From assembly GCF_002368415.1 (NCBI RefSeq), contig NZ_AP018290.1, positions 1,987,470 through 2,051,469 on the forward strand: a stretch of 64,000 bases of DNA, read 5' to 3'. The notes beneath the pieces are model-generated. The model was not told the DNA's origin. It was given only the letters and a program-made list of their open reading frames with translations, and did no database searches. Source of the stretch: Calothrix sp. NIES-4105. GTDB lineage: Bacteria > Cyanobacteriota > Cyanobacteriia > Cyanobacteriales > Nostocaceae. Positions 1 through 64,000 of this stretch are shown here, one piece after another (position 1 is the stretch's first letter; every line of letters begins with the position of its first letter). Made by a program: the position numbers and the translations under genes.

Positions 1-502
1 AGTTATTATTAGAAAAGAATATATATACACCCTGCTTTTCTTGATAACCTTCATCTTTTTGCCAACATGTACGATGCAGTGAAAAAGAATCAAAATGTCG
101 TTTTAGATTAAGCGCTACAATAGGGTCACAATCTTTTCTTGGTAAGTGTTGACCAAATACACCTGCAATTTCTTCTCGCTCACGCATAGGCGCCACAATA
201 TTTTGAAGCCATTGATTATTTGCTGGTGTTGCATCTTGAGTTAGAAAAGCAATGAAATCTCCTTGCGAGTTTGCAATACCAAAATTTCGAGTGGCGCCGT
301 GATTAAATTCTGAGGGGTGAATTTCTATTAATTTTACATCATATTTCTTGATAATTTCTAATGAATTATCTTTTGAACCAGAATCTATCACAATCACTTC
401 ATAATCAAAGTCTGTCTGCTGCGATAAAGTTGCTTGAAGAACTTCATCTAGAAACTCTTCCCCATTTTTAGTTGGAATTATAACTGAAACTAGTATAGAC
501 AT
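1..502 (-). CDS. Family 2 glycosyltransferase, 3'-truncated by window edge
   Basis: The reading frame opens with ATG at 502 and runs off the window at base 1, giving about 167 residues of the N-terminal half. Near residue 5 it has the GT-A nucleotide-binding start VSVIIPTKNG, then IDSGSKDNS, and later a TQDATP motif typical of rhamnosyltransferase-like GT2 enzymes. It should transfer an activated sugar, probably dTDP-rhamnose, during polysaccharide assembly on the cytoplasmic face. It lies 19 bases downstream of the next glycosyltransferase on the same strand, so it is probably co-transcribed. The acceptor cannot be inferred and the C-terminus is not visible. Confidence 0.85.
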   Translation of the reverse strand, partial: MSILVSVIIPTKNGEEFLDEVLQATLSQQTDFDYEVIVIDSGSKDNSLEIIKKYDVKLIEIHPSEFNHGATRNFGIANSQGDFIAFLTQDATPANNQWLQNIVAPMREREEIAGVFGQHLPRKDCDPIVALNLKRHFDSFSLHRTCWQKDEGYQEKQGVYIFFSNNN

Positions 503-521
503 AATTTAATATAATTTTAAT

Positions 522-1853
522 TTATTTCAATAGTAATGATTTCAAATTTCGCCAAGCTTTTTGAAGCTTCCAGAATTTACTATTCTCCATTTCAACAATT
601 TTTTCTTTTACTTGCTGTAATTGCAACTGCTGATGCTGACACTCAGATTGCAATTTATCTAGTTGCATTTGAGTCTGCTGTAACTGCAAACTAGTTTTTT
701 CTTGTTCTGCTTGGGTGTGCTGTAACTGCAAACTAGTTTTCTCTAGTTCTACTTGGGTGTGCTGTAACTGCAAACTAGTTTTCTCTAGTTCTGCTTGGCT
801 TTGCTGTAAATGTAAACTGTTTTTTTCTAGTTCTGCTTGGTTTTGCTGTAACTGCAAACTGTTTTTTTCTAATTCTGCTTGGTTTTGCTGTAACTGATAT
901 TTAGTATCCTGCAATTCCTTTTCAACAGATGTACGTCCGTTTACTGGCGCCAACAACTCATTACGTGGAAAACCAAAAACTCGTTCTAACTCAGGATACT
1001 GTTGAATCAAGCCAACAAATTTTTTTGAAAAATGCTTGGCAAGAGGCAATATATATTCAACAGTAATATTTACCATTGATTCAGGATGAACTCTATAAGC
1101 GCTTAAAGTCTCTTGAACAAACTTACATAAATATCCACCCTGTGCAAGTTTTAGCCAGAGGTCATAGTCTTCCCAACCGCACCATCCTACTGCCATCAGT
1201 TCGGTAGAGTAGCCACCTAATGACGTAACTATATCTTTTTTGAACATAGCCATAGCATCTATGTATGGGCCCTGAATTAGTTCGCGCACATCCCATTCTT
1301 GCCCGGAGATGACTCCAAGACTTTGTTTGGTTTGATTGTCGAATTTATTAATCATACCGTAAACAGATGCATAATTAGATGAATTTATTTGCTCAAATAA
1401 AACAGATAAGCAATTTGGGTATATCCAATTGTCTGCGTCCAATATAAATATGTAAGGAGAACGCGCGATGTGTAAGCCAACATTACGAGCATCTGCTAAA
1501 CCAGTGTTATAAAGTTTCTTAACTAAACAGATCGGATAATTATTTTTTTTTGTATATTCAAATACTACGTGTACTGAATTATCTGTAGAGCAATCATCTA
1601 CAACTATAATTTCAAATCCTCCTGGTATATTATCAGTTTTAGAAGCGCATATACTTTCTAAGCATTCGTGTATATATTGTGCGTAATTATACAAGCTAAT
1701 AATTATTGAAATATCGCTATTCAAACAAGACTCATAAGCAGGATTTGTTAGAGTAGTCCACGGGTCTTTACCCAAGTGACCACACATTTTTGCAATTTCT
1801 AATCTTGTCAGCTTTAAGTTTTTATTGTTACTAAATTCTAAATCCGTACTCAT
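522..1853 (-). CDS. Family 2 glycosyltransferase with C-terminal coiled coil and SKFWKLQ tail
   Basis: The protein has 443 residues. Residues about 45-300 form a GT-A fold: IIISLYNYAQYI start, IVVDDCSTDNS, and the FILDADN acidic motif that binds the metal-nucleotide. Residues about 315-420 are a coiled coil of 14-residue repeats (LQLQQNQAELEKNS type). The end carries MENSKFWKLQKAW, a module shared with other proteins of this locus. It is a cytosolic or membrane-associated sugar transferase in the polysaccharide operon. The repeat tract is encoded by nearly identical 42-bp units, so its length may vary between strains. Sugar donor and acceptor are unknown. Confidence 0.88.
   Translation of the reverse strand: MSTDLEFSNNKNLKLTRLEIAKMCGHLGKDPWTTLTNPAYESCLNSDISIIISLYNYAQYIHECLESICASKTDNIPGGFEIIVVDDCSTDNSVHVVFEYTKKNNYPICLVKKLYNTGLADARNVGLHIARSPYIFILDADNWIYPNCLSVLFEQINSSNYASVYGMINKFDNQTKQSLGVISGQEWDVRELIQGPYIDAMAMFKKDIVTSLGGYSTELMAVGWCGWEDYDLWLKLAQGGYLCKFVQETLSAYRVHPESMVNITVEYILPLAKHFSKKFVGLIQQYPELERVFGFPRNELLAPVNGRTSVEKELQDTKYQLQQNQAELEKNSLQLQQNQAELEKNSLHLQQSQAELEKTSLQLQHTQVELEKTSLQLQHTQAEQEKTSLQLQQTQMQLDKLQSECQHQQLQLQQVKEKIVEMENSKFWKLQKAWRNLKSLLLK
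678..896. repeat. 42-bp in-gene tandem repeat
   Basis: Five full 42-bp units, each starting CTGTAACTGCAAACT or a close variant, plus a partial sixth. They encode the 14-residue coiled-coil repeats of the overlapping glycosyltransferase. Units differ by a few substitutions and keep the frame. Confidence 0.9.
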
Positions 1854-1914
1854 AAAATATATTGAGTTTAACTAAACATGTTATAATCATGCGAATATTC
1901 AGTATAAAATGTAT

Positions 1915-2766
1915 TTAGTCGATTTTTCCCGTAAATATTTTTTTTACTTTCATCCATTGAGTTCGTAACTTCCAAAATTTACTTGACTCCATTGCTGCAA
2001 TTCGTATCTGAGCTTCCCAACGCTGTGTTTGAGAGTTTTCTAACTCGCTTTTCACTTGCTGTAGCTGTAGCTGTAAATGTTCTAGACTTTCCTTGCTTTG
2101 ATTAAATCTGTTTTGTAAATTATTAAGAATAGTTTCACGCCGAAGGATATGACTGTCTCTCTCACCAATTAAGTCATAATAATTAAAGCCGCGCGGATGG
2201 GGCATTTCCCAAAGCGAGACATTATTTACATACCATGATAAAGTGCTTGACGAACGAGCATTCAAAGTTTCTTGATGTTTTAAGACTAGACCTCTACGTG
2301 TTAAATGTGAAAACCAGTAACTTTCTTGACGCTCATTCACATGACCAGTACCTTGTTGTCCTGGGGTGGCGCCGCTAAATAGCAAGTAACGACTCATATG
2401 ATTAACAATATTATCAAAAACAATATCCTCAAACTCTCTAGGAATATGCTCAACAACTTCAAGGCACATTACTAAATCATACACCTCGTTTAAATTAAAT
2501 GGCTGACTGATGTCTTGAACTATTTGGTATCCAGGAGCTTTAAAAAAATTGCTCAAATTTTCTCCTTCAACACCCCAAGCATCAATGCCGTTATCTCTCA
2601 GATATTTAATAAAATAGCCTAACCCACAACCTAAGTCTAAACTTTTTTTAGGCTGTATCAGTTCAATAATATATTTTATTAAGCCTTCATCGAATGCAAC
2701 ACAATCTGGTAAATGAGTTTCATACATATCTGGTGTCCATGCACCACTTAAATCATTTGTTATCAT
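1915..2766 (-). CDS. SAM-dependent methyltransferase with coiled coil and SKFWKLR tail
   Basis: Class I methyltransferase. Motif I reads SLDLGCGLGYFIKYL, followed by the acidic GVEGE, and MCLEVVEHIPREF is the type-11/12 motif. The last 60 residues are a Gln/Leu-rich coiled coil ending in MESSKFWKLRTQWMKVKK. An upstream ATG at 2799 is in frame, but I prefer the ATG at 2766. It overlaps the stop of the preceding gene as ATGA, the usual sign of translational coupling, and gives 283 residues. It probably methylates a sugar or the glycan end. The target is not visible. Confidence 0.85.
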   Translation of the reverse strand: MITNDLSGAWTPDMYETHLPDCVAFDEGLIKYIIELIQPKKSLDLGCGLGYFIKYLRDNGIDAWGVEGENLSNFFKAPGYQIVQDISQPFNLNEVYDLVMCLEVVEHIPREFEDIVFDNIVNHMSRYLLFSGATPGQQGTGHVNERQESYWFSHLTRRGLVLKHQETLNARSSSTLSWYVNNVSLWEMPHPRGFNYYDLIGERDSHILRRETILNNLQNRFNQSKESLEHLQLQLQQVKSELENSQTQRWEAQIRIAAMESSKFWKLRTQWMKVKKIFTGKID

Positions 2767-3431
2767 ATTTTTACAGCAGTTGCTAAATATGTAAGGCAAA
2801 GTCGTCGAGTTGGAAAAGTTTTATCCAAAAATATAGCTAGTTTATTTAAGTAAGGAATTATAAAATTGTAAATATTACCATTCCATGACAGCCATGCTTG
2901 ATAATACTCGTCAATCACTAGTTGAAATACCGAAGCAAACAAACCCTCTAGAGGTTTAATACTTATATCTGTATATCCTGACGTTTCAAGTAAATGATTT
3001 ATACCATATTCGGTGTAACGAAAAAAATCGTAAGGTTCTTCATGTAAACCCCAAACCATAGGTACAGTCATAATTAGCAAACCTTTTGGCTTTAAAACTC
3101 GATAAGATTCTTTGAGCATTAAAGTAGGAGACTCAAGGTGTTCTAACACTTGCGTCGAAATCACAACATCGAATGAGTTATCTTCAACAGGTAAAGAACA
3201 ACAATCAGCACATATATCTATAGTATCTTTTTGCTGCCTGTCTAAACACAAGTACTCGTCTATATAAGGTTTGAATAGTCCTTCATAACCGCGCGACTCA
3301 CCGCTACCTATATCTAAAACACGACCGTTCGTTTTTGGAGCTAATTGAGTTAATGCTGTGATAATACTTGAGCGTGCAATATAATGAGCTTCACGAGGGT
3401 GAGGATTAAGAAAATAGTCATATTGCGTCAT
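2763..3431 (-). CDS. SAM-dependent methyltransferase (type 11)
   Basis: 222 residues with motif I RVLDIGSGESRGYEGLF, acidic CLDRQ after strand 2, and DVVISTQVLEHLESP, the type-11 signature. No coiled-coil tail. It is coupled by an ATGA overlap to the next methyltransferase and follows the TylF-like gene by 3 bases. A role in modifying a nucleotide sugar or lipid-linked glycan is inferred from context. Substrate unknown. Confidence 0.85.
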   Translation of the reverse strand: MTQYDYFLNPHPREAHYIARSSIITALTQLAPKTNGRVLDIGSGESRGYEGLFKPYIDEYLCLDRQQKDTIDICADCCSLPVEDNSFDVVISTQVLEHLESPTLMLKESYRVLKPKGLLIMTVPMVWGLHEEPYDFFRYTEYGINHLLETSGYTDISIKPLEGLFASVFQLVIDEYYQAWLSWNGNIYNFIIPYLNKLAIFLDKTFPTRRLCLTYLATAVKI

Positions 3432-3434
3432 ATT

Positions 3435-4154
3435 TTATTCCTCACGCCAATTTTGCTTGATGAAGTACGCAGACGAAAAGTCAGGAATTGAGCGGATTCG
3501 ATGGTTTAATTTATGTTCAGCAAGAAATTCATGAATTGCTAAAGCGCAACCATCCCATGCATAATAATCATCGATAATAATTACCCCTTTATCACTAACA
3601 ATAGGGTATAAATTTTCAATGCAAACCTTAGTTGATGTGTACCAATCTCCATCAAGTCTAAGAACTGCTATTTTTAGATTAGGGTTGTCTTTTACAAAAT
3701 AAGGGATAGTATCTTCAAACCATCCTTGATAAAATTTAACATTATCATTTAAAATTCCTAATTGTTGAAAGTTTTGCTGGACTAATTCGAGTGAAGCTGT
3801 ACAATTATCGTAGTAAATAGGCCCATTTACATCAGATTGCCATTGGTTTGCCATTGGTCCATCAATAGATTGTACAGGTGGCAATCCTTGATAACTATCA
3901 AACATATGGAGTAAACGTTGGGTTGAATGTAATAATAATTGGGTAAGTTGCATAGCAGCAGAACATCCACCCTGCCATACACCACATTCTACAAAATCAC
4001 CGTCAATATTATTATCAATAACATACTTTACCGCGCGGATCAAAAACCGAATTCCTGAGTCTGGAACCATACTGTAAGGACGCACTTTTTTCAGTATTTC
4101 CTCAATTTGATGTTCAAATGAACTATCACAATAGTTTTGTTCGTAAAATTGCAT
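3435..4154 (-). CDS. TylF/MycF-type macrocin O-methyltransferase family protein
   Basis: 239 residues. Features of the TylF family: GDFVECGVWQGG (SAM-binding), FDSYQGLPP, VLRLDGDWYTST and IIIDDYYAWDGC, where the acidic residues bind the divalent metal used for sugar O-methylation. In this locus it most likely O-methylates a sugar of the exported glycan. Terminal methylation is a known chain-length stop signal recognised by Wzt C-terminal domains, and a Wzt gene lies 19 bases upstream; that link is inference. Confidence 0.85.
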   Translation of the reverse strand: MQFYEQNYCDSSFEHQIEEILKKVRPYSMVPDSGIRFLIRAVKYVIDNNIDGDFVECGVWQGGCSAAMQLTQLLLHSTQRLLHMFDSYQGLPPVQSIDGPMANQWQSDVNGPIYYDNCTASLELVQQNFQQLGILNDNVKFYQGWFEDTIPYFVKDNPNLKIAVLRLDGDWYTSTKVCIENLYPIVSDKGVIIIDDYYAWDGCALAIHEFLAEHKLNHRIRSIPDFSSAYFIKQNWREE

Positions 4155-4173
4155 ATTTATTTTTTTGATTTAG

Positions 4174-5508
4174 TTACAAAATAACTTTACTGCCAGTAAT
4201 AGCATGTCTTTTAATGTCTATGGAACCAGGAATACTTGTGACACCCCAGTTCTTATTTCTGCCTGCTACATTAACGACGAAAGCATCTTGAATAATGTCT
4301 AGGGAATCATAATCGTTTTCGCTTCGCTGAGTTCCAAGTCCCATAAAAGCAATATATTCTCCTGCTTGGACTGCTAATTTTACAACAAAGGTAAATTCTA
4401 GTTTTTCTCCTTTCGCAACACTTGGTAATGGGCCTGGTGAGTCATACCATGTGTGTTTACCGCATAATAATTTTCCAAATTTATCTCGAATGCCAAAACC
4501 CGCTGTAACGTTATAGCAATTACTATTAAATTGAACGGTTAAGACAACTTTGATTTCATCTCCTACTAAAAATACTTTCTGAGGTTGGTCATTTATATTA
4601 GTCGCAATTACTTTGGTTATGACTGCCTGTCCATTAGTCACGCGCGATGCTTGAGATAAATCGATTAAACCTGGCTCATGTTCTGGTTCTAGGGGTTCTA
4701 TAAATGAGGAAGGAATCTCAATTTGATCTAACTTTTCATATTCAGTTCGACATAAACTGTAAAACTTACTAGTAATTACATTTGGTACATCTTTACAAAG
4801 TATCTGCCCATAATCCAATAAAATACCTTCACTGCACAAACTTTGTACGGCGCCTAAATCATGAGACACAAATAGAATAGTTACGCCATTGCGTTGCATC
4901 TCTTCTATTTTCCTAAAACATTTTGCCTGAAAAAATATATCACCAACAGCTAGGGCTTCATCTACAATCAATATTTCTGGGTCTACATTAACTGCAACCG
5001 CAAACGCTAATCTTACGAACATTCCGCTCGAATATGTCTTAACTGGTTGCTCTATAAAATCTCCAATATCAGCAAAGCTGGCAATCTCATCAAATTTATC
5101 TTCGATTTCTTTTTGGTTTAACCCCAACAGACGCCCATTAAAAAACACATTTTGTCGTCCTGTGAATTCTGGGTTAAAACCGCTACCTAACTCTAGTAGC
5201 GCTGAAACTCTACCTTTAACAGACACTTCTCCTGTTGTTGGTGTTAAAGTTCCGGCAATAATTTGCAGCATAGTGCTTTTACCAGAACCATTACGCCCAA
5301 CAATTCCAAACGTCTCGCCTTTGGGGATATCTAAATTTATATCTCGCAGTGCCCAAAACTCGCTAGCTCTACTTTTTGATGGCAGTAACAGTTCCTTAAG
5401 TCTATCGACAGGACGACCATACCGTTTGAAGCACTTGGATACACCGCGTAGGGAAACGGCAATTTCTGTTGTCGTTGTTACGGTAGATTCTTGAAGCTCT
5501 AACACCAT
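4174..5508 (-). CDS. Wzt-type polysaccharide ABC exporter ATPase with C-terminal glycan-binding domain
   Basis: 444 residues. Residues 1-260 form the ATPase: Walker A GIVGRNGSGKST, signature YSSGMFVRLAFA, Walker B ILIVDEALAVGD and switch His in LFVSHD. Residues about 285-430 are a beta-rich domain like Wzt_C, which in O-antigen exporters reads the modified end of the glycan. The ATPase half is very similar to the second ATPase at 14153-15442, while the C-terminal halves differ. No permease lies next to it, so it presumably works with the single Wzm at 15545-16396. Confidence 0.88.
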   Translation of the reverse strand: MVLELQESTVTTTTEIAVSLRGVSKCFKRYGRPVDRLKELLLPSKSRASEFWALRDINLDIPKGETFGIVGRNGSGKSTMLQIIAGTLTPTTGEVSVKGRVSALLELGSGFNPEFTGRQNVFFNGRLLGLNQKEIEDKFDEIASFADIGDFIEQPVKTYSSGMFVRLAFAVAVNVDPEILIVDEALAVGDIFFQAKCFRKIEEMQRNGVTILFVSHDLGAVQSLCSEGILLDYGQILCKDVPNVITSKFYSLCRTEYEKLDQIEIPSSFIEPLEPEHEPGLIDLSQASRVTNGQAVITKVIATNINDQPQKVFLVGDEIKVVLTVQFNSNCYNVTAGFGIRDKFGKLLCGKHTWYDSPGPLPSVAKGEKLEFTFVVKLAVQAGEYIAFMGLGTQRSENDYDSLDIIQDAFVVNVAGRNKNWGVTSIPGSIDIKRHAITGSKVIL

Positions 5509-5571
5509 GATAATTTCACTTACATCTTACAGTTACTTTACCTTATTACGGCTAGTAAAATTGCCTACTTT

Positions 5572-6471
5572 TTAAAGAATTCGTAAACCGTGGAAAGTTC
5601 CAACTAAACAAGCCCATATTTTAACTATTTTGTACTTTGTATCAAATAATACAATTTTTGCGATAGTATAGATTAAGTATTTGATACGGTGTCTTAAACT
5701 AATGAAGCGATACCATCCTTGAGAGTATTTAATATCTAAGTATGTGTGATTGCGACAAATATAGTAATGACGTAGCGCAGAGTATTTATGTATATATAGT
5801 TTTTTGGATAAGAAGTTGACAGTTAAAGGATTACCAAAATTATGCTGCATTATGGCTTTAGTAATAATTAGGTTAGAATACCCTTTTTGCTTAAACCGCA
5901 GTCCATAGTCAAGGTCTATTCCATCGATAAATAAGTCAGCGCGCGGAGGAGAAATGGTTTTGGCTTTGTCTATAGAAATTAATGACCCAGAGGTAATAGG
6001 TGAGTCACATTCATAAAAATTAACTTGATTGGTATGTTTGCATCCAATAAAACGGTACTTAGTAAATACGGCACCTTCTATAACTGTATTAGTTTTTATA
6101 TCAATTGCAGTAGGGGCAATAATTGCAATTTTATATTGTGTTGATAATCTTTGATATGCTTCTAAAAGTATCTCTAGACAATCTGATGCTGGTACGCTGT
6201 CTTGGTCGAAAGCCCATAAAAAATCATAATCTTGAGCTTGGGCGAAACTTAGTGCTATATTCAAGCCGGCGCCGATGCCTATATTTTCTGGATGATGTTC
6301 TATGATGATATTATTATAGTCTGAAAGTAAAACAGGCTCTATCTGAGAATTATCGATAATAAATATTTTATTAATAGGAAAAGATTGATTTTTAAGAGCT
6401 TCAACGCAATTTTTTACAGCCTTATTATCTTCATAAGCTGTAATATAAGCTAATATTTTTATTTGTTCCAC
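5572..6471 (-). CDS. Family 2 glycosyltransferase, rhamnosyltransferase-like
   Basis: 299 residues, GT-A fold: ILAYITAYEDN start, IFIIDNSQ, and WAFDQDSVP, the DQD motif common in RfbF/WbbL-like rhamnosyltransferases. Basic hydrophobic C-terminus (residues about 255-299) without coiled coil. Same strand as neighbours, 63 bases upstream of wzt. Likely adds a deoxyhexose to the growing glycan. The donor is a family-level inference. Confidence 0.85.
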   Translation of the reverse strand: MEQIKILAYITAYEDNKAVKNCVEALKNQSFPINKIFIIDNSQIEPVLLSDYNNIIIEHHPENIGIGAGLNIALSFAQAQDYDFLWAFDQDSVPASDCLEILLEAYQRLSTQYKIAIIAPTAIDIKTNTVIEGAVFTKYRFIGCKHTNQVNFYECDSPITSGSLISIDKAKTISPPRADLFIDGIDLDYGLRFKQKGYSNLIITKAIMQHNFGNPLTVNFLSKKLYIHKYSALRHYYICRNHTYLDIKYSQGWYRFISLRHRIKYLIYTIAKIVLFDTKYKIVKIWACLVGTFHGLRIL

Positions 6472-6500
6472 GTTTCGTTTAAAAAATAATTTATATAAAT

Positions 6501-6565
6501 GTAGAGACGCGATATATCGCGTCTTTCATAAATGTTGGTTTAGACGCGATATATCGCGTCTCTAC
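6501..6565. repeat. Paired GTAGAGACG palindromes forming a large inverted repeat
   Basis: Two self-complementary elements with core GACGCGATATATCGCGTC. Together they form perfect 24-bp arms at 6501-6524 and 6542-6565 with a 17-base spacer. It is a member of a repeat family seen at six loci in this window and lies between two minus-strand glycosyltransferase genes. It could act as a processing site or attenuator, but no T-tract follows. Confidence 0.9.
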
Positions 6566-6575
6566 ATTTTGTTTT

Positions 6576-9185
6576 TTACGAATGATTTAAAATTGCGATA
6601 GATTCGTAGATTGTTTCTAGTTCATATACCTGTTCTTCGATTTTTCGTATGTGTTGAGTATTTGATGTCAGTTGCTGCTGGTATTTGTGTGGCGCCTGCT
6701 CAATTCGTTTTAAAATCTGAACTAACTCACTCATATCGTCAGGGGAAAATAAGTCTCCTGTTATACCAGGACAAATATCTTCTGCAAGTCCACCTTTATT
6801 AGAAGCAACTACCCATACTCCCGCAGCCGAAGCTTCGCGCGTGATTAAACCAAAGCTTTCAGACCACAATGACGGCGCCACTAAAACATCGATTTGGCTA
6901 TAAAAATCAGCCATTCTTTCGGGCGCCAGCTTTGGTATAAATTGAACAGGAGTGCTGCCCCAGGTTTCATATCTAGGCACTGAGTCCATAAATAAGTCAA
7001 TCACCGTCAGGTCTGTATTGTGGAGATTCGCTGCTGTGATAGCTTCTTTCAGAAAGTAATATCCTTTATGGATACAAATTCCACCAGCGAAACCTAGGCG
7101 AATTCGTTTTGATGAAGTTCGCGGCAGAACTGGTAGTGGTTTAATGCCATTGCGATTTACTCTAATTTGAGTGAAACCGTTAAGACTGTATAAAGAAGCT
7201 TGAAACTCGGAAACCGCAAGGATAATGGCACGATTAAGCTGTTTTGCTAAATAACGGCGCCGAGCTAGCGATTTATTTAAATCATCAGCGTAACGTGCGA
7301 CTACTAGAGGGTCATTTTGGTGAAAATCTCTTTCGACTCCATCACGGTCAAGCATAAATTGATGGTCGCATATCCACCACGCATCATGAACGGTAACGAT
7401 AGAACTTATATTTAAATCAGCAGCAGCTTCAAGAACTGATGCTGTTAGTCGCTGTATACAGTGAAAATGTATTAGGTCAGGTTGCGTGATTTTGAGGTAT
7501 TGAGAAAAGATTTCATACACCCTTTGGTCTTGATAGCGCCAGTCGATATCAGGATAGGGAGGTAAACTTAAACGAGTAACATGAACTGAGTCTTGAACGT
7601 ATTCGCATAATTCATAACCGCTAGGGTTATGTAAGTCGTAGGTAAAAACGGAAATTTCGTAACGGTCATCAAATTTTTCTTTCAGGGTGTCAATTATATT
7701 TTTGACTACACCCGTCGCTCCACCTAGCGCTTGAGGTGGATACAAAACATTAACAAATAGTAATTTTGTTTTGGTTTTCCGTACCGCGCGGTTTTGTGAT
7801 ACTGCTTCCTCAATACTCTTCTCAAGAATATTTTGGAAATTTTCTGCCATTACAGTGGGGTGATACTCGTGTAAGGCTTTTTGTTTTGCTTGAAGCGCAA
7901 TATGAAGACGGTATTCAGCATCACCTACTATTTGGTTCAGTTTCTCAAACCATTCTTGTTCTGTAGAGGCAATTAAGACATCTTCACCGTCTTGTAAAAT
8001 TTCCAAATACATCTTAGTGTCGCTGACAAGCGAAGGAACTCCTAAGACTGCCGCTTCTAACCATTTGATTTCACTTTTACAGTCGTTAAACAGATTGGGT
8101 TTGAGCGGTGCAATATTTATATCAGCTTGCGATAGAAACTCCCAATACACTTCTAGATTACTTAATAGTCCAATTCGGTCAATCCTGTCGGTGTAAGGTG
8201 CCAATAAATCTGGAAGCGTTAAATATCCAACGATTGTTAACCGAACGTTTGGATACTTTTCCATGATACGAGCAATTGCAGGCGCCACAATCGAAAAATC
8301 AGCATCGTGAGTTTTTGTGCCACTGCCATAAAAAATAGATATATAATCGCGCGCAATTTTAGGAGACTGTGTGTACATGAATTGCAGCAGTGTGTTGTCA
8401 ATAGCGTTGCGGTGACACCAGGCAACATTACCAATTACACGTTCCATTTCTTGAGCGAGTGAAGGAGTTGAAGCGATGGCATAATCACACAGCGTCAATG
8501 CTTCGCGGTAAAGTTTAACTCCCTGCACTAAACCTTCATATTCGTCGGGTGAAACTTGTCCTACTAAGTTCTCGTATGGTTCAGGGTATGCATCACCATT
8601 GAATATTAAATCATCAATATCAAAAAATACAATTTTATTAAGTGATTTTGCGTATTTAATCGTTTCTACTACTTCTTTAAACGCTGGTACTCGGTAGAAT
8701 ATGGCAATATGACAAAAATGTAACTGGGCTTGTGCTTGTTTGTAATGGCGCCAAGATACCCAACTAACTTTATATTTTAATGCTTGTAATTGCTCAAGCT
8801 TTTGTTGTACGCGGTAGCGAAAACACTGTGGTAATGTTTCTTCGACTATTAGTAATACTGTAGGTTTTTCGGGGATGTAGCGAGGTAAGTTGATACGGTG
8901 GAAGTTTGTATCTGAAGTTGATATAGATAAAGTATGTGTAAAATGCTTCTTAGGTAATATTGCTTGTAATTTTTGTTTAATTGTTTTAATTTTATTCCTT
9001 GACTCTATAAATTGAAGGCGGAGTTTCCAAAACTTACTCGTCTGCATCCAGGATACTATTCCCTGTGATTGTGCTAGTTCGGCTTGTGTCGTTTGTAACT
9101 GCGCTTTTATATGTTCTAATTCTAACTGGGTTGTGCGTAATTGAGCCTGTGTTTGTTTTGTCTCAAATTCACTAACCATTGGCAC
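6576..9185 (-). CDS. Two-domain glycosyltransferase with N-terminal coiled coil and SKFWKLR module
   Basis: 869 residues. Residues 1-75 are a coiled coil plus MQTSKFWKLRLQF, the same module found at C-termini elsewhere in the locus. Residues about 85-430 are a GT-B-like glycosyltransferase (PTVLLIVEETLPQ start, EIKWLEAAVLGVPSLVS near its end). Residues about 475-860 are a second, GT4-type domain (LLFVNVLYPPQALGGA start; ESFGLITREASAAGVWVVAS donor-binding motif). It probably adds two successive sugars. The module at the N-terminus may come from fusion with the end of another gene. Confidence 0.85.
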   Translation of the reverse strand: MPMVSEFETKQTQAQLRTTQLELEHIKAQLQTTQAELAQSQGIVSWMQTSKFWKLRLQFIESRNKIKTIKQKLQAILPKKHFTHTLSISTSDTNFHRINLPRYIPEKPTVLLIVEETLPQCFRYRVQQKLEQLQALKYKVSWVSWRHYKQAQAQLHFCHIAIFYRVPAFKEVVETIKYAKSLNKIVFFDIDDLIFNGDAYPEPYENLVGQVSPDEYEGLVQGVKLYREALTLCDYAIASTPSLAQEMERVIGNVAWCHRNAIDNTLLQFMYTQSPKIARDYISIFYGSGTKTHDADFSIVAPAIARIMEKYPNVRLTIVGYLTLPDLLAPYTDRIDRIGLLSNLEVYWEFLSQADINIAPLKPNLFNDCKSEIKWLEAAVLGVPSLVSDTKMYLEILQDGEDVLIASTEQEWFEKLNQIVGDAEYRLHIALQAKQKALHEYHPTVMAENFQNILEKSIEEAVSQNRAVRKTKTKLLFVNVLYPPQALGGATGVVKNIIDTLKEKFDDRYEISVFTYDLHNPSGYELCEYVQDSVHVTRLSLPPYPDIDWRYQDQRVYEIFSQYLKITQPDLIHFHCIQRLTASVLEAAADLNISSIVTVHDAWWICDHQFMLDRDGVERDFHQNDPLVVARYADDLNKSLARRRYLAKQLNRAIILAVSEFQASLYSLNGFTQIRVNRNGIKPLPVLPRTSSKRIRLGFAGGICIHKGYYFLKEAITAANLHNTDLTVIDLFMDSVPRYETWGSTPVQFIPKLAPERMADFYSQIDVLVAPSLWSESFGLITREASAAGVWVVASNKGGLAEDICPGITGDLFSPDDMSELVQILKRIEQAPHKYQQQLTSNTQHIRKIEEQVYELETIYESIAILNHS

Positions 9186-9345
9186 TTGTTCCTGTAATTT
9201 TGATGTTGTTTGATCAAAAAAATAATATGTAAATATGAAGTTGTTTCTGTTTGACTATTTATTCATAAAAAATTATTTAGATCAGGATACTCAATGTTTG
9301 AAATTCTAATTTTGACGATTGTATAAAATTTAACTGTATAAAATG

Positions 9346-10317
9346 TTAATCATTTAAACTATCAATTATCTTTAATAACTGTCGAGCGCGATGTAAATAT
9401 GAGTGATTATCTGTAACAAATTGTTGTACGGCTAAAGCGGCGCCATTTCTAATTGTTGGATTTTGCTTTGCCTGGATGATGGTGTCCACAACTTCCTGAG
9501 CGTTTATACATTGAAAGATATAGTCTTTGATATCTGGGTAAAATTCGGAAATGCTAATATCATTTGATACAATTATTTGCGCTGTTCCTGCTAGGGCTGT
9601 TTCATAAAATCTGTTAGTTGGAGAACTTTGAGGTTTAATATTGCCGTCACCTGAAAAGTCTCGAAATAGTGTTAGTGCAAATAATGACTGGTTTTGTAGC
9701 TTCGCTAAGTCAGTGGGCGCCAGTCGAAAGTCACGTTCAAATTTGTTAATATTTATACCTGATAATGTGTCTGGTGGTAGATGAGGGTTTGTTGGTAGTA
9801 TGAATCTACTTGTAAGGTGATGCTGTTTAAGTAGGGTTATTAATTCTTTGAGGAATTGAGTTCGGTTAGGCCAAGCTGTACCGATGAAGATCAAATCGTA
9901 TATTAGAGACGATTCTTTGATGACGGGATGGTAAAACCAATTTGAAGATGCTGCGAGAGGAAGGTGATAACAATGTGGATGGTTGTATAGATATTGACTG
10001 GCTTTGTCTGATGTAAATACAATATCAAAGTAATTCGCGATTGATTGATTACGATTTATTTCAAATGGGTCTTCTGTTGTCCATAATACCCATTTTGTGT
10101 TATGAGATTTGAAATGTTTGATTGTTGATGATATTTCTTCTCCTCCAAAGCATATGATGAGTTCTGGTTGGAAGTTTTTGAGGAATAGCTGGAGTGTGTG
10201 AGGTTGCGATATTTGTACTTGTAGTGGTATTTCTCTAAATGCTTGCCACAAGGAGTGGATGAGATGGAAGTTGTTGTTGGTTGTTTTGGAGTTGTGGATT
10301 AATATACGATTTATCAT
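9346..10317 (-). CDS. CgeB-like glycosyltransferase-family protein (paralog 1)
   Basis: 323 residues. It resembles the CgeB/DUF3880 group (GT-B fold): WVLWTTEDPFEIN, DIVFTSDKASQYLY, HCYHLPLAAS, and late NRFYETALAGTAQIIVSN. Its nearest relative here is the next gene, which shares the TEDP, SxDK and YHLPLAA motifs in the same order. Sugar donor unknown. It follows its paralog by 47 bases that contain a dispersed repeat. Confidence 0.75.
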   Translation of the reverse strand: MINRILIHNSKTTNNNFHLIHSLWQAFREIPLQVQISQPHTLQLFLKNFQPELIICFGGEEISSTIKHFKSHNTKWVLWTTEDPFEINRNQSIANYFDIVFTSDKASQYLYNHPHCYHLPLAASSNWFYHPVIKESSLIYDLIFIGTAWPNRTQFLKELITLLKQHHLTSRFILPTNPHLPPDTLSGININKFERDFRLAPTDLAKLQNQSLFALTLFRDFSGDGNIKPQSSPTNRFYETALAGTAQIIVSNDISISEFYPDIKDYIFQCINAQEVVDTIIQAKQNPTIRNGAALAVQQFVTDNHSYLHRARQLLKIIDSLND

Positions 10318-10326
10318 GTTTTGATG

Positions 10327-10360
10327 TAAACCACAAAGGGCACAAAGGGCACAAAGGTAA
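10327..10360. repeat. Dispersed ACCACAAAGGGCACAAAGG repeat
   Basis: Short tandem of CACAAAGGG units. Related copies, some on the other strand, lie at about 14097-14135, 41992-42010 and 57668-57715. It is non-coding and sits in intergenic gaps or in doubtful N-terminal extensions. Confidence 0.75.
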
Positions 10361-10364
10361 GAGG

Positions 10365-11330
10365 TTAAAGGTTGTTGAAGACTTCTTGGACTAGTGTTTG
10401 TAGTCTATGTCTGTATAAATGTTCGCTATGTACTCTTTGTTTGGCTTTGTTGGTAATGTTATGGCGTAGTTGGGAGTTGTTTATGTATTTTTCTGCTAGA
10501 TAGGCAAATTCTTGTTTGCTGCTGAAGCTGATTATTTCTTGTTGGGTAAAGTATTCGTATAGTTCCGGTCGGTCGAAGAAGACTAGTTGAAATATTCCCA
10601 GTGCTGCGACTTCAAATGTTCTAGGCGCCGGAGTCGATGGTACTATTTCATATATTTTGTTTTCGATGTCGAAGCTACGTGATAAGTTTAAGACTATTTT
10701 GCTGTTTCTATATATAGATAATAATTCGTCGTAATCAACTTGATGACGTATAAAAAAGTTTTCGGCTATCTGGGTTGACCAGTTTGAACCAATAATTAAT
10801 GTCGAGTAGTTTTTGAGGATATCTTGCAATCCTTCGATGATATCAATACGGTTGGGAAACCCTACACCACAAAATACAAAATCCCATTCGGGTTGATTTG
10901 TTGGTTTTGATGTATTATTAGCTGATGCTGCAAGGGGCAAGTGATAAGCGTTTTGAGAATGATAATAATTACATGAGTTCTTGTCGTTGCTAAATACAAA
11001 ATCAACTAGTTTGGGTAACAAGTAATTACAGTCAAACTCATAAGGATCTTCTGTAACCCAAGCTGCAATGCGTGTACCTAAGTAAGCGCGTGCTTGTGCA
11101 ATTAGGTTATATATATCAAAATTGGGTTTGTAGAATGACCCGAATAAAATTATTAGTTCTGGTTGTTTTGTTTTGGTAGCTTCCTGTAGGTAAGATTCGC
11201 TTTGATAAAATTGAATCGTAAAATCACAATGTATTGCTTCTGACATCAGCATTTCACGGATGTGGCAATTACTATCCAAGTGTTCTGGAAGCATCCAAAT
11301 GAAATGAACAATAGGATGAATATGGCTCAT
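10365..11330 (-). CDS. CgeB-like glycosyltransferase-family protein (paralog 2)
   Basis: 321 residues. Shares with its neighbour AWVTEDPYEFD, DFVFSNDKNS, AYHLPLAASAN, and a late PRTFEVAALGIFQLVFFD. The pair looks like an old tandem duplication within the polysaccharide locus. The start overlaps no gene; the ATG at 11330 lies 4 bases after the stop of the upstream GT4 gene, so the two are probably translated from one message. Function beyond glycan synthesis is not determined. Confidence 0.75.
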   Translation of the reverse strand: MSHIHPIVHFIWMLPEHLDSNCHIREMLMSEAIHCDFTIQFYQSESYLQEATKTKQPELIILFGSFYKPNFDIYNLIAQARAYLGTRIAAWVTEDPYEFDCNYLLPKLVDFVFSNDKNSCNYYHSQNAYHLPLAASANNTSKPTNQPEWDFVFCGVGFPNRIDIIEGLQDILKNYSTLIIGSNWSTQIAENFFIRHQVDYDELLSIYRNSKIVLNLSRSFDIENKIYEIVPSTPAPRTFEVAALGIFQLVFFDRPELYEYFTQQEIISFSSKQEFAYLAEKYINNSQLRHNITNKAKQRVHSEHLYRHRLQTLVQEVFNNL

Positions 11331-11334
11331 GTTG

Positions 11335-12849
11335 TTACCGTTGCCAAGTATATTTTATAGAGCGTTTAATTGTAGAAAGTAATCCTGAGCGCTTGTAGTA
11401 TTGCCATGCTTTGTATAAAAGATGTGAGTTTTCAGGAGTTGGAACAACAGGTAGTTGGGCTTCGTTTGATTGTTGGATTTCTGATAGTTGGATTTCTGAT
11501 GGTTGTATTTCTAGATAAGCTCTGACATGATGTTCGATTTGGACGCGCGATATTAGTTCTACAGTATTGAGATTGGTGGGTTTTTGCAGTAAACTCTCGT
11601 AGAGTGATAAGTATTGATTGATATTAGATTCTAATAAGGGATATCTAACTCGATTAACTCCTTGCAGTAAATTCTGGAAGTCTCGCGCGCTCATTTTAAG
11701 AAAACTGTCTAATACTGTGATCAGTGAACCACAATCTTTAAGATTGTAAAGAAATCCGTTTCGACCATGAGCTATTCGCTCTCGAAATGCTCCTATATCA
11801 GGTGCCACTGGTATTAAGCCACATGACCACACCTCAGAAAGAGCTAGTACAAAAGTTTCAGGCCAAGTCGAGGCAAATAATGCGACGTGACAATGCTGTA
11901 GCAGCTTTGGTAAATCTTGAGGAGTATATTGACCATATAATTTAAGTGATTTCAGATTTTTATTTGCCATTTCAGACAAAATATTTGAGTAAGGTTCACG
12001 GACATCCCCGTAAATATGAAATTCAATATTTTGCTGTATAGACTGATAATAATCAATTACTTGGATAATTAATTGTGCCCCCTTGTTAGTATCAAAGTTA
12101 CCAACACAAGCAACTTTTAATGGTAGTACATATTCATTTAATCTCTCTAGTATATTTTCTTTACTAAAGTCAGAGTTTAGAGGGGCGCCTATACCCAATC
12201 CCATTATAATGCTAGTTTTATTCTGTAAATGACGATAAGCTATATTGATTCTTTGGTATTGGTCTTGACACAAGTAATGAACGGCATCGACATGATAAAG
12301 CACTTGTGATATAAAGTTTCTTCGCGCATATTGCGTACCTGCTTGAGAATTAAAGTGTTGTTTTAAACATAAATCACAAGTTTGAATAGTAATATTTGGG
12401 TACCCACAAAAACTATTGTCTTTCTTTAAAAAGTTAAACTGCCGACAAATTAAGTAATAGTCAAAAAAAGAAACTACAGTTTTTGCTCCAGCTTTTAGAG
12501 CTATTAAAGGCAAATTGAGTGGAAATCTAAGTAAATGAAAGAAATGAACAATATCTATTTTGTATTGTATAATTAAAGATTCAAATAAACTGGATAATTC
12601 TTGATGCGAGTAGCAATCAGCACTAACAGGATAAGTAAGATTTACTTGTATTACAGTTTTGTCTTTAATATTTAAAAGTAAATAATTATTACATTCGCTT
12701 GCAATTTTTACATCGGGAAATAAAACATACACTAGATGTTTATTTATTTGAGTTAAAGCTTGAGTGATAGCTAAAACGTGGATTTCCGTACCACCATACG
12801 GAGCATGGTCAATCCAATTATGTATAACAAATAATAAGTTCATTATCAA
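11335..12849 (-). CDS. Family 4 glycosyltransferase
   Basis: 504 residues with GT-B fold. The N-terminal domain has GGTEIHVLAITQAL. The donor-binding C-terminal domain has VACVGNFDTNKGA, then ALFASTWPETFVLALSEVWSCGLIPVA, the E-x7-E motif region. The tail, about residues 440-504, is low-complexity and ends LYKAWQYYKRSG...TIKRSIKYTWQR, a weak relative of the FW-rich module of its neighbours. Five Cys at about residues 140-165 could form a small metal site. Confidence 0.85.
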   Translation of the reverse strand: MIMNLLFVIHNWIDHAPYGGTEIHVLAITQALTQINKHLVYVLFPDVKIASECNNYLLLNIKDKTVIQVNLTYPVSADCYSHQELSSLFESLIIQYKIDIVHFFHLLRFPLNLPLIALKAGAKTVVSFFDYYLICRQFNFLKKDNSFCGYPNITIQTCDLCLKQHFNSQAGTQYARRNFISQVLYHVDAVHYLCQDQYQRINIAYRHLQNKTSIIMGLGIGAPLNSDFSKENILERLNEYVLPLKVACVGNFDTNKGAQLIIQVIDYYQSIQQNIEFHIYGDVREPYSNILSEMANKNLKSLKLYGQYTPQDLPKLLQHCHVALFASTWPETFVLALSEVWSCGLIPVAPDIGAFRERIAHGRNGFLYNLKDCGSLITVLDSFLKMSARDFQNLLQGVNRVRYPLLESNINQYLSLYESLLQKPTNLNTVELISRVQIEHHVRAYLEIQPSEIQLSEIQQSNEAQLPVVPTPENSHLLYKAWQYYKRSGLLSTIKRSIKYTWQR

Positions 12850-12928
12850 CAGTTTTGCAGGCTATTTATTAGTTTTGCAATCATATTTATCTACCATTTA
12901 CACAAAAACTTAAAGCAAACAGTACAAT

Positions 12929-13026
12929 TGGCAGCGGATGACTCTAGGATGTAACGGATAGGTTATTTTAAATAACTAGATTATCTTTTTAATCAGTAAC
13001 TCATTCGTTACATCCGTTGTATCCGT
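12929..13026. repeat. Dispersed inverted GTTACATCCGTTG repeat
   Basis: Inverted copies of GGATGTAACGGAT and GTTACATCCGTTGTATCCGTTG flank a short AT-rich stretch. Similar copies lie at 37262-37300, 37408-37440 and 43351-43380. The right copy forms the 3' end of the following methyltransferase gene. Noncoding family of unknown function. Confidence 0.7.
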
Positions 13027-14075
13027 TGCCAAAAATCTTTTACCTTTAACCATTGTTCTCTAACTAGCCAAAACTTACTGGTTTGCATTGCCACAATCAT
13101 ATACTCAAGCTCTTGTACATTTGACTCTTTTTGCTGAATTTGAGATTGCAAAGTCTCTATTTTTACCTGATATTTGGCTTGTTCTAATTGTGTTTCAATT
13201 TGAGCTTGTTGAAATTCTTGTAGTTTCAAATTTGTGAGCGTTAATTCAGATTGTGTATGTTTTAACTGTGATTCTAGATATGTTGCTTGTTCTACTAATT
13301 GAGAGTATTGCTCTTTTAAATAAGTATATTCAGCTTTCAATGCAATATATTTATCTTCAATTGCACTAGGGAACGCTTGGATTACAAATTGCAAAGTATC
13401 AGCTTCGTCATCCTGTTCAATTTGGGTAATTACTTCTTGGTGAAAATCATCACGGTTAAACGAGGGTACAAGGTGAACATCTGTAAAGATATCTAGCTTA
13501 GTACGGTCTATCGCTTTAATTGAATATCCTGTAGTTTCAAATAAATCTTCTATAGTTTTTTTTGTAAAAAATCTTAAATGAGTATTATCTAATATACCAA
13601 ACTGTGTATATTCAAATTTACCTTGCAGTAAAGCTAAACGAATTGCTCCATGAGCGATATTTGGAATAGAAGCGACTATATAACCATCTGGCTCTAAAAT
13701 ATTTTTGGTATCTTCCAAAACCTTCCAAGGGTTACGAAGATGCTCTAAAACATCTCCAAAAATAGCTACATCAAACTTTTGGTTTGGAAATATTTCTGTA
13801 ACGCTAGTAAAATCTAAATCAGCGACTATAACTTCTTGACAATACCGTTCAGCTTCTTGAGCAGCTTCTTGATTATAATCTACTCCTGTAACAACGCAAC
13901 CGTTAAGCTTGAGTAACTGAGCTAAATAACCTGTTGCACAACCAAAATCAACTACACGCTTATTTTTACCAACGAAATGTAGTGTTTTTTTCAAACTACT
14001 ATTATCTTCGAGGGATTCTTCGGTTAATCCATCAAAGGATGGGTAATCTTTAATTAAATCTTTAGATTTTTCCAT
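13008..14075 (-). CDS. SAM-dependent methyltransferase with coiled coil and SKFW tail
   Basis: The preferred start is ATG at 14075 (355 residues, MEKSKDLIKDYP). An in-frame ATG at 14189 would overlap the upstream wzt gene, and its extension is encoded by the dispersed CACAAAGGG repeat, so it is unlikely. Motif I is RVVDFGCATGYLAQLL, with DVAIFGDVLEHLRNPW for the type-11/12 motif. Residues about 255-330 form a coiled coil, ending with AMQTSKFWLVREQWLKVKDF. Likely glycan methylation enzyme. Confidence 0.82.
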   Translation of the reverse strand: MEKSKDLIKDYPSFDGLTEESLEDNSSLKKTLHFVGKNKRVVDFGCATGYLAQLLKLNGCVVTGVDYNQEAAQEAERYCQEVIVADLDFTSVTEIFPNQKFDVAIFGDVLEHLRNPWKVLEDTKNILEPDGYIVASIPNIAHGAIRLALLQGKFEYTQFGILDNTHLRFFTKKTIEDLFETTGYSIKAIDRTKLDIFTDVHLVPSFNRDDFHQEVITQIEQDDEADTLQFVIQAFPSAIEDKYIALKAEYTYLKEQYSQLVEQATYLESQLKHTQSELTLTNLKLQEFQQAQIETQLEQAKYQVKIETLQSQIQQKESNVQELEYMIVAMQTSKFWLVREQWLKVKDFWQRIQRM

Positions 14076-14096
14076 AATTTTAGAATAACTCTTTTC

Positions 14097-14135
14097 TTTT
14101 CTTCCTTTGTGCCCTTTGTGTTCTTCGTGGTTCGT
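14097..14135. repeat. Dispersed CCTTTGTGCCCTTTGTG repeat
   Basis: Reverse-oriented copy of the CACAAAGGG repeat. It lies between the methyltransferase start at 14075 and the stop of wzt at 14153. Confidence 0.75.
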
Positions 14136-14152
14136 TAAATCAATATATTGTT

Positions 14153-15442
14153 TTAATTTAATGTTGGGTTCCGCAAAGCCTCCACCCAACCTACGTTTTC
14201 AAGAGTTACATTTATGGGGTGGTCAACTAAAGCGTAGATTTGTTTCCCGGTTTTTGGTGGTAATATTTGAAACACCATTGCATTATCAATCCAATCAAAT
14301 GTTAAAGCTTCGTTATTTTCGGCGCCAGCAACAGTCAAGCTATAAGAAGCGGGTCGAAGTGGCAACTTAAAATTAAACTTGATAACGACTCGTTGCCTAA
14401 ATTCTAGCTGCTGAATTTTGACATTTTCTTCAAAAGTATTAGTACCAATAATTTCATTACCGTTTTTATCACAAATATAAAACCCTAAAATACAACTTTT
14501 TAACTTTTCATACGCTTGTATCTCGACAACTAACGTTACTTCTTCGTTAAAACTAAAAACAGGAGTATCACCAGCATCTTCACCCAAATGATTGAGCATT
14601 TTTACTTTTTCAATTCTGGCTTTCCCGCTTCCTCTACGCGCGATATTTTCGTTATGATTATCTTTATCGTTTATTAGTTCTTGTTTTAATGGTGGTAAAC
14701 CCAGTTCTAAGTCAGTTAAAAGTTTTAAATATGTAATTGTGACATCGTTCGGCGCCCCAGTAGTATATATTTCTCCATCGTGAATCATTACTGCCCAATT
14801 ACATAACGTTTTAATTGCTGCTGCATCATGGGATACAAATAGTGTAGTAACACCAGAGTCCATAAGCGCGCGCATTCGTCGCATACAGCGGTGTTGAAAA
14901 ACAATATCACCTACAGCAAGCGCTTCATCGACAATAAGTACTTCTGGGTCAACATTAACTGCGACTGCAAACGCTAAACGGACAAACATTCCGCTAGAGT
15001 AAGTTTTAACAGGTTGGTCAATAAAATCACCAATATCAGCAAATGCAGCAATGTCATCAAACTTCGAGTCAATTTCGTTTTGACTTAACCCCAGCAACCT
15101 ACCGTTAAAAAAGACGTTTTGTCTTCCAGTAAATTCTGGGTTAAAACCACTCCCTAATTCCAACAGTGCTGAGACGCGACCTTTAACTATTACTTCTCCA
15201 AAAGTAGGTGTCAGAGTTCCAGCGATAATTTGCAGCATTGTGCTTTTACCCGAACCGTTACGTCCAATAATTCCTACCGTCTGACCTTTGGGAATATCCA
15301 AGTTGATATCGCGCAAAGCCAAAAATTCGTTTCCTTTACACGAGTACGGCAATAATAATTCTTGAAGTCTATCTATCGGACGCGCGTAACGCTTGTAGCG
15401 CTTTGATACAGAATGAAGTGAAATTGCTATTTCCTCACCCAT
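14153..15442 (-). CDS. Wzt-type polysaccharide ABC exporter ATPase, second copy
   Basis: 429 residues. ATPase residues 1-250: Walker A GIIGRNGSGKST, signature YSSGMFVRLAFA, Walker B VLIVDEALAVGD, switch LFVSHD. The C-terminal 290-420 region is a beta-rich Wzt_C-like domain that differs from the copy at 4174-5508. It lies 102 bases downstream of the Wzm permease gene, the normal wzm-wzt order. It powers export of a finished glycan across the inner membrane. Confidence 0.88.
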   Translation of the reverse strand: MGEEIAISLHSVSKRYKRYARPIDRLQELLLPYSCKGNEFLALRDINLDIPKGQTVGIIGRNGSGKSTMLQIIAGTLTPTFGEVIVKGRVSALLELGSGFNPEFTGRQNVFFNGRLLGLSQNEIDSKFDDIAAFADIGDFIDQPVKTYSSGMFVRLAFAVAVNVDPEVLIVDEALAVGDIVFQHRCMRRMRALMDSGVTTLFVSHDAAAIKTLCNWAVMIHDGEIYTTGAPNDVTITYLKLLTDLELGLPPLKQELINDKDNHNENIARRGSGKARIEKVKMLNHLGEDAGDTPVFSFNEEVTLVVEIQAYEKLKSCILGFYICDKNGNEIIGTNTFEENVKIQQLEFRQRVVIKFNFKLPLRPASYSLTVAGAENNEALTFDWIDNAMVFQILPPKTGKQIYALVDHPINVTLENVGWVEALRNPTLN

Positions 15443-15544
15443 AACTCAACACCTTGATGACTATATAACTTTTCTTTGATTAAAAATGTAAAAACAAAAG
15501 GACATTGCTGTCCTTCTGTTTTCCTTTTTCCTTTTTCGTAAAAA

Positions 15545-16396
15545 TTACAGCACATCCGCAAAGGCAGGACGCAGGCGCCGATAAACCCAAAAACCAAGAC
15601 AAAATAATACCAGTGAGATAGTCGTCGCAACTCCCCACTCTGCCCAATGTTGAACTTCGCCGTTCAAAACTATGTCGCGGTAAAATTCAACAATTGCGGT
15701 CATTGGATTTAACCAAAATATCCAATTTCGCAGTCCTTCAGGAATTTTGTCAGCGGGGTAAATAATTGGTGTAGCGTACATCCAAATGTTTAAAATCACA
15801 CCTAATGTTTGTGGAATGTCTCGTAAAAATACCGTCAAACCAGCTGCCAAATAACCCATTCCTGCTGTTAAAAGCAACTGTGATAACCATACTAAAGGTA
15901 ACAGCGCTAAAGTCGTATGTAGCGTATGCGATGTCAAAGCAACGAAAACGATTAGCACCATTAAACCAAAAGAGCTTTCGATGAAAGAAGACAAAATAGG
16001 GACTAAAGGTAGTAAAGATAGAGGAAATACCACTTTTTTGACTAAATTTGGCTGTCCGACTACCGAGGTTGCCGACTGCATCAAACCACCTGAAAATGCA
16101 ATCCAAGGCAATAACCCAGCAAATAACCACAAACCGAAAGTAAAGTTATTATCTGGCAAAGCCTTAAGAGTCAACCTAACTTTAAGTACATACGAAAATA
16201 CATAAGTATAAATGAATAACTGTGATAGCTGATTTAACAGAGGCCAAAGATTACCCAGCACAGAACCCTTATAGCGTGCTTCCAAGTCACGTCTTACGAG
16301 CGTTCGCAGTAAATCATATTTTGCCAGAAACTTTTCGTTAACAGGCAGCAAACGCTTCAACTTTTTTAACTTACGGCTTATAGCTTGCACTTCCAT
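15545..16396 (-). CDS. ABC-2 type polysaccharide export permease (Wzm/KpsM type)
   Basis: 283 residues with about six membrane segments. The N-terminus has LVRRDLEARYKGSVLGNLW, typical of O-antigen/teichoic acid export permeases; the C-terminal half has WFLNPMTAIVEFYRD-like WILNPMTAI features. It is the only permease of the locus and should pair with one or both Wzt ATPases. It is the first gene of the minus-strand operon, so the promoter should lie in 16397-16520. Confidence 0.88.
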   Translation of the reverse strand: MEVQAISRKLKKLKRLLPVNEKFLAKYDLLRTLVRRDLEARYKGSVLGNLWPLLNQLSQLFIYTYVFSYVLKVRLTLKALPDNNFTFGLWLFAGLLPWIAFSGGLMQSATSVVGQPNLVKKVVFPLSLLPLVPILSSFIESSFGLMVLIVFVALTSHTLHTTLALLPLVWLSQLLLTAGMGYLAAGLTVFLRDIPQTLGVILNIWMYATPIIYPADKIPEGLRNWIFWLNPMTAIVEFYRDIVLNGEVQHWAEWGVATTISLVLFCLGFWVYRRLRPAFADVL

Positions 16397-16522
16397 AATA
16401 ATCTCCTATCCTCACACACGCTTTATCTGTCGAATGAATTCGAGTTTTACTTTCAAGTTCCTATATTGTTACAGATTCGGATAAACTGAGTCTTGGTTAA
16501 GTGCATAGTTTATATAGTTGGC

Positions 16523-16714
16523 ATGGAAATTGGACAAAGAGTTAAAGTGTATCGCTTACGCGACCGCGTTAGTGCTGCAACTGCTAAAAAATTGGGACAA
16601 ACTGGCATAGTCCAAGGTTATAAAATGACCGATTCTAGCAGTGTCGGTGTTGTAGTGCTGTTTGATGACAATTATTCTACGTGGTTCTTTGAGGATGAAA
16701 TCAAACCTGTGTAG
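16523..16714 (+). CDS. DUF2862 small cyanobacterial protein
   Basis: 63 residues from the ATG at 16523 (MEIGQRVKVYRLRD); an in-frame start at 16493 adds ten poorly conserved residues. The sequence GQTGIVQGYKMTDSSSVGVVV and WFFEDEI fits DUF2862, a small beta-barrel-like family found in cyanobacteria. Function unknown. Confidence 0.75.
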   Translation: MEIGQRVKVYRLRDRVSAATAKKLGQTGIVQGYKMTDSSSVGVVVLFDDNYSTWFFEDEIKPV

Positions 16715-16726
16715 AGAGTGCTGAGT

Positions 16727-16754
16727 GTAGAGACGCGATTAATCGCGTCTGTAC
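16727..16754. repeat. GTAGAGACG palindrome
   Basis: Palindrome with core GACGCGATTAATCGCGTC, directly after the DUF2862 gene and flanked on both sides by GTGCTGAGTG-type STRR units. May serve as a transcript end, though no T-run follows. Confidence 0.85.
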
Positions 16755-16890
16755 GAGTGCTGAGTGCTAATTACTTGAAAGTGCGCTTTGCTTCCTCCAC
16801 GGTTTACAACTTGGGGGGAAGTGACTGCCGCATCAAGAGTGCTAAGTTATGAGTGCTGCCCTTAAATTAACGACTATAGGAATTATTTAA

Positions 16891-17988
16891 ATGACGCTAA
16901 TATTAACATTTTTAGGTAAAAGCAGTACCGCACGGACTAAAATTGCAATTGCTGCTGCAATGAAGCACGCGCGCGAGGGTAAACGAGTACTGTTAGCAGG
17001 TGGTACTGAACCAGCAATACAAACTTTGTTGGGAACAACCCTATCCAATGAACCTCAAGAAGTTGCACCTAACTTACAAGCAGTACAACTGCAAGCAAGT
17101 ACGCTACTTGAAAGCAGTTGGGAAGAAGTCAAAAAACTCGAAGCGCAGTATCTAAGAACACCAATTTTAAAAGAAGTGTACGGTCAAGAGCTTGCTGTAT
17201 TACCAGGAATGGATGCAGCTTTGGCATTGAACGCAATTCGTCTATTTGATGAAAGCGGTAAATATGACACAATTGTTTACGATGGCACTGGTGACTCTAC
17301 AACTTTACGATTACTCGGTTTACCTGAATCATTAAGTTGGTACGTGCGACGATTTAAACAGTTATTTGTAAACTCTGATTTAGGCAAAGCTATTTCTGAC
17401 TCACCTTTGGTTCAACCTCTAATTGGTACCTTTTTTAATATCAACTGGACATCTGATAATTTTTCTGGGCCGACCAATATGGCAAATAATTTACTCGATA
17501 AGGGTAAAGCTGCACTTGCCGACCCCAGGCGAATAGCTGCTTTTGTGGTAACAAACGATGACCCGGTTGAAGTCGCAGTTGCTCGTTATTTATGGGGTAG
17601 CGCACAATTAGTAGGATTAACTATAGGTGGTGTTATAAATACAGGCACCGCTTCAAATTCAACTTTAAACGAATTTGACCCTTTACCGATCACCAGCGTC
17701 CCTGATGGAACTGTTGGTCAATGGGAAGCAATGGTAGACGCTTTACCCGACTTCGTAGCGCAAGCAACACAGGCGCCCAAACCAGTTGAAATTGATACAA
17801 ATACTCGTCAGGTACGTTTGTTCTTACCAGGATTTGACAAAAAGCAAGTTAAACTAACTCAATACGGGCCTGAAGTAACCGTAGAAGCAGGAGACCAACG
17901 CCGGAATATAGTTTTACCTCCTTCATTGAGTGGAAAACCAGTAGCTGGCGCCAAGTTTCAGAATGGTTATTTGATAATCTCATTTTAA
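16891..17988 (+). CDS. Get3/ArsA-like ATPase with C-terminal crystallin-like domain (Get3d type)
   Basis: 365 residues. The N-terminal deviant P-loop reads FLGKSSTARTKIA, where GKGGVGKT is usual. The first Lys is kept, but the Gly pair is Ser-Ser and the second Lys is Arg. YDTIVYDGTGDSTTLRLLGLPE matches the switch region of ArsA/Get3. The last 75 residues (IDTNTRQVRLFLPGF...QNGYLIISF) resemble the alpha-crystallin-like domain of plant/cyanobacterial Get3d. Known family role: client or lipid handling at membranes. Whether this copy hydrolyses ATP is open. It lies upstream of chlG in the same direction. Confidence 0.75.
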   Translation: MTLILTFLGKSSTARTKIAIAAAMKHAREGKRVLLAGGTEPAIQTLLGTTLSNEPQEVAPNLQAVQLQASTLLESSWEEVKKLEAQYLRTPILKEVYGQELAVLPGMDAALALNAIRLFDESGKYDTIVYDGTGDSTTLRLLGLPESLSWYVRRFKQLFVNSDLGKAISDSPLVQPLIGTFFNINWTSDNFSGPTNMANNLLDKGKAALADPRRIAAFVVTNDDPVEVAVARYLWGSAQLVGLTIGGVINTGTASNSTLNEFDPLPITSVPDGTVGQWEAMVDALPDFVAQATQAPKPVEIDTNTRQVRLFLPGFDKKQVKLTQYGPEVTVEAGDQRRNIVLPPSLSGKPVAGAKFQNGYLIISF

Positions 17989-17996
17989 TGAAGTTA

Positions 17997-18106
17997 TGAG
18001 TGCTGAGTGCTGAGTGCTAAGTGCTGAGTGCTGAGTGCTGAGTGCTGAGTGCTGAGTGCTGGTTTGAAATCCTTACTCATAACTCATAACTCATAACTCA
18101 TAACTC
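17997..18106. repeat. STRR heptamer arrays
   Basis: About nine tandem TGAGTGC heptamers (17997-18060) followed by about four ACTCATA heptamers (18074-18106). These are the short tandemly repeated repetitive sequences known from heterocystous cyanobacteria. They fill the gap between the Get3-like gene and chlG. Confidence 0.92.
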
Positions 18107-18127
18107 CGTTCCTATTTATTACAGCTT

Positions 18128-19126
18128 ATGTCAGAAACACCCATTACTCCATCTACTGAAGAAGTCACAACGGTTGACCGTAGTGCAAAAGCCAGACAAT
18201 TACTGGGGATGAAAGGCGCCGCATCTGGTGAAAGCTCGATATGGAAAATTCGCCTGCAATTGATGAAGCCGATTACGTGGATACCCTTAATTTGGGGTGT
18301 TGTATGTGGCGCCGCTTCAAGTGGCGAATATACATGGACGCTGGAAAATGTTCTTAAGTCATTGACTTGTATGTTGCTGTCGGGACCACTGATGGCAGGA
18401 TATTGTCAAATACTTAATGATTACTATGATCGAGAAATTGACGCGATAAACGAACCTTACCGTCCTATACCAAGTGGCGCCATTTCTATACCCCAAGTAA
18501 TTACTCAAATTTGGGTATTGTTAATAGCGGGTTTAGTTTTAGCGTTTGCTCTCGATAAATGGGCTGGTAATAGTTATCCCACTATCACAACTATTGCTGT
18601 TATTGGCGCCATTATTTCATATATCTACTCGGCGCCACCTTTAAAGTTAAAACAGAATGGTTGGCTTGGTAGTTATGCACTCGGCGCCAGTTACATTACT
18701 TTTCCTTGGTGTACCGGTCATGCATTATTTGGCTCATTACACTGGCAAATCATAGTTCTGACTATGTTTTACAGTTTGGCAGGTTTAGGAATCGCCATTG
18801 TTAATGACTTTAAGAGTGTGGAAGGAGACTCAAAACTCGGACTGAAATCACTCCCTGTTATGTTCGGTGTCCAAACTGCCGCTTGGATTTGTGTATTGAT
18901 GATTGATATATTTCAAGCTGGGATTGCTGTTTACCTCATTTCTATACACCAACAACTGTATGCAGCGATTTTGTTACTGCTCGTCATTCCTCAAATTACA
19001 TTCCAAGATATGTACTTTTTGCGTGACCCGTTAAATAACGATGTTAAATACCAAGCATCAGCGCAACCGTTCCTCGTTTTAGGAATGCTTGTCACTGGTA
19101 TAGCATTAGGTCACGCTGGAATTTAA
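18128..19126 (+). CDS. chlG: Chlorophyll a synthase
   Basis: 332 residues; UbiA-family membrane prenyltransferase that esterifies chlorophyllide a with phytyl/geranylgeranyl diphosphate. The first Asp-rich motif is NDYYDREIDAINEPYRPIPSG and the second is NDFKSVEGDSKLGLKSLPV; about eight membrane segments. Length and both motifs match ChlG. Ends before a short GC hairpin with T-run. Confidence 0.95.
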   Translation: MSETPITPSTEEVTTVDRSAKARQLLGMKGAASGESSIWKIRLQLMKPITWIPLIWGVVCGAASSGEYTWTLENVLKSLTCMLLSGPLMAGYCQILNDYYDREIDAINEPYRPIPSGAISIPQVITQIWVLLIAGLVLAFALDKWAGNSYPTITTIAVIGAIISYIYSAPPLKLKQNGWLGSYALGASYITFPWCTGHALFGSLHWQIIVLTMFYSLAGLGIAIVNDFKSVEGDSKLGLKSLPVMFGVQTAAWICVLMIDIFQAGIAVYLISIHQQLYAAILLLLVIPQITFQDMYFLRDPLNNDVKYQASAQPFLVLGMLVTGIALGHAGI

Positions 19127-19142
19127 TAGATAAATTGTGTTG

Positions 19143-19169
19143 AGGCGCTTAATCTAGGCGCCTTTATTT
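19143..19169 (+). terminator. Putative chlG terminator
   Basis: AGGCGC (19143-19148) pairs with GCGCCT (19158-19163), loop of nine bases, followed by TTTATTT. Short stem, 17 bases after the chlG stop. Confidence 0.6.
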
Positions 19170-19350
19170 AATTACTAGTAGCATAGGCCTTCTTCGCCTG
19201 TGCAGTAATGTAGTAATGTATTTTTTTACCACAGAGGCACAGAGAACACAGAGAGGGATTGTTTGAACCAATAGGTGAATACACTAATGTAGCTTACTAC
19301 TTCGTTATGTAGTACTGTATATATATATTACAATAAAGATAAGGGAAGGG

Positions 19351-20682
19351 ATGACCAAATCTGTCTCCATGCCTAAAATAATCGTATTTACAATTTTCTG
19401 GGTTGGGCAAATTATCTCACTTGTTGGTTCTGGAATTACTGGATTTGCTCTCGGTATATCGATTTATGAAAAAACAGGTTCAACTACTCAGTTGGCACTA
19501 ATTTCGCTGTTTTCTACGTTGCCTGGGATTGTACTATCACCGATTATCGGTGTTCTAATAGACCGCTGGCAACCACGTTTGACAATGATATTTAGTAGCT
19601 GTGTGGCTGCAGCAATAACGCTATGTTTAGCATTGCTATTTTTGGCAAACAAGCTTAATATTTGGTACATCTATTTTGGTGTATATATTATTTCTATTTG
19701 CAGCGCCTTTCAGAATATAGCTAATACTGTGGCAATTACGTTAATTGTTCCAAAACAGCACCTTGGTCGCGCGAGTGGTATGCTACAAATCGGAGAAGCT
19801 TCATCAAGGCTTTTTTCTCCTGCGCTTGCTGGTGTACTTGTTTTAAACTTCAAAATTCAAGGTGTTCTTCTAATTGATTTTATTACTTACCTATTTGCAA
19901 CTGCAACGCTTTTAATAGTTCAGTTCCCTAAAACCAAAATTATTACTGAAAGTACTGAGAGTAACGATAATAATAAAGATAACAAGAACTCTATATTGTT
20001 TCGTGAAGCTTTTGATGGCTGGAATTATATTGTGGCACGTCCCGGTTTGCTAGGACTGTTAATATTTTTTGCTATTGGTAATTTTGTATTGGGAATGGCT
20101 AGCATATTAATTACACCAATGCTTCTAGCGTTCACTTCAGCCGCAGTACTTGGTAATGTGCTGTCTATTGGAGGTAGTGGTATGCTTATTGGCACTATTG
20201 TAATGAGCGTATGGGGAGGTCCAAAGAACCGCATTTATGGCATGTTTTACTTTGGATTACTGCAAGGAATTTTTATAATTTTCATTGGGTTACGACCTTT
20301 AATACCGCTGATTACGTTAGCTTGCTTTAGCGTTTTTTTTACTATTCCAATTATTAATGGCTGTAGTCAGGCAATTTGGCAAACTAAAGTACCCAAAGAA
20401 ATGCAAGGAAGAGTTTTTGCAACACGAAGAATGGTTTCTTGGTTGTCTTTTCCCCTTGCTTATGTTTTAGCTGGACCTTTAGCTGATTATGTTTTTGAGC
20501 CACTTCTTGCAGTAAACAGTCCCTTGGCTAGTAATGTTGGTAAAATTATTGGTGTTGGAGCAGGACGAGGTATTGGTTTATTGTTTGTAGTGCTAGGAGC
20601 GCTTACTTTTGTCGCAGTTTGTTGTAGCTACTTTTACAAAAGCTTGCGGTTTATTGAAAAAGAATTACCAGATGTAGTCTAG
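19351..20682 (+). CDS. MFS transporter (macrolide-efflux-like)
   Basis: 443 residues with about twelve hydrophobic segments. The loop 2-3 motif reads GVLIDRWQPRLTMI (variant of the MFS A-motif), and the last third has MQGRVFATRRMVSWLSFPLAYVLAGP, typical of the MefA/DUF-type efflux MFS group. Preceded by about 220 bases with a dispersed GTAGCATAGGC repeat. Likely exports a small hydrophobic compound; substrate unknown. Confidence 0.82.
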   Translation: MTKSVSMPKIIVFTIFWVGQIISLVGSGITGFALGISIYEKTGSTTQLALISLFSTLPGIVLSPIIGVLIDRWQPRLTMIFSSCVAAAITLCLALLFLANKLNIWYIYFGVYIISICSAFQNIANTVAITLIVPKQHLGRASGMLQIGEASSRLFSPALAGVLVLNFKIQGVLLIDFITYLFATATLLIVQFPKTKIITESTESNDNNKDNKNSILFREAFDGWNYIVARPGLLGLLIFFAIGNFVLGMASILITPMLLAFTSAAVLGNVLSIGGSGMLIGTIVMSVWGGPKNRIYGMFYFGLLQGIFIIFIGLRPLIPLITLACFSVFFTIPIINGCSQAIWQTKVPKEMQGRVFATRRMVSWLSFPLAYVLAGPLADYVFEPLLAVNSPLASNVGKIIGVGAGRGIGLLFVVLGALTFVAVCCSYFYKSLRFIEKELPDVV

Positions 20683-20693
20683 TAGTCTAGTAG

Positions 20694-20710
20694 GGTGGGC
20701 ACTGCCCACC
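20694..20710. repeat. GGTGGGC-ACT-GCCCACC inverted repeat
   Basis: Seven-base arms around ACT between two convergent genes. A related copy is at 46228-46244, and shorter GGTGGC/GCCACC forms are at 29770-29830 and 50630-50650. It may serve as a bidirectional transcript end. Confidence 0.7.
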
Positions 20711-20724
20711 ATACGTCTAGCGTG

Positions 20725-22014
20725 CTACATAGACATAGCCGTGATTTTAGGTTTATATAACAAGTTGCGAGTTGCCACCATTGCTGTCACTAAACGCTCC
20801 ATATCTTCTACAGTATGAAGGGCATTAGCAGTAATCCGAATTCTGGGTTTAGCAACGAACCAAATTGGAGACACCCAAATACCGTGGTCTTTCATAATGT
20901 GTCTAGCAAAAACCTTTGGATTAATTTCTAATGGTAAGATTACTGGTATGACATTTGTCTCACCAATGGCATCAAAATCATGTTCAGCTAAACGCGCGCG
21001 TAAGTAACGAGTATTTTCCTGAAGTTTTTTGACTAGTTCTGGAGATTTGCGACAAATACGAATACTTTCTAACGCTGCTGCAGTAGTTGGTGGTGGTAAA
21101 GAAATTGTACCAATAGAAGTAGGAGAAACGTTTAAAAGTGGTTTTAATTCGGCAATATGGCTACTAATTGCAGCTCCTGCAGAGGCAGCAAACTTTGAAA
21201 AAGTAGTCATTATTAGGGGTGCTATACCTTTTTGGATAGCATCAGACGGCAGAATTTCAAAATGCTCGTAAATCCCTCTTCCAGTGGCGCCAATAGCTCC
21301 GCTTGCATGAGCCTCATCCATTACTAACACGCTACCAGGGTAATTTTGCAGCACTGAAAGCATATCTGGTAGAGGTGCAATATCACCGTCCATTGAAAAG
21401 ACAGCATCCGAGACAACCATAATTCTGTCGTTAGGACGCGCGTGACGAGATAATTTGCTAGCTAAGTTTTCGACATCACAATGGCGGTAAGCTTTAACTC
21501 GAACTCCAGGACTATGACTAAACACTTTGCCAGAGCGAGTTTTAGCATTAACAATTGCTGAGACAATACAACCATGATTAAGAACATCAGTGAGAATCAA
21601 AGTCTCTCGATGGTTTTGAAATCCTGGAACTGGAATTGCAAAGTGACAAAAAGCATCCATAAGGGCCTGCATTGCCATCCAAGCATTCATAAATAGCTGC
21701 GTGTAGGGAAGATGCTTAAAAGCTGAAATTTCATCTTCTAACTGTCGGTGCAAATCAATGCGACCGCTTAAAACTGAACAGGAACTATTAGACGTTCCGT
21801 ATTTAAGAATGGCATCAATAGCAGCTTGTTTAACCGCTTCTTCTTGCACTAAACCTAAGACATCATTGCTACAGAAGCTAAGAACTTTTATACGTGTACC
21901 AGTTGCTACTTCTTCTATTTCAACAAAATTACCCTGTTTTTGATAGCAAATATATTCGTCCGGGTCTAGTCCACTTTTATACCAACGCTGAACATAATCT
22001 TGAATAAGTTCCAC
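20725..22014 (-). CDS. Alpha-oxoamine synthase family aminotransferase (serine palmitoyltransferase / AONS-like)
   Basis: 429 residues; PLP-dependent fold-type I. Seen: DVLNHGCIVSAI (His stacking on PLP), VSDAVFSMDGDIAPL, VMDEAHASGAIG (Asp binding pyridine N), and TTFSK with the Schiff-base Lys at residue 274. Family members condense an amino acid with an acyl-CoA or acyl-ACP: BioF, KBL, ALAS or Spt. The TFSK context resembles Spt. No other biotin gene is nearby, while lipid-modifying genes surround it. I therefore infer long-chain-base formation; BioF-like chemistry is the alternative. It lies downstream of the Rieske gene, 48 bases away, on the same strand. Confidence 0.8.
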   Translation of the reverse strand: MELIQDYVQRWYKSGLDPDEYICYQKQGNFVEIEEVATGTRIKVLSFCSNDVLGLVQEEAVKQAAIDAILKYGTSNSSCSVLSGRIDLHRQLEDEISAFKHLPYTQLFMNAWMAMQALMDAFCHFAIPVPGFQNHRETLILTDVLNHGCIVSAIVNAKTRSGKVFSHSPGVRVKAYRHCDVENLASKLSRHARPNDRIMVVSDAVFSMDGDIAPLPDMLSVLQNYPGSVLVMDEAHASGAIGATGRGIYEHFEILPSDAIQKGIAPLIMTTFSKFAASAGAAISSHIAELKPLLNVSPTSIGTISLPPPTTAAALESIRICRKSPELVKKLQENTRYLRARLAEHDFDAIGETNVIPVILPLEINPKVFARHIMKDHGIWVSPIWFVAKPRIRITANALHTVEDMERLVTAMVATRNLLYKPKITAMSM

Positions 22015-22062
22015 TAATACACTCCTACACTATTCTCTAACTTGACAGACATTAGTTTATGG

Positions 22063-23103
22063 TTAGCTAGATTGTATAAATTCTTTATACTGCCGGACAA
22101 TCAACCGCTGGGCAGCAATAATCGCTGGGTTAATTTCTACATAGCGTCGATGGGGGTTAGCGAGGTAATTTCGTTGTTCACTTTCAACCATCTCAATGTC
22201 TTGAGCTAGAAATTTCAACAAAAACAAGCGTTGAATTACTATTTGCATCAGTGGTTTAAGTTGAGTGAGTATCCATTTAGGAAAACGAACTTTGAAAAAG
22301 AAGAAAGCAAAAGACCGAGTTTCGACTTGCCCTACGGGTAGTCGCATCAAATATAAACTGGAAATTCCTTGGAGAGAAGTATAAAAGTGAGGATAACGAT
22401 ACTTAATAGAAACAGGCAAGGTTGTTACTTGGTCTGCATGTTCGCTCAACCCTAAGAACTTGGCTAGGCGCCCTTTATAAGAAACTTTATATTCAGCGCA
22501 AACTGAAGAAGGCGTCTCTTGTAGATTAATTAAGATTGGATCGAACCAGCCTTGCAACTTCTGATGCAGAAAACCATGAAAAACGTCTAGGGTGTTTTCA
22601 TTGCACATCGAAAAATGCGCTTGGAAGTGTGCAGTAACAGGTACCATTAACCAGTCAGGCTCATCAAATTCTGGAATTAAAGGTAGTTCGGGTGCAACAG
22701 CGTTACCAGGAAAAATCCAGATAAGACCGTATTTTTCCTGAACTGGAAAACTACGAGCTTGAGCGTGTGGAAGTTTCTGCCCTTCTGGAAGGTAGGGAAT
22801 ACTGACGCATTCACCATTACCGTTGAATTCCCAACCATGATAACCACAAGCCAAGTTACAGTCTTGGACTTTCCCTTTATGTAAAGCTACACCCTTATGA
22901 GGACAAGCATCCTCTAAAGCATGAAGTCGTGCTTGGGCATCGCGATATACAGCAATTGCTAAGTGCCAAATCATCACGGGTATTATCTTACCAATTTTAA
23001 GTTGGCTTGCCCAAGCTACAGGATACCAGTAATTTGGGTTAATGCCTACTTCTCGGATATTATTTTGAATTGTCTCGCTTTTTAAGGTCGTGGCTAGTTC
23101 CAT
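22063..23103 (-). CDS. Rieske non-heme iron oxygenase
   Basis: 346 residues. Rieske [2Fe-2S] ligands C67-x-H69 and C86-x2-H89 (CPH...CGYHGW). The catalytic iron site is at NENTLDVFHGFLH, with the second His in that stretch. Known family reactions: hydroxylation, demethylation or desaturation using O2 and an external reductase. First gene of a minus-strand pair with the alpha-oxoamine synthase. A role in oxidising the lipid product is inferred. Confidence 0.85.
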   Translation of the reverse strand: MELATTLKSETIQNNIREVGINPNYWYPVAWASQLKIGKIIPVMIWHLAIAVYRDAQARLHALEDACPHKGVALHKGKVQDCNLACGYHGWEFNGNGECVSIPYLPEGQKLPHAQARSFPVQEKYGLIWIFPGNAVAPELPLIPEFDEPDWLMVPVTAHFQAHFSMCNENTLDVFHGFLHQKLQGWFDPILINLQETPSSVCAEYKVSYKGRLAKFLGLSEHADQVTTLPVSIKYRYPHFYTSLQGISSLYLMRLPVGQVETRSFAFFFFKVRFPKWILTQLKPLMQIVIQRLFLLKFLAQDIEMVESEQRNYLANPHRRYVEINPAIIAAQRLIVRQYKEFIQSS

Positions 23104-23641
23104 TTGCTTGTACCTATGTTAACTGTTATGTTAGGTTGGGGGCTTTATATGCCAAATTTTTCAATCTGGCGCCTGAACTTAGCTTGACAAAGAAATGAAT
23201 ATGTGTTTTATAGTCCTCTTTCTTAAATCGAAGGCTAGAAAAATATCCTTATAATTAGCATAAATGTGTAAATAAACGTAAGCAAAATCAACTTCTAAAC
23301 TTTTTTCTCTAATTTAGACCATTTGTATTATAAGCCTTTGGGAGGATGTGTAAAAACTGCTTTTGTGAATAACCAGTCTAATCTGTTTTATAAACAAAAT
23401 TTTTCTTAGCACATTTAGCAATCACCATAAAACATGGTAAAAGTAAATTATTCATAACAGCTATACACGAGTTATCAACAATAGTTTAAAGTTCCAACGC
23501 TTATATTTATTTAACGGCAAGGCTCGCTATCCAAATTTTCCGTTCGGTAAATTCAGCAGTGGTTTAGGTTTAAACCATAAAATCAAACTTATGTCAATGC
23601 ATGACTTGTAAAAATTTGAAAAATTTTAAGGAGAAGCATCG
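23104..23641. promoter_or_regulatory. Divergent intergenic region of the lipid-like cluster
   Basis: 538 AT-rich bases between divergent operons. It must hold both promoters. No ORF or RNA gene is evident. An AAGGAG Shine-Dalgarno lies at 23629-23634, just upstream of the plus-strand start. No clear operator recognised. Confidence 0.45.
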
Positions 23642-24145
23642 ATGCTGCTGCTAACGAAGCTTACCGTAGGAATTGCTTGTTTTGCTCTAGCGTTTATCAT
23701 GGCAAGTTTAGTGGAATATTGGTTACATCGTTTGATGCATGTTTCACAACGAATCGGTGAACGTCATCGCGACCACCACCGTCGAAATGAAGGTCAGGGT
23801 GTGGTGTGGGAGTTTCGCGACTATGTTAAAGGCAGCTTTGTTGTTATGGTTGTAATGTTTTTCTACTCGTGGGAAGCAGGAATTGGTTGGTTCCTTGGTG
23901 GACTAGTTTATGCTGCATTTTCAGCCTACGCCCATCAATTACAGCATGAAAACCCGATTAAATGCTTTTGGATGAAGATGCCCGTTCACTATGTGCATCA
24001 TAAATATGGTATGTGGCATCACAACTTTGGTTTGGCTGTAGATTGGTGGGATCATGTTTTTGGCACCTACAAACAAGTGGAATGGTTAACAGAAGAAGAA
24101 TTAAAGCAATCTGAACAAGGTTATTTGGAATTGCGTTGGTGGTAA
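23642..24145 (+). CDS. Fatty acid hydroxylase superfamily membrane di-iron protein
   Basis: 167 residues with three or four membrane segments and the histidine boxes of the sterol desaturase/FA hydroxylase family: HRLMH, HRDHHRR, HQLQH and HYVHHKYGMWHHN. These bind a di-iron centre that hydroxylates an alkyl chain or carotenoid ring with O2. CrtZ-type carotenoid hydroxylases have a similar layout, so that is an alternative. The context (alpha-oxoamine synthase, DUF962) favours a fatty-acid or long-chain-base target. Confidence 0.82.
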   Translation: MLLLTKLTVGIACFALAFIMASLVEYWLHRLMHVSQRIGERHRDHHRRNEGQGVVWEFRDYVKGSFVVMVVMFFYSWEAGIGWFLGGLVYAAFSAYAHQLQHENPIKCFWMKMPVHYVHHKYGMWHHNFGLAVDWWDHVFGTYKQVEWLTEEELKQSEQGYLELRWW

Positions 24146-24250
24146 ATATATCTGAAATCGCAACATTTATTATTATTTCTTGCTTCCGCACGGTTGCTTA
24201 AATATTTGTAAATATCTCTAAAATTAGAGTGTAAATCGGGGAAAATCACT

Positions 24251-24565
24251 TTGAACCATTTCCAAGATGCAAAAGCCCACTTTATTGCAAGTCATCAGCA
24301 TCCTATCAACCAGATATTGCACCATTTAACTAATCTGCTGGCAATTGCAGCTTTTATTTTATTGTTTTACGATTGGCGCCTGACAGTTGTTGCAGTGGTG
24401 TTAACCCAAGTGTTTGCTCTGGGTGGACACGCATTCTTCGAGAAAAATGAACCTGCTTTTGTTAAATATCCTGGCATTGTCATCCTAGTCTCGATAATGT
24501 GGTCTTTCGAGAATTGGTTTGGTCTGCGCTCGGTTTGGCAATATTTTAACCAGAAAACGATTTAA
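24251..24565 (+). CDS. DUF962 / Mpo1-like membrane protein
   Basis: 104 residues from a TTG start. It shows the DUF962 pattern: H-x2-PINQILHHLTN near residue 17 and GGHAFFEKNEPAFVKYP near residue 55, between two hydrophobic segments. The yeast member Mpo1 is an Fe-dependent dioxygenase that shortens 2-hydroxy fatty acids from phytosphingosine breakdown. Position after a fatty-acid hydroxylase suggests a hydroxylation and alpha-oxidation pair; that is inference. Confidence 0.75.
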   Translation: MNHFQDAKAHFIASHQHPINQILHHLTNLLAIAAFILLFYDWRLTVVAVVLTQVFALGGHAFFEKNEPAFVKYPGIVILVSIMWSFENWFGLRSVWQYFNQKTI

Positions 24566-24589
24566 TTACGTAAATTAGGTAACAAAATT

Positions 24590-25993
24590 ATGTATCAAGG
24601 TTTACTAGTAATTGATGCTGATGCTCATAAAATAGAAAACCCTTTGGTAATGCGAGATTATCTAGAGCCAGAGTATCGTGAACGCATTGGTCTTGTGATT
24701 GATGGTTTAGGAGATCAACGCGCGCGGATAGTAGATGTTAATCCTGCAACCGGGCAAAATTTTATGCGGATGTTCCCTCAACCTCAAGGACTTGGTAAAG
24801 GGGGTTTTCGGAACTTGCATCCAGATACTACTTTAGGTGCAATGTTTAATCGGGTACGAATTGAACACATGGACTCTGAAGGAATTGATGTTCAAGTGAT
24901 TTATGGCACACTTAATTTAGTTTTTTCTAGCCTTTTGGATAAAGACCTAGCAATTGCCCTTTGTCGGGCTTACAACAACTATATTGCCGAAGATTGCCGA
25001 GGGTATGATAATCGCCTTAAACCGATTGGTGTGTTACCTTTACAAGATGTAGACGCGGCAGTTGCTGAGATGCACCGTTGTATTAATGAACTTGGCATGA
25101 TTGGTGTAGCCGTTGCTCCTAATTTACCAATTCCACATCCCAAGGCGCCTGAAGCTTTTCCAGAAATTCGTACTTGCAAAACAATTAGCCACCCTGACTT
25201 TGCACCACTATTACAAGCTGCTGTAGACCTTGACATTGCAATTGGTATCCACGGCGGTCCAGGTTCATATATGGTAGGTGGTATTTCTGACCATACCGAA
25301 ACTTTTATACTCTCCCATATTTTTGTGCAGCGCAATCAGCAGCAATTAGCATTAGCGCGAATGGTGTTTGATGGAGTATTTGAGCGCTTTCCTACGCTAC
25401 GAGTCGGCTTTTTAGAAGGGGGTTGCGGTTGGTTGCCAGATTTAGCACATGCTTTTCATGAACATTGGGAAAAACGCATTCGTGACTTTGACCCCAAGCA
25501 TCCTTATCGCCCTTCCTTGATGGAATTTACTAAATTAATGATTCAGGAAAGAGGTAGCCACAATAATATTAATATGATTAGTCAGGCTAAAAACCTGTTT
25601 GATTTGCTGTGGAATGCTCAACACGACCCGACTAAAATTGACGACGCTAGCTTGTATGAACACTATGACCTACGCCATCGCGACCCGTTAGAGTATTTTG
25701 AACGGGGTCAAATATTTACTTCATTTGAGTCAGATGACCCCAGTCCCGCTTATTTACATATTGGGATGGGTGAAGTCGGTAAGCGGTTGGCTTGTTTCTC
25801 TGGTGATTACGGACACTGGGATGGTGTATTGCATAACTGCGTTAAAGATGCGGCTGAAGTTGCCGATTACTCTACTGAGCATTTAGGTTTACTACTTGGT
25901 GGTAATGCTCTAGCACTTTATGGAGATCGTCTGCGTAAGTCTCTACCTGTATCAGTTCAAACATCAAATGTTTCTCTAGCCCAACATATATAA
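24590..25993 (+). CDS. Amidohydrolase-2 family metal-dependent hydrolase
   Basis: 467 residues, TIM-barrel. VIDADAHKIE at residue 8 corresponds to the DxH metal motif, IGIHGGPGSY to the central His, and FLEGGCGWLP, then FSGDYGHWDG to the late Asp. Family members (ACMSD, gamma-resorcylate decarboxylase) hydrolyse or decarboxylate. Length is above the usual 300-400 because of an insertion at about residues 290-370. It is in a tight plus-strand series, 24 bases after the DUF962 gene. Substrate unknown. Confidence 0.8.
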   Translation: MYQGLLVIDADAHKIENPLVMRDYLEPEYRERIGLVIDGLGDQRARIVDVNPATGQNFMRMFPQPQGLGKGGFRNLHPDTTLGAMFNRVRIEHMDSEGIDVQVIYGTLNLVFSSLLDKDLAIALCRAYNNYIAEDCRGYDNRLKPIGVLPLQDVDAAVAEMHRCINELGMIGVAVAPNLPIPHPKAPEAFPEIRTCKTISHPDFAPLLQAAVDLDIAIGIHGGPGSYMVGGISDHTETFILSHIFVQRNQQQLALARMVFDGVFERFPTLRVGFLEGGCGWLPDLAHAFHEHWEKRIRDFDPKHPYRPSLMEFTKLMIQERGSHNNINMISQAKNLFDLLWNAQHDPTKIDDASLYEHYDLRHRDPLEYFERGQIFTSFESDDPSPAYLHIGMGEVGKRLACFSGDYGHWDGVLHNCVKDAAEVADYSTEHLGLLLGGNALALYGDRLRKSLPVSVQTSNVSLAQHI

Positions 25994-26012
25994 TTAAAGG
26001 ATTGGTGTAAAA

Positions 26013-27587
26013 ATGCGAGTTTTACTTCTATATCCGCTTTTTCCTAAATCCTTCTGGTCTTTTGATAAAGCTTTAGAACTAATTGGACGTAAAGTATCAT
26101 TCCCACCTTTAGGAATGATTACAGTCGCGGCTATTCTACCTCAAACTTGGGAGTTTCGTTTGGTAGACCGCAATGTTCGGGACGAAACTGATGCAGATTG
26201 GAATTGGGCAGATTTGGTAATTATTTCTGGGATGATTGTCCAGAAACCAGATATGCTGCACTTAATTCGTTTGGCAAAGCGGCGAGGCAAACTTGTTGTA
26301 GTGGGTGGCCCCTATGTTACATCTGTTCCTCAAGCAGTAGAAGAAGCAGGCGCCGATTTTTTAGTTGTGGACGAAGGTGAGATTACCTTACCAATGCTAG
26401 TGGAGGCATTAGAAAGAGGCGAAACATCGGGAGTGTTTAGTGCCAAAGGAGAAAAGCCTGATGTTACTCATACACCAATCCCTAGATATGACCTGCTCGA
26501 TTTAAAAGCATACAGCGACATGTCCGTACAATTTTCGCGCGGTTGCCCGTTTCAGTGCGAGTTCTGCGACATTATTGTACTTTATGGACGTAAGCCACGT
26601 ACTAAAACACCTACGCAACTGCTAGCTGAATTGCAGGTTCTTTATGACTTGGGCTGGCATGGTTCTATTTTTGTAGTTGATGATAATTTCATTGGCAACA
26701 AACGTAATGTCAAGCTTTTACTGCGCGAACTAGCTCCCTGGATAGCTGCTCACGGTTATCCGTTCCGTTTCTCAACAGAAGCTTCAGTAGATTTGGCGCA
26801 AGATCAAGAGCTACTAGATTTAATGGTTGCCGCCAACTTTAGTGCTGTATTTTTGGGTATTGAGACACCAGATACAGATAGCTTGGCTCTAACTCAAAAA
26901 TTTCAAAATACACGTCACTCTCTTGTAGAGTCAGTGCAAATAATTAATCGAACAGGTCTACGAGTAATGGCTGGTTTCATCATTGGCTTTGATGGTGAAA
27001 AGGCAGGGGCAGGTGAGCGCATTGTCAATTTTGTTGAAGCAACTGCAATTCCTCAAGCAATGTGTAGTATGCTGCAAGCTTTGCCAAACACGGCACTCTG
27101 GCATCGACTTGAAAAAGAAGGGCGCCTATTGTCTGAGGATGTTGGTATTCACCAAGCCACGCTTACCAATTTTATCCCCACTCGTCCTTTAGAGGAACTA
27201 GCACGCGAGTATGTGAAATGTTTTTGGGAACTGTACGAACCGCAGCGCTATCTAGCAAGAGTCTGGCGCCATTTTATCGAGATGAAACCAAGTCCTCACA
27301 AAAAGAATTTTCGCATACCAGAGTTAAAGCACATCCGGGCATTGCTGATTCTTTGTTGGCGCCAAGGTGTTAAACGCAGTGTACGCTTTCAATTTTGGCG
27401 CCAGTTATTTTCTATTATTCGGCATAATCCAGGAGTGCTTGAATCGTATTTAATTAATTGTGCCCTTTTAGAACACTTCATCGATTACCGCATGATTGTT
27501 CGGGAAGAAATAGAAGCACAACTAGCTCAATATATAGCTGTGACAAATCTTAAAAATCACAAATATCAGACAACTATCGCAAGTTAG
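26013..27587 (+). CDS. B12-binding radical SAM protein (DUF4070/HpnP-related)
   Basis: 524 residues. The N-terminal cobalamin-binding Rossmann domain starts RVLLLYPLFPKSFWSF. The radical SAM cluster motif is RGCPFQCEFCDII (CxxxCxxC). The C-terminal region resembles DUF4070. The group includes the hopanoid C-2 methylase HpnP, so methylation of an unactivated carbon of a lipid is plausible. Orthology to HpnP itself is not established. It lies 19 bases after the amidohydrolase and 12 before the GNAT gene. Confidence 0.82.
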   Translation: MRVLLLYPLFPKSFWSFDKALELIGRKVSFPPLGMITVAAILPQTWEFRLVDRNVRDETDADWNWADLVIISGMIVQKPDMLHLIRLAKRRGKLVVVGGPYVTSVPQAVEEAGADFLVVDEGEITLPMLVEALERGETSGVFSAKGEKPDVTHTPIPRYDLLDLKAYSDMSVQFSRGCPFQCEFCDIIVLYGRKPRTKTPTQLLAELQVLYDLGWHGSIFVVDDNFIGNKRNVKLLLRELAPWIAAHGYPFRFSTEASVDLAQDQELLDLMVAANFSAVFLGIETPDTDSLALTQKFQNTRHSLVESVQIINRTGLRVMAGFIIGFDGEKAGAGERIVNFVEATAIPQAMCSMLQALPNTALWHRLEKEGRLLSEDVGIHQATLTNFIPTRPLEELAREYVKCFWELYEPQRYLARVWRHFIEMKPSPHKKNFRIPELKHIRALLILCWRQGVKRSVRFQFWRQLFSIIRHNPGVLESYLINCALLEHFIDYRMIVREEIEAQLAQYIAVTNLKNHKYQTTIAS

Positions 27588-27599
27588 AGTTTTAATTCA

Positions 27600-28745
27600 A
27601 TGATAACTCAAGCAGCAAAATTTGGTATTCGGTCTGTCGAAACTAAGGCAGAACTTCAAATGTTCCTGGATGTTCCAGTCAGGATATATAAAAATGATCC
27701 TCACTGGGTTCCACCAATCCAGAGCAGTATCGAAAAGCAATTTGAACCGACAAATTCTTTCTTGGAATACGGTAAATTACAACAGTTTATAGCCGTATCT
27801 CAAGAAGCAGAACCTCAAACATTAGGACGTATTGTTGCCGCAGTAAATCAGCGGTTAATAAAGCGTGAAAATCAAAATGTTGGTTTATTTGGCTTTTTTG
27901 AATGCGTTGAAGATTTTGCTATAGCTCAAGCTTTGTTAGATGCTGCCTGCAAATGGTTACGAGAACAAGGAATGAACGTAGCTAGAGGCCCTATCGACCT
28001 TTCCACCCACAATAACTGTTTCTTTTTAGTGGATGGATTTGATACTCCGCCTATAATAATGATGCCTTATAATCCGCCTTACTATCCTAAATTTATGGAG
28101 GAGGATGGCTGGCAGAAAGCTAAAGATGCCTATGCTTATAATTTACCTTTAGATAAACCTTTATCAGAAGAATTTGAAAAAGGTTATCGAATTGCTTGTA
28201 AATCTGGTGTTAACTTCCGTCCAGTCAACACCAAAAAGAACGAATTTGAGCAAGATGCGACTAGTATATATCACCTTTTTAATCGTGCCTTCGCTAATAA
28301 TTGGAGTTCGACACAGCGAACCTTAGCAGAATTTATGGAAGAAGCCAAAGATCTAAGAGATTTGATAGACCCAGACATTTTTAAGATTGCCGAATACAAT
28401 GGGGAAATGGTCGGCTTTTTTATGGGATTACCCGATTATAATATTCCGCTGAAACACGTGAATGGAAAACTAAACTGGTTAGGAATTATTAAGTTTCTTT
28501 GGTATCGCCGTCAAATTGATAAAGCGCGAGTAATTGCAATTTGCTCTTTACCAGAGTATCGTCAGAAAATGCTACCTTTAGCATTAATTTATTTAGGAAT
28601 GCAAGGTGGGACACAAAAAAACAAACCCTATAAAAGAGCCGAACTTTCGTGGGTTTATGAAGACAATTTGCCGTCTCGTAAATTAATTGAAGCAACTGGC
28701 GCCAAAATTTATAAAACCTACCGAATTTACGAAAAAATATTATGA
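27600..28745 (+). CDS. GNAT-fold N-acyltransferase-like protein, candidate ceramide synthase (bCerS-like)
   Basis: 381 residues of the NDPHWVPP family: YKNDPHWVPPI near residue 31, GFFECVEDFAIAQALLDAA, ARGPIDLSTHNN, FDTPPIIMMPYNPPYY and a C-terminal GNAT-like half (LSWVYEDNLPSRKLIEATGA). Known: the Caulobacter bacterial ceramide synthase bCerS is a GNAT-fold acyltransferase acting with Spt and CerR. Inference: this gene fills that role, as it stands beside an alpha-oxoamine synthase and an extended SDR. Its stop overlaps the next start (ATGA), so the two are coupled. Confidence 0.65.
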   Translation: MITQAAKFGIRSVETKAELQMFLDVPVRIYKNDPHWVPPIQSSIEKQFEPTNSFLEYGKLQQFIAVSQEAEPQTLGRIVAAVNQRLIKRENQNVGLFGFFECVEDFAIAQALLDAACKWLREQGMNVARGPIDLSTHNNCFFLVDGFDTPPIIMMPYNPPYYPKFMEEDGWQKAKDAYAYNLPLDKPLSEEFEKGYRIACKSGVNFRPVNTKKNEFEQDATSIYHLFNRAFANNWSSTQRTLAEFMEEAKDLRDLIDPDIFKIAEYNGEMVGFFMGLPDYNIPLKHVNGKLNWLGIIKFLWYRRQIDKARVIAICSLPEYRQKMLPLALIYLGMQGGTQKNKPYKRAELSWVYEDNLPSRKLIEATGAKIYKTYRIYEKIL

Positions 28746-29701
28746 AAGCGTTAGTTACTGGCGCCAATGGATTTACAGGTTCTCATTTGGTACAAGCTCT
28801 ACAAAACCAAGGTAACACTGTAGTGGGATTAGTACGTAAATCTAGCAATTTAGCAAGTCTCTCTAACTACAACGTGCAACTGGTTTCTGGTGATATCACT
28901 GATAGAGATGCCTTGCGAACTGCAATGACTGGTGCAGACACGGTTTTTCATACTGCTGCTTATGTAGAGATAGGAATTGTTAACGAGGCAGAAATGAAGC
29001 GGGTAAACGTAGAAGGTACGCGGGCAGTGCTAGAAGTAGCACGAGCTGTTGGTGTATCCAAAATAGTTTACTGTAGCACGATTGGTGTATTCGGGGATAC
29101 AAAAGGTGAAGTTATAAATGAAACCTTTACTAGGGTACAAAAAGACTTTTCCTCTGCTTATGACCGTACCAAATACCAAGCCCAGCAAATAGTAGACGAA
29201 TTTGCCAAAAGCGGTCTAAACGTCGTCAGCATTCTTCCGTCTGGAATATTTGGTTCTGATGACCCCCATTTTGGCCCAGTAATACAGCAATTTTTGAAAG
29301 GACGACTCAAAGTGTGGGCTGGTGGCGCCCGCATTACAGGTATTGTTCATGTAGACGACTTAGCGAATGCGATGATTTTAGCGGCAGAAAAAGGTAAACC
29401 AGGAGATTACTATATTATTTCTGCGGGAGAACTAACCACTAGCGAAATGTTTCAGATTCTCTCGCAAAAATCAGGCATTCCAGTTCCTCACGAGATACCA
29501 GAAGCTTTAGTTCGACTTGCAGGAAACTTACTCGAACCCATTGGACGCTTTTCAAACTGGCAACCACCCATCAGCCGAGAACGTGTTCATTACATCTATG
29601 ACCGCTGTGTTCGAGTAGACGCGACCAAAGCTTACAATGAACTTAACTGGCGCCCTCGTTCAGTCCTAGAAACTTTGATTGAGTCAGCAAATCTTAAATA
29701 A
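28742..29701 (+). CDS. Extended SDR / NAD-dependent epimerase-dehydratase, candidate 3-ketosphinganine reductase (CerR-like)
   Basis: 319 residues. Rossmann start ALVTGANGFTGSHLV, DITDRDAL, YCSTIGVFG and catalytic YDRTK (YxxxK). Family options are sugar epimerase, dihydroflavonol-4-reductase-like enzyme, hopanoid-associated HpnA or the bacterial ketosphinganine reductase CerR, which is of this same type. Translationally coupled to the acyltransferase by a 4-base overlap. Last gene of the plus-strand series; dispersed repeats follow. Confidence 0.75.
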   Translation: MKALVTGANGFTGSHLVQALQNQGNTVVGLVRKSSNLASLSNYNVQLVSGDITDRDALRTAMTGADTVFHTAAYVEIGIVNEAEMKRVNVEGTRAVLEVARAVGVSKIVYCSTIGVFGDTKGEVINETFTRVQKDFSSAYDRTKYQAQQIVDEFAKSGLNVVSILPSGIFGSDDPHFGPVIQQFLKGRLKVWAGGARITGIVHVDDLANAMILAAEKGKPGDYYIISAGELTTSEMFQILSQKSGIPVPHEIPEALVRLAGNLLEPIGRFSNWQPPISRERVHYIYDRCVRVDATKAYNELNWRPRSVLETLIESANLK

Positions 29702-29767
29702 TAACAATCTCTCTACAGAAAGACGTAAAGGATATAGAACTAAGAGCTAATATTTATTTATACTCCA

Positions 29768-29835
29768 GTAAGGTGGCTATGCCACACCTACGTAAAATTT
29801 CAGAAGTAAGGTGGCTATGCCACCCTACGTAGAAT
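29768..29835. repeat. Dispersed GGTGGCTATGCCACC repeats
   Basis: Two copies of AAGGTGGCTATGCCAC followed by CCTACGTA-like bases, about 45 bases apart, in the gap after the SDR gene. Short inverted repeats of the same broad family as 20694-20710. Confidence 0.7.
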
Positions 29836-29887
29836 TTCATAAATCAAACGAAATCCTATAATTCAAGTTCTTTTACCAAATTTTACT

Positions 29888-30175
29888 GTGTTGCAATTAT
29901 TTTTCAATCTAATTAGCGCAATTCAACCTTTTCTCGTCCCTATTTGTTTTGTAGGCGCCTGGAGCTTAGTAACTCTTACGCTTTGGAGTTTATGGTCAGC
30001 CACACGCGCGAGTATATCGACAGCAAAGCAAATGCATCAAATTCCCTGTTCAGGTTGCCAATACTTTACTGCCGACTATCGCCTTAAATGTACCATCCAT
30101 CCCTCAATAGCAAGTACCGAAGAAGCAATTAGTTGTATGGATTATCAGCCCAAGACAAATCCTATGTATTATTAA
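29888..30175 (+). CDS. Small cysteine-motif membrane protein, conserved hypothetical
   Basis: 95 residues from a GTG start (a TTG codon follows immediately). One membrane segment at residues 8-35, then a soluble tail with CSGCQYF...LKCTIHP...CMDYQP, four Cys that could bind a metal or form disulfides. No function recognised. Its end overlaps the end of the convergent dehydrogenase by 14 bases. Confidence 0.6.
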   Translation: MLQLFFNLISAIQPFLVPICFVGAWSLVTLTLWSLWSATRASISTAKQMHQIPCSGCQYFTADYRLKCTIHPSIASTEEAISCMDYQPKTNPMYY

Positions 30176-31121
30176 CTTCGAGTAAAACCTTCATAACACC
30201 TCTTGTTTTCGCTTGTTCAAACGCAGCAAGTCCTTCATCAAGAGGAAATATTGAATGAATAAGCGGTTTCACGTCTATTTTTCCTGTCGCTAACAATTCG
30301 AGTGCAGGTGCAAACGGGCCACAACGTGAACCAATTAGAGTTATCTCATCAACAACCAAAGCTGAAGCATCCAAGCTAAGATTACCTGCATAAGTGCTTT
30401 TCAATACTAATGTCCCGCGTGGACGTAAAGCGTGACGGGCAATATCAAACCCTTCATTATTACCAGTACATTCAACTGCAATATCAAAGTTACGTGTTTG
30501 TACGTCACTAACATAGCCAACTTTAATACCTTTAGCCTCTAAATTAGCGAGTTTCTCAGCATGGCGCCCAATAGCCAATAAATCACAACCAGTAAGCGCG
30601 AGTGTTTGAGCTACCAACTGTCCTAATTTACCATCCCCTACGATTAATACCTGGTGGTTGTTCGAGATTGATATTTGCTGCTGAATTTCCAAAGCTGCTG
30701 CTACAGGTTCAGTGAACGTTGCCACATCTGTAGGAACACTATCTGGAACTACATGTAAATTTTTTACAGGTAAAGATAAATAATCAGCAAAGGCGCCGTT
30801 GCGATTAACAATACCTAAAACCGTGCGGTTTTCACAGTGAGTAGGAATTCCCTTAAGACAATAGCGACATTTTCCACAAGCTGCATTAATTTCACCAACA
30901 ACCCGTTTGCCAACTAAATTATCTGGTCCACGTTCAACCACCCCGACAAATTCATGTCCTAAAACACCACTATAAGGATAATAACCGCGCGTTAGTTCAA
31001 GGTCAGTATTACATATACCCGCTTTACATACTCTCACCAAAGCTTCTCCTGAATCCGGTTTAGGAACTGGTATATCAGTACGAAGCTCAAGCAGTTGATT
31101 TTCTAACCAAAGTCCCTTCAT
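30162..31121 (-). CDS. Zinc-dependent medium-chain alcohol dehydrogenase
   Basis: 319 residues from ATG at 31121 (MKGLWLEN). An upstream in-frame start at 31238 would translate STRR and dispersed-repeat DNA, so it is rejected. Catalytic zinc ligands lie in GICNTDLE and GHEF; the structural zinc site is CGKCRYCLKGIPTHC; the NAD motif is VGDGKLGQLVAQ. Oxidises an alcohol or polyol with NAD(P); substrate unknown. Confidence 0.85.
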   Translation of the reverse strand: MKGLWLENQLLELRTDIPVPKPDSGEALVRVCKAGICNTDLELTRGYYPYSGVLGHEFVGVVERGPDNLVGKRVVGEINAACGKCRYCLKGIPTHCENRTVLGIVNRNGAFADYLSLPVKNLHVVPDSVPTDVATFTEPVAAALEIQQQISISNNHQVLIVGDGKLGQLVAQTLALTGCDLLAIGRHAEKLANLEAKGIKVGYVSDVQTRNFDIAVECTGNNEGFDIARHALRPRGTLVLKSTYAGNLSLDASALVVDEITLIGSRCGPFAPALELLATGKIDVKPLIHSIFPLDEGLAAFEQAKTRGVMKVLLEVNNT

Positions 31122-31132
31122 AAGTAAAAAGT

Positions 31133-31250
31133 ATAAAGTGCTGAGTGCTGAGTGTTGAGTGCTGAGTGCGGTGGAATGGGTCTTGTGGAATGGGCGTCCT
31201 CGCCCGTTCCTTATACCAGGGCGGGCAAGGATGCCCACTCCACAAGATAT
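31133..31250. repeat. STRR units and dispersed GGGCAAGGATGCCC repeat
   Basis: GTGCTGAG-type heptamers at 31138-31168 are followed by inverted TGTGGAATGGGC / GCCCACTCCACA arms (31190-31245) enclosing a GGGCAAGGATGCCC palindrome. Further copies of the palindrome lie at 43146-43175 and 52990-53022. Confidence 0.75.
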
Positions 31251-31341
31251 GTCATTCTACAATCAACTGAGTTTCTTCTTCTAATTAAGGTAGCAAATCG
31301 CGCGTCAAAACCGATATGCTAATTTTAAACAGGGTTAGACG

Positions 31342-32250
31342 ATGAAGAAAAGCTTTACACTTAACTTGACACCAATATTTGTCCTATCATTAGGATTCTT
31401 ACTTTATACTTTACCAGCAGGCGCCTTGCCGCAAATAGCAAAGACTTGTGATCGTTTTCCCCTTAGCAAGTGCGTCAACAGCGTTACCCAACTTATACCA
31501 GAAATTATACGAGCAAACGTAATATATCTAGGTGAAACACATGATAGCGCTCAAGACCACGAAAACCAATTAAAAATTATTCAAGAACTACATAGAAGAA
31601 ATAAAAAAATTGCTATCGCAATGGAAATGTTTCAGCGTCCCTTCCAAAATGTTATCAACGAGTACCTGGCAGGCAAAATAACTGAAGAGGAACTAGTTAA
31701 GCAAACTGAGTACGAACAACGTTGGGGTTTTGATTACTCACTATACGCACCCATTGTTAGATTTGCTAAAGAGAATAAAATACCAGTTTTAGCAACAAAC
31801 ACCCCCGCAGAAATTACCCGTAAAGTCGCGCGTCAAGGTTTAGAAAGCTTAACACCCGAAGAACGCAAGTTGATACTGCCATTTTCAGAAATTCGTACTT
31901 CTCCTGAAGAATACCGCAAAATGGTTTTAGCAGCATTTCAAGCGCATCAAAGTGCAGGACACGGAAAGAGTAGCAGCGCAGAAAGATTTTTCCTTGCACA
32001 AGTTCTATGGGACGAGACAATCGCGGAAAGCATCGCCAATTTTATAAAAGCTAATCGCGATTATCAAGTAGTTGTTTTAGCAGGACAAGGACATGTTGTT
32101 TACGATTATGGCATTCCTAGTCGCGTAGAACGGCGCCTGCAAGGTAAACAAATTACTCAACGTTCAGTATTATTAAGTCCACCAGAAGATAGTAATTTAC
32201 CTAAAAACAAACAAATAGCTGACTTTATCTGGCAAGTCAGAAATTTCTAA
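31342..32250 (+). CDS. ChaN/DUF399 family haem-iron-binding-like protein
   Basis: 302 residues with an N-terminal signal segment (residues 8-28, ends at GALP). VIYLGETHDSAQDHENQL, AMEMFQRPFQ and VVVLAGQGHVVYDYGIP are the DUF399/ChaN signatures. The ChaN lipoprotein of Campylobacter binds haem; many members are uncharacterised. Exported, probably periplasmic. No lipobox Cys is visible. Confidence 0.8.
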   Translation: MKKSFTLNLTPIFVLSLGFLLYTLPAGALPQIAKTCDRFPLSKCVNSVTQLIPEIIRANVIYLGETHDSAQDHENQLKIIQELHRRNKKIAIAMEMFQRPFQNVINEYLAGKITEEELVKQTEYEQRWGFDYSLYAPIVRFAKENKIPVLATNTPAEITRKVARQGLESLTPEERKLILPFSEIRTSPEEYRKMVLAAFQAHQSAGHGKSSSAERFFLAQVLWDETIAESIANFIKANRDYQVVVLAGQGHVVYDYGIPSRVERRLQGKQITQRSVLLSPPEDSNLPKNKQIADFIWQVRNF

Positions 32251-32346
32251 TTTTTTCAACTTAAATATTTTAATCAGGTTATCCAAAGAATCTTAAGTAT
32301 AATGAGTGGCTAGGCAATTTTTTACTAAATTCCGTAAGGTTTGTGC

Positions 32347-32991
32347 ATGAAACCCGGTTTGCAAAAAGGACAACTTGTAAGATGGAAAGATGACCGAGGG
32401 TTCGGATTTATACAACCTGCGGATGGTAGCAAACAAGTTTTTCTGCACATTTCTGATCTTAAAGACACAAGTCGGCGCCCAATAGTAGGTGATACAATTT
32501 ACTATAACGTTGTACCTGACAAAGGTGGGAAAGTTCGCGCCAGTAACGCTTTGATTCAGAATGCGAACGAAAATGCAGTATCAATAACCCCATCTGAGCG
32601 CAACAAAGCTGTATATAAAAGGTCTTTATCTAGATTTCCAATATTCAAGACAATGCTAGTATCAAGTTTACCGTTATTCGGGGCTATTCATTTTGCATTA
32701 ACAACTACCATTGTGTTTCCACTCATTGTCTATGCTGTCATGAGTTTACTGACATTTGGGCTGTACGCTGATGATAAGTCTCGTGCTAAACGTGGAGTAT
32801 GGAGAACGTCAGAAAATACGTTACATTTGTTTGAACTTGCTGGTGGATGGTTGGGAGGATTTATTGCCCAACAAACTCTATACCACAAAAGTAGTAAAAG
32901 TTCGTATCAAGCTGTATTCTGGACTATAGTTGTGATTCATTACATGCTTTGGTTAGGATGGCTGCTTTTTGGTAAATCTTTATTAAGATAG
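32347..32991 (+). CDS. Cold-shock domain plus DUF1294 membrane protein
   Basis: 214 residues from ATG at 32347. Residues 1-70 are a cold-shock/OB domain (GQLVRWKDDRGFGFIQP, then QVFLHISDL, the RNP1/RNP2-like strands). Residues about 100-214 are DUF1294 with about four membrane segments and FELAGGWLGGFIAQ. Known fusion type in bacteria; thought to tie nucleic-acid binding to the membrane, role unknown. Confidence 0.82.
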   Translation: MKPGLQKGQLVRWKDDRGFGFIQPADGSKQVFLHISDLKDTSRRPIVGDTIYYNVVPDKGGKVRASNALIQNANENAVSITPSERNKAVYKRSLSRFPIFKTMLVSSLPLFGAIHFALTTTIVFPLIVYAVMSLLTFGLYADDKSRAKRGVWRTSENTLHLFELAGGWLGGFIAQQTLYHKSSKSSYQAVFWTIVVIHYMLWLGWLLFGKSLLR

Positions 32992-33053
32992 TTTTCATAA
33001 AACTTTGCTAGAAATATAGATATAGATAGTAGGTGGTTGTTTGAGTAAGGGTC

Positions 33054-34286
33054 ATGATCACAGCGAAAGATAAATTTGGCTTAAAATCTAAAAACGAAGA
33101 TTCAAAAGATTGGTCTTGGCCATATTGGCTTGCTGTACCATTTTATCCTTATGGCAGGCGCCGGACTGTTAAGACAGAAGTGATAAAAAATACAATCTGG
33201 ACTTTTGACCAGCTTCACGGCATTCTTTACACGATTACGCCGATTCGGATGACGGTTGTAAAGTTAAAAGCGGGTGGTCTGCTTGTGTATGCACCAGTGG
33301 CGCCAACTCGTGAATGCGTCCGTATGGTTAACGAGATAGTCGCAAAGCATGGTGATGTTAAATACATTATATTGCCGACTAGTTCAGGTTTAGAGCATAA
33401 AGTATTTGTTGGGCCATTTGCACGAAGTTTCCCGGCATCACAGGTATTTGTTGCCCCTCACCAGTGGAGCTTTCCGTTTAATTTACCGCTTGGCTGGCTA
33501 GGGTTCCCTCAAAAAAGAACTCAGGAATTACCAACCGATGTAGAAATGGCGCCTTTTACTGACGACTTTGATTATACGGTGCTAGATATAAATCTTGGAC
33601 GCGGTTCTTTTGTCGAAGTAGCAATGTTTCATAAGAGTTCGCGTACTTTACTTGTAACAGATTGTGCATTATCTATTCCTGAAGACCCACCAGAGATAGC
33701 TCAATTAGATCCATATCCTTTGCTGTTTCACGCGCGAGACAATGCGACTGAAGTTGTAGAAGACAACGCAGCGAACCGTCGTAAAGGATGGCAGCGTATT
33801 ACATTGTTTGGAATTTACTTTCGTCCCAGTGTTTTACAAGTAGCCCCAATATGGGAGTCACTGCGCGATGCTTTCAAAGCACCAGATAAATCTAGAAAAG
33901 CATACTTTGGTTTCTTTCCGTTTCGGTGGAAAGAAAACTGGCAAGACTCTTTTAATGCCTTGCGTGCTGATGGGCGCCCATTTGTCGCACCTATTTTACA
34001 AACTTTAATTTTACCGCAGGCGCCGAAACAAGTACTCGACTGGGCAGATAAAATAGCCACTTGGAACTTCGCGCGTATAATATCCTGCCATTTCGACTCA
34101 CCAATTCAAACAACACCATATGAATTTCGCAACAGTTTCGCTTTCCTCGAACAAAATTCTTCTACGAGTCAAGCATTTGGATGTGCGAATGAACCATTAG
34201 TAGAAGAAGACTTTAAATTTATTAAAGAACTCGAAGAAAATCTTGTCCAACGTGGTATAGCCACCCTACCAAAAGAAAAAGTTTAA
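33054..34286 (+). CDS. DUF4336 domain protein
   Basis: 410 residues. TFDQLHGILYTITPIRMTVVKL and PTRECVRMVNEI...YIILPTSSGLEHK match DUF4336, a metallo-beta-lactamase-like fold common in cyanobacteria and plants. The usual zinc HxHxDH is not evident; GLEHK and late SCHFDSPI supply His. Soluble protein of unknown activity. Confidence 0.75.
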   Translation: MITAKDKFGLKSKNEDSKDWSWPYWLAVPFYPYGRRRTVKTEVIKNTIWTFDQLHGILYTITPIRMTVVKLKAGGLLVYAPVAPTRECVRMVNEIVAKHGDVKYIILPTSSGLEHKVFVGPFARSFPASQVFVAPHQWSFPFNLPLGWLGFPQKRTQELPTDVEMAPFTDDFDYTVLDINLGRGSFVEVAMFHKSSRTLLVTDCALSIPEDPPEIAQLDPYPLLFHARDNATEVVEDNAANRRKGWQRITLFGIYFRPSVLQVAPIWESLRDAFKAPDKSRKAYFGFFPFRWKENWQDSFNALRADGRPFVAPILQTLILPQAPKQVLDWADKIATWNFARIISCHFDSPIQTTPYEFRNSFAFLEQNSSTSQAFGCANEPLVEEDFKFIKELEENLVQRGIATLPKEKV

Positions 34287-34322
34287 TGTTTACCAAGTAT
34301 TTATCTTGTCTTTATCTTGTGA

Positions 34323-34342
34323 AACGGCTGTCCCCAGCCGTT
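34323..34342. terminator. Hairpin between convergent genes
   Basis: AACGGCTG and CAGCCGTT around TCCC, eight perfect pairs, no strong T-run. Lies between the DUF4336 gene and the convergent DUF6887-like gene, so it may stop transcripts in either direction. Confidence 0.4.
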
Positions 34343-34411
34343 GAATATACAGGGCAAGGGCTAGAGAAAGCCTATCCCAAAAGAAATACTTAAAGTCTTT
34401 TTTCAAAGTGC

Positions 34412-34618
34412 TTAAGAAAGACGCTGCCGAATTTCTTCTTCTGCAATACGAATATTTTCCTCTATCGGTGAACCATCTTCCTTAAATAGTCGTGGCATAG
34501 TTTTCCACTTCAAGCTAGGATGATGGAACAAAGCCCGAATAGCTTCCATATCATCTCGATGTGCTAAAACATACCTTCTTAGTTCAGGTACACTCATTTC
34601 TTCAAAATTCGATTTCAT
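34412..34618 (-). CDS. DUF6887-like small cyanobacterial protein
   Basis: 68 residues, MSVPELRRYVLAHRDD...EEEIRQRL pattern seen in a cyanobacterial family usually paired with a DUF6888-like gene. The pair occurs here too, with 17 bases of overlap. A toxin-antitoxin-like function is only a guess. Confidence 0.6.
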   Translation of the reverse strand: MKSNFEEMSVPELRRYVLAHRDDMEAIRALFHHPSLKWKTMPRLFKEDGSPIEENIRIAEEEIRQRLS

Positions 34619-34796
34619 TTATAAACCTCCACGGCTGATTGGGCGGTACTATAATTTGAAGTTCTTCACCTGCTAGGATGTAAATTTCTCCTGTTCTCTC
34701 ATCAAAACGGAACAGTTGGACATCCCGGTAGTAATTAGATAGCATTTGAAAAATCCGCACGCAGGTTTGTGCTTGTTCGTTAGTTGGATTTATAAT
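34602..34796 (-). CDS. DUF6888-like small protein, unclear start (possibly decayed)
   Basis: The frame reads PTNEQAQTCVRIFQMLSNYY then FDERTGEIYILAGEELQIIV, like the DUF6888 partner family. The conserved start has no ATG: codons ATT and ATA occupy that place, directly after a TAA stop. GTG at codon 13 or ATG at codon 18 would give shorter proteins. Either a non-canonical start is used or the gene has lost its start. Confidence 0.5.
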   Translation of the reverse strand: MINPTNEQAQTCVRIFQMLSNYYRDVQLFRFDERTGEIYILAGEELQIIVPPNQPWRFINEIEF

Positions 34797-34933
34797 TTAT
34801 TCCTCAATTGTGGCACAAATACTATAAGATGTATGTAGTAGTAATTGGTATCACTTTCCACCTATTGATGATTTTAGTCTCTGTCAAATTCGTTTTGGAT
34901 GCTGCTGGTGATTGAATACTTGAATCGCATGTG

Positions 34934-35149
34934 TTATTGCTGACCAACATTCGATTGCTTTAAGGCTTCCATCAAAACTGCACCAGCCCCAAAACTATCG
35001 TATGGAGTTGGTAAATCGTAGGTTTTGAAAGGTTCTAAGGGAGAAATATCCTCTACTACATCCAAATATAAAGCTAAAATTCGGATTAACTTAAGTTTTT
35101 CTGCCGCTGAAAGCCTTCGGATTACAGGAAGCACCTCAGCTAGTGTCAT
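34934..35149 (-). CDS. Small conserved cyanobacterial hypothetical
   Basis: 71 residues from ATG at 35149 (MTLAEVLPVIRRLSAAEKLKLIRIL); an in-frame ATG five codons earlier is possible. LEPFKTYDLPTPYDSFGAGAVLMEALK is a conserved C-terminal motif. The N-terminal helix resembles small antitoxin-like proteins. No partner toxin is seen beside it. Function unknown. Confidence 0.6.
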   Translation of the reverse strand: MTLAEVLPVIRRLSAAEKLKLIRILALYLDVVEDISPLEPFKTYDLPTPYDSFGAGAVLMEALKQSNVGQQ

Positions 35150-35215
35150 TATAATTTGCCTCAACGCCCAGAGATTTATATTTTATAGCTTACTATATTT
35201 AAGCTAAGAACTAAG

Positions 35216-35388
35216 TTATCCAACGATTCCCGAACGTAGTGCTACAACAGCAGCTTGAACACGGTCGTTAACCAACTCCAATAGCGGTTGGGCAGACAGC
35301 ATATGCTTTAACCCAATTCGCATCATTGGGTCATCTTCAACAATTAAAATCCGTAATTTTTGCGGGTCGAGTTGCACAGGGAGTCCAA
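35216..35388 (-). pseudogene. Response-regulator receiver remnant
   Basis: Continuous frame without a good start, reading LRILIVEDDPMMRIGLKHMLSAQPLLELV, the first part of a NarL-type receiver domain, then RVQAAVVALRSGIVG and a stop. The phospho-acceptor region and the HTH are missing, so a deletion joined the N-terminus to unrelated or distant sequence. Confidence 0.65.
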
Positions 35389-35600
35389 AGGCTAAAGCTA
35401 TATACCTTAAATTTATATTTGCCTAATCTATACTATAAAAGCTTAATAATTATATCTACCGTAAGATATATTGCTTTAGTAGTATTTTTACTGATAAATA
35501 ATTTATTAGGTACAAATAATCAATTAGTTTTTAGGTAATTAAGTCTCTTGCTGTTAATTATCATCACAACAGTCCTGATTGATTAGTGAACAATATTTAT

Positions 35601-35627
35601 GTAGAGACGCAATTAATTGCGTCTCCA
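35601..35627. repeat. GTAGAGACG palindrome (CAATTAATTG core)
   Basis: GTAGAGACGCAATTAATTGC and its complement arm with one mismatch at the end. The core change C-to-T on one side is matched by G-to-A on the other relative to the copies at 16727 and 54214. Confidence 0.8.
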
Positions 35628-35659
35628 CAATGTATGATTTTTACGAATGTTTTAAAATT

Positions 35660-36415
35660 ATGATTTTAAAAGATAAGATTACTATAGTAACAGGTGCAAG
35701 TTCTGGAATTGGAAGAGCTTGTGCAGTAGCTTTAGCAAATGCAGGCGCCATAGTAGTAGCAGCAAGTCGTCGCATATCTGAGGGAGAAGAGACTATTAAA
35801 CTAGTAAAAGAAGCTGGTGGAGATGGTTTATTTGTACAAACAGATGTGAGCAAAGAAGCAGACGTACAAAGATTAGTAAAAAAAACAGTTGCTCATTATG
35901 GGCGCCTAGATTTTGCTTGTAATAATGCAGGAATTGCACAATTTCCAGCGCTTCTAAAAGATCAAACCGAGGCTATTTTTGATGAGGTGATGAATATTAA
36001 TGTGAAGGGAGTTTGGTTGTGTATGAAACACCAAATTCCCCACATGATAGAAAACGGAAAAGGAGCAATTGTCAACGTTTCATCAATCGCAGGATTAATA
36101 GGATGTCCTGAAATTCCTATTTATGTTGCAAGTAAACATGCTGTGGTGGGTTTAACTAAATCCTTAGCGGTAGAATATGCTTCGCAAAGAATTCGGATAA
36201 ATGCAGTTTGTCCTGGTGTTATTGAAACTGATCTGATAGCGCGCGGGAGGGAAGAGAACCCACAATTTGTTGAACAATTAAGCAAAATGCATCCAATGGG
36301 ACGTATTGGTACAACTGAAGAAGTAGCAAATGCTGTTGTTTGGCTATTTTCAGATCAATCATCTTTTGTTACTGGACATACATTAACTATTGATGGTGGT
36401 TATGTTGCCCAGTAA
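35660..36415 (+). CDS. Classical short-chain dehydrogenase/reductase
   Basis: 251 residues from ATG at 35660 (MILKDKITIVTG). The in-frame start at 35579 would translate the palindromic repeat. TGASSGIG cofactor motif, NNAG at about residue 90, catalytic Ser in VNVSSIAG and YVASK (YxxxK), and C-terminal TIDGG. Of the glucose-1-dehydrogenase/FabG-like group. Substrate unknown. Confidence 0.88.
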   Translation: MILKDKITIVTGASSGIGRACAVALANAGAIVVAASRRISEGEETIKLVKEAGGDGLFVQTDVSKEADVQRLVKKTVAHYGRLDFACNNAGIAQFPALLKDQTEAIFDEVMNINVKGVWLCMKHQIPHMIENGKGAIVNVSSIAGLIGCPEIPIYVASKHAVVGLTKSLAVEYASQRIRINAVCPGVIETDLIARGREENPQFVEQLSKMHPMGRIGTTEEVANAVVWLFSDQSSFVTGHTLTIDGGYVAQ

Positions 36416-36432
36416 GGTGGTATCACAATAGT

Positions 36433-37227
36433 TCAGCTTAAAAATGGTTCAAAAGTAGGTAGTAATTGAGAACGACTTAAAACTAAAGTTGGATAGGAAA
36501 TATTACTGTAATCAATACCAGGTTCAGCAGGGAAAGGTTGTGATTTTAAGGATATCCAAGTACCACCTGCTGCTTGAACGATAACCCATGCTGCTGCTAT
36601 ATCCCAAATTTTGGGTGTAGCTTCGATACCACCTAATACGGCGCCATGAGCAACTGTGAGGAAATTATAGCTTGCTACTCCCAGCATCCTAATTTTACAA
36701 GGAAAGTCTTTTTGAATTACTGAAGTACTGCGCGAACAAACGTTGAAGAAATGGTTGCCGCTTGGTGCATCGTTACTTGTATGTATAGGATGATTGTTGC
36801 GAAAGGCGCCTGTTGGTGTGTCTAATCCAGAATTGCCTGAGTAAAATCCATGATAGGATTCGTTTAATGTTGGCACATAAACAAAACCGAAAATAGGTGT
36901 ACCTTTATATAGTAAGCCTAGCGAAATTGACCAGAGCGGAAGACCGCGCGCAAAGTTTGTAGTTCCATCTAATGGGTCAATTACCCAGCACCAATCATTA
37001 TCAGGCAATACTTTATTACCTTCTTCAGTCAGAATACCGTAATCGCTAAAATTAGAAACTATAGCATCACGAATAGTTTGGTCTGCCCATTTATCAGCTT
37101 GTGTAACCAAGCTACCATCAGCTTTTTCGTCAGCTTGCACTTTTCCAAAATCTTGGATAAGTTGACTACCAACTTTTTCACAGGTTGTTTGAGCAAATTC
37201 AAGAATCGTTGTCCAGAAATCTATCAT
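36433..37227 (-). CDS. Inositol monophosphatase family phosphatase
   Basis: 264 residues. Metal motif VIDPLDGTTNFARG, LTEEGNK upstream and late WDIAAAWVIVQAAGG are the IMPase signatures. Could be an inositol, histidinol-phosphate (HisN-type) or nucleotide phosphatase. Convergent with the SDR gene, 17 bases apart. Confidence 0.88.
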   Translation of the reverse strand: MIDFWTTILEFAQTTCEKVGSQLIQDFGKVQADEKADGSLVTQADKWADQTIRDAIVSNFSDYGILTEEGNKVLPDNDWCWVIDPLDGTTNFARGLPLWSISLGLLYKGTPIFGFVYVPTLNESYHGFYSGNSGLDTPTGAFRNNHPIHTSNDAPSGNHFFNVCSRSTSVIQKDFPCKIRMLGVASYNFLTVAHGAVLGGIEATPKIWDIAAAWVIVQAAGGTWISLKSQPFPAEPGIDYSNISYPTLVLSRSQLLPTFEPFLS

Positions 37228-37261
37228 CTTTTAAAAGTTAGGAATGAGGAATAAAACGGAG

Positions 37262-37440
37262 AAAACTGGCAACGGATACAACGGATGTAACAGATAGAGG
37301 GATGATTATGGATTAATTTTAGGGTGCCTTGAATAAATGAATAGTTATAGATTACTTATCTTGAGGTGCCTTAAATAAACCAAGCCCTTGTTTGTAACGA
37401 ATAAATAATCCGTTACATCCGTTGCATCCGTTGCAAATGT
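37262..37440. repeat. Inverted GCAACGGATACAACGGATG repeats
   Basis: GGCAACGGATACAACGGATG at 37267-37288 and GTTACATCCGTTGCATCCG at 37412-37435 face each other across about 120 bases, also containing two AGGTGCCTT units. Same family as 12929-13026. Confidence 0.7.
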
Positions 37441-38867
37441 TAATCCAATTCTTGTTCTAAAATTGAAGCCATTGCGTCTTTTGCGTTGCGTTGAAATTCG
37501 CTGACGTTAACGCGCGCTAAAAACGATAGTGCTACTATCATACCAATTGCTTGGACTGCGAAGACTAAGCTGTATGGTAGTAAGGGCGTATTGAATAAAT
37601 ATTTGCCAAAATTTAATACTGCCCCTCCCGATACTGTTGCTAATGCCCGTGACATTGCTTGCGCTAAACCCCAGGCACCTACAAATGTTCCTGCTGTTTC
37701 GGCGGCGGTTAGGTCTAACATTAAACTCAGGGCGCCTGTTGTAGTGACACCAGAGGCAAACCCAAATAATACTAAACATAGTTGTAGCAGTTTAGGGTTA
37801 GCAGTTACTCCAGCGAAGATAAGTAGTATAAAGCAAATTGCAACGGCGATGCATCCAAGTTTTGTGGTAGTTTTTTTACCAATACGTGGTGCTATAAAAA
37901 GTCCTGTTAATCCTAAGCCAAGTAGTGTCCCGGTTCCAAAGAATGAATTTAACATGGTTGTCTCGGCAATGGTCATTTTAAATACTTCGCCTCCGTAAGG
38001 CTCCATCACCGCGTCTTGCATAAACAAGCTGATGGTCATTACGAGTAAGAAGGTAAAAAATATCCCTGTTTGGCGACTAGCTGTTAAAATTTTCAATGCA
38101 TGACCTAGCGTTATTTTATCTTCTCGAACGGTAGGTGTAGAACGTTTAGAAAGACGTGAGTATTTCTTTTCAACACCAACTGTTGCAATCAAACACAGCA
38201 AAAATGCGACTGCTGGTATAATTGTAAACAAGCGATTGACTTGCGTTTGAATAACTTCAATTGGTGCGTTTAGTTGAATTTGTCTAAGTAAACCACTGCT
38301 AGTTATTGCACCAATAATAATACCTACCATCAACATCGACCAAACAATACCAACTATTTTGGAGCGGTTGTCTTCGTCGGAGATATCTACTAATAGTGCT
38401 ACAAATGGTGTAGAACTAGCACTTAATGCAACTCCATATATTGCAAATATTAGCCCTAGTAGTGCCACCCATATTGTAGTTTGACTTGTCCAGGCACCTC
38501 CAGGTTGTAAACTGGCGCCCACTTGCCAAACAACTTGCACAGCTAAAAACGCTGACACCGCAAACAAAGCGGCGCCTAACCATACATAACCAGTGCGATG
38601 ATGTCCTAAAAATGGCTTTGAGTCAGAAATCTGTCCAAACCATATTCTAACCGGAGCCACAAATTGATGCATTGCAATTGCCAGTGCTGCAATTAGTGCT
38701 GGAACCTTTAACTCATCAATCATGATGCGGTTAAGCACACCTAACGTCAAAACCGACATTATTCCCAAAGCCATTTGGAAAAAGCCAAGTCGAAACATCG
38801 TTAAAGTATCGACCTTTGGGAGACTGTGTGCATCGTACTGCGAACTTGATAAATTTCCGCTAGCCAT
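37440..38867 (-). CDS. PucC/LhaA-like BCD family MFS carrier
   Basis: 475 residues from ATG at 38867 (MASGNLSS), preferred over the upstream in-frame ATG at 38969, whose extension lacks family character. About twelve membrane segments. MFRLGFFQMALGIMSVLTLGVLNRIMI and FGQISDSKPFLGHHRTGYVWLG are typical of the PucC family, linked to chlorophyll delivery or pigment-protein assembly. Located downstream of the phycocyanin genes but separated from them by a strong terminator. Confidence 0.85.
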   Translation of the reverse strand: MASGNLSSSQYDAHSLPKVDTLTMFRLGFFQMALGIMSVLTLGVLNRIMIDELKVPALIAALAIAMHQFVAPVRIWFGQISDSKPFLGHHRTGYVWLGAALFAVSAFLAVQVVWQVGASLQPGGAWTSQTTIWVALLGLIFAIYGVALSASSTPFVALLVDISDEDNRSKIVGIVWSMLMVGIIIGAITSSGLLRQIQLNAPIEVIQTQVNRLFTIIPAVAFLLCLIATVGVEKKYSRLSKRSTPTVREDKITLGHALKILTASRQTGIFFTFLLVMTISLFMQDAVMEPYGGEVFKMTIAETTMLNSFFGTGTLLGLGLTGLFIAPRIGKKTTTKLGCIAVAICFILLIFAGVTANPKLLQLCLVLFGFASGVTTTGALSLMLDLTAAETAGTFVGAWGLAQAMSRALATVSGGAVLNFGKYLFNTPLLPYSLVFAVQAIGMIVALSFLARVNVSEFQRNAKDAMASILEQELD

Positions 38868-39011
38868 TTTGCTTGTATATCCGACAAATAAAAGTTTTCT
38901 TATCTTTTTTCTAGGATAAACGCCTGCCGCACTCCTTGAAATCAGAAATAAACTTTTTATTTGTAGCATAGGCGTCTCGCCTGTGCAGTCAAGCGTCTCA
39001 TCTATGTGGTA

Positions 39012-39032
39012 GGTGATCTAGGACAGATCACC
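39012..39032. promoter_or_regulatory. Perfect hairpin GGTGATCT/AGATCACC
   Basis: Eight-base arms with a 5-base loop, in the gap between the PucC-like gene start and the cpcA terminator. Could be a regulatory site for the PucC-like gene. No matching copy noticed elsewhere. Confidence 0.4.
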
Positions 39033-39080
39033 AATATTTTGTATATATTTATACAAATTTCCTGAAAAATCAGGTTACAT

Positions 39081-39120
39081 AAAAAAGTAGTAGATAGATG
39101 TGAGTGTTTCTATCTACTAC
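39081..39120 (-). terminator. Rho-independent terminator of cpcBA
   Basis: Perfect 12-bp stem: GTAGTAGATAGA (39087-39098) with TCTATCTACTAC (39109-39120), loop of 10. On the minus strand it is followed by TTTTTT (39086-39081). It begins 60 bases after the cpcA stop, so no linker gene is part of this transcript. Confidence 0.85.
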
Positions 39121-39179
39121 TACTTGCAGAATTAGGAGAACTGAATGACTTAGCTGATAAAAAGGTTGAGAAATCGAAT

Positions 39180-39671
39180 TTAGCTCAGGACGTTGATTAC
39201 ATAATCAATGTAGGAATTAGCTTCTACAGCAGGGTCGCCTGTCAGACCATGATTAGCTTTGATATGTTTCAGAGCTTCGATGTACCAGCTAGGAGACAAT
39301 TCAAAAGTTTTGTTGATTTCAGCTAAACCAGCAACTAGATAGTCATCAATCGGGCCTGTACCACCTGCAACCAATGCATATGTAATAATCCGCAAGTAGT
39401 AACCGATGTCACGCACGCATTTTTGCTTGCCACGCGCGTCTGATGCGTAGTTTGGCCCTTGCAATTGAGTGGTGTAAGGATACTTTTGGTACACAGCGTT
39501 TGCAGCTGATTCAGCAAGACTTTGCGCTTTACTAGACAAAGTTTTCACCGCTTCGAGTGTAGCTGCTGCTTGTCGGAATCGTCCGAAAGCGATTTGAAAT
39601 TCAGTGCTGCTTAAAAACCGACCTTGTGAATCTGCTGTTGCGATTGCTTCTGTTAAAGGTGTTTTAGACAT
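39180..39671 (-). CDS. cpcA: Phycocyanin alpha subunit, sulfur-sparing type
   Basis: 163 residues from ATG at 39671 ([10 protein letters not shown], with GGGAGA upstream); an in-frame ATG at 39692 adds seven residues. Bilin-binding Cys85 in [24 protein letters not shown]-like start and [11 protein letters not shown] are phycocyanin alpha traits. The only sulfur residues are the initiator Met and Cys85. Usual CpcA has several Met and extra Cys. This matches the known sulfur-starvation phycocyanin (cpc3 of Calothrix). Light-harvesting rod protein of the phycobilisome. Confidence 0.93.
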
Positions 39672-39736
39672 GACTTGATAATCTCCCTGCAAAGTTTGTG
39701 TACTAAGGTCAAAAGTTTAAGTTGTTTAATTCAGAT

Positions 39737-40258
39737 TTAAGCAACTGCTGATGCCGCGCGGTCAAAATAACTAGCGACTTCAGAAAGTAAAGCGCTGCAA
39801 TCACCACGAGTAATCCCATTTGGGTCACCTGCAATTGCAAGTGAAGCTTCTTTAAGCTTTTGAATTCCAACAGCTACTGAAGCTCCGGGAGTTCCTAGCG
39901 CTAAATAAGTTTCCCGCAATCCGTTCAGAGCGCGGTCATCTAACACGCTGACATCACCTGCAAATATGGCGTAAGTCACATAACGCAGAATAATTTCTAA
40001 ATCTCGTAAGCAAGCGGCTGCACGACGACTTGTATAAGCATTACCACCAGGAGCAATTAGTTGAGGCTGCTCTTCAAACAAAGAACGTGCGGCATTCGCA
40101 ACAATCGCGCTCGCATTGCTTGAAATACGATTGACGATATCTACACGCTTGTTTCCTTCTTTGACAAGATTTAGTAGAGCATCTAACTGCCCATTATTCA
40201 GGTACTCTCCACGTGTATCTGCTTGAGCTACAACCTTGGTAAATGCGTCTAACACCAT
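39737..40258 (-). CDS. cpcB: Phycocyanin beta subunit, sulfur-sparing type
   Basis: 173 residues. Bilin Cys83 ([10 protein letters not shown]) and Cys154 (RGDCSALL), and the methylated Asn73 (GGNAYTSRR). No Met apart from the initiator; the Cys found near 109 in usual CpcB is Ala110 (DDRALNGL), and the Met of RRMAAC is Ala80. So sulfur has been removed except for chromophore attachment. The C-terminus ([20 protein letters not shown]) also recalls PecB, but the partner is clearly CpcA-like. First gene of the operon, with AAGGAG Shine-Dalgarno. Confidence 0.92.
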
Positions 40259-40303
40259 TGTTCTAATCTCCTTGTTGTAAACTTTTGGTCAATTTCTACT
40301 AAA

Positions 40304-40329
40304 TACGGTAACACTACCGAGCTACCGTA
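40304..40329 (-). promoter_or_regulatory. Candidate sulfur-regulon site upstream of cpcB
   Basis: On the minus strand TACGGTAGCTCGGTAG (40329-40314) fits the TACGGTA-NN-TCRGT motif seen near other sulfur genes. It is part of an inverted repeat with arms AAATACGGTA / TACCGTATTT. It lies 56-71 bases upstream of the cpcB start. The rest of the 443-base gap to the divergent gene at 40702 is AT-rich, holds no gene, and includes AAGTCTATCGATT (40550-40562), shared with the upstream region of 53178. Confidence 0.5.
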
Positions 40330-40701
40330 TTTTATGAAAGCTAGTATGCCATGAGGAGTGTACAAACACAACAAACTTTTTTATTAACTTTTATTAAGAA
40401 ACCACGTTTATTGCTGCTCTCCCAAGCGATTAAGCTAATTTGGGCGTATATAAACCTGGTTTCGGCTCCAAGTGCATGAAAGTGTTTGGGCTTTATCCAC
40501 TTGCGTTTTAAAGCAACTCGTGACAAAGTAAATATAATTAAAGTACTTAAAGTCTATCGATTAACAGTATTTTAATCAGTACAAAGGCATTGTATTTGGT
40601 CAGGGGCGAACCGAGGCAGTGTGATGTAAGTTTCAATTACAGGTTATTATTGGCGCCCATTATCTTCCTCGTATCATCATTACATTCAAGGAGAATCATC
40701 A

Positions 40702-41781
40702 ATGGTTAGCCAGCACAGAACTATCGAATTGTCTTTGGCAGAACAAGCTGGATGGTTGAATGAAGGTGTATCTGGGTGCAGTGTAGCTTCGTCGCTAGAT
40801 ATGCTGTATTCTTCAGGACGATTAGCGCATGGTGTACCAGAAAGTCTTGGTGGGTCAGGTGGAACATTACTAAGCGCAGTCGAAGAAATTGCTACCGTTT
40901 CGGAACAATGTTTAACAAGCGGATTTGTATTTTGGTGCCAACGGACATTCATTGAATACTTAATATCAAGTTCCAATCGCTGGTTACATTTGCAAATACT
41001 ACCTAAAATCTTACGGGCACAATGCTCTGGTGCCATAGTAATTGAAGATGTTCTTTCTGCGGCGCCAGTACACGCATCGTTAGAAGCAGATACAGTAACT
41101 CTGGAAGGTTTCCTACCGTGGGTGTCTAACCTGCAACCAAAAAACTTTTTTGTAGTAGTGACAGCAAAAACCGATGATGGAAAAACATTGATTGTCGCTG
41201 TTCCATCCAAAGCAAAAGGAATACAACGGGGAGATGATTTACAGCTATTAGGGTTACAAGCATCATGGACAAGCACACTGCATCTAAATAAAGTGCGTTT
41301 GCCTCGTCAATGGATAATCAGTGAAAATGCAGATTTATTCTTGTCACAAATTCGTCCGAAATTAACACTCATGCAATGTGCATTATCACTTGGAATAACG
41401 CGACGGTCACTACAAGAGACTTTACAAAGTACAGATGGAGACAATGAAGAAGCATTAATCAATCGTCTCAGGTATAACTTTTTTACTCTAACTCAGCTAG
41501 AAGCTCAAATCTGGAAACTAGGCAGTTTACAAAACCTCGACTCATCAAAACGCGAGGTACTAGAACTTCGGGTAGCTCTAACGAGATCAGCATTAGACTC
41601 GGTTTGGTTAGAGTTAGAAGCGAAAGGTACAAATGCTTACTTAAAACCTAGCGGAACTGCTAGACGACTGCGAGAAGTAGCATTTTTACCCGTGATGGCG
41701 CCAACTCTTTTACAGGTTGAGCAAGAACTCCAAAAAACAGGCAATATTATTTCTGGGTTAGGCGCCAGCGTATTTAAGTAA
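40702..41781 (+). CDS. Acyl-CoA dehydrogenase-like flavoprotein, possible organosulfur monooxygenase
   Basis: 359 residues. Overall layout of the acyl-CoA dehydrogenase fold (helical N-domain with HGVPESLGGSGG, beta middle domain, helical C-domain). The general-base Glu of true dehydrogenases is not evident. FMN/FAD-dependent sulfur monooxygenases such as SfnB, DszC and BdsC share the fold. Divergent from the sulfur-sparing phycocyanin, so I infer use of an organosulfur compound during starvation. Exact substrate and activity unknown. Confidence 0.6.
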   Translation: MVSQHRTIELSLAEQAGWLNEGVSGCSVASSLDMLYSSGRLAHGVPESLGGSGGTLLSAVEEIATVSEQCLTSGFVFWCQRTFIEYLISSSNRWLHLQILPKILRAQCSGAIVIEDVLSAAPVHASLEADTVTLEGFLPWVSNLQPKNFFVVVTAKTDDGKTLIVAVPSKAKGIQRGDDLQLLGLQASWTSTLHLNKVRLPRQWIISENADLFLSQIRPKLTLMQCALSLGITRRSLQETLQSTDGDNEEALINRLRYNFFTLTQLEAQIWKLGSLQNLDSSKREVLELRVALTRSALDSVWLELEAKGTNAYLKPSGTARRLREVAFLPVMAPTLLQVEQELQKTGNIISGLGASVFK

Positions 41782-42316
41782 ATTTAAGATTTTTGCCTTC
41801 GTGAGTTTATTACTAGAAATGCTTGCACTCAACGAAGGTATAAAATGTCAGGCAGACTTCCATAATAACGATTATCTACATTCACTAGCTAAATGCTATT
41901 AATTATACCAATTTCTGATTTAAGTGGACTTGGTGATAAACTGCCGCGTCCAGTTACACTACTCCCTTCACGCTCAAAAAATACCGAATGAACCGCAAAG
42001 GACGCAAAGTATGCTAAAGAAGAAAAATTTATAGGTAATCTTCTAGTAGGAAGGGAGTAAACTCACCCAATGGTTTATCACCAGAATTTCTAGGATAAAT
42101 TTGAGCAACAAGTCTTGTAGCAACAACTATCTAAAAATATTGCATTACGGGCTGTAATCGAAATATTCCCAGAATCGCCCAGATAATTCAGCGCTGGGAT
42201 GGTATATAATGTTTGTGTTAGAACTAAACAAAGTTTCACTGTTCAACTAAAAATTTGATGTTGTTCGTTATAATTATGATAATAATTTAATCTACTTATT
42301 AATTAAGGTATAAAAG
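41782..42316. other. Gene-free stretch with remnants
   Basis: 535 bases. A dispersed GAACCGCAAAGGACGCAAAG repeat at 41989-42008 and two short open stretches, one minus (about 42018-42120, reads ATRLVAQIYPRNSGDKPLG), one plus (about 42120-42190), that look like gene scraps without identifiable parents. An AT-rich promoter for the antitoxin gene probably lies at 42250-42300. Confidence 0.4.
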
Positions 42317-42565
42317 ATGAATGTAATTGGTGTAGATGAAGCGCAAAAGCGTCTTGATGCTGTTATTAAAAATAGTGTAGAATCGCATACGCCAGTAATT
42401 ATTACTGCAAATGAAAGTCAAGTCGTACTTATTGCCCTTGAGGATTGGAACGCTATTCAAGAAACATTATATTTACTTCAAATCCCTGGTATGCGAGAAG
42501 ATATTCTTGAAGGAATGCGTACTCCTATTGAAGAATGTGCGACAAAAGAGGAACTTGATTGGTAA
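42317..42565 (+). CDS. Phd/YefM-family antitoxin
   Basis: 82 residues. MNVIGVDEAQKRLDAVIKN... followed by TPVIITANESQVVLIALEDWNAIQETLYLL is the YefM pattern: N-terminal DNA-binding part, then helix that wraps the toxin. Overlaps the toxin start as TAATG. The partner toxin is broken (next entry), so the antitoxin is now an orphan here. Confidence 0.88.
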   Translation: MNVIGVDEAQKRLDAVIKNSVESHTPVIITANESQVVLIALEDWNAIQETLYLLQIPGMREDILEGMRTPIEECATKEELDW

Positions 42566-42721
42566 TGTGGGAGTTACGTTTCACGAAACGAGCGCAGAAA
42601 GACGCAAAAAATTTAGCTGCGTCAGGGCTAAAGTCTAAAGCAGAAGCACTTCTTGCTGTAATAGAGCAGAATCCTTATCAAAATCCTCCTTCATACGAAA
42701 AGTTGAAGGGAGATTTACAGG
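42565..42721 (+). pseudogene. Truncated RelE/YoeB-like toxin
   Basis: From ATG at 42565, about 52 residues match the toxin start: MWELRFTKRAQKDAKNLAASG and PSYEKLKGDL. Homology ends at the GATTTAC-AGG-GTAAATC junction (42712-42728). The frame then continues to 43137 through the antisense of cysT. The catalytic C-terminal part of the family (Arg/His/Tyr region) is missing, so it should be inactive. Confidence 0.8.
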
Positions 42722-43097
42722 GTAAATCTACAGAAGCATCAATTAGTTTTTTGAATGGAAAGTCGTATCTTACAAGCACCCAGGCAAGCAGAGTACCAAA
42801 GACTCCATTAATCAAAGCCGTAACTAGAGATGTAGTGAAAGTCACGTCATATGCAAACAGTGCCATTGGACTAGTAGCAATTCTCCAAAAGTCAGCCGGA
42901 GATTCACTGCTAGATTTTAAAAACATAGCAATTATCGGCACTATGAGCATAACGGTCAAGTATAAAACACTTATCCGCCAAGCCCAAGAATTACCAATTA
43001 ATACGTTAAGGAATTGTTTCCAAGCAGGTGTATCAGCTTGCAAGCGCTTTTTAGAAGATAAAATAGGCATAGCAATTGTGGATTTTGCTCCGCACAT
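42719..43097 (-). pseudogene. cysT: Truncated sulfate ABC permease (cysT 5' fragment)
   Basis: About 125 residues: first membrane segment (VLYLTVMLIVPIIAMFL), then FWRIATSPMALFAYDVTF, ALINGVFGTLLAWVLVRYDF and IDASVDLP, all CysT/CysU N-terminal features. Homology stops at DLP, after which the frame enters the antisense of the toxin gene. More than half of the permease is gone. No cysW or rest of cysT is seen in the window. Start could be ATG 43097 or 43070. Confidence 0.82.
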
Positions 43098-43220
43098 GAA
43101 TACATTAATAAAGGTAGGCTTTCCACTGATGACTTAAATCTGGGGACGGGCAAGGATGCCCATCCCACAAGATGGAGAATTTAATTTCTCGAATTCTGCT
43201 AGATGTCTTTTTATTTAATC

Positions 43221-43236
43221 TACGGTGAATCTATAG
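43221..43236 (+). promoter_or_regulatory. Motif-like site upstream of cysT fragment
   Basis: TACGGTGAATCTATAG, a weaker match to the TACGGTA-NN-TCRGT motif, 124-139 bases upstream of the cysT fragment start. The gap 43138-43483 also holds a GGGCAAGGATGCCC repeat (43146-43175), a GGATGTAACGGATG-type repeat (43351-43380) and the palindrome at 43424; no gene. Confidence 0.3.
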
Positions 43237-43423
43237 ACTTATAACATTCTATATTTATGTCATAGATTACACACTTTCTACTTGAACTTCAATAGTTAAA
43301 ATACACAATATTGATAGATTATAAGTACTTTTGTAGATTAGGCGACATTTGCAACGGACGCAACAGATGTAACGGATGATTTTCATCCGTGATAGTAGCT
43401 CAACCATAATAAAATTATCGTCG

Positions 43424-43451
43424 GTAGAGACGTTACATGTAACGTCTCTAC
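43424..43451. repeat. GTAGAGACG palindrome (TTACATGTAA core)
   Basis: Perfect 28-base palindrome with GTAGAGACG / CGTCTCTAC ends and core TTACATGTAA, identical to that at 61699-61726. Sits just after the stop of the YeeE-type gene on the minus strand. Confidence 0.92.
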
Positions 43452-43483
43452 TGGGACGGGTTATCAACCGAACATAATAAATA

Positions 43484-44671
43484 TTACATCTGTTGCCCAA
43501 ATACTGGGCGTAACTTGGCGCCGATAAAACTTCCGATTAAAGCAAAAATAATCCAAATCCAACCGTGTAAACTAGTAGAAGCTATACCACCGAAAAAGGC
43601 GTTAACATTACAACCAAAGGCATTCAGGGCGCCATAACCCATTAATAGTCCACCTAAAAGTGTTGATGCGATGATATTGGGAGTTATTTGAGTTTTGGGA
43701 ATTAGTCTACCTGCAAGTGCTGCTGCTAAAAATGCTCCTAAAACAATACCGATGTTCATTACTGAAGTGATATCAGCAAAAACGCTTTGTGATAAAGCTG
43801 TCTGCTGTGCTTTTCCAGCCCAAAATGGAGTATCTGATGGGTTCCAGCCAAAGATAGTGGCTATTTTCGCACTCCACAGAGCAAAACCCCAAGTAATTCG
43901 CCAGGGTTGACCAGAAATTATTAAAGTTAAGAAATTTAATATTGCTAGAGCAATGGCGCCTTTAAGAAGTGAAGCAGGTATTTCTATTCGCTTATGTACT
44001 TTTGTACTCCATACCCAAAGCAAACCAGCGAGTATCACAAATACTCCTAGCTGTAAGAAAACGGCGCCTGTCCAACCCAAGCTTTGTCCAAGTACAACTG
44101 GGGGAATAGATGGTAAATTAGCCCAGAGGTGACGATTCAAACTTGCCCAAAATGAACCAATACAAAAGGCTATCACGGTGAAAATCATCGACAGACTACC
44201 GCTACCAACAGTATAAAGTGTGCCACAACCACAACCGGAAGCTATCTGCATTCCAATACCAAATAATAAAGCACCAATCGCACCCTGAACTCCTACAGGT
44301 GCTATAGACCCTTTAACTTCTTGACCGAAAGCTGTACCAGAAGCTAGTACAGGAGCAAACAAAACTGTAGCAACTGCCAGCATTAACAACTGAGCATAAA
44401 TTCCACCTACATCTCGTTTAAATAAAAACTTGCGGTAAGCGGAAGTAAAGCCAAAACTCGAATAATATAAAGTTATTCCTAATAATCCACCAATTAAAAA
44501 TAATACGCTTTGGCGCCAACCATAGCGACTTAAAGCAATCGTTCCAATAGTAAATAATGCTAGAGCAATAAAAACAATCGGTTTTTGCGCGCGTTTCTGT
44601 GGTGGTTCCTGTGAGTACTGTGATACCTCCAAATGCGTCGATGAAACATTGTGATTAATATTACTACTCAT
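43484..44671 (-). CDS. YeeE/YedE (TsuA-like) sulfur/thiosulfate transporter
   Basis: 395 residues, about ten membrane segments after a hydrophilic start. Two internally repeated conserved Cys regions: GIGMQIASGCGCGTLYTVGSG and AFGCNVNAFFGGIASTSLHGW, matching the cysteine relay of TsuA, a thiosulfate uptake channel. In the same direction as the rhodanese gene. Expected to import thiosulfate or reduced sulfur. Confidence 0.85.
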   Translation of the reverse strand: MSSNINHNVSSTHLEVSQYSQEPPQKRAQKPIVFIALALFTIGTIALSRYGWRQSVLFLIGGLLGITLYYSSFGFTSAYRKFLFKRDVGGIYAQLLMLAVATVLFAPVLASGTAFGQEVKGSIAPVGVQGAIGALLFGIGMQIASGCGCGTLYTVGSGSLSMIFTVIAFCIGSFWASLNRHLWANLPSIPPVVLGQSLGWTGAVFLQLGVFVILAGLLWVWSTKVHKRIEIPASLLKGAIALAILNFLTLIISGQPWRITWGFALWSAKIATIFGWNPSDTPFWAGKAQQTALSQSVFADITSVMNIGIVLGAFLAAALAGRLIPKTQITPNIIASTLLGGLLMGYGALNAFGCNVNAFFGGIASTSLHGWIWIIFALIGSFIGAKLRPVFGQQM

Positions 44672-44714
44672 AATTAATAATACTTATAAAAATTGACTTT
44701 TCATGCATGGGTTA

Positions 44715-44820
44715 AAAACCTCTCCCCCAACCCCTCTCCTTGTAGGAGAGGGGGGCAAATATACTTATATACTTAAATATACTCCCCCTTCCCTATGAGG
44801 GAAGGGGGTTGGGGGGTTAG
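44715..44820. repeat. Dispersed C-rich/G-rich hairpin repeats
   Basis: CCCCTCTCCTTGTAGGAGAG hairpin (about 44733-44752) and CCCCTTCCCTATGAGGGAAG hairpin (about 44784-44806). A related unit with CCCTTGTAGGGAAGGGG is at 47757-47785. Typical dispersed cyanobacterial intergenic repeat. Confidence 0.75.
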
Positions 44821-44821
44821 G

Positions 44822-44974
44822 TTAAGTATCCTTATTACCACCACTATTTTTCTGTGGAGGTGGTTCGGCTTTTGTGCAGCTTATCAAAGTTTGATTTGCT
44901 CCCTCTGTTAGTTGTGTATTTTGGTAAACAAAACTAACAATTAATACTACTAGCGTTAAAATTCCCAACTTCAT
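44822..44974 (-). CDS. Possible 50-residue exported peptide
   Basis: ATG at 44974 preceded by GGAGGAAC. Product begins MKLGILTLVVLIVSFVYQ (a hydrophobic N-terminal segment) and ends in a Pro/Gly/Lys-rich tail with one Cys. Lies 36 bases after the rhodanese stop and before the YeeE gene on the same strand, so co-transcription is likely. No family recognised; could be spurious. Confidence 0.45.
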   Translation of the reverse strand: MKLGILTLVVLIVSFVYQNTQLTEGANQTLISCTKAEPPPQKNSGGNKDT

Positions 44975-45010
44975 CTAGATGTTCCTCCATTAACTCAACA
45001 TTATTGACTA

Positions 45011-45970
45011 TTAACTTACCTGTCCGGCGCCAGTTGCTATAGGCAAATTCGGGTAAGAACTGTATTCAGTCCAAGAACCTTCGTATATTCTGACTTTTGG
45101 ATATCCAAGTAAGTGTTTCAAGACAATATATTGCAGTGTAGCTTCTCTTCCTGTGCTGCAACTGACGATAATATCGCTAGATGGGCTAATTTTCTTCTCT
45201 GCCAGAATTTGTTTGATTTCCTCTAATGACTTCAACTTGTGAGGATTATCAGCTTGTGTGAACGTTACCCAAGGAATATTCACTGCACCTGGAATATGTC
45301 CATTGCGAATAAAAACATCCTCTTCTCCCCGGAAGAGTTTCTCTGGTCTAGGGTCAATAATTGATACCCCTGGTTTACCAATTACTTTTTTGACTTCATC
45401 AAGGTTTACCCGAACCGAAGGATTATCTCTGACTACAAATTTACCTGGTTTGTACTTAGGAAACTCTCTAGTTACAGGTTCTGTCGCTTTATAGTCTTTG
45501 TACCCTCCATCTAGTACTGCAATATCGCGCAGTCCAGAACGTTCTAGTAAGTAAGCAACCATTGTGGCGCCTAAAATATCTCTACCATCCGAGTAGACCA
45601 AAACACGACTGTTGTTGTTAACTCCAGAATTAGCGAAAATTTCTCCCAACTTTTGATTATTCCAGTACTGTACTGGTAATCCTTCTCTGGGTCCGCGAAA
45701 AGCGCTATCAGCGATATTGACTGAATTTGGAAGGTGTCCAGAAATATAGTCTAATGGCACATTTCGCACGTCTAAGATTCGTAAATTCGAGTTAGATGAA
45801 TTTTGAGCAACCCAAGCTGGGGAAACAAACTTAATGTTAGCTTTCTGACCGACTGAAAACGCTGGAAAGCTTAGAAACGGAATGATTACGAGGGAAGCTA
45901 TAACAACTGTTATCGCAAAGAACTTTAGCTTACGAAGCTTTGTCTGGAATAACTTTAACTTAGATATCAT
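45011..45970 (-). CDS. Exported two-domain rhodanese (thiosulfate sulfurtransferase)
   Basis: 319 residues from ATG at 45970 (MISKLKLFQTKL); an in-frame ATG at 46009 would add 13. Signal segment at residues about 14-37. The first rhodanese domain (LRILDVRNVP...HLPNSVNI) lacks the active Cys. The second (VSIIDPRPEKLF) carries it in VSCSTGREATLQYI. Transfers sulfane sulfur from thiosulfate, here probably in the periplasm. Adjacent to the thiosulfate-type transporter, forming an assimilation pair. Confidence 0.88.
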   Translation of the reverse strand: MISKLKLFQTKLRKLKFFAITVVIASLVIIPFLSFPAFSVGQKANIKFVSPAWVAQNSSNSNLRILDVRNVPLDYISGHLPNSVNIADSAFRGPREGLPVQYWNNQKLGEIFANSGVNNNSRVLVYSDGRDILGATMVAYLLERSGLRDIAVLDGGYKDYKATEPVTREFPKYKPGKFVVRDNPSVRVNLDEVKKVIGKPGVSIIDPRPEKLFRGEEDVFIRNGHIPGAVNIPWVTFTQADNPHKLKSLEEIKQILAEKKISPSSDIIVSCSTGREATLQYIVLKHLLGYPKVRIYEGSWTEYSSYPNLPIATGAGQVS

Positions 45971-46078
45971 GATGAAAGCTCCAACCGAAGATAATAAGAA
46001 TGAAATCAATCGCTCACTTTGTTGTGTCAGCTATGAAAGACACATGTATCTAGCAAGGAGAAGCTGAATCTGTAATTA

Positions 46079-46094
46079 TACGGTAAATCAGTCG
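46079..46094 (+). promoter_or_regulatory. TACGGTA motif upstream of rhodanese
   Basis: TACGGTAAATCAGTCG, a best-fit member of the proposed sulfur motif; 14 of 16 bases match the sbpA site. Lies 109 bases upstream of the preferred rhodanese start, in reverse orientation to the gene. Confidence 0.5.
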
Positions 46095-46227
46095 GAATAC
46101 AGTGCTAATAACTAGCATTCCATATAAAGTTGCTAAGTATTACGATTTATGTATTGGAATTTCTTATTTCATCTATCAATTTTGTCAATATTGTTGTGAT
46201 TTGGTAGGGTAGGCAGTGATTTGGTAG

Positions 46228-46244
46228 GGTGGGCAGTGCCCACC
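46228..46244. repeat. GGTGGGC-AGT-GCCCACC inverted repeat
   Basis: Seven-base arms, preceded by a degenerate half copy at 46203-46215. Same family as 20694-20710. Confidence 0.7.
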
Positions 46245-46251
46245 GTACAGT

Positions 46252-46286
46252 AAAAAAACCTCCTTCACTAATCAGAAATGAAGAGG
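46252..46286 (-). terminator. Terminator downstream of Crp-like remnant
   Basis: On the minus strand CCTCTTCA, loop, TGAAGGAGG (one bulge), then TTTTTTT. It follows the Crp-like remnant by about 25 bases and so was probably that gene's terminator. Confidence 0.65.
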
Positions 46287-46310
46287 GCGCCAACAGAAGA
46301 CGAGAAAACT

Positions 46311-46425
46311 TTATTTTTGTGGTAATAAATTATCTGTCACAATAATTTGGCGTTTATGACGTATAAGTTTGCCTTCTGCCTCTAATTGCATTAACGAGCG
46401 TGTAATTGTGACTCTGACCACAAAA
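46311..46425 (-). pseudogene. Crp/Fnr-family regulator C-terminal remnant (CysR-like)
   Basis: About 37 codons reading RVTITRSLMQLEAEGKLIRHKRQIIVTD, the recognition helix and wing of a Crp-type HTH. The upstream sequence has lost the effector domain and the first HTH helix. Position divergent from cysA recalls cysR, the Crp-family sulfur regulator of the Synechococcus sulfate permease cluster; assignment to CysR is inference. Confidence 0.6.
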
Positions 46426-46507
46426 CTACTATACATCGGTAAGTTTGTGGTAGATTTAATGAATAATACAGGGTTCTTCCAAAAAAAGAGCATATTGGTA
46501 GCAAATT

Positions 46508-46532
46508 CTACAAATTACCGACCGATTTGTAG
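46508..46532. promoter_or_regulatory. Inverted-repeat operator candidate upstream of cysA
   Basis: CTACAAAT and ATTTGTAG, perfect 8-base arms around TACCGACCG. The complement contains AAATCGGTCGG, like AAATCAGTCGG in the rhodanese site. 62-86 bases upstream of the cysA start. Confidence 0.5.
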
Positions 46533-46593
46533 GTGAATATGAGAATATAAGTAGGTTGTAAGCAGTTAATTTTTACAAAGGAGTCCACGGGTA

Positions 46594-47610
46594 ATGGGGA
46601 TTACAGTCGAAGGTGTAAACAAACAGTTTGGGAGTTTTGTTGCTCTTGATGATATTAATTTGGAAGTCAAGACTGGTTCGCTAGTTGCTTTGTTGGGTCC
46701 TTCTGGTTCGGGAAAGTCAACGTTGCTGCGTGTAATTGCAGGATTGGAACCCCCTAACTCAGGTCGAATTTATATTGCAGGTCAAGATGCAACTAATCAG
46801 ACCGTACAACAGCGTAATATCGGTTTTATGTTCCAGCACTATGCTTTGTTTAAGCATTTGACAGTGAGGGAAAACATCGCGTTCGGACTAGATATTCGTA
46901 AAATCAGCAAACAGAAAGCTACTAAACGAGCTGATGAGTTGTTGGAACTAGTACAGCTATCAGGGTTAGGAAACCGCTATCCTTCACAACTGTCTGGAGG
47001 TCAAAGACAACGGGTAGCGTTAGCGCGCGCGATGGCAGTGCAACCAAAAGTGTTATTACTTGATGAACCTTTTGGTGCGTTGGATGCAAAAGTGCGGAAA
47101 GACCTGCGAAACTGGTTGCGTAATTTGATTGAGCAAGTTCAAATTACAACAGTGTTTGTTACCCACGACCAAGAAGAAGCAATGGAAGTTTCGGATGAAA
47201 TTGTCGTAATGAACAAAGGTAGAATTGAGCAATCTGGCTCACCTGCTCATGTTTATGATAACCCAGCAACTCCTTTTGTAATGGGTTTTATCGGTCCTGT
47301 GAATGTTCTACCCAAAAATTCGCAATTACTTAGAAAGTTTGGATTTGAGAATGGGGCGCAAGATGTATTTGTCCGACCTCATGATGTCGTGATAGAAACA
47401 CATAAAATTGAAGGCAGCGTACCTGCTAAAATTAGTCGCTTAATTCATCTAGGTTGGGAAATTATTGCAGAATTAACATTTGAAGATGGACATACTGTAA
47501 CAGCCACAATTTCGCGCGAACAGTATGATAAGCTGAATTTAGAAGCGCATCAAAGGGTATTTGTTACGCCTAAAGACGCAAAAGCGTTTCCACTTCAGTA
47601 TTCTGCTTAA
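46594..47610 (+). CDS. cysA: Sulfate/thiosulfate ABC transporter ATPase
   Basis: 338 residues. Walker [13 protein letters not shown]-loop FMFQHYALF, signature [14 protein letters not shown], Walker [12 protein letters not shown], switch [10 protein letters not shown]-terminal TOBE-like part with [10 protein letters not shown]. The [14 protein letters not shown] context is characteristic of CysA. No Cys in the protein. GGAG Shine-Dalgarno. In this window it is separated from sbpA, and only a fragment of cysT is present, so its permease partners must lie elsewhere if functional. Confidence 0.9.
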
Positions 47611-47656
47611 TTTAACACCACACGCTTTACGTAGTCCACGACCGGGTTACATTTAT

Positions 47657-47714
47657 TAGGAGTATTCCTGTTTCTAAACTATCGATACTTTTACAGGGAT
47701 GCTCCTATTTTTTA
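47657..47714 (+). terminator. Rho-independent terminator of cysA
   Basis: 15-bp stem with two G-U pairs: TAGGAGTATTCCTGT (47657-47671) and ACAGGGATGCTCCTA (47693-47707), followed by a run of T. Begins 46 bases after the cysA stop. Confidence 0.85.
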
Positions 47715-48249
47715 TTACATAATTTCTAATTTTAGATTACTAACCTAACCCCCCTACCCCCTTCCCTTGTAGGGAAGGGGGAGAAGATTTACCCCCCTCT
47801 CCGCAGCGCTCCTAGGGGCTGTCACTCTCTGTTCTCTCAATTTTGAAAGGGCGGCTCATTGGTACTTAAGGTAGATACAGCTTACAGCACTATTATATGC
47901 GACTTCATATTAAATTGGTATTAGGGTTATCGTATGTTTGCATCGTTCTTCCTCTAGCTCTTTGTTGAATATTTAAATCAACTAGCTATCTATATCAATT
48001 ATTTTTTAACAAAACTTAATATTGAACAAAACGTTTTTTCAATGTTTGTTTGAATTTTTTCAACTAGTGGTAATTAGCAATTTGTGCGTATTTAGAACTT
48101 GTTTTTTAACGATTTTTAGTTAATGCCTCATGAACGCAAGGCGCCTGTGGATAGGTTTGATATTATGTCTGGTGGTACACCCATAATTTTTATATTTTAT
48201 AGTAGCTTATTGGATGATTGTCAAGCTATACTTGAAGGGGGGAATATTT
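47715..48249. other. Gene-free stretch upstream of the EF-hand/Erv gene
   Basis: Holds a dispersed hairpin repeat CCCTTGTAGGGAAGGGG (47757-47785) and long AT-rich DNA. A 68-codon open frame at 48123-48329 overlaps the next gene in another frame and shows no protein character. GAAGGGGGGAAT before 48250 provides a ribosome site. Confidence 0.5.
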
Positions 48250-50616
48250 ATGACATCTACAGAGTTGAAAAACACAGCACTGAGCGAGCAAGAAGTGCAA
48301 AAGTTATGGGAAGCGTTCAAAGTATTTGATACGGACACTAGCGGTTTGATCTCTGCCTTTGAACTCGGTCAGGTAATGCGTTCATTAGGGCAAAGTCCAA
48401 ATGAAACAGAACTGTATGATCTGATTAAGGAAGTAGATATTGACTTATCCGGCAGTATTGATTTTGAAGAGTTTAAAGCGCTATTGATAGCCCAAAAAGG
48501 AGACCGCAAAAGTCGTCTTATGCTGGCATTTAGCGTTTTTGATGAAGATGGTAGCGGGCTAATTACAGCCCAAGAATTGCGTGGCGTGATGAGTCAATTT
48601 GGGCTTACAGACGAAGAACTCCATGAGATAGTGCAAGAAGTTGATGCCTCGGGCGATGCTTCAATTGACTTTGAGGAGTTTTGCAAGTTGGTACCAGAGG
48701 AATCAGAGATTAAAACAGGCTATAGAGATTCGCCAAAGAAGCCTCCGCGCAAGCCCAAGACAATTGTAATTTCAACAAGCACTGTCAATACTACAACAGT
48801 AACAACTCCTGAAACAGCACCTAACGAAATAGATACGGAAGTGGCGCGGTTAAAAGAACTACTAGCTCAACACCCACAGAAAGAGGTAAAGCTCGGTACA
48901 TCTCGCCTACAAATGCACATTGGTCTGTTTCGTTTAATTCAAGGCGCCGCTTACCGTAGCTTCCGCGAAAGTTTCTCTGCTAACCACGAAACCCATCTGC
49001 GGGTGAGAAACTTACCTTATAAAATCACTGACTTCGTGCAGTTTGTCAGGACGGCTATAGCCCTTTACAAGGGTTTAGATATAGTGCCTTCTTCTTGCCA
49101 CCCCTTGCTAAATGCAGTAGTAAAATCCATCACAGACGAGTATACCCGACTAGAGTCACGGATAAAAAATTGGCAAACACTTGACAAAACGCCCCAAATG
49201 CTGTTAGAAGAAAAAGCCATGCTTGAGGCGCGCAAAAAGTCTGCGACTGTCAAAGAAAAGTTTGCGGCGGGCGTTGAGTTTGCAATCACAATGAAGAAGA
49301 AGCGTCTGGGGTTGCGCGACATCGCCGAGGGCGTTCTTGCTATTAACGAACTTAATCGCCTTAGACAGATGGATATAAATGCAGAAATGGATGCACCACC
49401 TGATGCAGCAGCAGGAGACCCTTCATTGTACCTCAAAAACTGGAACCGCGTTATCCTAAAAGACGCTTCCGAGGAAATAGATGGTGCAATGATGCCAGTA
49501 GCGTATTGGTATGAGGACTTTATGCCAAAACTATTGGCGGCGTTTAGCGTCAACACTGCCGAAGATATCGATAGTAATACAGTACCAGACGAAGCAGCTT
49601 TAAACAATTGGTACGAGTCTACCCAGACGCAGGGAGAGTTTAAGCGCTATGGAGGAGATGTTGCGGAGTATTTTCCTAAATGTACCCCGAAACAAAAACT
49701 GATGCTCAAGCAAGCATGGCGCCTGACACACCACTATTTAAATGGAGTACAGAAACGGCGCGAACGTCATGAGTTTGATCGAGAGTCGGGCGACCTCTCG
49801 CAGTATGTTGCATTTATCGACGTATATTTAAACAGAACCGATGTCAAAGATGCCCAGATGCGGATTAGTTTCCCATACTATATTGGACCTGCAGTGTGGC
49901 GCTTCTTCCATACTACCGCCGAAATCATATGTACTAAGACACCAGAAGAACAAAAAGCCCTAATAGCATGTTTCCAAGACTTTTTCAAACTGTTTGCTAG
50001 TATGTATCCCTGTCCTTACTGCCGCCATCACCTCAACGCCTACGTCGTGCAAAACAAAGAAGTGGATATATACCCTATAGAATATCTTTTACTTGGACGT
50101 GACCCGCGTCTTACTGAGTTCGAGGTATCAATGGATGCTAAACTATCCACTGTAGTGGATGGTCCTTCCCTGCGCTTGTTCTTGTGGAAACTGCACAATA
50201 CAGTCTCCTCATCCATCGCGCGCTCGGAAGACTGGTATCAAAAGGATAAAAAAGCCTTTTACACGACCCGCTATTGGCCTAGCTTTGATTCTGAACTTGC
50301 CCGCTCTAAAGCGCTCAATCATATTAGCATTGCCGTTGACCGCATCTACCGTCTCTATAGTCTGCTTAAACCAGCATCACGACTGGCGGGAGTTAGAGCA
50401 ACATTGCAAAAGCTATTGGAGAAAAATGATACGCAGGGTATCCAAGAAGCTTGCCATCTAGCACAAGATTATATTCATGAATTGGAAGAAGCTGTTATTC
50501 ACGGTAACTTCTTGCAAGATACATACTACTTTAACGATAGCCTTGTAGACCAAGCTCCTTATTTTACTCCTTCTGAAGAGCAGTTTGCCCGCAGTGGTAT
50601 ATTTGTGGAGTTTTAA
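48250..50616 (+). CDS. Calmodulin-like EF-hand / Erv1-ALR sulfhydryl oxidase fusion
   Basis: 788 residues from ATG at 48250. Residues 15-147 form a calmodulin-like unit with four EF-hand loops: D27-E38, D63-E74, D98-E109 and D132-E143, including VMRSLGQSPNETEL as in calmodulin. Residues about 190-540 are helical and unrecognised. Residues about 545-655 match Erv/ALR FAD sulfhydryl oxidases: W550, FFH554, redox pair C588-P-Y-C591 (YPCPYCRHH) and H649-N650. No signal peptide is evident. Expected to oxidise thiols to disulfides with O2, perhaps controlled by calcium (inference). It sits among sulfur genes. Confidence 0.75.
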   Translation: MTSTELKNTALSEQEVQKLWEAFKVFDTDTSGLISAFELGQVMRSLGQSPNETELYDLIKEVDIDLSGSIDFEEFKALLIAQKGDRKSRLMLAFSVFDEDGSGLITAQELRGVMSQFGLTDEELHEIVQEVDASGDASIDFEEFCKLVPEESEIKTGYRDSPKKPPRKPKTIVISTSTVNTTTVTTPETAPNEIDTEVARLKELLAQHPQKEVKLGTSRLQMHIGLFRLIQGAAYRSFRESFSANHETHLRVRNLPYKITDFVQFVRTAIALYKGLDIVPSSCHPLLNAVVKSITDEYTRLESRIKNWQTLDKTPQMLLEEKAMLEARKKSATVKEKFAAGVEFAITMKKKRLGLRDIAEGVLAINELNRLRQMDINAEMDAPPDAAAGDPSLYLKNWNRVILKDASEEIDGAMMPVAYWYEDFMPKLLAAFSVNTAEDIDSNTVPDEAALNNWYESTQTQGEFKRYGGDVAEYFPKCTPKQKLMLKQAWRLTHHYLNGVQKRRERHEFDRESGDLSQYVAFIDVYLNRTDVKDAQMRISFPYYIGPAVWRFFHTTAEIICTKTPEEQKALIACFQDFFKLFASMYPCPYCRHHLNAYVVQNKEVDIYPIEYLLLGRDPRLTEFEVSMDAKLSTVVDGPSLRLFLWKLHNTVSSSIARSEDWYQKDKKAFYTTRYWPSFDSELARSKALNHISIAVDRIYRLYSLLKPASRLAGVRATLQKLLEKNDTQGIQEACHLAQDYIHELEEAVIHGNFLQDTYYFNDSLVDQAPYFTPSEEQFARSGIFVEF

Positions 50617-50680
50617 TATGTATGGTGGTGTACGGTGGCTTGAGCCACCTTACTATTAACAAAGCCTGCTTAAATTTACA

Positions 50681-51175
50681 TCAGTAGCAGCATTTCACAA
50701 TCACTGCAATCGCCCAATTTAAATTCCATGTGCCATTGCCAAACAGTCCCAGTGATGCAATCGTAGCTCCGGTTAGTAATCCATTCAGACCAAAAATGCC
50801 ATTTTGAATATCATCCTGATTGAACTTAAAAATATTAGCAAAGTGTTTCCGTAAGAGAATTGCCGTTAACGTTGCGCTTGCGGTTCCAAGCAAACTCATT
50901 GTCCCCAGCCAAGAAGACTAAATGAACATAGCAATTAAAAATAATAGACCACTCATAGGATTGTTGACAAAAATGACCTGCCCAATCCCGCGTAGAACAG
51001 CATTAATAAAATTTAGTAAAGGTTGATGCATCAAGCGTTGATTTAGTGCCTGCATCGTGCCTAATGGCAATAAGCTTGTTGAACGCTGTAATTTTGGTTC
51101 CTCTCTTGATAAAACATGAGAGATTAACTCAAGTAGAGGAGACGGCTCATTATTCATACAGACATTTTCGTTCAT
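50681..51175 (-). pseudogene. Urea transporter (UT family) pseudogene
   Basis: One frame reads INAVLRGIGQVIFVNNPMSGLLFLIAMFI, then a TAG stop, then SSWLGTMSLLGTASATLTAILL and IFGLNGLLTGATIASLGLFG, ending after about 164 codons. UT proteins are about 300 residues, so it has an in-frame amber stop and has lost its C-terminal half. Hydrophilic start ELISHVLSREEP. Confidence 0.75.
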
Positions 51176-51584
51176 TAGAAAGCACTTATGCTAGATCATC
51201 ATAATCCGAAAAGTATAAAGCCCAAATCCACTTCTGGGTTAGTTTACAAGTAATCACGCTCCTATTTATACCGGTTTGATATGAAGTTGCTGACTTATTT
51301 GACCCCACCTCCAAAGAGTCCCCGTATACGGGGCTACCGTGTACACACAACTTTTTGGCATCGGGGGCAGGGGAGTTTTGGATGCTTTTGGAGGCTAGAA
51401 ACGGAAGAAGTGGGGAAATTGAGGAAATATTCTTCCAGATATTTGCATCAAATAAGAGACAATCTTGCTCCATATTGCTTCTTATTCCTCCTCCCCGCCC
51501 TGCATCCAAAGCACCCCAAGCACCCCAAGCAAGCTTTTCAAGACTTGTGTATACACCGTAGGTATACGGGGAGGGGAGTAAGAA
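51176..51584. other. Gene-free stretch
   Basis: 409 bases of mixed composition with short inverted pieces (CCCCGTATACGGGG at about 51318-51331). Several open frames exist on both strands but none shows protein character. Nothing further identified. Confidence 0.5.
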
Positions 51585-52062
<478 letters not shown>

Positions 52063-52067
52063 TGCTG

Positions 52068-52143
52068 AGTAGAAAGTGCTGAGTGCTGAGTAAAGTTTGG
52101 AGTGAATAATTTATAACTCAGCACTCAGAACTCAGCACTCAGA
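52068..52143. repeat. STRR heptamers, both orientations
   Basis: GTGCTGAGT units followed about 25 bases later by the complement ACTCAGCACTCAGAACTC, able to form a hairpin between two convergent genes. Confidence 0.85.
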
Positions 52144-52148
52144 ACTCT

Positions 52149-52556
52149 TTACACGATTCTTCCATTAGTGTGAGATGAAATAATTGTAACTAGATAGCCA
52201 TCTGGCCCAGTGATAATAAACCAACTATGGACTTGATCTTTTTCTATTGGAGAAGGAAACAGACCATTACTAATACAAAAGTTCCTAGTAACCATAATAT
52301 TATCTACCATCAAATCGAATGGCGCCTTTGTGCCAGCAGTCATAATGTATCTTTTTACTTCCTTTAATATCAAGTGAGTACCACCTCTTAGTTCTAAGAT
52401 GGCGATATCTTCTGATTGGTGAATATACCGCAAACCTAACTTGATGAAAAAATCGGTAGCTGTTGAAACATTGCTTACTAATAGTTGAACATGACCTATT
52501 GCTACTGTGGGACGGTTATCTAGCTTCGTAGGTGTAATAGCTTCTTGTAGCTGCAT
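52149..52556 (-). CDS. VOC (glyoxalase/bleomycin-resistance) superfamily protein
   Basis: 135 residues: AIGHVQLLVSNVSTATDFFIKLGLRYI start, ILELRGGTHLIL metal-site region, and WFIITGPDGYLVTI end. Two beta-alpha-beta-beta-beta halves of the VOC fold. Metal-dependent enzyme or binding protein; substrate unknown. Confidence 0.82.
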   Translation of the reverse strand: MQLQEAITPTKLDNRPTVAIGHVQLLVSNVSTATDFFIKLGLRYIHQSEDIAILELRGGTHLILKEVKRYIMTAGTKAPFDLMVDNIMVTRNFCISNGLFPSPIEKDQVHSWFIITGPDGYLVTIISSHTNGRIV

Positions 52557-52603
52557 AATTTATTCTATCTAAAGTATGAGGAGTAAGATGAGATAAGGGG
52601 AAT

Positions 52604-52643
52604 CACGTCCTGCATTTACAAAGGACAGTAGACGCAGGACGTG
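52604..52643. promoter_or_regulatory. 10-bp inverted repeat upstream of VOC gene
   Basis: CACGTCCTGC (52604-52613) and GCAGGACGTG (52634-52643), 20-base spacer, 48 bases upstream of the VOC gene start. Could be an operator or leader hairpin. The rest of 52557-53177 is AT-rich, has a GGCAAGGATGCCC repeat at 52990-53022 and no recognisable gene. Confidence 0.45.
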
Positions 52644-53177
52644 AGGTCAGAAGGGAGACTGTTAGAAATTGCAGTGAGAAGACCGAGGTTAGGCTGTTTG
52701 TAAATCACTTTTTAGCTTGTATTCATCTTATAATACGATAACAAGGTAGGAAAACCGTACTTTTATGTGTTTTTAAGTTTAAAGTTGGCAATCTTAAGCA
52801 CTTGATTCAATAGTGCTAAATTCTGATTTTAAAACTCTACTCACTCAAATTTTGGGCTTAAATCAAGCTGGAGTAGTTTTTCAAGTTTTGGCGTTATCAG
52901 ATTCATACTTAAAATAGCTATGTAATAATTTTTAAATAGCTAAATTTCTCTAGGATTACTGTAGATTTATTAGGAATGAGCATTTGTTCTTGTGGAACAG
53001 GCAAGGATGCCCACCCCACAAGAAAGCTTTGAATATGCTGTAATTGCATATATCTAAAAAACGATAGATAAGCTGTAGTTTATTACTTGTGTTTAACGCT
53101 AAGTTGTGCGATGCTAAAATAATCAACAGTAAGTCTATCGATTTAATGTACTTAAATACTACTAAGGAGTGATAAAA

Positions 53178-53429
53178 ATGACTGTAGCGAATCAGAGCGT
53201 AGCACCATCGTTGGTAATTAATATCGATACACAAAGCACGAAAGTATTGCCACAATGGAAATTGCAGGCAACAGCGTTGGTGCATCAAATATGGTGGCGC
53301 GTTCATGCTTATAGCGTAGTTTTTAAAGTTATGCTGTTAACTTTGGGAAGTTTGGTGTTTTTGTATGTTCATTGGATGAGTCGCAATGTATTATTTGTTG
53401 TAAGTAATCAGGATGTAAGTAAGCAGTGA
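53178..53429 (+). CDS. Small membrane protein upstream of PhnD-like gene
   Basis: 83 residues from ATG at 53178 (AAGGAG upstream). Cytosolic-looking start, WW pair near residue 38 and a membrane segment at residues about 48-68 (VVFKVMLLTLGSLVFLYVHW). Stop overlaps the GTG start of the next gene (GTGA), so the two are coupled. No family recognised. Confidence 0.6.
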   Translation: MTVANQSVAPSLVINIDTQSTKVLPQWKLQATALVHQIWWRVHAYSVVFKVMLLTLGSLVFLYVHWMSRNVLFVVSNQDVSKQ

Positions 53430-54214
53430 GCGAAGTGAGTAAACAGAATTATCTACAGGTAGTTTCTTATCTGGCGCCTAATTGGTTTGATTTTTACCAA
53501 GCAGTTGTAGCTTATCTAAGTCGGGTATTGGGTATTGAAACTCAACTTCATCAAGGTGAGTATGACCCTTTAGAAGACCCTTTGTTATTGCAAGACCAAC
53601 TCGACTTAGCATTTATTTGTGGTTTACCTTTAATTCGACGTTGGCAACTGGCGCCAAAATTACAACCGTTGGTGGCGCCAGTAATGATTTCTGCGCGCTA
53701 TCAACAGCGTCCAATTTACTACTCAGATGTGATTGTTAATGCTAATAGTGACTTGGTTAAATTTGAGGATTTGGCTGGTAAAACCTTTTGCTATAATGAC
53801 CTTGGCTCGAACAGTGGCTATAATTTACTGCGGTATAAATTAATTCAAAGCGGATATTCACAAAGTTTTTTTGGTGAAACAATACAGTCAGGTTCACACC
53901 AGAATTCAATACGCTGGGTAGTTGATGGTATTGCTGACTGTGCTGCTATAGATAGTGTGGTATTAGAACAAGAACGGAATAATTTTCCGGAGTTATCACA
54001 GCAATTGCGTGTAGTGGAGGCACTCGGACCATCTCCGGCGCCTCCTTTAGCTTATTCATGGCATTTAGATAAATCTTTGGTTGAGCAAATACGGTTAGCA
54101 CTACTTCATCCAGATACACAATTACAAGCAGCAATGGATAAATATCGAGTTAAGTCTTTTGCAACAGTTGAATTAGAAGATTACTTTGGACTTGCGCGGA
54201 TGTATCATTATTAA
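53426..54214 (+). CDS. PhnD-like (phosphate/phosphonate-type) substrate-binding protein
   Basis: 262 residues from a GTG start. YLAPNWFDFYQAVVAYLSRVLG, LDLAFICGLPLIRRW, FCYNDLGSNSGYNLLRYKL and DGIADCAAIDSVVLE are traits of the PhnD/PtxB-like periplasmic-binding fold. No signal peptide is visible. It may act in the cytosol or be membrane-tethered through the coupled small protein. No ABC permease or ATPase follows, so transport is not certain. Confidence 0.75.
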   Translation: MSEVSKQNYLQVVSYLAPNWFDFYQAVVAYLSRVLGIETQLHQGEYDPLEDPLLLQDQLDLAFICGLPLIRRWQLAPKLQPLVAPVMISARYQQRPIYYSDVIVNANSDLVKFEDLAGKTFCYNDLGSNSGYNLLRYKLIQSGYSQSFFGETIQSGSHQNSIRWVVDGIADCAAIDSVVLEQERNNFPELSQQLRVVEALGPSPAPPLAYSWHLDKSLVEQIRLALLHPDTQLQAAMDKYRVKSFATVELEDYFGLARMYHY

Positions 54215-55459
54215 GACGCGATTAATCGCGTCTCTACCGGAACGTACACGGTGCATTGCCGAGCGGTAAACTTGCTCAAACAATGCTCGTTGAGCATGAC
54301 TACCACCAATTTCATGCAAACGTAGCAACACTGGTTTAAGGTTAATAAACGCATTTAAATATTCACCGTTCGCATAAGCAACTAATCCTCTAGCTGCTGG
54401 TATCGCCACTTCTAACCACTGGCGCCTCTGGTTCGGTGATAATGAGAGAGCATGTTCGTGCATCGATAAGCGCATTTCGTTTGCCCAGTCTGTATATCCT
54501 GCTCTTGTTAAGGCATAGACATAATGCAAGTCTTGAAAAGGTAATGCGTGTTCGTGAAGACGAGGCAAAAGATAAACAGCTAAAGACTGCCAGTATTGAC
54601 TTACATCTACTCCACGTAACTCTAATCGTAATAATAGTGATATCGCTCCTACTTGGTCTTTTGGCGAATCTTTACGCGCGCGTCCCCAAACATGAGTGTC
54701 GTATAACTGCAAAACATGAAGGTAATCACCACGCTCGATATAATATAGTGCGATATGCCACCAATTATGGGTGTATAGCATTGAGTTACAACTAACCCAA
54801 GTATCAGCTAGACTTTCCATCCAAGCAATTCCTTCATCTATTCTGCCTTGGGTTTCCATCACATGAGCAACAGCATGATGTGCCCAAGGGTCATGACGAT
54901 TATAAGATGTCGCCATTCTACCCATCGCTTCTGCTTGGTCAAGCTGATGGCATTGTTCTAGACCAAACGCTAACATACCATACAAGAAATGATTGTCTTC
55001 ATTCTGAGGTAAGACTTTTTGAGCTATGTTCAATAATCTTTGTTTATCACCCAAGTAGAAGTAGTGATACTGTCCCTGCTGAACTGACACCAAGTCGCGC
55101 GGGTATTTGTCGGTAATTGTTTCATGTAATGCAATCGCCACATCAATCTTTTTGGTTGCCCAAGCTGAAATTGCCTGTATATAAAGCTTTTCTCGCTCTG
55201 TTACGTTGCCTGAATACTTGATAGCTGTTCGCAAATGAGGAACAGCTTGTTTTTTAGCTTGCTGATTCTCCTGAGAAAGAAAATAAGCAGCAGCGTAAGC
55301 ATGAAGCATCGCGCAAGTTGGGTCAAAGACAAGTCCTTGTTTGACTACATTCAGAGCTTCTTTACCATAACTAAGAGCTTGATTAGTAAAGCTGCTAATT
55401 GCATCAACAGCTTCGTGTGAATTTGTTGAAACTTCAAGCCCTTGAGCGTCTTTTAACAT
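54173..55459 (-). CDS. TPR-repeat protein (TTC38-like)
   Basis: 428 residues. Helical repeats throughout: ALNVVKQGLVFDPTCAMLHAYAAAYFL, HFLYGMLAFGLEQCHQLDQAEAMG, and DPWAHHAVAHVMETQGRIDEGIAWM, a signature of the TTC38-like family. The last 20 residues (GRDAINRVLIMIH) are encoded by the GTAGAGACG palindrome and by the antisense end of the PhnD-like gene, so the original stop was probably lost. A TACGGTA motif lies 30 bases upstream. Role unknown. Confidence 0.8.
   Translation of the reverse strand: MLKDAQGLEVSTNSHEAVDAISSFTNQALSYGKEALNVVKQGLVFDPTCAMLHAYAAAYFLSQENQQAKKQAVPHLRTAIKYSGNVTEREKLYIQAISAWATKKIDVAIALHETITDKYPRDLVSVQQGQYHYFYLGDKQRLLNIAQKVLPQNEDNHFLYGMLAFGLEQCHQLDQAEAMGRMATSYNRHDPWAHHAVAHVMETQGRIDEGIAWMESLADTWVSCNSMLYTHNWWHIALYYIERGDYLHVLQLYDTHVWGRARKDSPKDQVGAISLLLRLELRGVDVSQYWQSLAVYLLPRLHEHALPFQDLHYVYALTRAGYTDWANEMRLSMHEHALSLSPNQRRQWLEVAIPAARGLVAYANGEYLNAFINLKPVLLRLHEIGGSHAQRALFEQVYRSAMHRVRSGRDAINRVLIMIHPRKSKVIF
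54214..54237. repeat. GTAGAGACG palindrome (CGATTAATCG core)
   Basis: AGACGCGATTAATCGCGTCT then CTAC; same core as 16727-16754. It lies within the 3' end of the TPR gene and just after the PhnD-like stop. Confidence 0.85.
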
Positions 55460-55488
55460 TCCTACTCCCTAATAACTTACACCTAAAG

Positions 55489-55504
55489 TACGGTAAGTCG
55501 GTCA
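55489..55504 (+). promoter_or_regulatory. TACGGTA motif upstream of TPR gene
   Basis: TACGGTAAGTCGGTCA, matching 13 of 16 bases of the rhodanese site; 30 bases upstream of the TPR start. The gap 55460-55839 is otherwise AT-rich, with a weak TATAATCAGCCAG relative at about 55733-55746 upstream of the Rrf2 gene. No gene. Confidence 0.45.
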
Positions 55505-55839
55505 AATAACAGTACTTTATTTTGAGTATCTCATACACAATGCGAAAATTGCAAGTGCGACTTAGGTGCGAGCGGTGTAAATAAATCGGCGCCACCGAAA
55601 ACGCAGTAGGTCGAAGCGAATTTGATACTTATACTTGAATGTGAAGTTTGTTTGTATAATTCATAACTAATAACCAAAATTGATTAAATTGACAAAGAAA
55701 AACATTTGATTTTATAAAATAGACCTTATATCGTATAATCAGCCAGTCAGTGTAAGGTTGAGTTTCTCTCAGTTGTATCTGGGGGTAGCAGAAATAAATT
55801 ACCTTGGAACTGTAGGTATAAATTTATATACATTCGCTT

Positions 55840-56277
55840 ATGGAGCTATCGAGCAAGTCAGAGTATGCGCTTCTAGCCTTGTTTGAATTGGCTAGCTGCT
55901 ACGATAGCGGCGAGTCTTTGCAAATTCAACAGATTGCGGATGCTCAAGATATACCCAAACGATATTTAGAGCAGTTATTGGCTAGCTTGAGACGTGGAGG
56001 ACTGATTAAAAGTACGCGCGGAGTTCGGGGTGGTTATGTTTTGGCAAAAGACCCGCGACACATGACAGTTTTAGATGCACTTAAATGTATCGAAGGAATA
56101 GATATAGCTTCGTCGGAAGATACTAATTCTAGCCGTGCTACTGCATCTGGTGTAATTAAGCACGTGTGGAAGGAAGGACAGCAAGCACTTTACTCGGTCT
56201 TGGAGGACTATACACTGCAAGACCTTTGTGACTTGCAGGAGAAAAGTTCCCCTGCTACGTTGATGTATTATATTTGA
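55840..56277 (+). CDS. Rrf2-family transcriptional regulator (CymR/IscR-like)
   Basis: 145 residues. MELSSKSEYALLALFELA, IADAQDIPKRYLEQLLASLRRGGLIKSTRGVRGGYVLAK is the winged helix of Rrf2. In the region where IscR has three Fe-S Cys (about residues 85-105) only one Cys is present (ALKCIEGI), so an Fe-S cluster of IscR type is unlikely; this is more like CymR, the cysteine regulator of Bacillus. Next to sbpA in the same direction, it is the best local candidate to bind the TACGGTA motif. Confidence 0.85.
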   Translation: MELSSKSEYALLALFELASCYDSGESLQIQQIADAQDIPKRYLEQLLASLRRGGLIKSTRGVRGGYVLAKDPRHMTVLDALKCIEGIDIASSEDTNSSRATASGVIKHVWKEGQQALYSVLEDYTLQDLCDLQEKSSPATLMYYI

Positions 56278-56413
56278 TATATAACATCCCCTATTGGATA
56301 TAAGTTGAATTGTCAATAAGCATAAATTTGAAGTTACGTCTATTACAAATTGTTAAGTATAGATGTAATAGCTATTGCATTGTAGCTTGATAAACATTAT
56401 GATACTTATAATC

Positions 56414-56429
56414 TACGGTATATCAGTAG
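56414..56429 (+). promoter_or_regulatory. TACGGTA motif upstream of sbpA
   Basis: TACGGTATATCAGTAG, 50-65 bases upstream of the sbpA start, in the gene direction. Also reads as an imperfect palindrome CTAC...GTAG. Confidence 0.5.
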
Positions 56430-56478
56430 AGTTGTAGCATTTAAAAAAGCTACTAAAAGTATTATTTACGGGGCTACT

Positions 56479-57654
56479 ATGGGTAAGTCAAAAGTTTTTA
56501 TACCTTTTGCACAAGTAATTAATACGGTCAGTGCGACTATACAGGAAGCATATTACCGTATCAAAAATTTAGACATAATCTCATTATCAAAATCAACGGT
56601 GAGAAACTGGAGTTTGAGGTGCCCCCTAGATAACTACTTAAGATTAGCAAGTCTATTTGCGATTGGTATATCCTTAAGTATCGCATTAGCTGCTTGTGGA
56701 AGTAGTTCAGCTTCTTCAGCGGATGTCAAATTGAGACTCGTTTCGTTCTCAGTGACTCAAGCTGCTCACGACCAAATTATTCCTAAATTCGTTGATAAGT
56801 GGAAGAAAGAGCATAATCAGAATGTCACTTTTGAGACTAGCTACGGTGGAAGTGGCGCCCAAGCTGCTGCTGTGATTGATGGGTCGAAAGAAGCGGATAT
56901 TGTTCACTTAGCACTTCCTTTGGATGTGAATAAGATTCAGCAGGCAGGTTTGATTAAACAAGGTTGGGAAACAAGGGCGCCGAGAAATGGGATTGTCACA
57001 AGGTCAGTAGCAGCAATAGTGACTCGTGAGGGAAATCCTAAAGGTATCAACTCTTGGGAAGACTTAGCAAAAGACGGTATAAAGCTAATAGCAGCAAATC
57101 CAAAAACTTCTGGGATTGCAATATGGGAGTTTTTAGGATTGTGGGGTTCTGTAACTCAAGCAGGTGGTGACGAAGCAAAAGCACTCGATTTTGTTACAAG
57201 AGTTTATAAGAACACTTCTGGTTTGACGAAAGATGCTCGTGAAGCAAGTGATTTATTCTTCCTTCATGGAGAGGGAGACGTATTAATTAACTACGAGAAT
57301 GAGGTAACTTTAGCTGGACAGAATAATCAGAAGCTACCGTTTACAATACCTCAATTCAACATATCAATTGACAACCCAGTCGTTGTAGTTGATAAAAACG
57401 TCGAAAAGCACCGTACAAAAGAAGTCGCACAAGCATTTATAGATTACTTGTATTCAGAGGAAGCGCAGCGTGAATTCGCCAAACTCGGTTATCGTTCTGT
57501 CAACCCTCTAATTAGCCAAGAAGTAACTTCGCAGTTTCCCAAAGTCGAAACTCTATTCACTGCTCAAGATTTAGGTGGATGGGACAATATCCAGAATAAT
57601 TTCTTCAAAGAAGGAGCAACTTTTGATCAGATTCAAGCAAAAAGTAAAGCTTAA
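56479..57654 (+). CDS. sbpA: Sulfate ABC transporter substrate-binding lipoprotein, Met/Cys-free
   Basis: 391 residues. Leader of 72 residues with hydrophobic LFAIGISLSIALAAC; lipobox Cys73. Mature part: LVSFSVTQAAHDQIIPKFV, TSYGGSGAQAAAVIDG and ADIVHLALPLDVNKI, typical of SbpA/CysP. After Cys73 there is no Met and no Cys in 318 residues, a sulfur-saving composition. Binds sulfate or thiosulfate in the periplasm for CysTWA. The N-terminal extension before the signal segment (about 50 residues) is unusually long. Confidence 0.92.
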   Translation: MGKSKVFIPFAQVINTVSATIQEAYYRIKNLDIISLSKSTVRNWSLRCPLDNYLRLASLFAIGISLSIALAACGSSSASSADVKLRLVSFSVTQAAHDQIIPKFVDKWKKEHNQNVTFETSYGGSGAQAAAVIDGSKEADIVHLALPLDVNKIQQAGLIKQGWETRAPRNGIVTRSVAAIVTREGNPKGINSWEDLAKDGIKLIAANPKTSGIAIWEFLGLWGSVTQAGGDEAKALDFVTRVYKNTSGLTKDAREASDLFFLHGEGDVLINYENEVTLAGQNNQKLPFTIPQFNISIDNPVVVVDKNVEKHRTKEVAQAFIDYLYSEEAQREFAKLGYRSVNPLISQEVTSQFPKVETLFTAQDLGGWDNIQNNFFKEGATFDQIQAKSKA

Positions 57655-57663
57655 AGCTTTTCT

Positions 57664-57716
57664 CTACATTCCTTCTTTTCTTCCTTTGTGTCCTTTGTGT
57701 CCTTTGTGGTTCATTA
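57664..57716. repeat. Dispersed CCTTTGTGTCCTTTGTG repeat
   Basis: Three CCTTTGTG units between sbpA and pstS, the same family as 10327-10360 and 14097-14135. Confidence 0.8.
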
Positions 57717-57763
57717 AATAAAAATCTTGCTTCACAAATAAATTTGGAATGCGATAAAAGCTT

Positions 57764-58762
57764 ATGACGCGACTCAATCAATTAAAGAAAAACTTCTTCA
57801 TCACATCGCTGATATTACTAAGTCAAAATTTGATAGCTTGTAGCAGCAATCAAAATCAGTCGCAGGTCAGCATCGATGGCGCCGCCGTAGGATTTCCCAT
57901 CTCTTTAGCTGTAGCAGAAGAATACCATAAAGAAAATAAAGATGCTGTAGTCAGCGTTGCATCGAGTGGAACAGGTGGAGGTATCAGCAAATTTTGTGCG
58001 GGAGAAATTGATATTGTCGGCGCCTCGCGTACTATAAAAGACGAGGAAATAAAAAAATGTAAATCAAAAGGGATTGAGTTTGTCGAGTTACCAATTGCGT
58101 TAGACGGAATTGCCGTAATTGCCAATCGCGAAAATGACTTTGCCAAATGCTTGACTATCGAAGAACTAAGTACAATTTGGAAAGCTAAATCAGATGGAAA
58201 AATCTTAACTTGGAATCAAGTCAATCCCAAATTCCCAAATGGAATGATAAAGTTGTATGCTCCGGCTTCAGACACAGGAACATTTGACTATTTTACTCAA
58301 GCTATTACAGGTAAAGCTAAAAATAGCCGCACAGATTATACTCCTAGTCACAACCAAAATACTCTTGTCCAGGGAGTCGCAGGAGATAAATATTCTCTAG
58401 GCTATGTAGGTATTTCTTACTACATCCAAAATCAAAACAGATTAAATTTAGTTGGAGTAGAAAGTCCAAAAGGTAAATGTGAAAAGCCTGTTCCAGTCGA
58501 TAACGTAGTGAAGAACGTCTACACACCGTTATCGCGTCCACTGTTCATTTACGTCAGTAAAAAATCGTTAGATTCAAAACCATCAGTAAAAGAATTTGTA
58601 AGTTTCTATCTAGATAACTCTTGGAAATGGGTAGATAGCGTTGGTTATGTAGCGCTACCTGATGAAGCTTATACCAAAACAAAACAAAAGTTTTTAACGG
58701 GTGAAACAGGTACAAAATTCAAAAAAGCAAAACCAGGTGAACCAATTACTAACTTCATATAA
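57764..58762 (+). CDS. pstS: Phosphate ABC transporter substrate-binding lipoprotein
   Basis: 332 residues; signal segment and lipobox with Cys26 (NLIACSS). ASSGTGGGISKFCAGEIDIVGASR and PASDTGTFDYFTQAITG are PstS phosphate-binding motifs. Mature part has a single Met and four Cys, likely two disulfides. First gene of a pstSCAB operon; captures phosphate in the periplasm. The gap to pstC (58763-58910) holds a dispersed GTCATTCTGAGTG-type repeat. Confidence 0.92.
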   Translation: MTRLNQLKKNFFITSLILLSQNLIACSSNQNQSQVSIDGAAVGFPISLAVAEEYHKENKDAVVSVASSGTGGGISKFCAGEIDIVGASRTIKDEEIKKCKSKGIEFVELPIALDGIAVIANRENDFAKCLTIEELSTIWKAKSDGKILTWNQVNPKFPNGMIKLYAPASDTGTFDYFTQAITGKAKNSRTDYTPSHNQNTLVQGVAGDKYSLGYVGISYYIQNQNRLNLVGVESPKGKCEKPVPVDNVVKNVYTPLSRPLFIYVSKKSLDSKPSVKEFVSFYLDNSWKWVDSVGYVALPDEAYTKTKQKFLTGETGTKFKKAKPGEPITNFI

Positions 58763-58910
58763 AAAGTTTCAAGCACATGTCATTCTGAGTGCAAAGCGGA
58801 GCTTTTCCCGAAGGGTAGCGAAGAATCTTACAAATATTACTAAACTATTAGATGCTTCACTGCGGGACTCATGACATATTTATAAACGAAGTAAAATCCA
58901 AAATTGTATT

Positions 58911-59849
58911 ATGCAAGGCACTTACCAAGACGATTTCAATCAAGTATCGAGAGAGTCACTTGAAAAAAACGCATCTGATGATATCCAAGAAAAAGTTATA
59001 GCGGCAGCTTTATTTTGCTGTGCTTTAATTTCTGTATTTACTACATTCGGAATTGTATTTATTATCTTCCAGGTAACGTTTGAGTTTTTCCAAGAAGTAA
59101 GTTTTGCCCAATTCTTTTTAGACACAAAATGGACACCTCTATTTGCTGAACGACATTTTGGTGTATGGCCATTAATTTGTGGTACTTTTTTAACTACTGT
59201 AGTAGCAATGGCAGTGGCAATTCCTCTTGGTTTATCTTCTGCTATTTACTTAAGCGAATACGCTCCGCCAAAAATTGCAACAATTTTACGCCCAGCGATA
59301 GAACTGCTGGCAGGAATACCTACAGTTGTTTATGGTTATTTTGCGCTGTTATTCGTGACACCAGTCCTAAGAAATTTTCTGCCCTTAGAAATTTTTAATG
59401 CTTTAAGTGCGGGTATAATGATGGGAATTATGATTACTCCAACTGTGGGTTCAATCAGCTTAGATTCTATTAAAGCAGTTCCTCGTTCTTTACGCGAAGG
59501 CGCCTATGCTTTAGGTATTACAAAACTGGAATCGATTTTTAAAGTTGTTTTACCAGCTGCACTTTCAGGGATAACCGCTTCAATTATTCTGGGAATTTCG
59601 CGCGCGGTTGGTGAAACAATGACTGTTTTAATTGCTGCCGGACAACAGCCAAGATTAACAGTTAACTTAATGGAATCAGTAGGAACCATGACAGCTTACA
59701 TGGCGCAAATTTCTGGTGGAGACAGTCCGCGCGGAAGTTTGAACTTCAAAACTTTATACGCAGTCGGCGCCGTTTTGTTTATCCTAACCTTGATTCTGAA
59801 TATTGTTAGTTACTGGATTTCTCGCAGATTCAAAGAAAAATACGATTAA
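58911..59849 (+). CDS. pstC: Phosphate ABC transporter permease PstC
   Basis: 312 residues, six membrane segments. PLICGTFLTTVVAMAVAIPLGL, ELLAGIPTVVYGYFALLF and the cytoplasmic-loop motif REGAYALGITKLESIFKVVLPAA match PstC. Second gene of pstSCAB. Confidence 0.93.
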   Translation: MQGTYQDDFNQVSRESLEKNASDDIQEKVIAAALFCCALISVFTTFGIVFIIFQVTFEFFQEVSFAQFFLDTKWTPLFAERHFGVWPLICGTFLTTVVAMAVAIPLGLSSAIYLSEYAPPKIATILRPAIELLAGIPTVVYGYFALLFVTPVLRNFLPLEIFNALSAGIMMGIMITPTVGSISLDSIKAVPRSLREGAYALGITKLESIFKVVLPAALSGITASIILGISRAVGETMTVLIAAGQQPRLTVNLMESVGTMTAYMAQISGGDSPRGSLNFKTLYAVGAVLFILTLILNIVSYWISRRFKEKYD

Positions 59850-59896
59850 TTTTAGATTTTAGATTTTGGATTACTCAGCACTCAACACTCAGCACT

Positions 59897-60796
59897 ATGA
59901 CCACTACATACAAACGGGATAATTCTAACAGTTCAGAAGCAGAGTTTACCGACAATATCGAAAAAAGAGAAATTATAGGCAAAGTATTTGAATATCTTTT
60001 TTTATTAGGTTTACTCATTGGCTTATTTGTCCTAGCTTTGTTAGTCTTTGATATATCAAGAGACGGTTTAGCTAGATTTCTCACACCAGGATTTCTAACC
60101 GAAACACCTTCACGTTTTCCCGAAGAAGGTGGTATACGTCCAGCAATTATAGGCAGTCTCCTTTTAGGAGTCATTGTAATTTTAACTGCTGTACCCATTG
60201 GTGTAGGGGCAGCTCTATATCTCGAAGAATATGCGCCAAAAACTTGGTGGACATTGCTGATTGAGATTAATATTGGTAATCTTGCTGGAATACCTTCTAT
60301 AGTTTATGGGTTACTTGGTTTAGGTGTTTTTAATTACCTTTTAAGATTTGGACCAAGCTTAATTTCTGGCGCCTTAACTCTTTCTTTAGAGTCCTTACCA
60401 GTAATTATTGTTACAGCCAGAGAAGCGATACGTTCAGTTCCAGATTCGCTAAGAAATGCTTCTTACGGATTAGGTGTAACCAAATGGCAAACTATTCGCA
60501 GTCACGTTTTACCTTATGCAGTTCCAGGTATTCTCACAGGGGTAATTATTTCAGTATCTCGTGCAATAGGTGACGCAGCTTGTTTACTTGTAGTTGGCGC
60601 CGTAAGTTTTCTCACCTTTGACCCAGGTTTATTTCAAAGATTTATGGCTTTACCTATCCAGATATTCAGCTATATTACTCGTCCCGAACCAGGTTTTGGT
60701 AATGCCGCTGCTGCCACTATCATCACCTTAATTCTTTTAATCTTAGCTTTGAACGCAATTGCAATTTACATTCGTCAACGCTTCACATTAGATTAA
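59897..60796 (+). CDS. pstA: Phosphate ABC transporter permease PstA
   Basis: 299 residues. ALYLEEYAPKTWW, NLAGIPSIVYGLLGLGVF and RNASYGLGVTKWQTIRSHVLP are PstA motifs. The ATG at 59897 directly follows STRR units (ACTCAGCACTCAACACTC), with no clear Shine-Dalgarno, so the array may have altered the translation start. Confidence 0.92.
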   Translation: MTTTYKRDNSNSSEAEFTDNIEKREIIGKVFEYLFLLGLLIGLFVLALLVFDISRDGLARFLTPGFLTETPSRFPEEGGIRPAIIGSLLLGVIVILTAVPIGVGAALYLEEYAPKTWWTLLIEINIGNLAGIPSIVYGLLGLGVFNYLLRFGPSLISGALTLSLESLPVIIVTAREAIRSVPDSLRNASYGLGVTKWQTIRSHVLPYAVPGILTGVIISVSRAIGDAACLLVVGAVSFLTFDPGLFQRFMALPIQIFSYITRPEPGFGNAAAATIITLILLILALNAIAIYIRQRFTLD

Positions 60797-60821
60797 GTAA
60801 TCAATAATAGGAGATAAAAAA

Positions 60822-61652
60822 ATGACTAACACCAACGGTAGAAGCACACAAGTTAACACGGCTCTTAGCCAATATGATACTCGCGTATTTAATCTTGAAG
60901 CGGTTAAAGTTTTCTATAATGGTTTTCTAGCACTTCAAGATGTTTACATGGAAATTCCTGACAAACAAATTATTGCTTTTATTGGACCATCAGGTTGTGG
61001 AAAAAGTACTCTGCTACGCTGCTTCAACCGAATGAATGATTTAATTCCAGGCGCCAAAGTCGAAGGTAAACTCAACTACCGTAGCCGTAATATCTACGAC
61101 CCTAACATTAACTCGGTCAAATTACGGCGCCAAGTTGGAATGGTATTTCAAAGACCCAATCCTTTCCCCAAGTCTATATACGAAAATATTACTTTTGGTC
61201 CCCGTTCAAACGGTTATAAAGGTAATCTTGATGAACTTGTAGAAACCTCTTTAAAACGCGCGGCAATTTGGAATGAGGTTAAGGACAAATTAAAATCAAA
61301 AGGTACAGCATTATCTGGTGGACAACAGCAAAGGTTATGTATCGCGCGTGCTATTGCCATGAAACCAGATGTACTATTAATGGATGAACCTTGCTCTGCT
61401 CTTGACCCAATTTCTACCCGTCAAGTTGAAGAACTTTGCTTAGAACTTAAAGAGCAATACACCATTATTATAGTGACACATAACATGCAGCAAGCTTCCA
61501 GAGTAGCAGACCAGACAGCGTTCTTTAACACCGAAACGGATAAAAACGGTAAACGCTACGGTAGACTAGTTGAATTTAGTCCTACTAAACTAATTTTTGA
61601 GGCGCCGAAAACTCCAGAAGCTGCTGAATATATTAGTGGTCGTTTTGGTTAA
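60822..61652 (+). CDS. pstB: Phosphate ABC transporter ATPase PstB
   Basis: 276 residues. Walker [24 protein letters not shown], signature [16 protein letters not shown], Walker [14 protein letters not shown], switch VTHNMQQA, all PstB. GGAG Shine-Dalgarno. Last gene of pstSCAB; no phoU follows. Confidence 0.94.
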
Positions 61653-61698
61653 ACAGATTTAATTCTACTAAATCATATCTGGTTGATTGTCCATTCTG

Positions 61699-61726
61699 GT
61701 AGAGACGTTACATGTAACGTCTCTAC
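61699..61726. repeat. GTAGAGACG palindrome (TTACATGTAA core)
   Basis: Perfect 28-base palindrome identical to that at 43424-43451, 46 bases after pstB. May mark the operon end. Confidence 0.92.
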
Positions 61727-61919
61727 TTGTTTGTATCGTGGTAATCAAAGAATTATCGTTTGAATATCATATTCTTTATAAATCATCATTATTTGTATCG
61801 CTTTAATCAAAGAATCATTGCCTGAATATTATAAAATACTGTATGTTTATCGGATTTTAGATGTATGTACGTAATCAGTTGAATTTTGTGTGACATTCAT
61901 TACTAAAACGGGAGTTAAA

Positions 61920-62423
61920 ATGCTTAAGGCTATTGTTTTGGCTTGGCTATTGCTGTTTATTGGCGACTTCCTCTCAACATTTTTATACCATATACCTGAG
62001 CATGTTTTCGGTAGCTTGCATTTGAAAACGCACCACTCAGGAAAAAAAGACTTCCGTCATTACGCTGTTTTAGCGTTAAATTTCGATGTTCTTTTAGATG
62101 GAGTTTTAGGCGCCATACCCTATGTTTTAACAGCAGCAGTTTTATGGCAATTTTCTCCTATTGGTGTTATTTGCGGATTAATTTTAGGTCAGTTACACGT
62201 ATGGTGGAGACATACAACCGCTCTCAGTTGGCAAACTTCGCAATGGGTAGTTATAGTATGTAAGTTCTTATTTATCACCACCCCTGAAAGACACTGGTTG
62301 CATCATGAAAAAACCACCATTGGTTACGGGGATATTTTTACCTTCTTTGAAAAACCTGCAAAAGCTTGGCTGTTTTGGCTACGTTTACTAAGAATTCGTT
62401 TTCGCTTATTACAACAAGTTTAA
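61920..62423 (+). CDS. Fatty acid hydroxylase/sterol desaturase-like membrane protein
   Basis: 167 residues from ATG at 61920 (GGGAG upstream); a start at 61890 adds ten. About four membrane segments with His pairs HIPEH, LKTHHSG, KKDFRHYA, HVWWRH and ERHWLHHEK, as in the membrane di-iron family. Not close to the protein at 23642 by eye. Probable lipid or carotenoid oxygenase; substrate unknown. Confidence 0.7.
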   Translation: MLKAIVLAWLLLFIGDFLSTFLYHIPEHVFGSLHLKTHHSGKKDFRHYAVLALNFDVLLDGVLGAIPYVLTAAVLWQFSPIGVICGLILGQLHVWWRHTTALSWQTSQWVVIVCKFLFITTPERHWLHHEKTTIGYGDIFTFFEKPAKAWLFWLRLLRIRFRLLQQV

Positions 62424-62429
62424 TAATTG

Positions 62430-62510
62430 ATCCCCCCAACAAGAACGCTCTGGAGGAGGGCTAAAAAACTCTTGTTCCCCCCTTCCACGCGCTCTGCTAA
62501 AGGGGATCAA
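62430..62510. repeat. Dispersed GATCCCC...GGGGATC inverted repeat
   Basis: GATCCCCCC at the left and GGGGATCA at the right of an 80-base C-rich element with AACAAGAACGCTCTGGAGG and CTCTTGTTCCCCCC as inner arms. Noncoding dispersed repeat type. Confidence 0.5.
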
Positions 62511-62554
62511 AAAACTTGCTTTCAGCATATAATATAGTGTAAAATTACGTAACT

Positions 62555-62570
62555 GTATCGGCTTACCGTA
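62555..62570 (-). promoter_or_regulatory. TACGGTA motif upstream of metY
   Basis: On the minus strand TACGGTAAGCCGATAC, sharing TACGGTAAG with the TPR-gene site; 37-52 bases upstream of the metY start. Confidence 0.4.
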
Positions 62571-62597
62571 GATTAAAGTCTAAAATAAGCATATTAG

Positions 62598-63899
<1,302 letters not shown>

Positions 63900-63902
63900 A
63901 AT

Positions 63903-64000
63903 ATGAATTATCAAGAATTTATTTCTCCTCAAACCGAATTTTTCAAGTTGCCTCAACCTTTTAGTTTAGAGTGTGGCGAAGTTTTGTTGGGGGTTGAGGT
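63903..64000 (+). CDS. metX: Homoserine O-acetyltransferase, 5' end only
   Basis: Starts with ATG at 63903, three bases after the metY stop. The 32 visible residues (MNYQEFISPQTEFFKL, then FSLECGEVLLGVE) fit the MetX N-terminus, an alpha/beta-hydrolase acetylating homoserine. Truncated by the window; call depends largely on the metY context. Confidence 0.75.
   Translation, partial: MNYQEFISPQTEFFKLPQPFSLECGEVLLGVE

Follow-up and report, generated by a model that had tools for sequence, protein, structure and literature searches.

The window, a 64,000-nucleotide stretch of the Calothrix sp. NIES-4105 genome, carries eight genes between positions 20725 and 29701, arranged in two divergent runs separated by 538 bases. 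The minus strand encodes an alpha-oxoamine synthase (AONS; 20725-22014, PF00155) and a Rieske-type non-haem iron oxygenase (22063-23103, PF00355 and VanA_C); the plus strand encodes a small membrane hydroxylase of the FA_hydroxylase family (23642-24145, PF04116), an Mpo1-like (DUF962) protein with a TTG start (24251-24565, PF06127), an Amidohydro_2 family enzyme of the ACMSD-like superfamily (24590-25993, PF04909), a B12-binding radical SAM protein with DUF4070 (26013-27587; PF02310, PF04055 and PF13282), a tandem-GNAT N-acyltransferase of the bCerS/YghO family (27600-28745, assigned by YghO homology and predicted fold) and an extended SDR (28742-29701, PF01370/PF01073). Intergenic gaps within the runs amount to 48, 105, 24, 19 and 12 bases, and an ATGA overlap joins the final pair of genes. 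This layout agrees in full with the initial annotation, whose family names are also those assigned by Pfam for each of the eight proteins, the GNAT match of the acyltransferase being marginal (23.0 bits against a cut-off of 20.7); gene identities are thereby established at the family level. Between positions 19000 and 31500 no acyl carrier protein is encoded, the one small free open reading frame of at least 50 residues being devoid of a DSL-type motif, and an acyl-ACP synthetase is absent from the gene list of the cluster. A phage origin was rejected on the basis of four proteins: of the AONS, acyltransferase, SDR and hydroxylase queried against PHROGs, only the SDR has a match, to a generic epimerase.

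Full-length homology places the acyltransferase in the YghO/bCerS family of N-acyltransferases of bacterial ceramide synthesis. It is 28.3% identical to Escherichia coli YghO across 97% of its own length, with E values between 6e-35 and 2e-34, and sequences of its type form a clade of their own inside the bCerS/YghO family tree; yghO adjoins spt in E. coli, and the figure 9 legend of PMC9386255 equates yghO with CC_1154 of Caulobacter as an acyltransferase gene, an equivalence that carries the kinship to CC_1154, the direct comparison being with YghO. The structure model (pLDDT 90.3) retrieves tandem GNATs as top matches of a fold search, with query-normalised TM scores of 0.58-0.60. Both lines of evidence uphold the initial proposal of a bCerS, and we propose that the enzyme N-acylates a long-chain base.

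The AONS contains the TTFSK motif with Lys274, as first annotated, and its catalytic H147, D233, H236, K274 and R393 are invariant in all 21 cyanobacterial and all 30 other AONS sequences compared; being common to all AONS, these residues are not specific to Spt. Scores fall below the cut-off of every curated family model. A best match to BioF, which the initial annotation had named as evidence against its reading, was indeed obtained (235 bits, compared with 172 for the best SPT model), but BioF, too, stays below its cut-off of 426.45, and the three SPT models all fail (172.3/640, 141/500 and 98.8/670 bits/cut-off). The SPT cut-offs are likewise missed by AONS encoded beside or near bCerS-family genes in Rubrobacter, Streptomyces, Ignavibacteriales and Acidisoma; E. 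coli Spt clears its own (599.9/500). In the tree the cyanobacterial sequences constitute a deep clade (support 100/100) outside a supported clade (99/98) that joins the SPTs and the other bCerS-linked AONS, although a topology uniting the two is not rejected, and near-universal AONS positions are altered in the window clade (V in place of Y at 52, G in place of an aromatic residue at 302). These features suggest a separate cyanobacterial subfamily, which we propose to perform the first condensation. The genome's housekeeping BioF outscores the window AONS on the SPT models, so that SPT-based screens might pick the wrong gene and the proposed subfamily could escape them.

The SDR has intact TGxxGxxG and YDRTK (YxxxK) motifs and, in the manner of a CerR, is an extended SDR co-inherited with AONS and bCerS genes. 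A specific sequence kinship to CerR was not found in comparisons with the SDRs of bCerS-linked loci (23-31% identity; 35% over 161 residues in locus L102) and with other SDRs of the panel genomes described below (33-35%). Its best model is the sugar-epimerase-like HpnA, which had been anticipated as an argument against a CerR; the same model, however, tops the SDR of the E. coli sphingolipid operon, so the sugar-epimerase test does not discriminate. A CerR-like role as 3-keto reductase is proposed from its Pfam family, motifs and co-inheritance. Identification of the SDR and Rieske proteins as hopanoid (HpnA) or sterol-demethylase (SdmA/SdmB) enzymes was rejected, with scores far below the cut-offs (207.7/367.65, 218.9/600 and 149.9/600).

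Across 388 sampled genomes of the cyanobacterial class, AONS and acyltransferase are both present in 117, both missing from 264 and found one without the other in just 7, so that the co-occurrence sought by the initial annotation exists and is conserved. Baaleninema simplex PCC 7105, Aliterella atlantica CENA595 and Phormidesmis priestleyi BC1401 are among the carriers. The remaining genes were followed in a panel of 80 genomes: 40 carriers, selected from the 117 with no genus taken twice and a completeness of 95% or more, and 40 non-carriers selected from the 264, including 20 from the window's own family and one genome (G017) that is only 88% complete. Because related genomes are not independent, Fisher values for co-occurrence are descriptive only. 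An SDR ortholog (58-77% identity) occurs in all 40 carriers and no non-carrier, the membrane hydroxylase in 39 and 1, a Rieske ortholog (at least 55% identity) in 33 and 0, and the amidohydrolase in 17 and 0. Radical SAM matches above 70% identity, a threshold set post hoc with the table already seen, occur in 14 carriers and no non-carrier; 71 of the 80 panel genomes have some match with an E value no higher than 1e-100. In one further genome all eight genes fit inside about 12 kb, and with genes that recur both in synteny and by co-occurrence, the grouping exceeds chance. A GH3-family ligase gene, present in 32 of 40 carriers and 0 of 40 non-carriers, was rejected as part of the window locus, since it has no match anywhere in the window's genome. 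Among 36 clustered sources, an ABC transporter ATPase is encoded in 9 and an FtsX/MacB-type permease in 5, near the SDR gene except in L080.

The hydroxylase matches PF04116 with 50.9 bits (cut-off 31) and retains the histidine boxes; the only PDB sequences it matches with an E value no higher than 1 are those of the yeast ceramide hydroxylase SCS7, and these matches are weak (phmmer E 0.0016 and 0.0039; profile match E 0.041), and its structure model is poor (pLDDT 64.9). The Rieske enzyme carries the CxH...CxxH and DxxHxxxH motifs. For the Mpo1-like protein the PF06127 score is 51.5 bits (cut-off 24), and all nine aligned members, the window's included, match this family; the gene sits between those of the hydroxylase and amidohydrolase in 7 of 16 excised loci, several of which were picked because panel searches had shown their genes to be close together. 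The amidohydrolase has DitZ, followed by ACMSD, as best PDB match. The radical SAM protein, with its CxxxCxxC motif, is a putative methylase or other tailoring enzyme; for a hopanoid methylase its NCBIfam scores are low (70 bits for HpnR, whose cut-off is 650), and the HpnP model does not figure among its matches.

From this gene content we infer the reactions, step order, substrates and product of a pathway that probably makes a ceramide-type lipid, that is, an N-acylated, hydroxylated long-chain base produced through the new AONS subfamily. The AONS would join an amino acid to a long, activated acyl chain, giving a 3-keto long-chain base; the acyltransferase of the bCerS family would place a second acyl chain on the amine, and reduction at the 3-keto position would fall to the SDR. 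Inherited along with this core trio, the membrane hydroxylase would act on the N-acyl chain or on the base, and the Rieske oxygenase would perform one further oxidation; the Mpo1-like protein, amidohydrolase and B12-radical SAM enzyme may serve in optional tailoring or turnover, a 2-hydroxy acyl product being one that would suit an Mpo1-like protein. The long-chain-base lipid locus of the initial annotation thus stands as regards its AONS/bCerS/SDR core, its wide co-occurrence and the inclusion of a hydroxylase, whereas the AONS scores below the SPT cut-offs and the lack of specific SDR kinship to CerR weigh against calling it plainly a sphingolipid pathway. Points against the ceramide-type reading are the AONS position outside the SPT-type clade, its altered near-universal residues, an SDR no closer to those of bCerS-linked loci than to other SDRs, and the absence of acyl carrier protein and acyl-ACP synthetase genes from the cluster.

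The amine donor may be serine, and alanine, cysteate or other amino acids are also compatible with the divergent AONS; the ceramide-type reading has two special cases. It is quite conceivable that the products are true serine-derived dihydroceramides and the AONS a very divergent SPT: the enzyme keeps company with bCerS-family and SDR genes, a joint clade with the SPTs is not rejected (p-AU 0.366), and the base of mooreaside A is given as serine-type in the portion of PMC6272925 concerned with it; yet the AONS departs from many conserved positions and ranks below the housekeeping BioF on SPT models. Rather less likely is an N-acyl lipid derived from an amino acid other than serine, for instance a sulfonolipid (from cysteate) or a 1-deoxyceramide (from alanine), as hinted at by pocket changes that run through the whole clade, including an Arg85 found in 11 of 11 clade rows of the alignment at a position where Thr, Asn or Ser prevails elsewhere, and by the presence of the cysteate acyltransferase 28eh among the PDB matches of the AONS, at rank 15 after SPT and BioF/Kbl chains. 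Non-serine amino acids are also proposed for Spt-type enzymes in a section of the Black Sea work (PMC11334938).

Improbable, by comparison, is a diffusible natural product in which an AONS-derived amino ketone would be acylated by the GNAT, decorated by the Rieske enzyme and hydroxylase, and exported by an MFS transporter. In the PDB the Rieske enzyme is most closely related to SxtDIOX and SxtT, known as saxitoxin enzymes; natural-product clusters commonly hold B12-radical SAM and amidohydrolase genes; and in 14 of the 36 clustered sources, the window not among them, an MFS gene lies divergently to that of the Rieske enzyme or the AONS. However, bCerS-family partners in other genomes sit within ceramide operons, carriers almost all keep the membrane hydroxylase (39 of 40), and the genes are dispersed in most carriers, those of the AONS and the acyltransferase lying no more than 10 kb apart in only 43 of 117, which makes the set less like a product cluster. 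Finally, an ordinary biotin or housekeeping AONS with unrelated neighbours, suggested by BioF being the top NCBIfam model, is extremely unlikely given the strict co-occurrence with the acyltransferase, and a BioF identity is rejected because the second AONS of the genome is itself a BioF that clears the cut-off (453.7 against 426.45), so that the window enzyme is not the biotin enzyme.

The view of the initial annotation that such lipids are not described in cyanobacteria was too strong: two ceramides are reported, from Scytonema julianum and Moorea producens, with no genes given for them (PMC8895605; PMC6272925). Nostoc punctiforme is a published negative. One study of both lipids and genes in a cyanobacterium recorded no long-chain base or ceramide, and the gene it chose, a BioF, is that species' only AONS. 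More tentatively than the ceramide-type product itself, we suggest that about three in ten sampled genomes of the class (117 of 388) may possess an amino-lipid pathway that includes oxygenase steps and has gone unrecognised, in which a new AONS subfamily with a different substrate has taken the place of SPT. If the ceramide-type reading holds, bacterial ceramide-type synthesis would extend to oxygenic phototrophs, a hydroxylase would be added to the bacterial ceramide pathway, and lipid biomarkers in mats and sediments would be affected; the gene set also predicts which strains make the lipid and which do not.

Relations to eukaryotic enzymes are very distant. The hydroxylase (167 residues) shares with yeast SCS7 (298-392 residues as crystallised) the FA_hydroxylase family and the weak PDB match, and the Mpo1-like protein shares PF06127 with yeast Mpo1, the 2-hydroxy-fatty-acid dioxygenase after which that family is named. 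The planctomycete OlsH, introduced in PMC12493201 as a GH3-like acyl amide synthetase of amino-lipid synthesis, is a GH3-type ligase like that of most panel carriers, unlike the window's own genome. Closer in organisation are the AONS-acyltransferase-SDR trios on plasmids of Rubrobacter and Streptomyces and at six loci of Bacteriovorax type (L099, L102, L104, L106, L111 and L112), in which the three core genes are adjacent and in the same order; their AONS, in contrast, group with the SPTs, and the stretches fetched contain no match to the window Rieske, hydroxylase, Mpo1, amidohydrolase or radical SAM genes. In Acidisoma, an SDR-AONS-FA_hydroxylase row lies beside a bCerS-family gene. With the ceramide pathway of Caulobacter and E. 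coli (Spt, bCerS/Aca/YghO and CerR), the window has in common an AONS, a YghO-family acyltransferase and an extended SDR. The AONS of that pathway belongs to another clade, and it includes AcpR and AasR, neither of which is in the window cluster, whereas Rhodobacteria use both an acyl carrier protein and an acyl-ACP synthetase (PMC9386255); Caulobacter CerR is periplasmic according to the relevant text of PMC11087976, whereas the window SDR has no obvious signal peptide as judged by eye. To the shared core, the window adds a membrane hydroxylase and a Rieske oxygenase.

The gene cluster at 20725-29701 is very probably part of a ceramide-type amino-lipid pathway that is widespread in the class, has a divergent first enzyme and employs oxygenases for tailoring; its product, the amino acid it uses and the sequence of its steps are inferences. 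Family and profile searches confirm the eight open reading frames and family names of the initial annotation: on the minus strand, an alpha-oxoamine synthase (AONS, 20725-22014), whose TTFSK motif with Lys274 is present as described, and a Rieske oxygenase; on the plus strand, a fatty-acid hydroxylase, an Mpo1-like protein, an amidohydrolase, a B12-radical SAM enzyme, a GNAT-like acyltransferase (27600-28745) and an SDR (28742-29701), the last two sharing an ATGA overlap. The nearest named relatives of the cluster genes are cyanobacterial, and the 12.0-Mb host genome has a second AONS gene elsewhere.

Directly upstream lie genes for chlorophyll synthase ChlG (18128-19126) and a Get3-fold ATPase (16891-17988), both exceeding NCBIfam cut-offs. 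Across the whole 64-kb window, the palindrome GGCGCC occurs 99 times, against 3.4 expected from base composition and 43.6 from sub-words, and CGCGCG 50 times, against 19.2 expected from sub-words; on the data of this window, the genome has a HIP-like repeat word of its own. The octamer GCGATCGC, the usual cyanobacterial HIP1, has zero occurrences in the same 64 kb.

The strongest clue to the function of the locus is the acyltransferase. A PDB sequence search with it (E up to 1) returned no relatives; structure prediction, suggested earlier as a check, yielded an AlphaFold model (pLDDT 90.3) whose best structural matches are tandem GNATs (query-normalised TM 0.58-0.60). Its tblastn matches comprise 44 plasmid records, 41 of them with at least 80% query coverage, and include E. 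coli YghO. AONS, acyltransferase and SDR genes are consecutive on Rubrobacter and Streptomyces plasmids, and likewise stand in a row in six Bacteriovorax-type loci. Many other family members, chiefly from Bacteroidota, have no AONS in the fetched stretch, so that membership by itself is no proof of a ceramide role. A quick tree built from 52 members gathers those of cyanobacteria into a single clade without a clear sister.

The check suggested for the AONS was a profile search against serine palmitoyltransferase (Spt). Its top curated model is that of the biotin enzyme BioF, at 235 bits and well under the cut-off, with SPT models lower still. The other AONS of the genome exceeds the BioF cut-off and also outscores the window enzyme on the SPT models (NF047603, 211 versus 94 bits; CFB, 329 versus 172), so that an SPT-profile screen of this genome would place BioF first. 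A tree of 41 rows places all 11 cyanobacterial AONS in one clade (100/100), which sits on a long stem (2.37), and unites the four SPTs in another clade (99/98) with 13 of 14 further AONS whose loci have a bCerS-family gene; the fourteenth, L126, groups with Kbl, and about 7 kb separate it from the GNAT gene of its locus. Joining the cyanobacterial and SPT-type clades is not rejected (p-AU 0.366), the placement being unsure because of long branches.

H147, D233, H236, K274 and R393 are invariant in all 21 cyanobacterial and all 30 other AONS sequences. V52, found in 20/21 cyanobacterial members, is Tyr in the 30 others; G302 marks the cyanobacterial clade and is Phe or Tyr in 30/30 others, and T270, A111, G148 and K389 also distinguish it. 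From these sequences the enzyme would combine intact chemistry with an altered substrate pocket. On a conjugative Bacteroides ovatus plasmid (L132), an AONS gene (3818-5053) adjoins a TetR gene; its product groups with an Acidisoma AONS (97/79), unsurely given the long branches.

Co-occurrence in other cyanobacteria, named earlier as a test, is borne out. Among 388 class genomes (a sample of a larger group, with the window's genome among them), the acyltransferase was matched in 125, of which four (a 26-30% paralog) were dropped, leaving 121, and an AONS ortholog is present in 120; both occur in 117, the acyltransferase only in 4, the AONS only in 3 and neither in 264. Six of the seven single-gene genomes are rated 69-93% complete, and G080, with the acyltransferase and no AONS, 100%. 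Only 43 of the 117 co-carriers have the two within 10 kb of each other, which argues against mere proximity as the link. A panel compared 40 carriers, each from a different genus, with 40 non-carriers, in counts that ignore phylogeny. An SDR ortholog (58-77% identity) occurs in 40/40 and 0/40, respectively, with paralogs at 33-34% in four non-carriers; the window's SDR carries its family motifs but shows no specific kinship to SDRs of the ceramide reductase (CerR) type.

The hydroxylase occurs in 39/40 carriers (all except G019) and 1/40 non-carriers (G283, at 55%), a near-perfect tracking that is notable given that, as judged by eye, just 7 of those 39 have it within 10 kb of their AONS. Rieske orthologs (55% or more) are found in 33 carriers and no non-carrier, 14 of the latter having paralogs of 35-38%; the amidohydrolase in 17 and none; and a radical SAM match over 70% identity in 14 and none, with a match of some sort in 71/80 panel genomes. 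A GH3 ligase is present in 32/40 carriers and 0/40 non-carriers, and a search of the window's own genome for it gave zero matches; such GH3-type acyl amide ligases (L061 6128-7852 and relatives) lie near the hydroxylase in several loci. Within the window's family, an AONS ortholog occurs in 30/217 genomes, the window's counted, and is absent from the six other listed genomes of the genus, so that the gene was likely acquired by transfer or else lost repeatedly.

The acyltransferase led to 70 named loci, 35 of them from cyanobacteria; the AONS lies within the fetched stretch in 20 of these 35, 15 also with the Rieske gene, and the remainder include short contigs and genomes with the genes apart. 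One locus, L155, holds all eight window genes within about 12 kb, ordered amidohydrolase, Mpo1, hydroxylase, radical SAM, GH3, MFS, Rieske, AONS, acyltransferase, SDR. Among 16 hand-selected loci, several chosen for known closeness of genes, hydroxylase, Mpo1 and amidohydrolase are adjacent in seven (L155, L156, L157, L158, L161, L162, L163), and the Mpo1-amidohydrolase pair in an eighth (L160). A second conserved MFS gene, pointing away from the Rieske gene or the AONS gene, appears in 14/36 sources (L155, L163, L166, L168 and others; L063 5934-7082); the window carries a different one at 19351-20682. Genes for an ABC transporter ATPase and a FtsX/MacB-type permease, presumably DevA/DevC-like, adjoin the SDR in L063 (12093-14449), L069, L071 and L076, and could possibly encode a lipid exporter.

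As for tailoring, the hydroxylase carries FA_hydroxylase histidine boxes, and a PDB search (E up to 1) matched only yeast SCS7 (E 0.0016 and 0.0039); this likeness is a hint, since a profile of 16 relatives gave only 0.041 and 0.086. PF06127 is matched by 9/9 aligned Mpo1-like members, SxtDIOX and SxtT are the closest solved structures to the Rieske enzyme, and the amidohydrolase belongs to the ACMSD-like superfamily.

Among the matches listed, taken as titles and abstract openings and with most subscription papers outside the scope, none describes this gene set in cyanobacteria. In the portions covered of PMC8895605, Nostoc punctiforme has a single AONS, annotated BioF, that yields no 3-keto-sphinganine in E. 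coli; unbranched sphingolipids were not found, branched forms lay outside the data mining, and two earlier reports of cyanobacterial ceramides are named. Mooreaside A from Moorea producens is a glucosylceramide with a C17 base (PMC6272925), and cyanobacterial homologs of human ceramide kinase are reported (PMC10331486). An SPT-based screen of Black Sea genomes reached 40 phyla, its main text mentioning cyanobacteria once, within the reference list (PMC11334938). A bacterial GH3-like enzyme produces N-acyl ornithine (PMC12493201). No acyl carrier protein gene is encoded in 19000-31500; in E. coli strain 120899, the neighbours of yghO are spt and the genes for an acyl carrier protein, a fatty acyl-AMP ligase and an SDR. 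PMC11087976 places Spt and the ceramide synthase bCerS in the cytoplasm and CerR in the periplasm, and for dihydroceramide synthesis the N-acyltransferase gene is listed as yghO and Caulobacter CC_1154 (PMC9386255).
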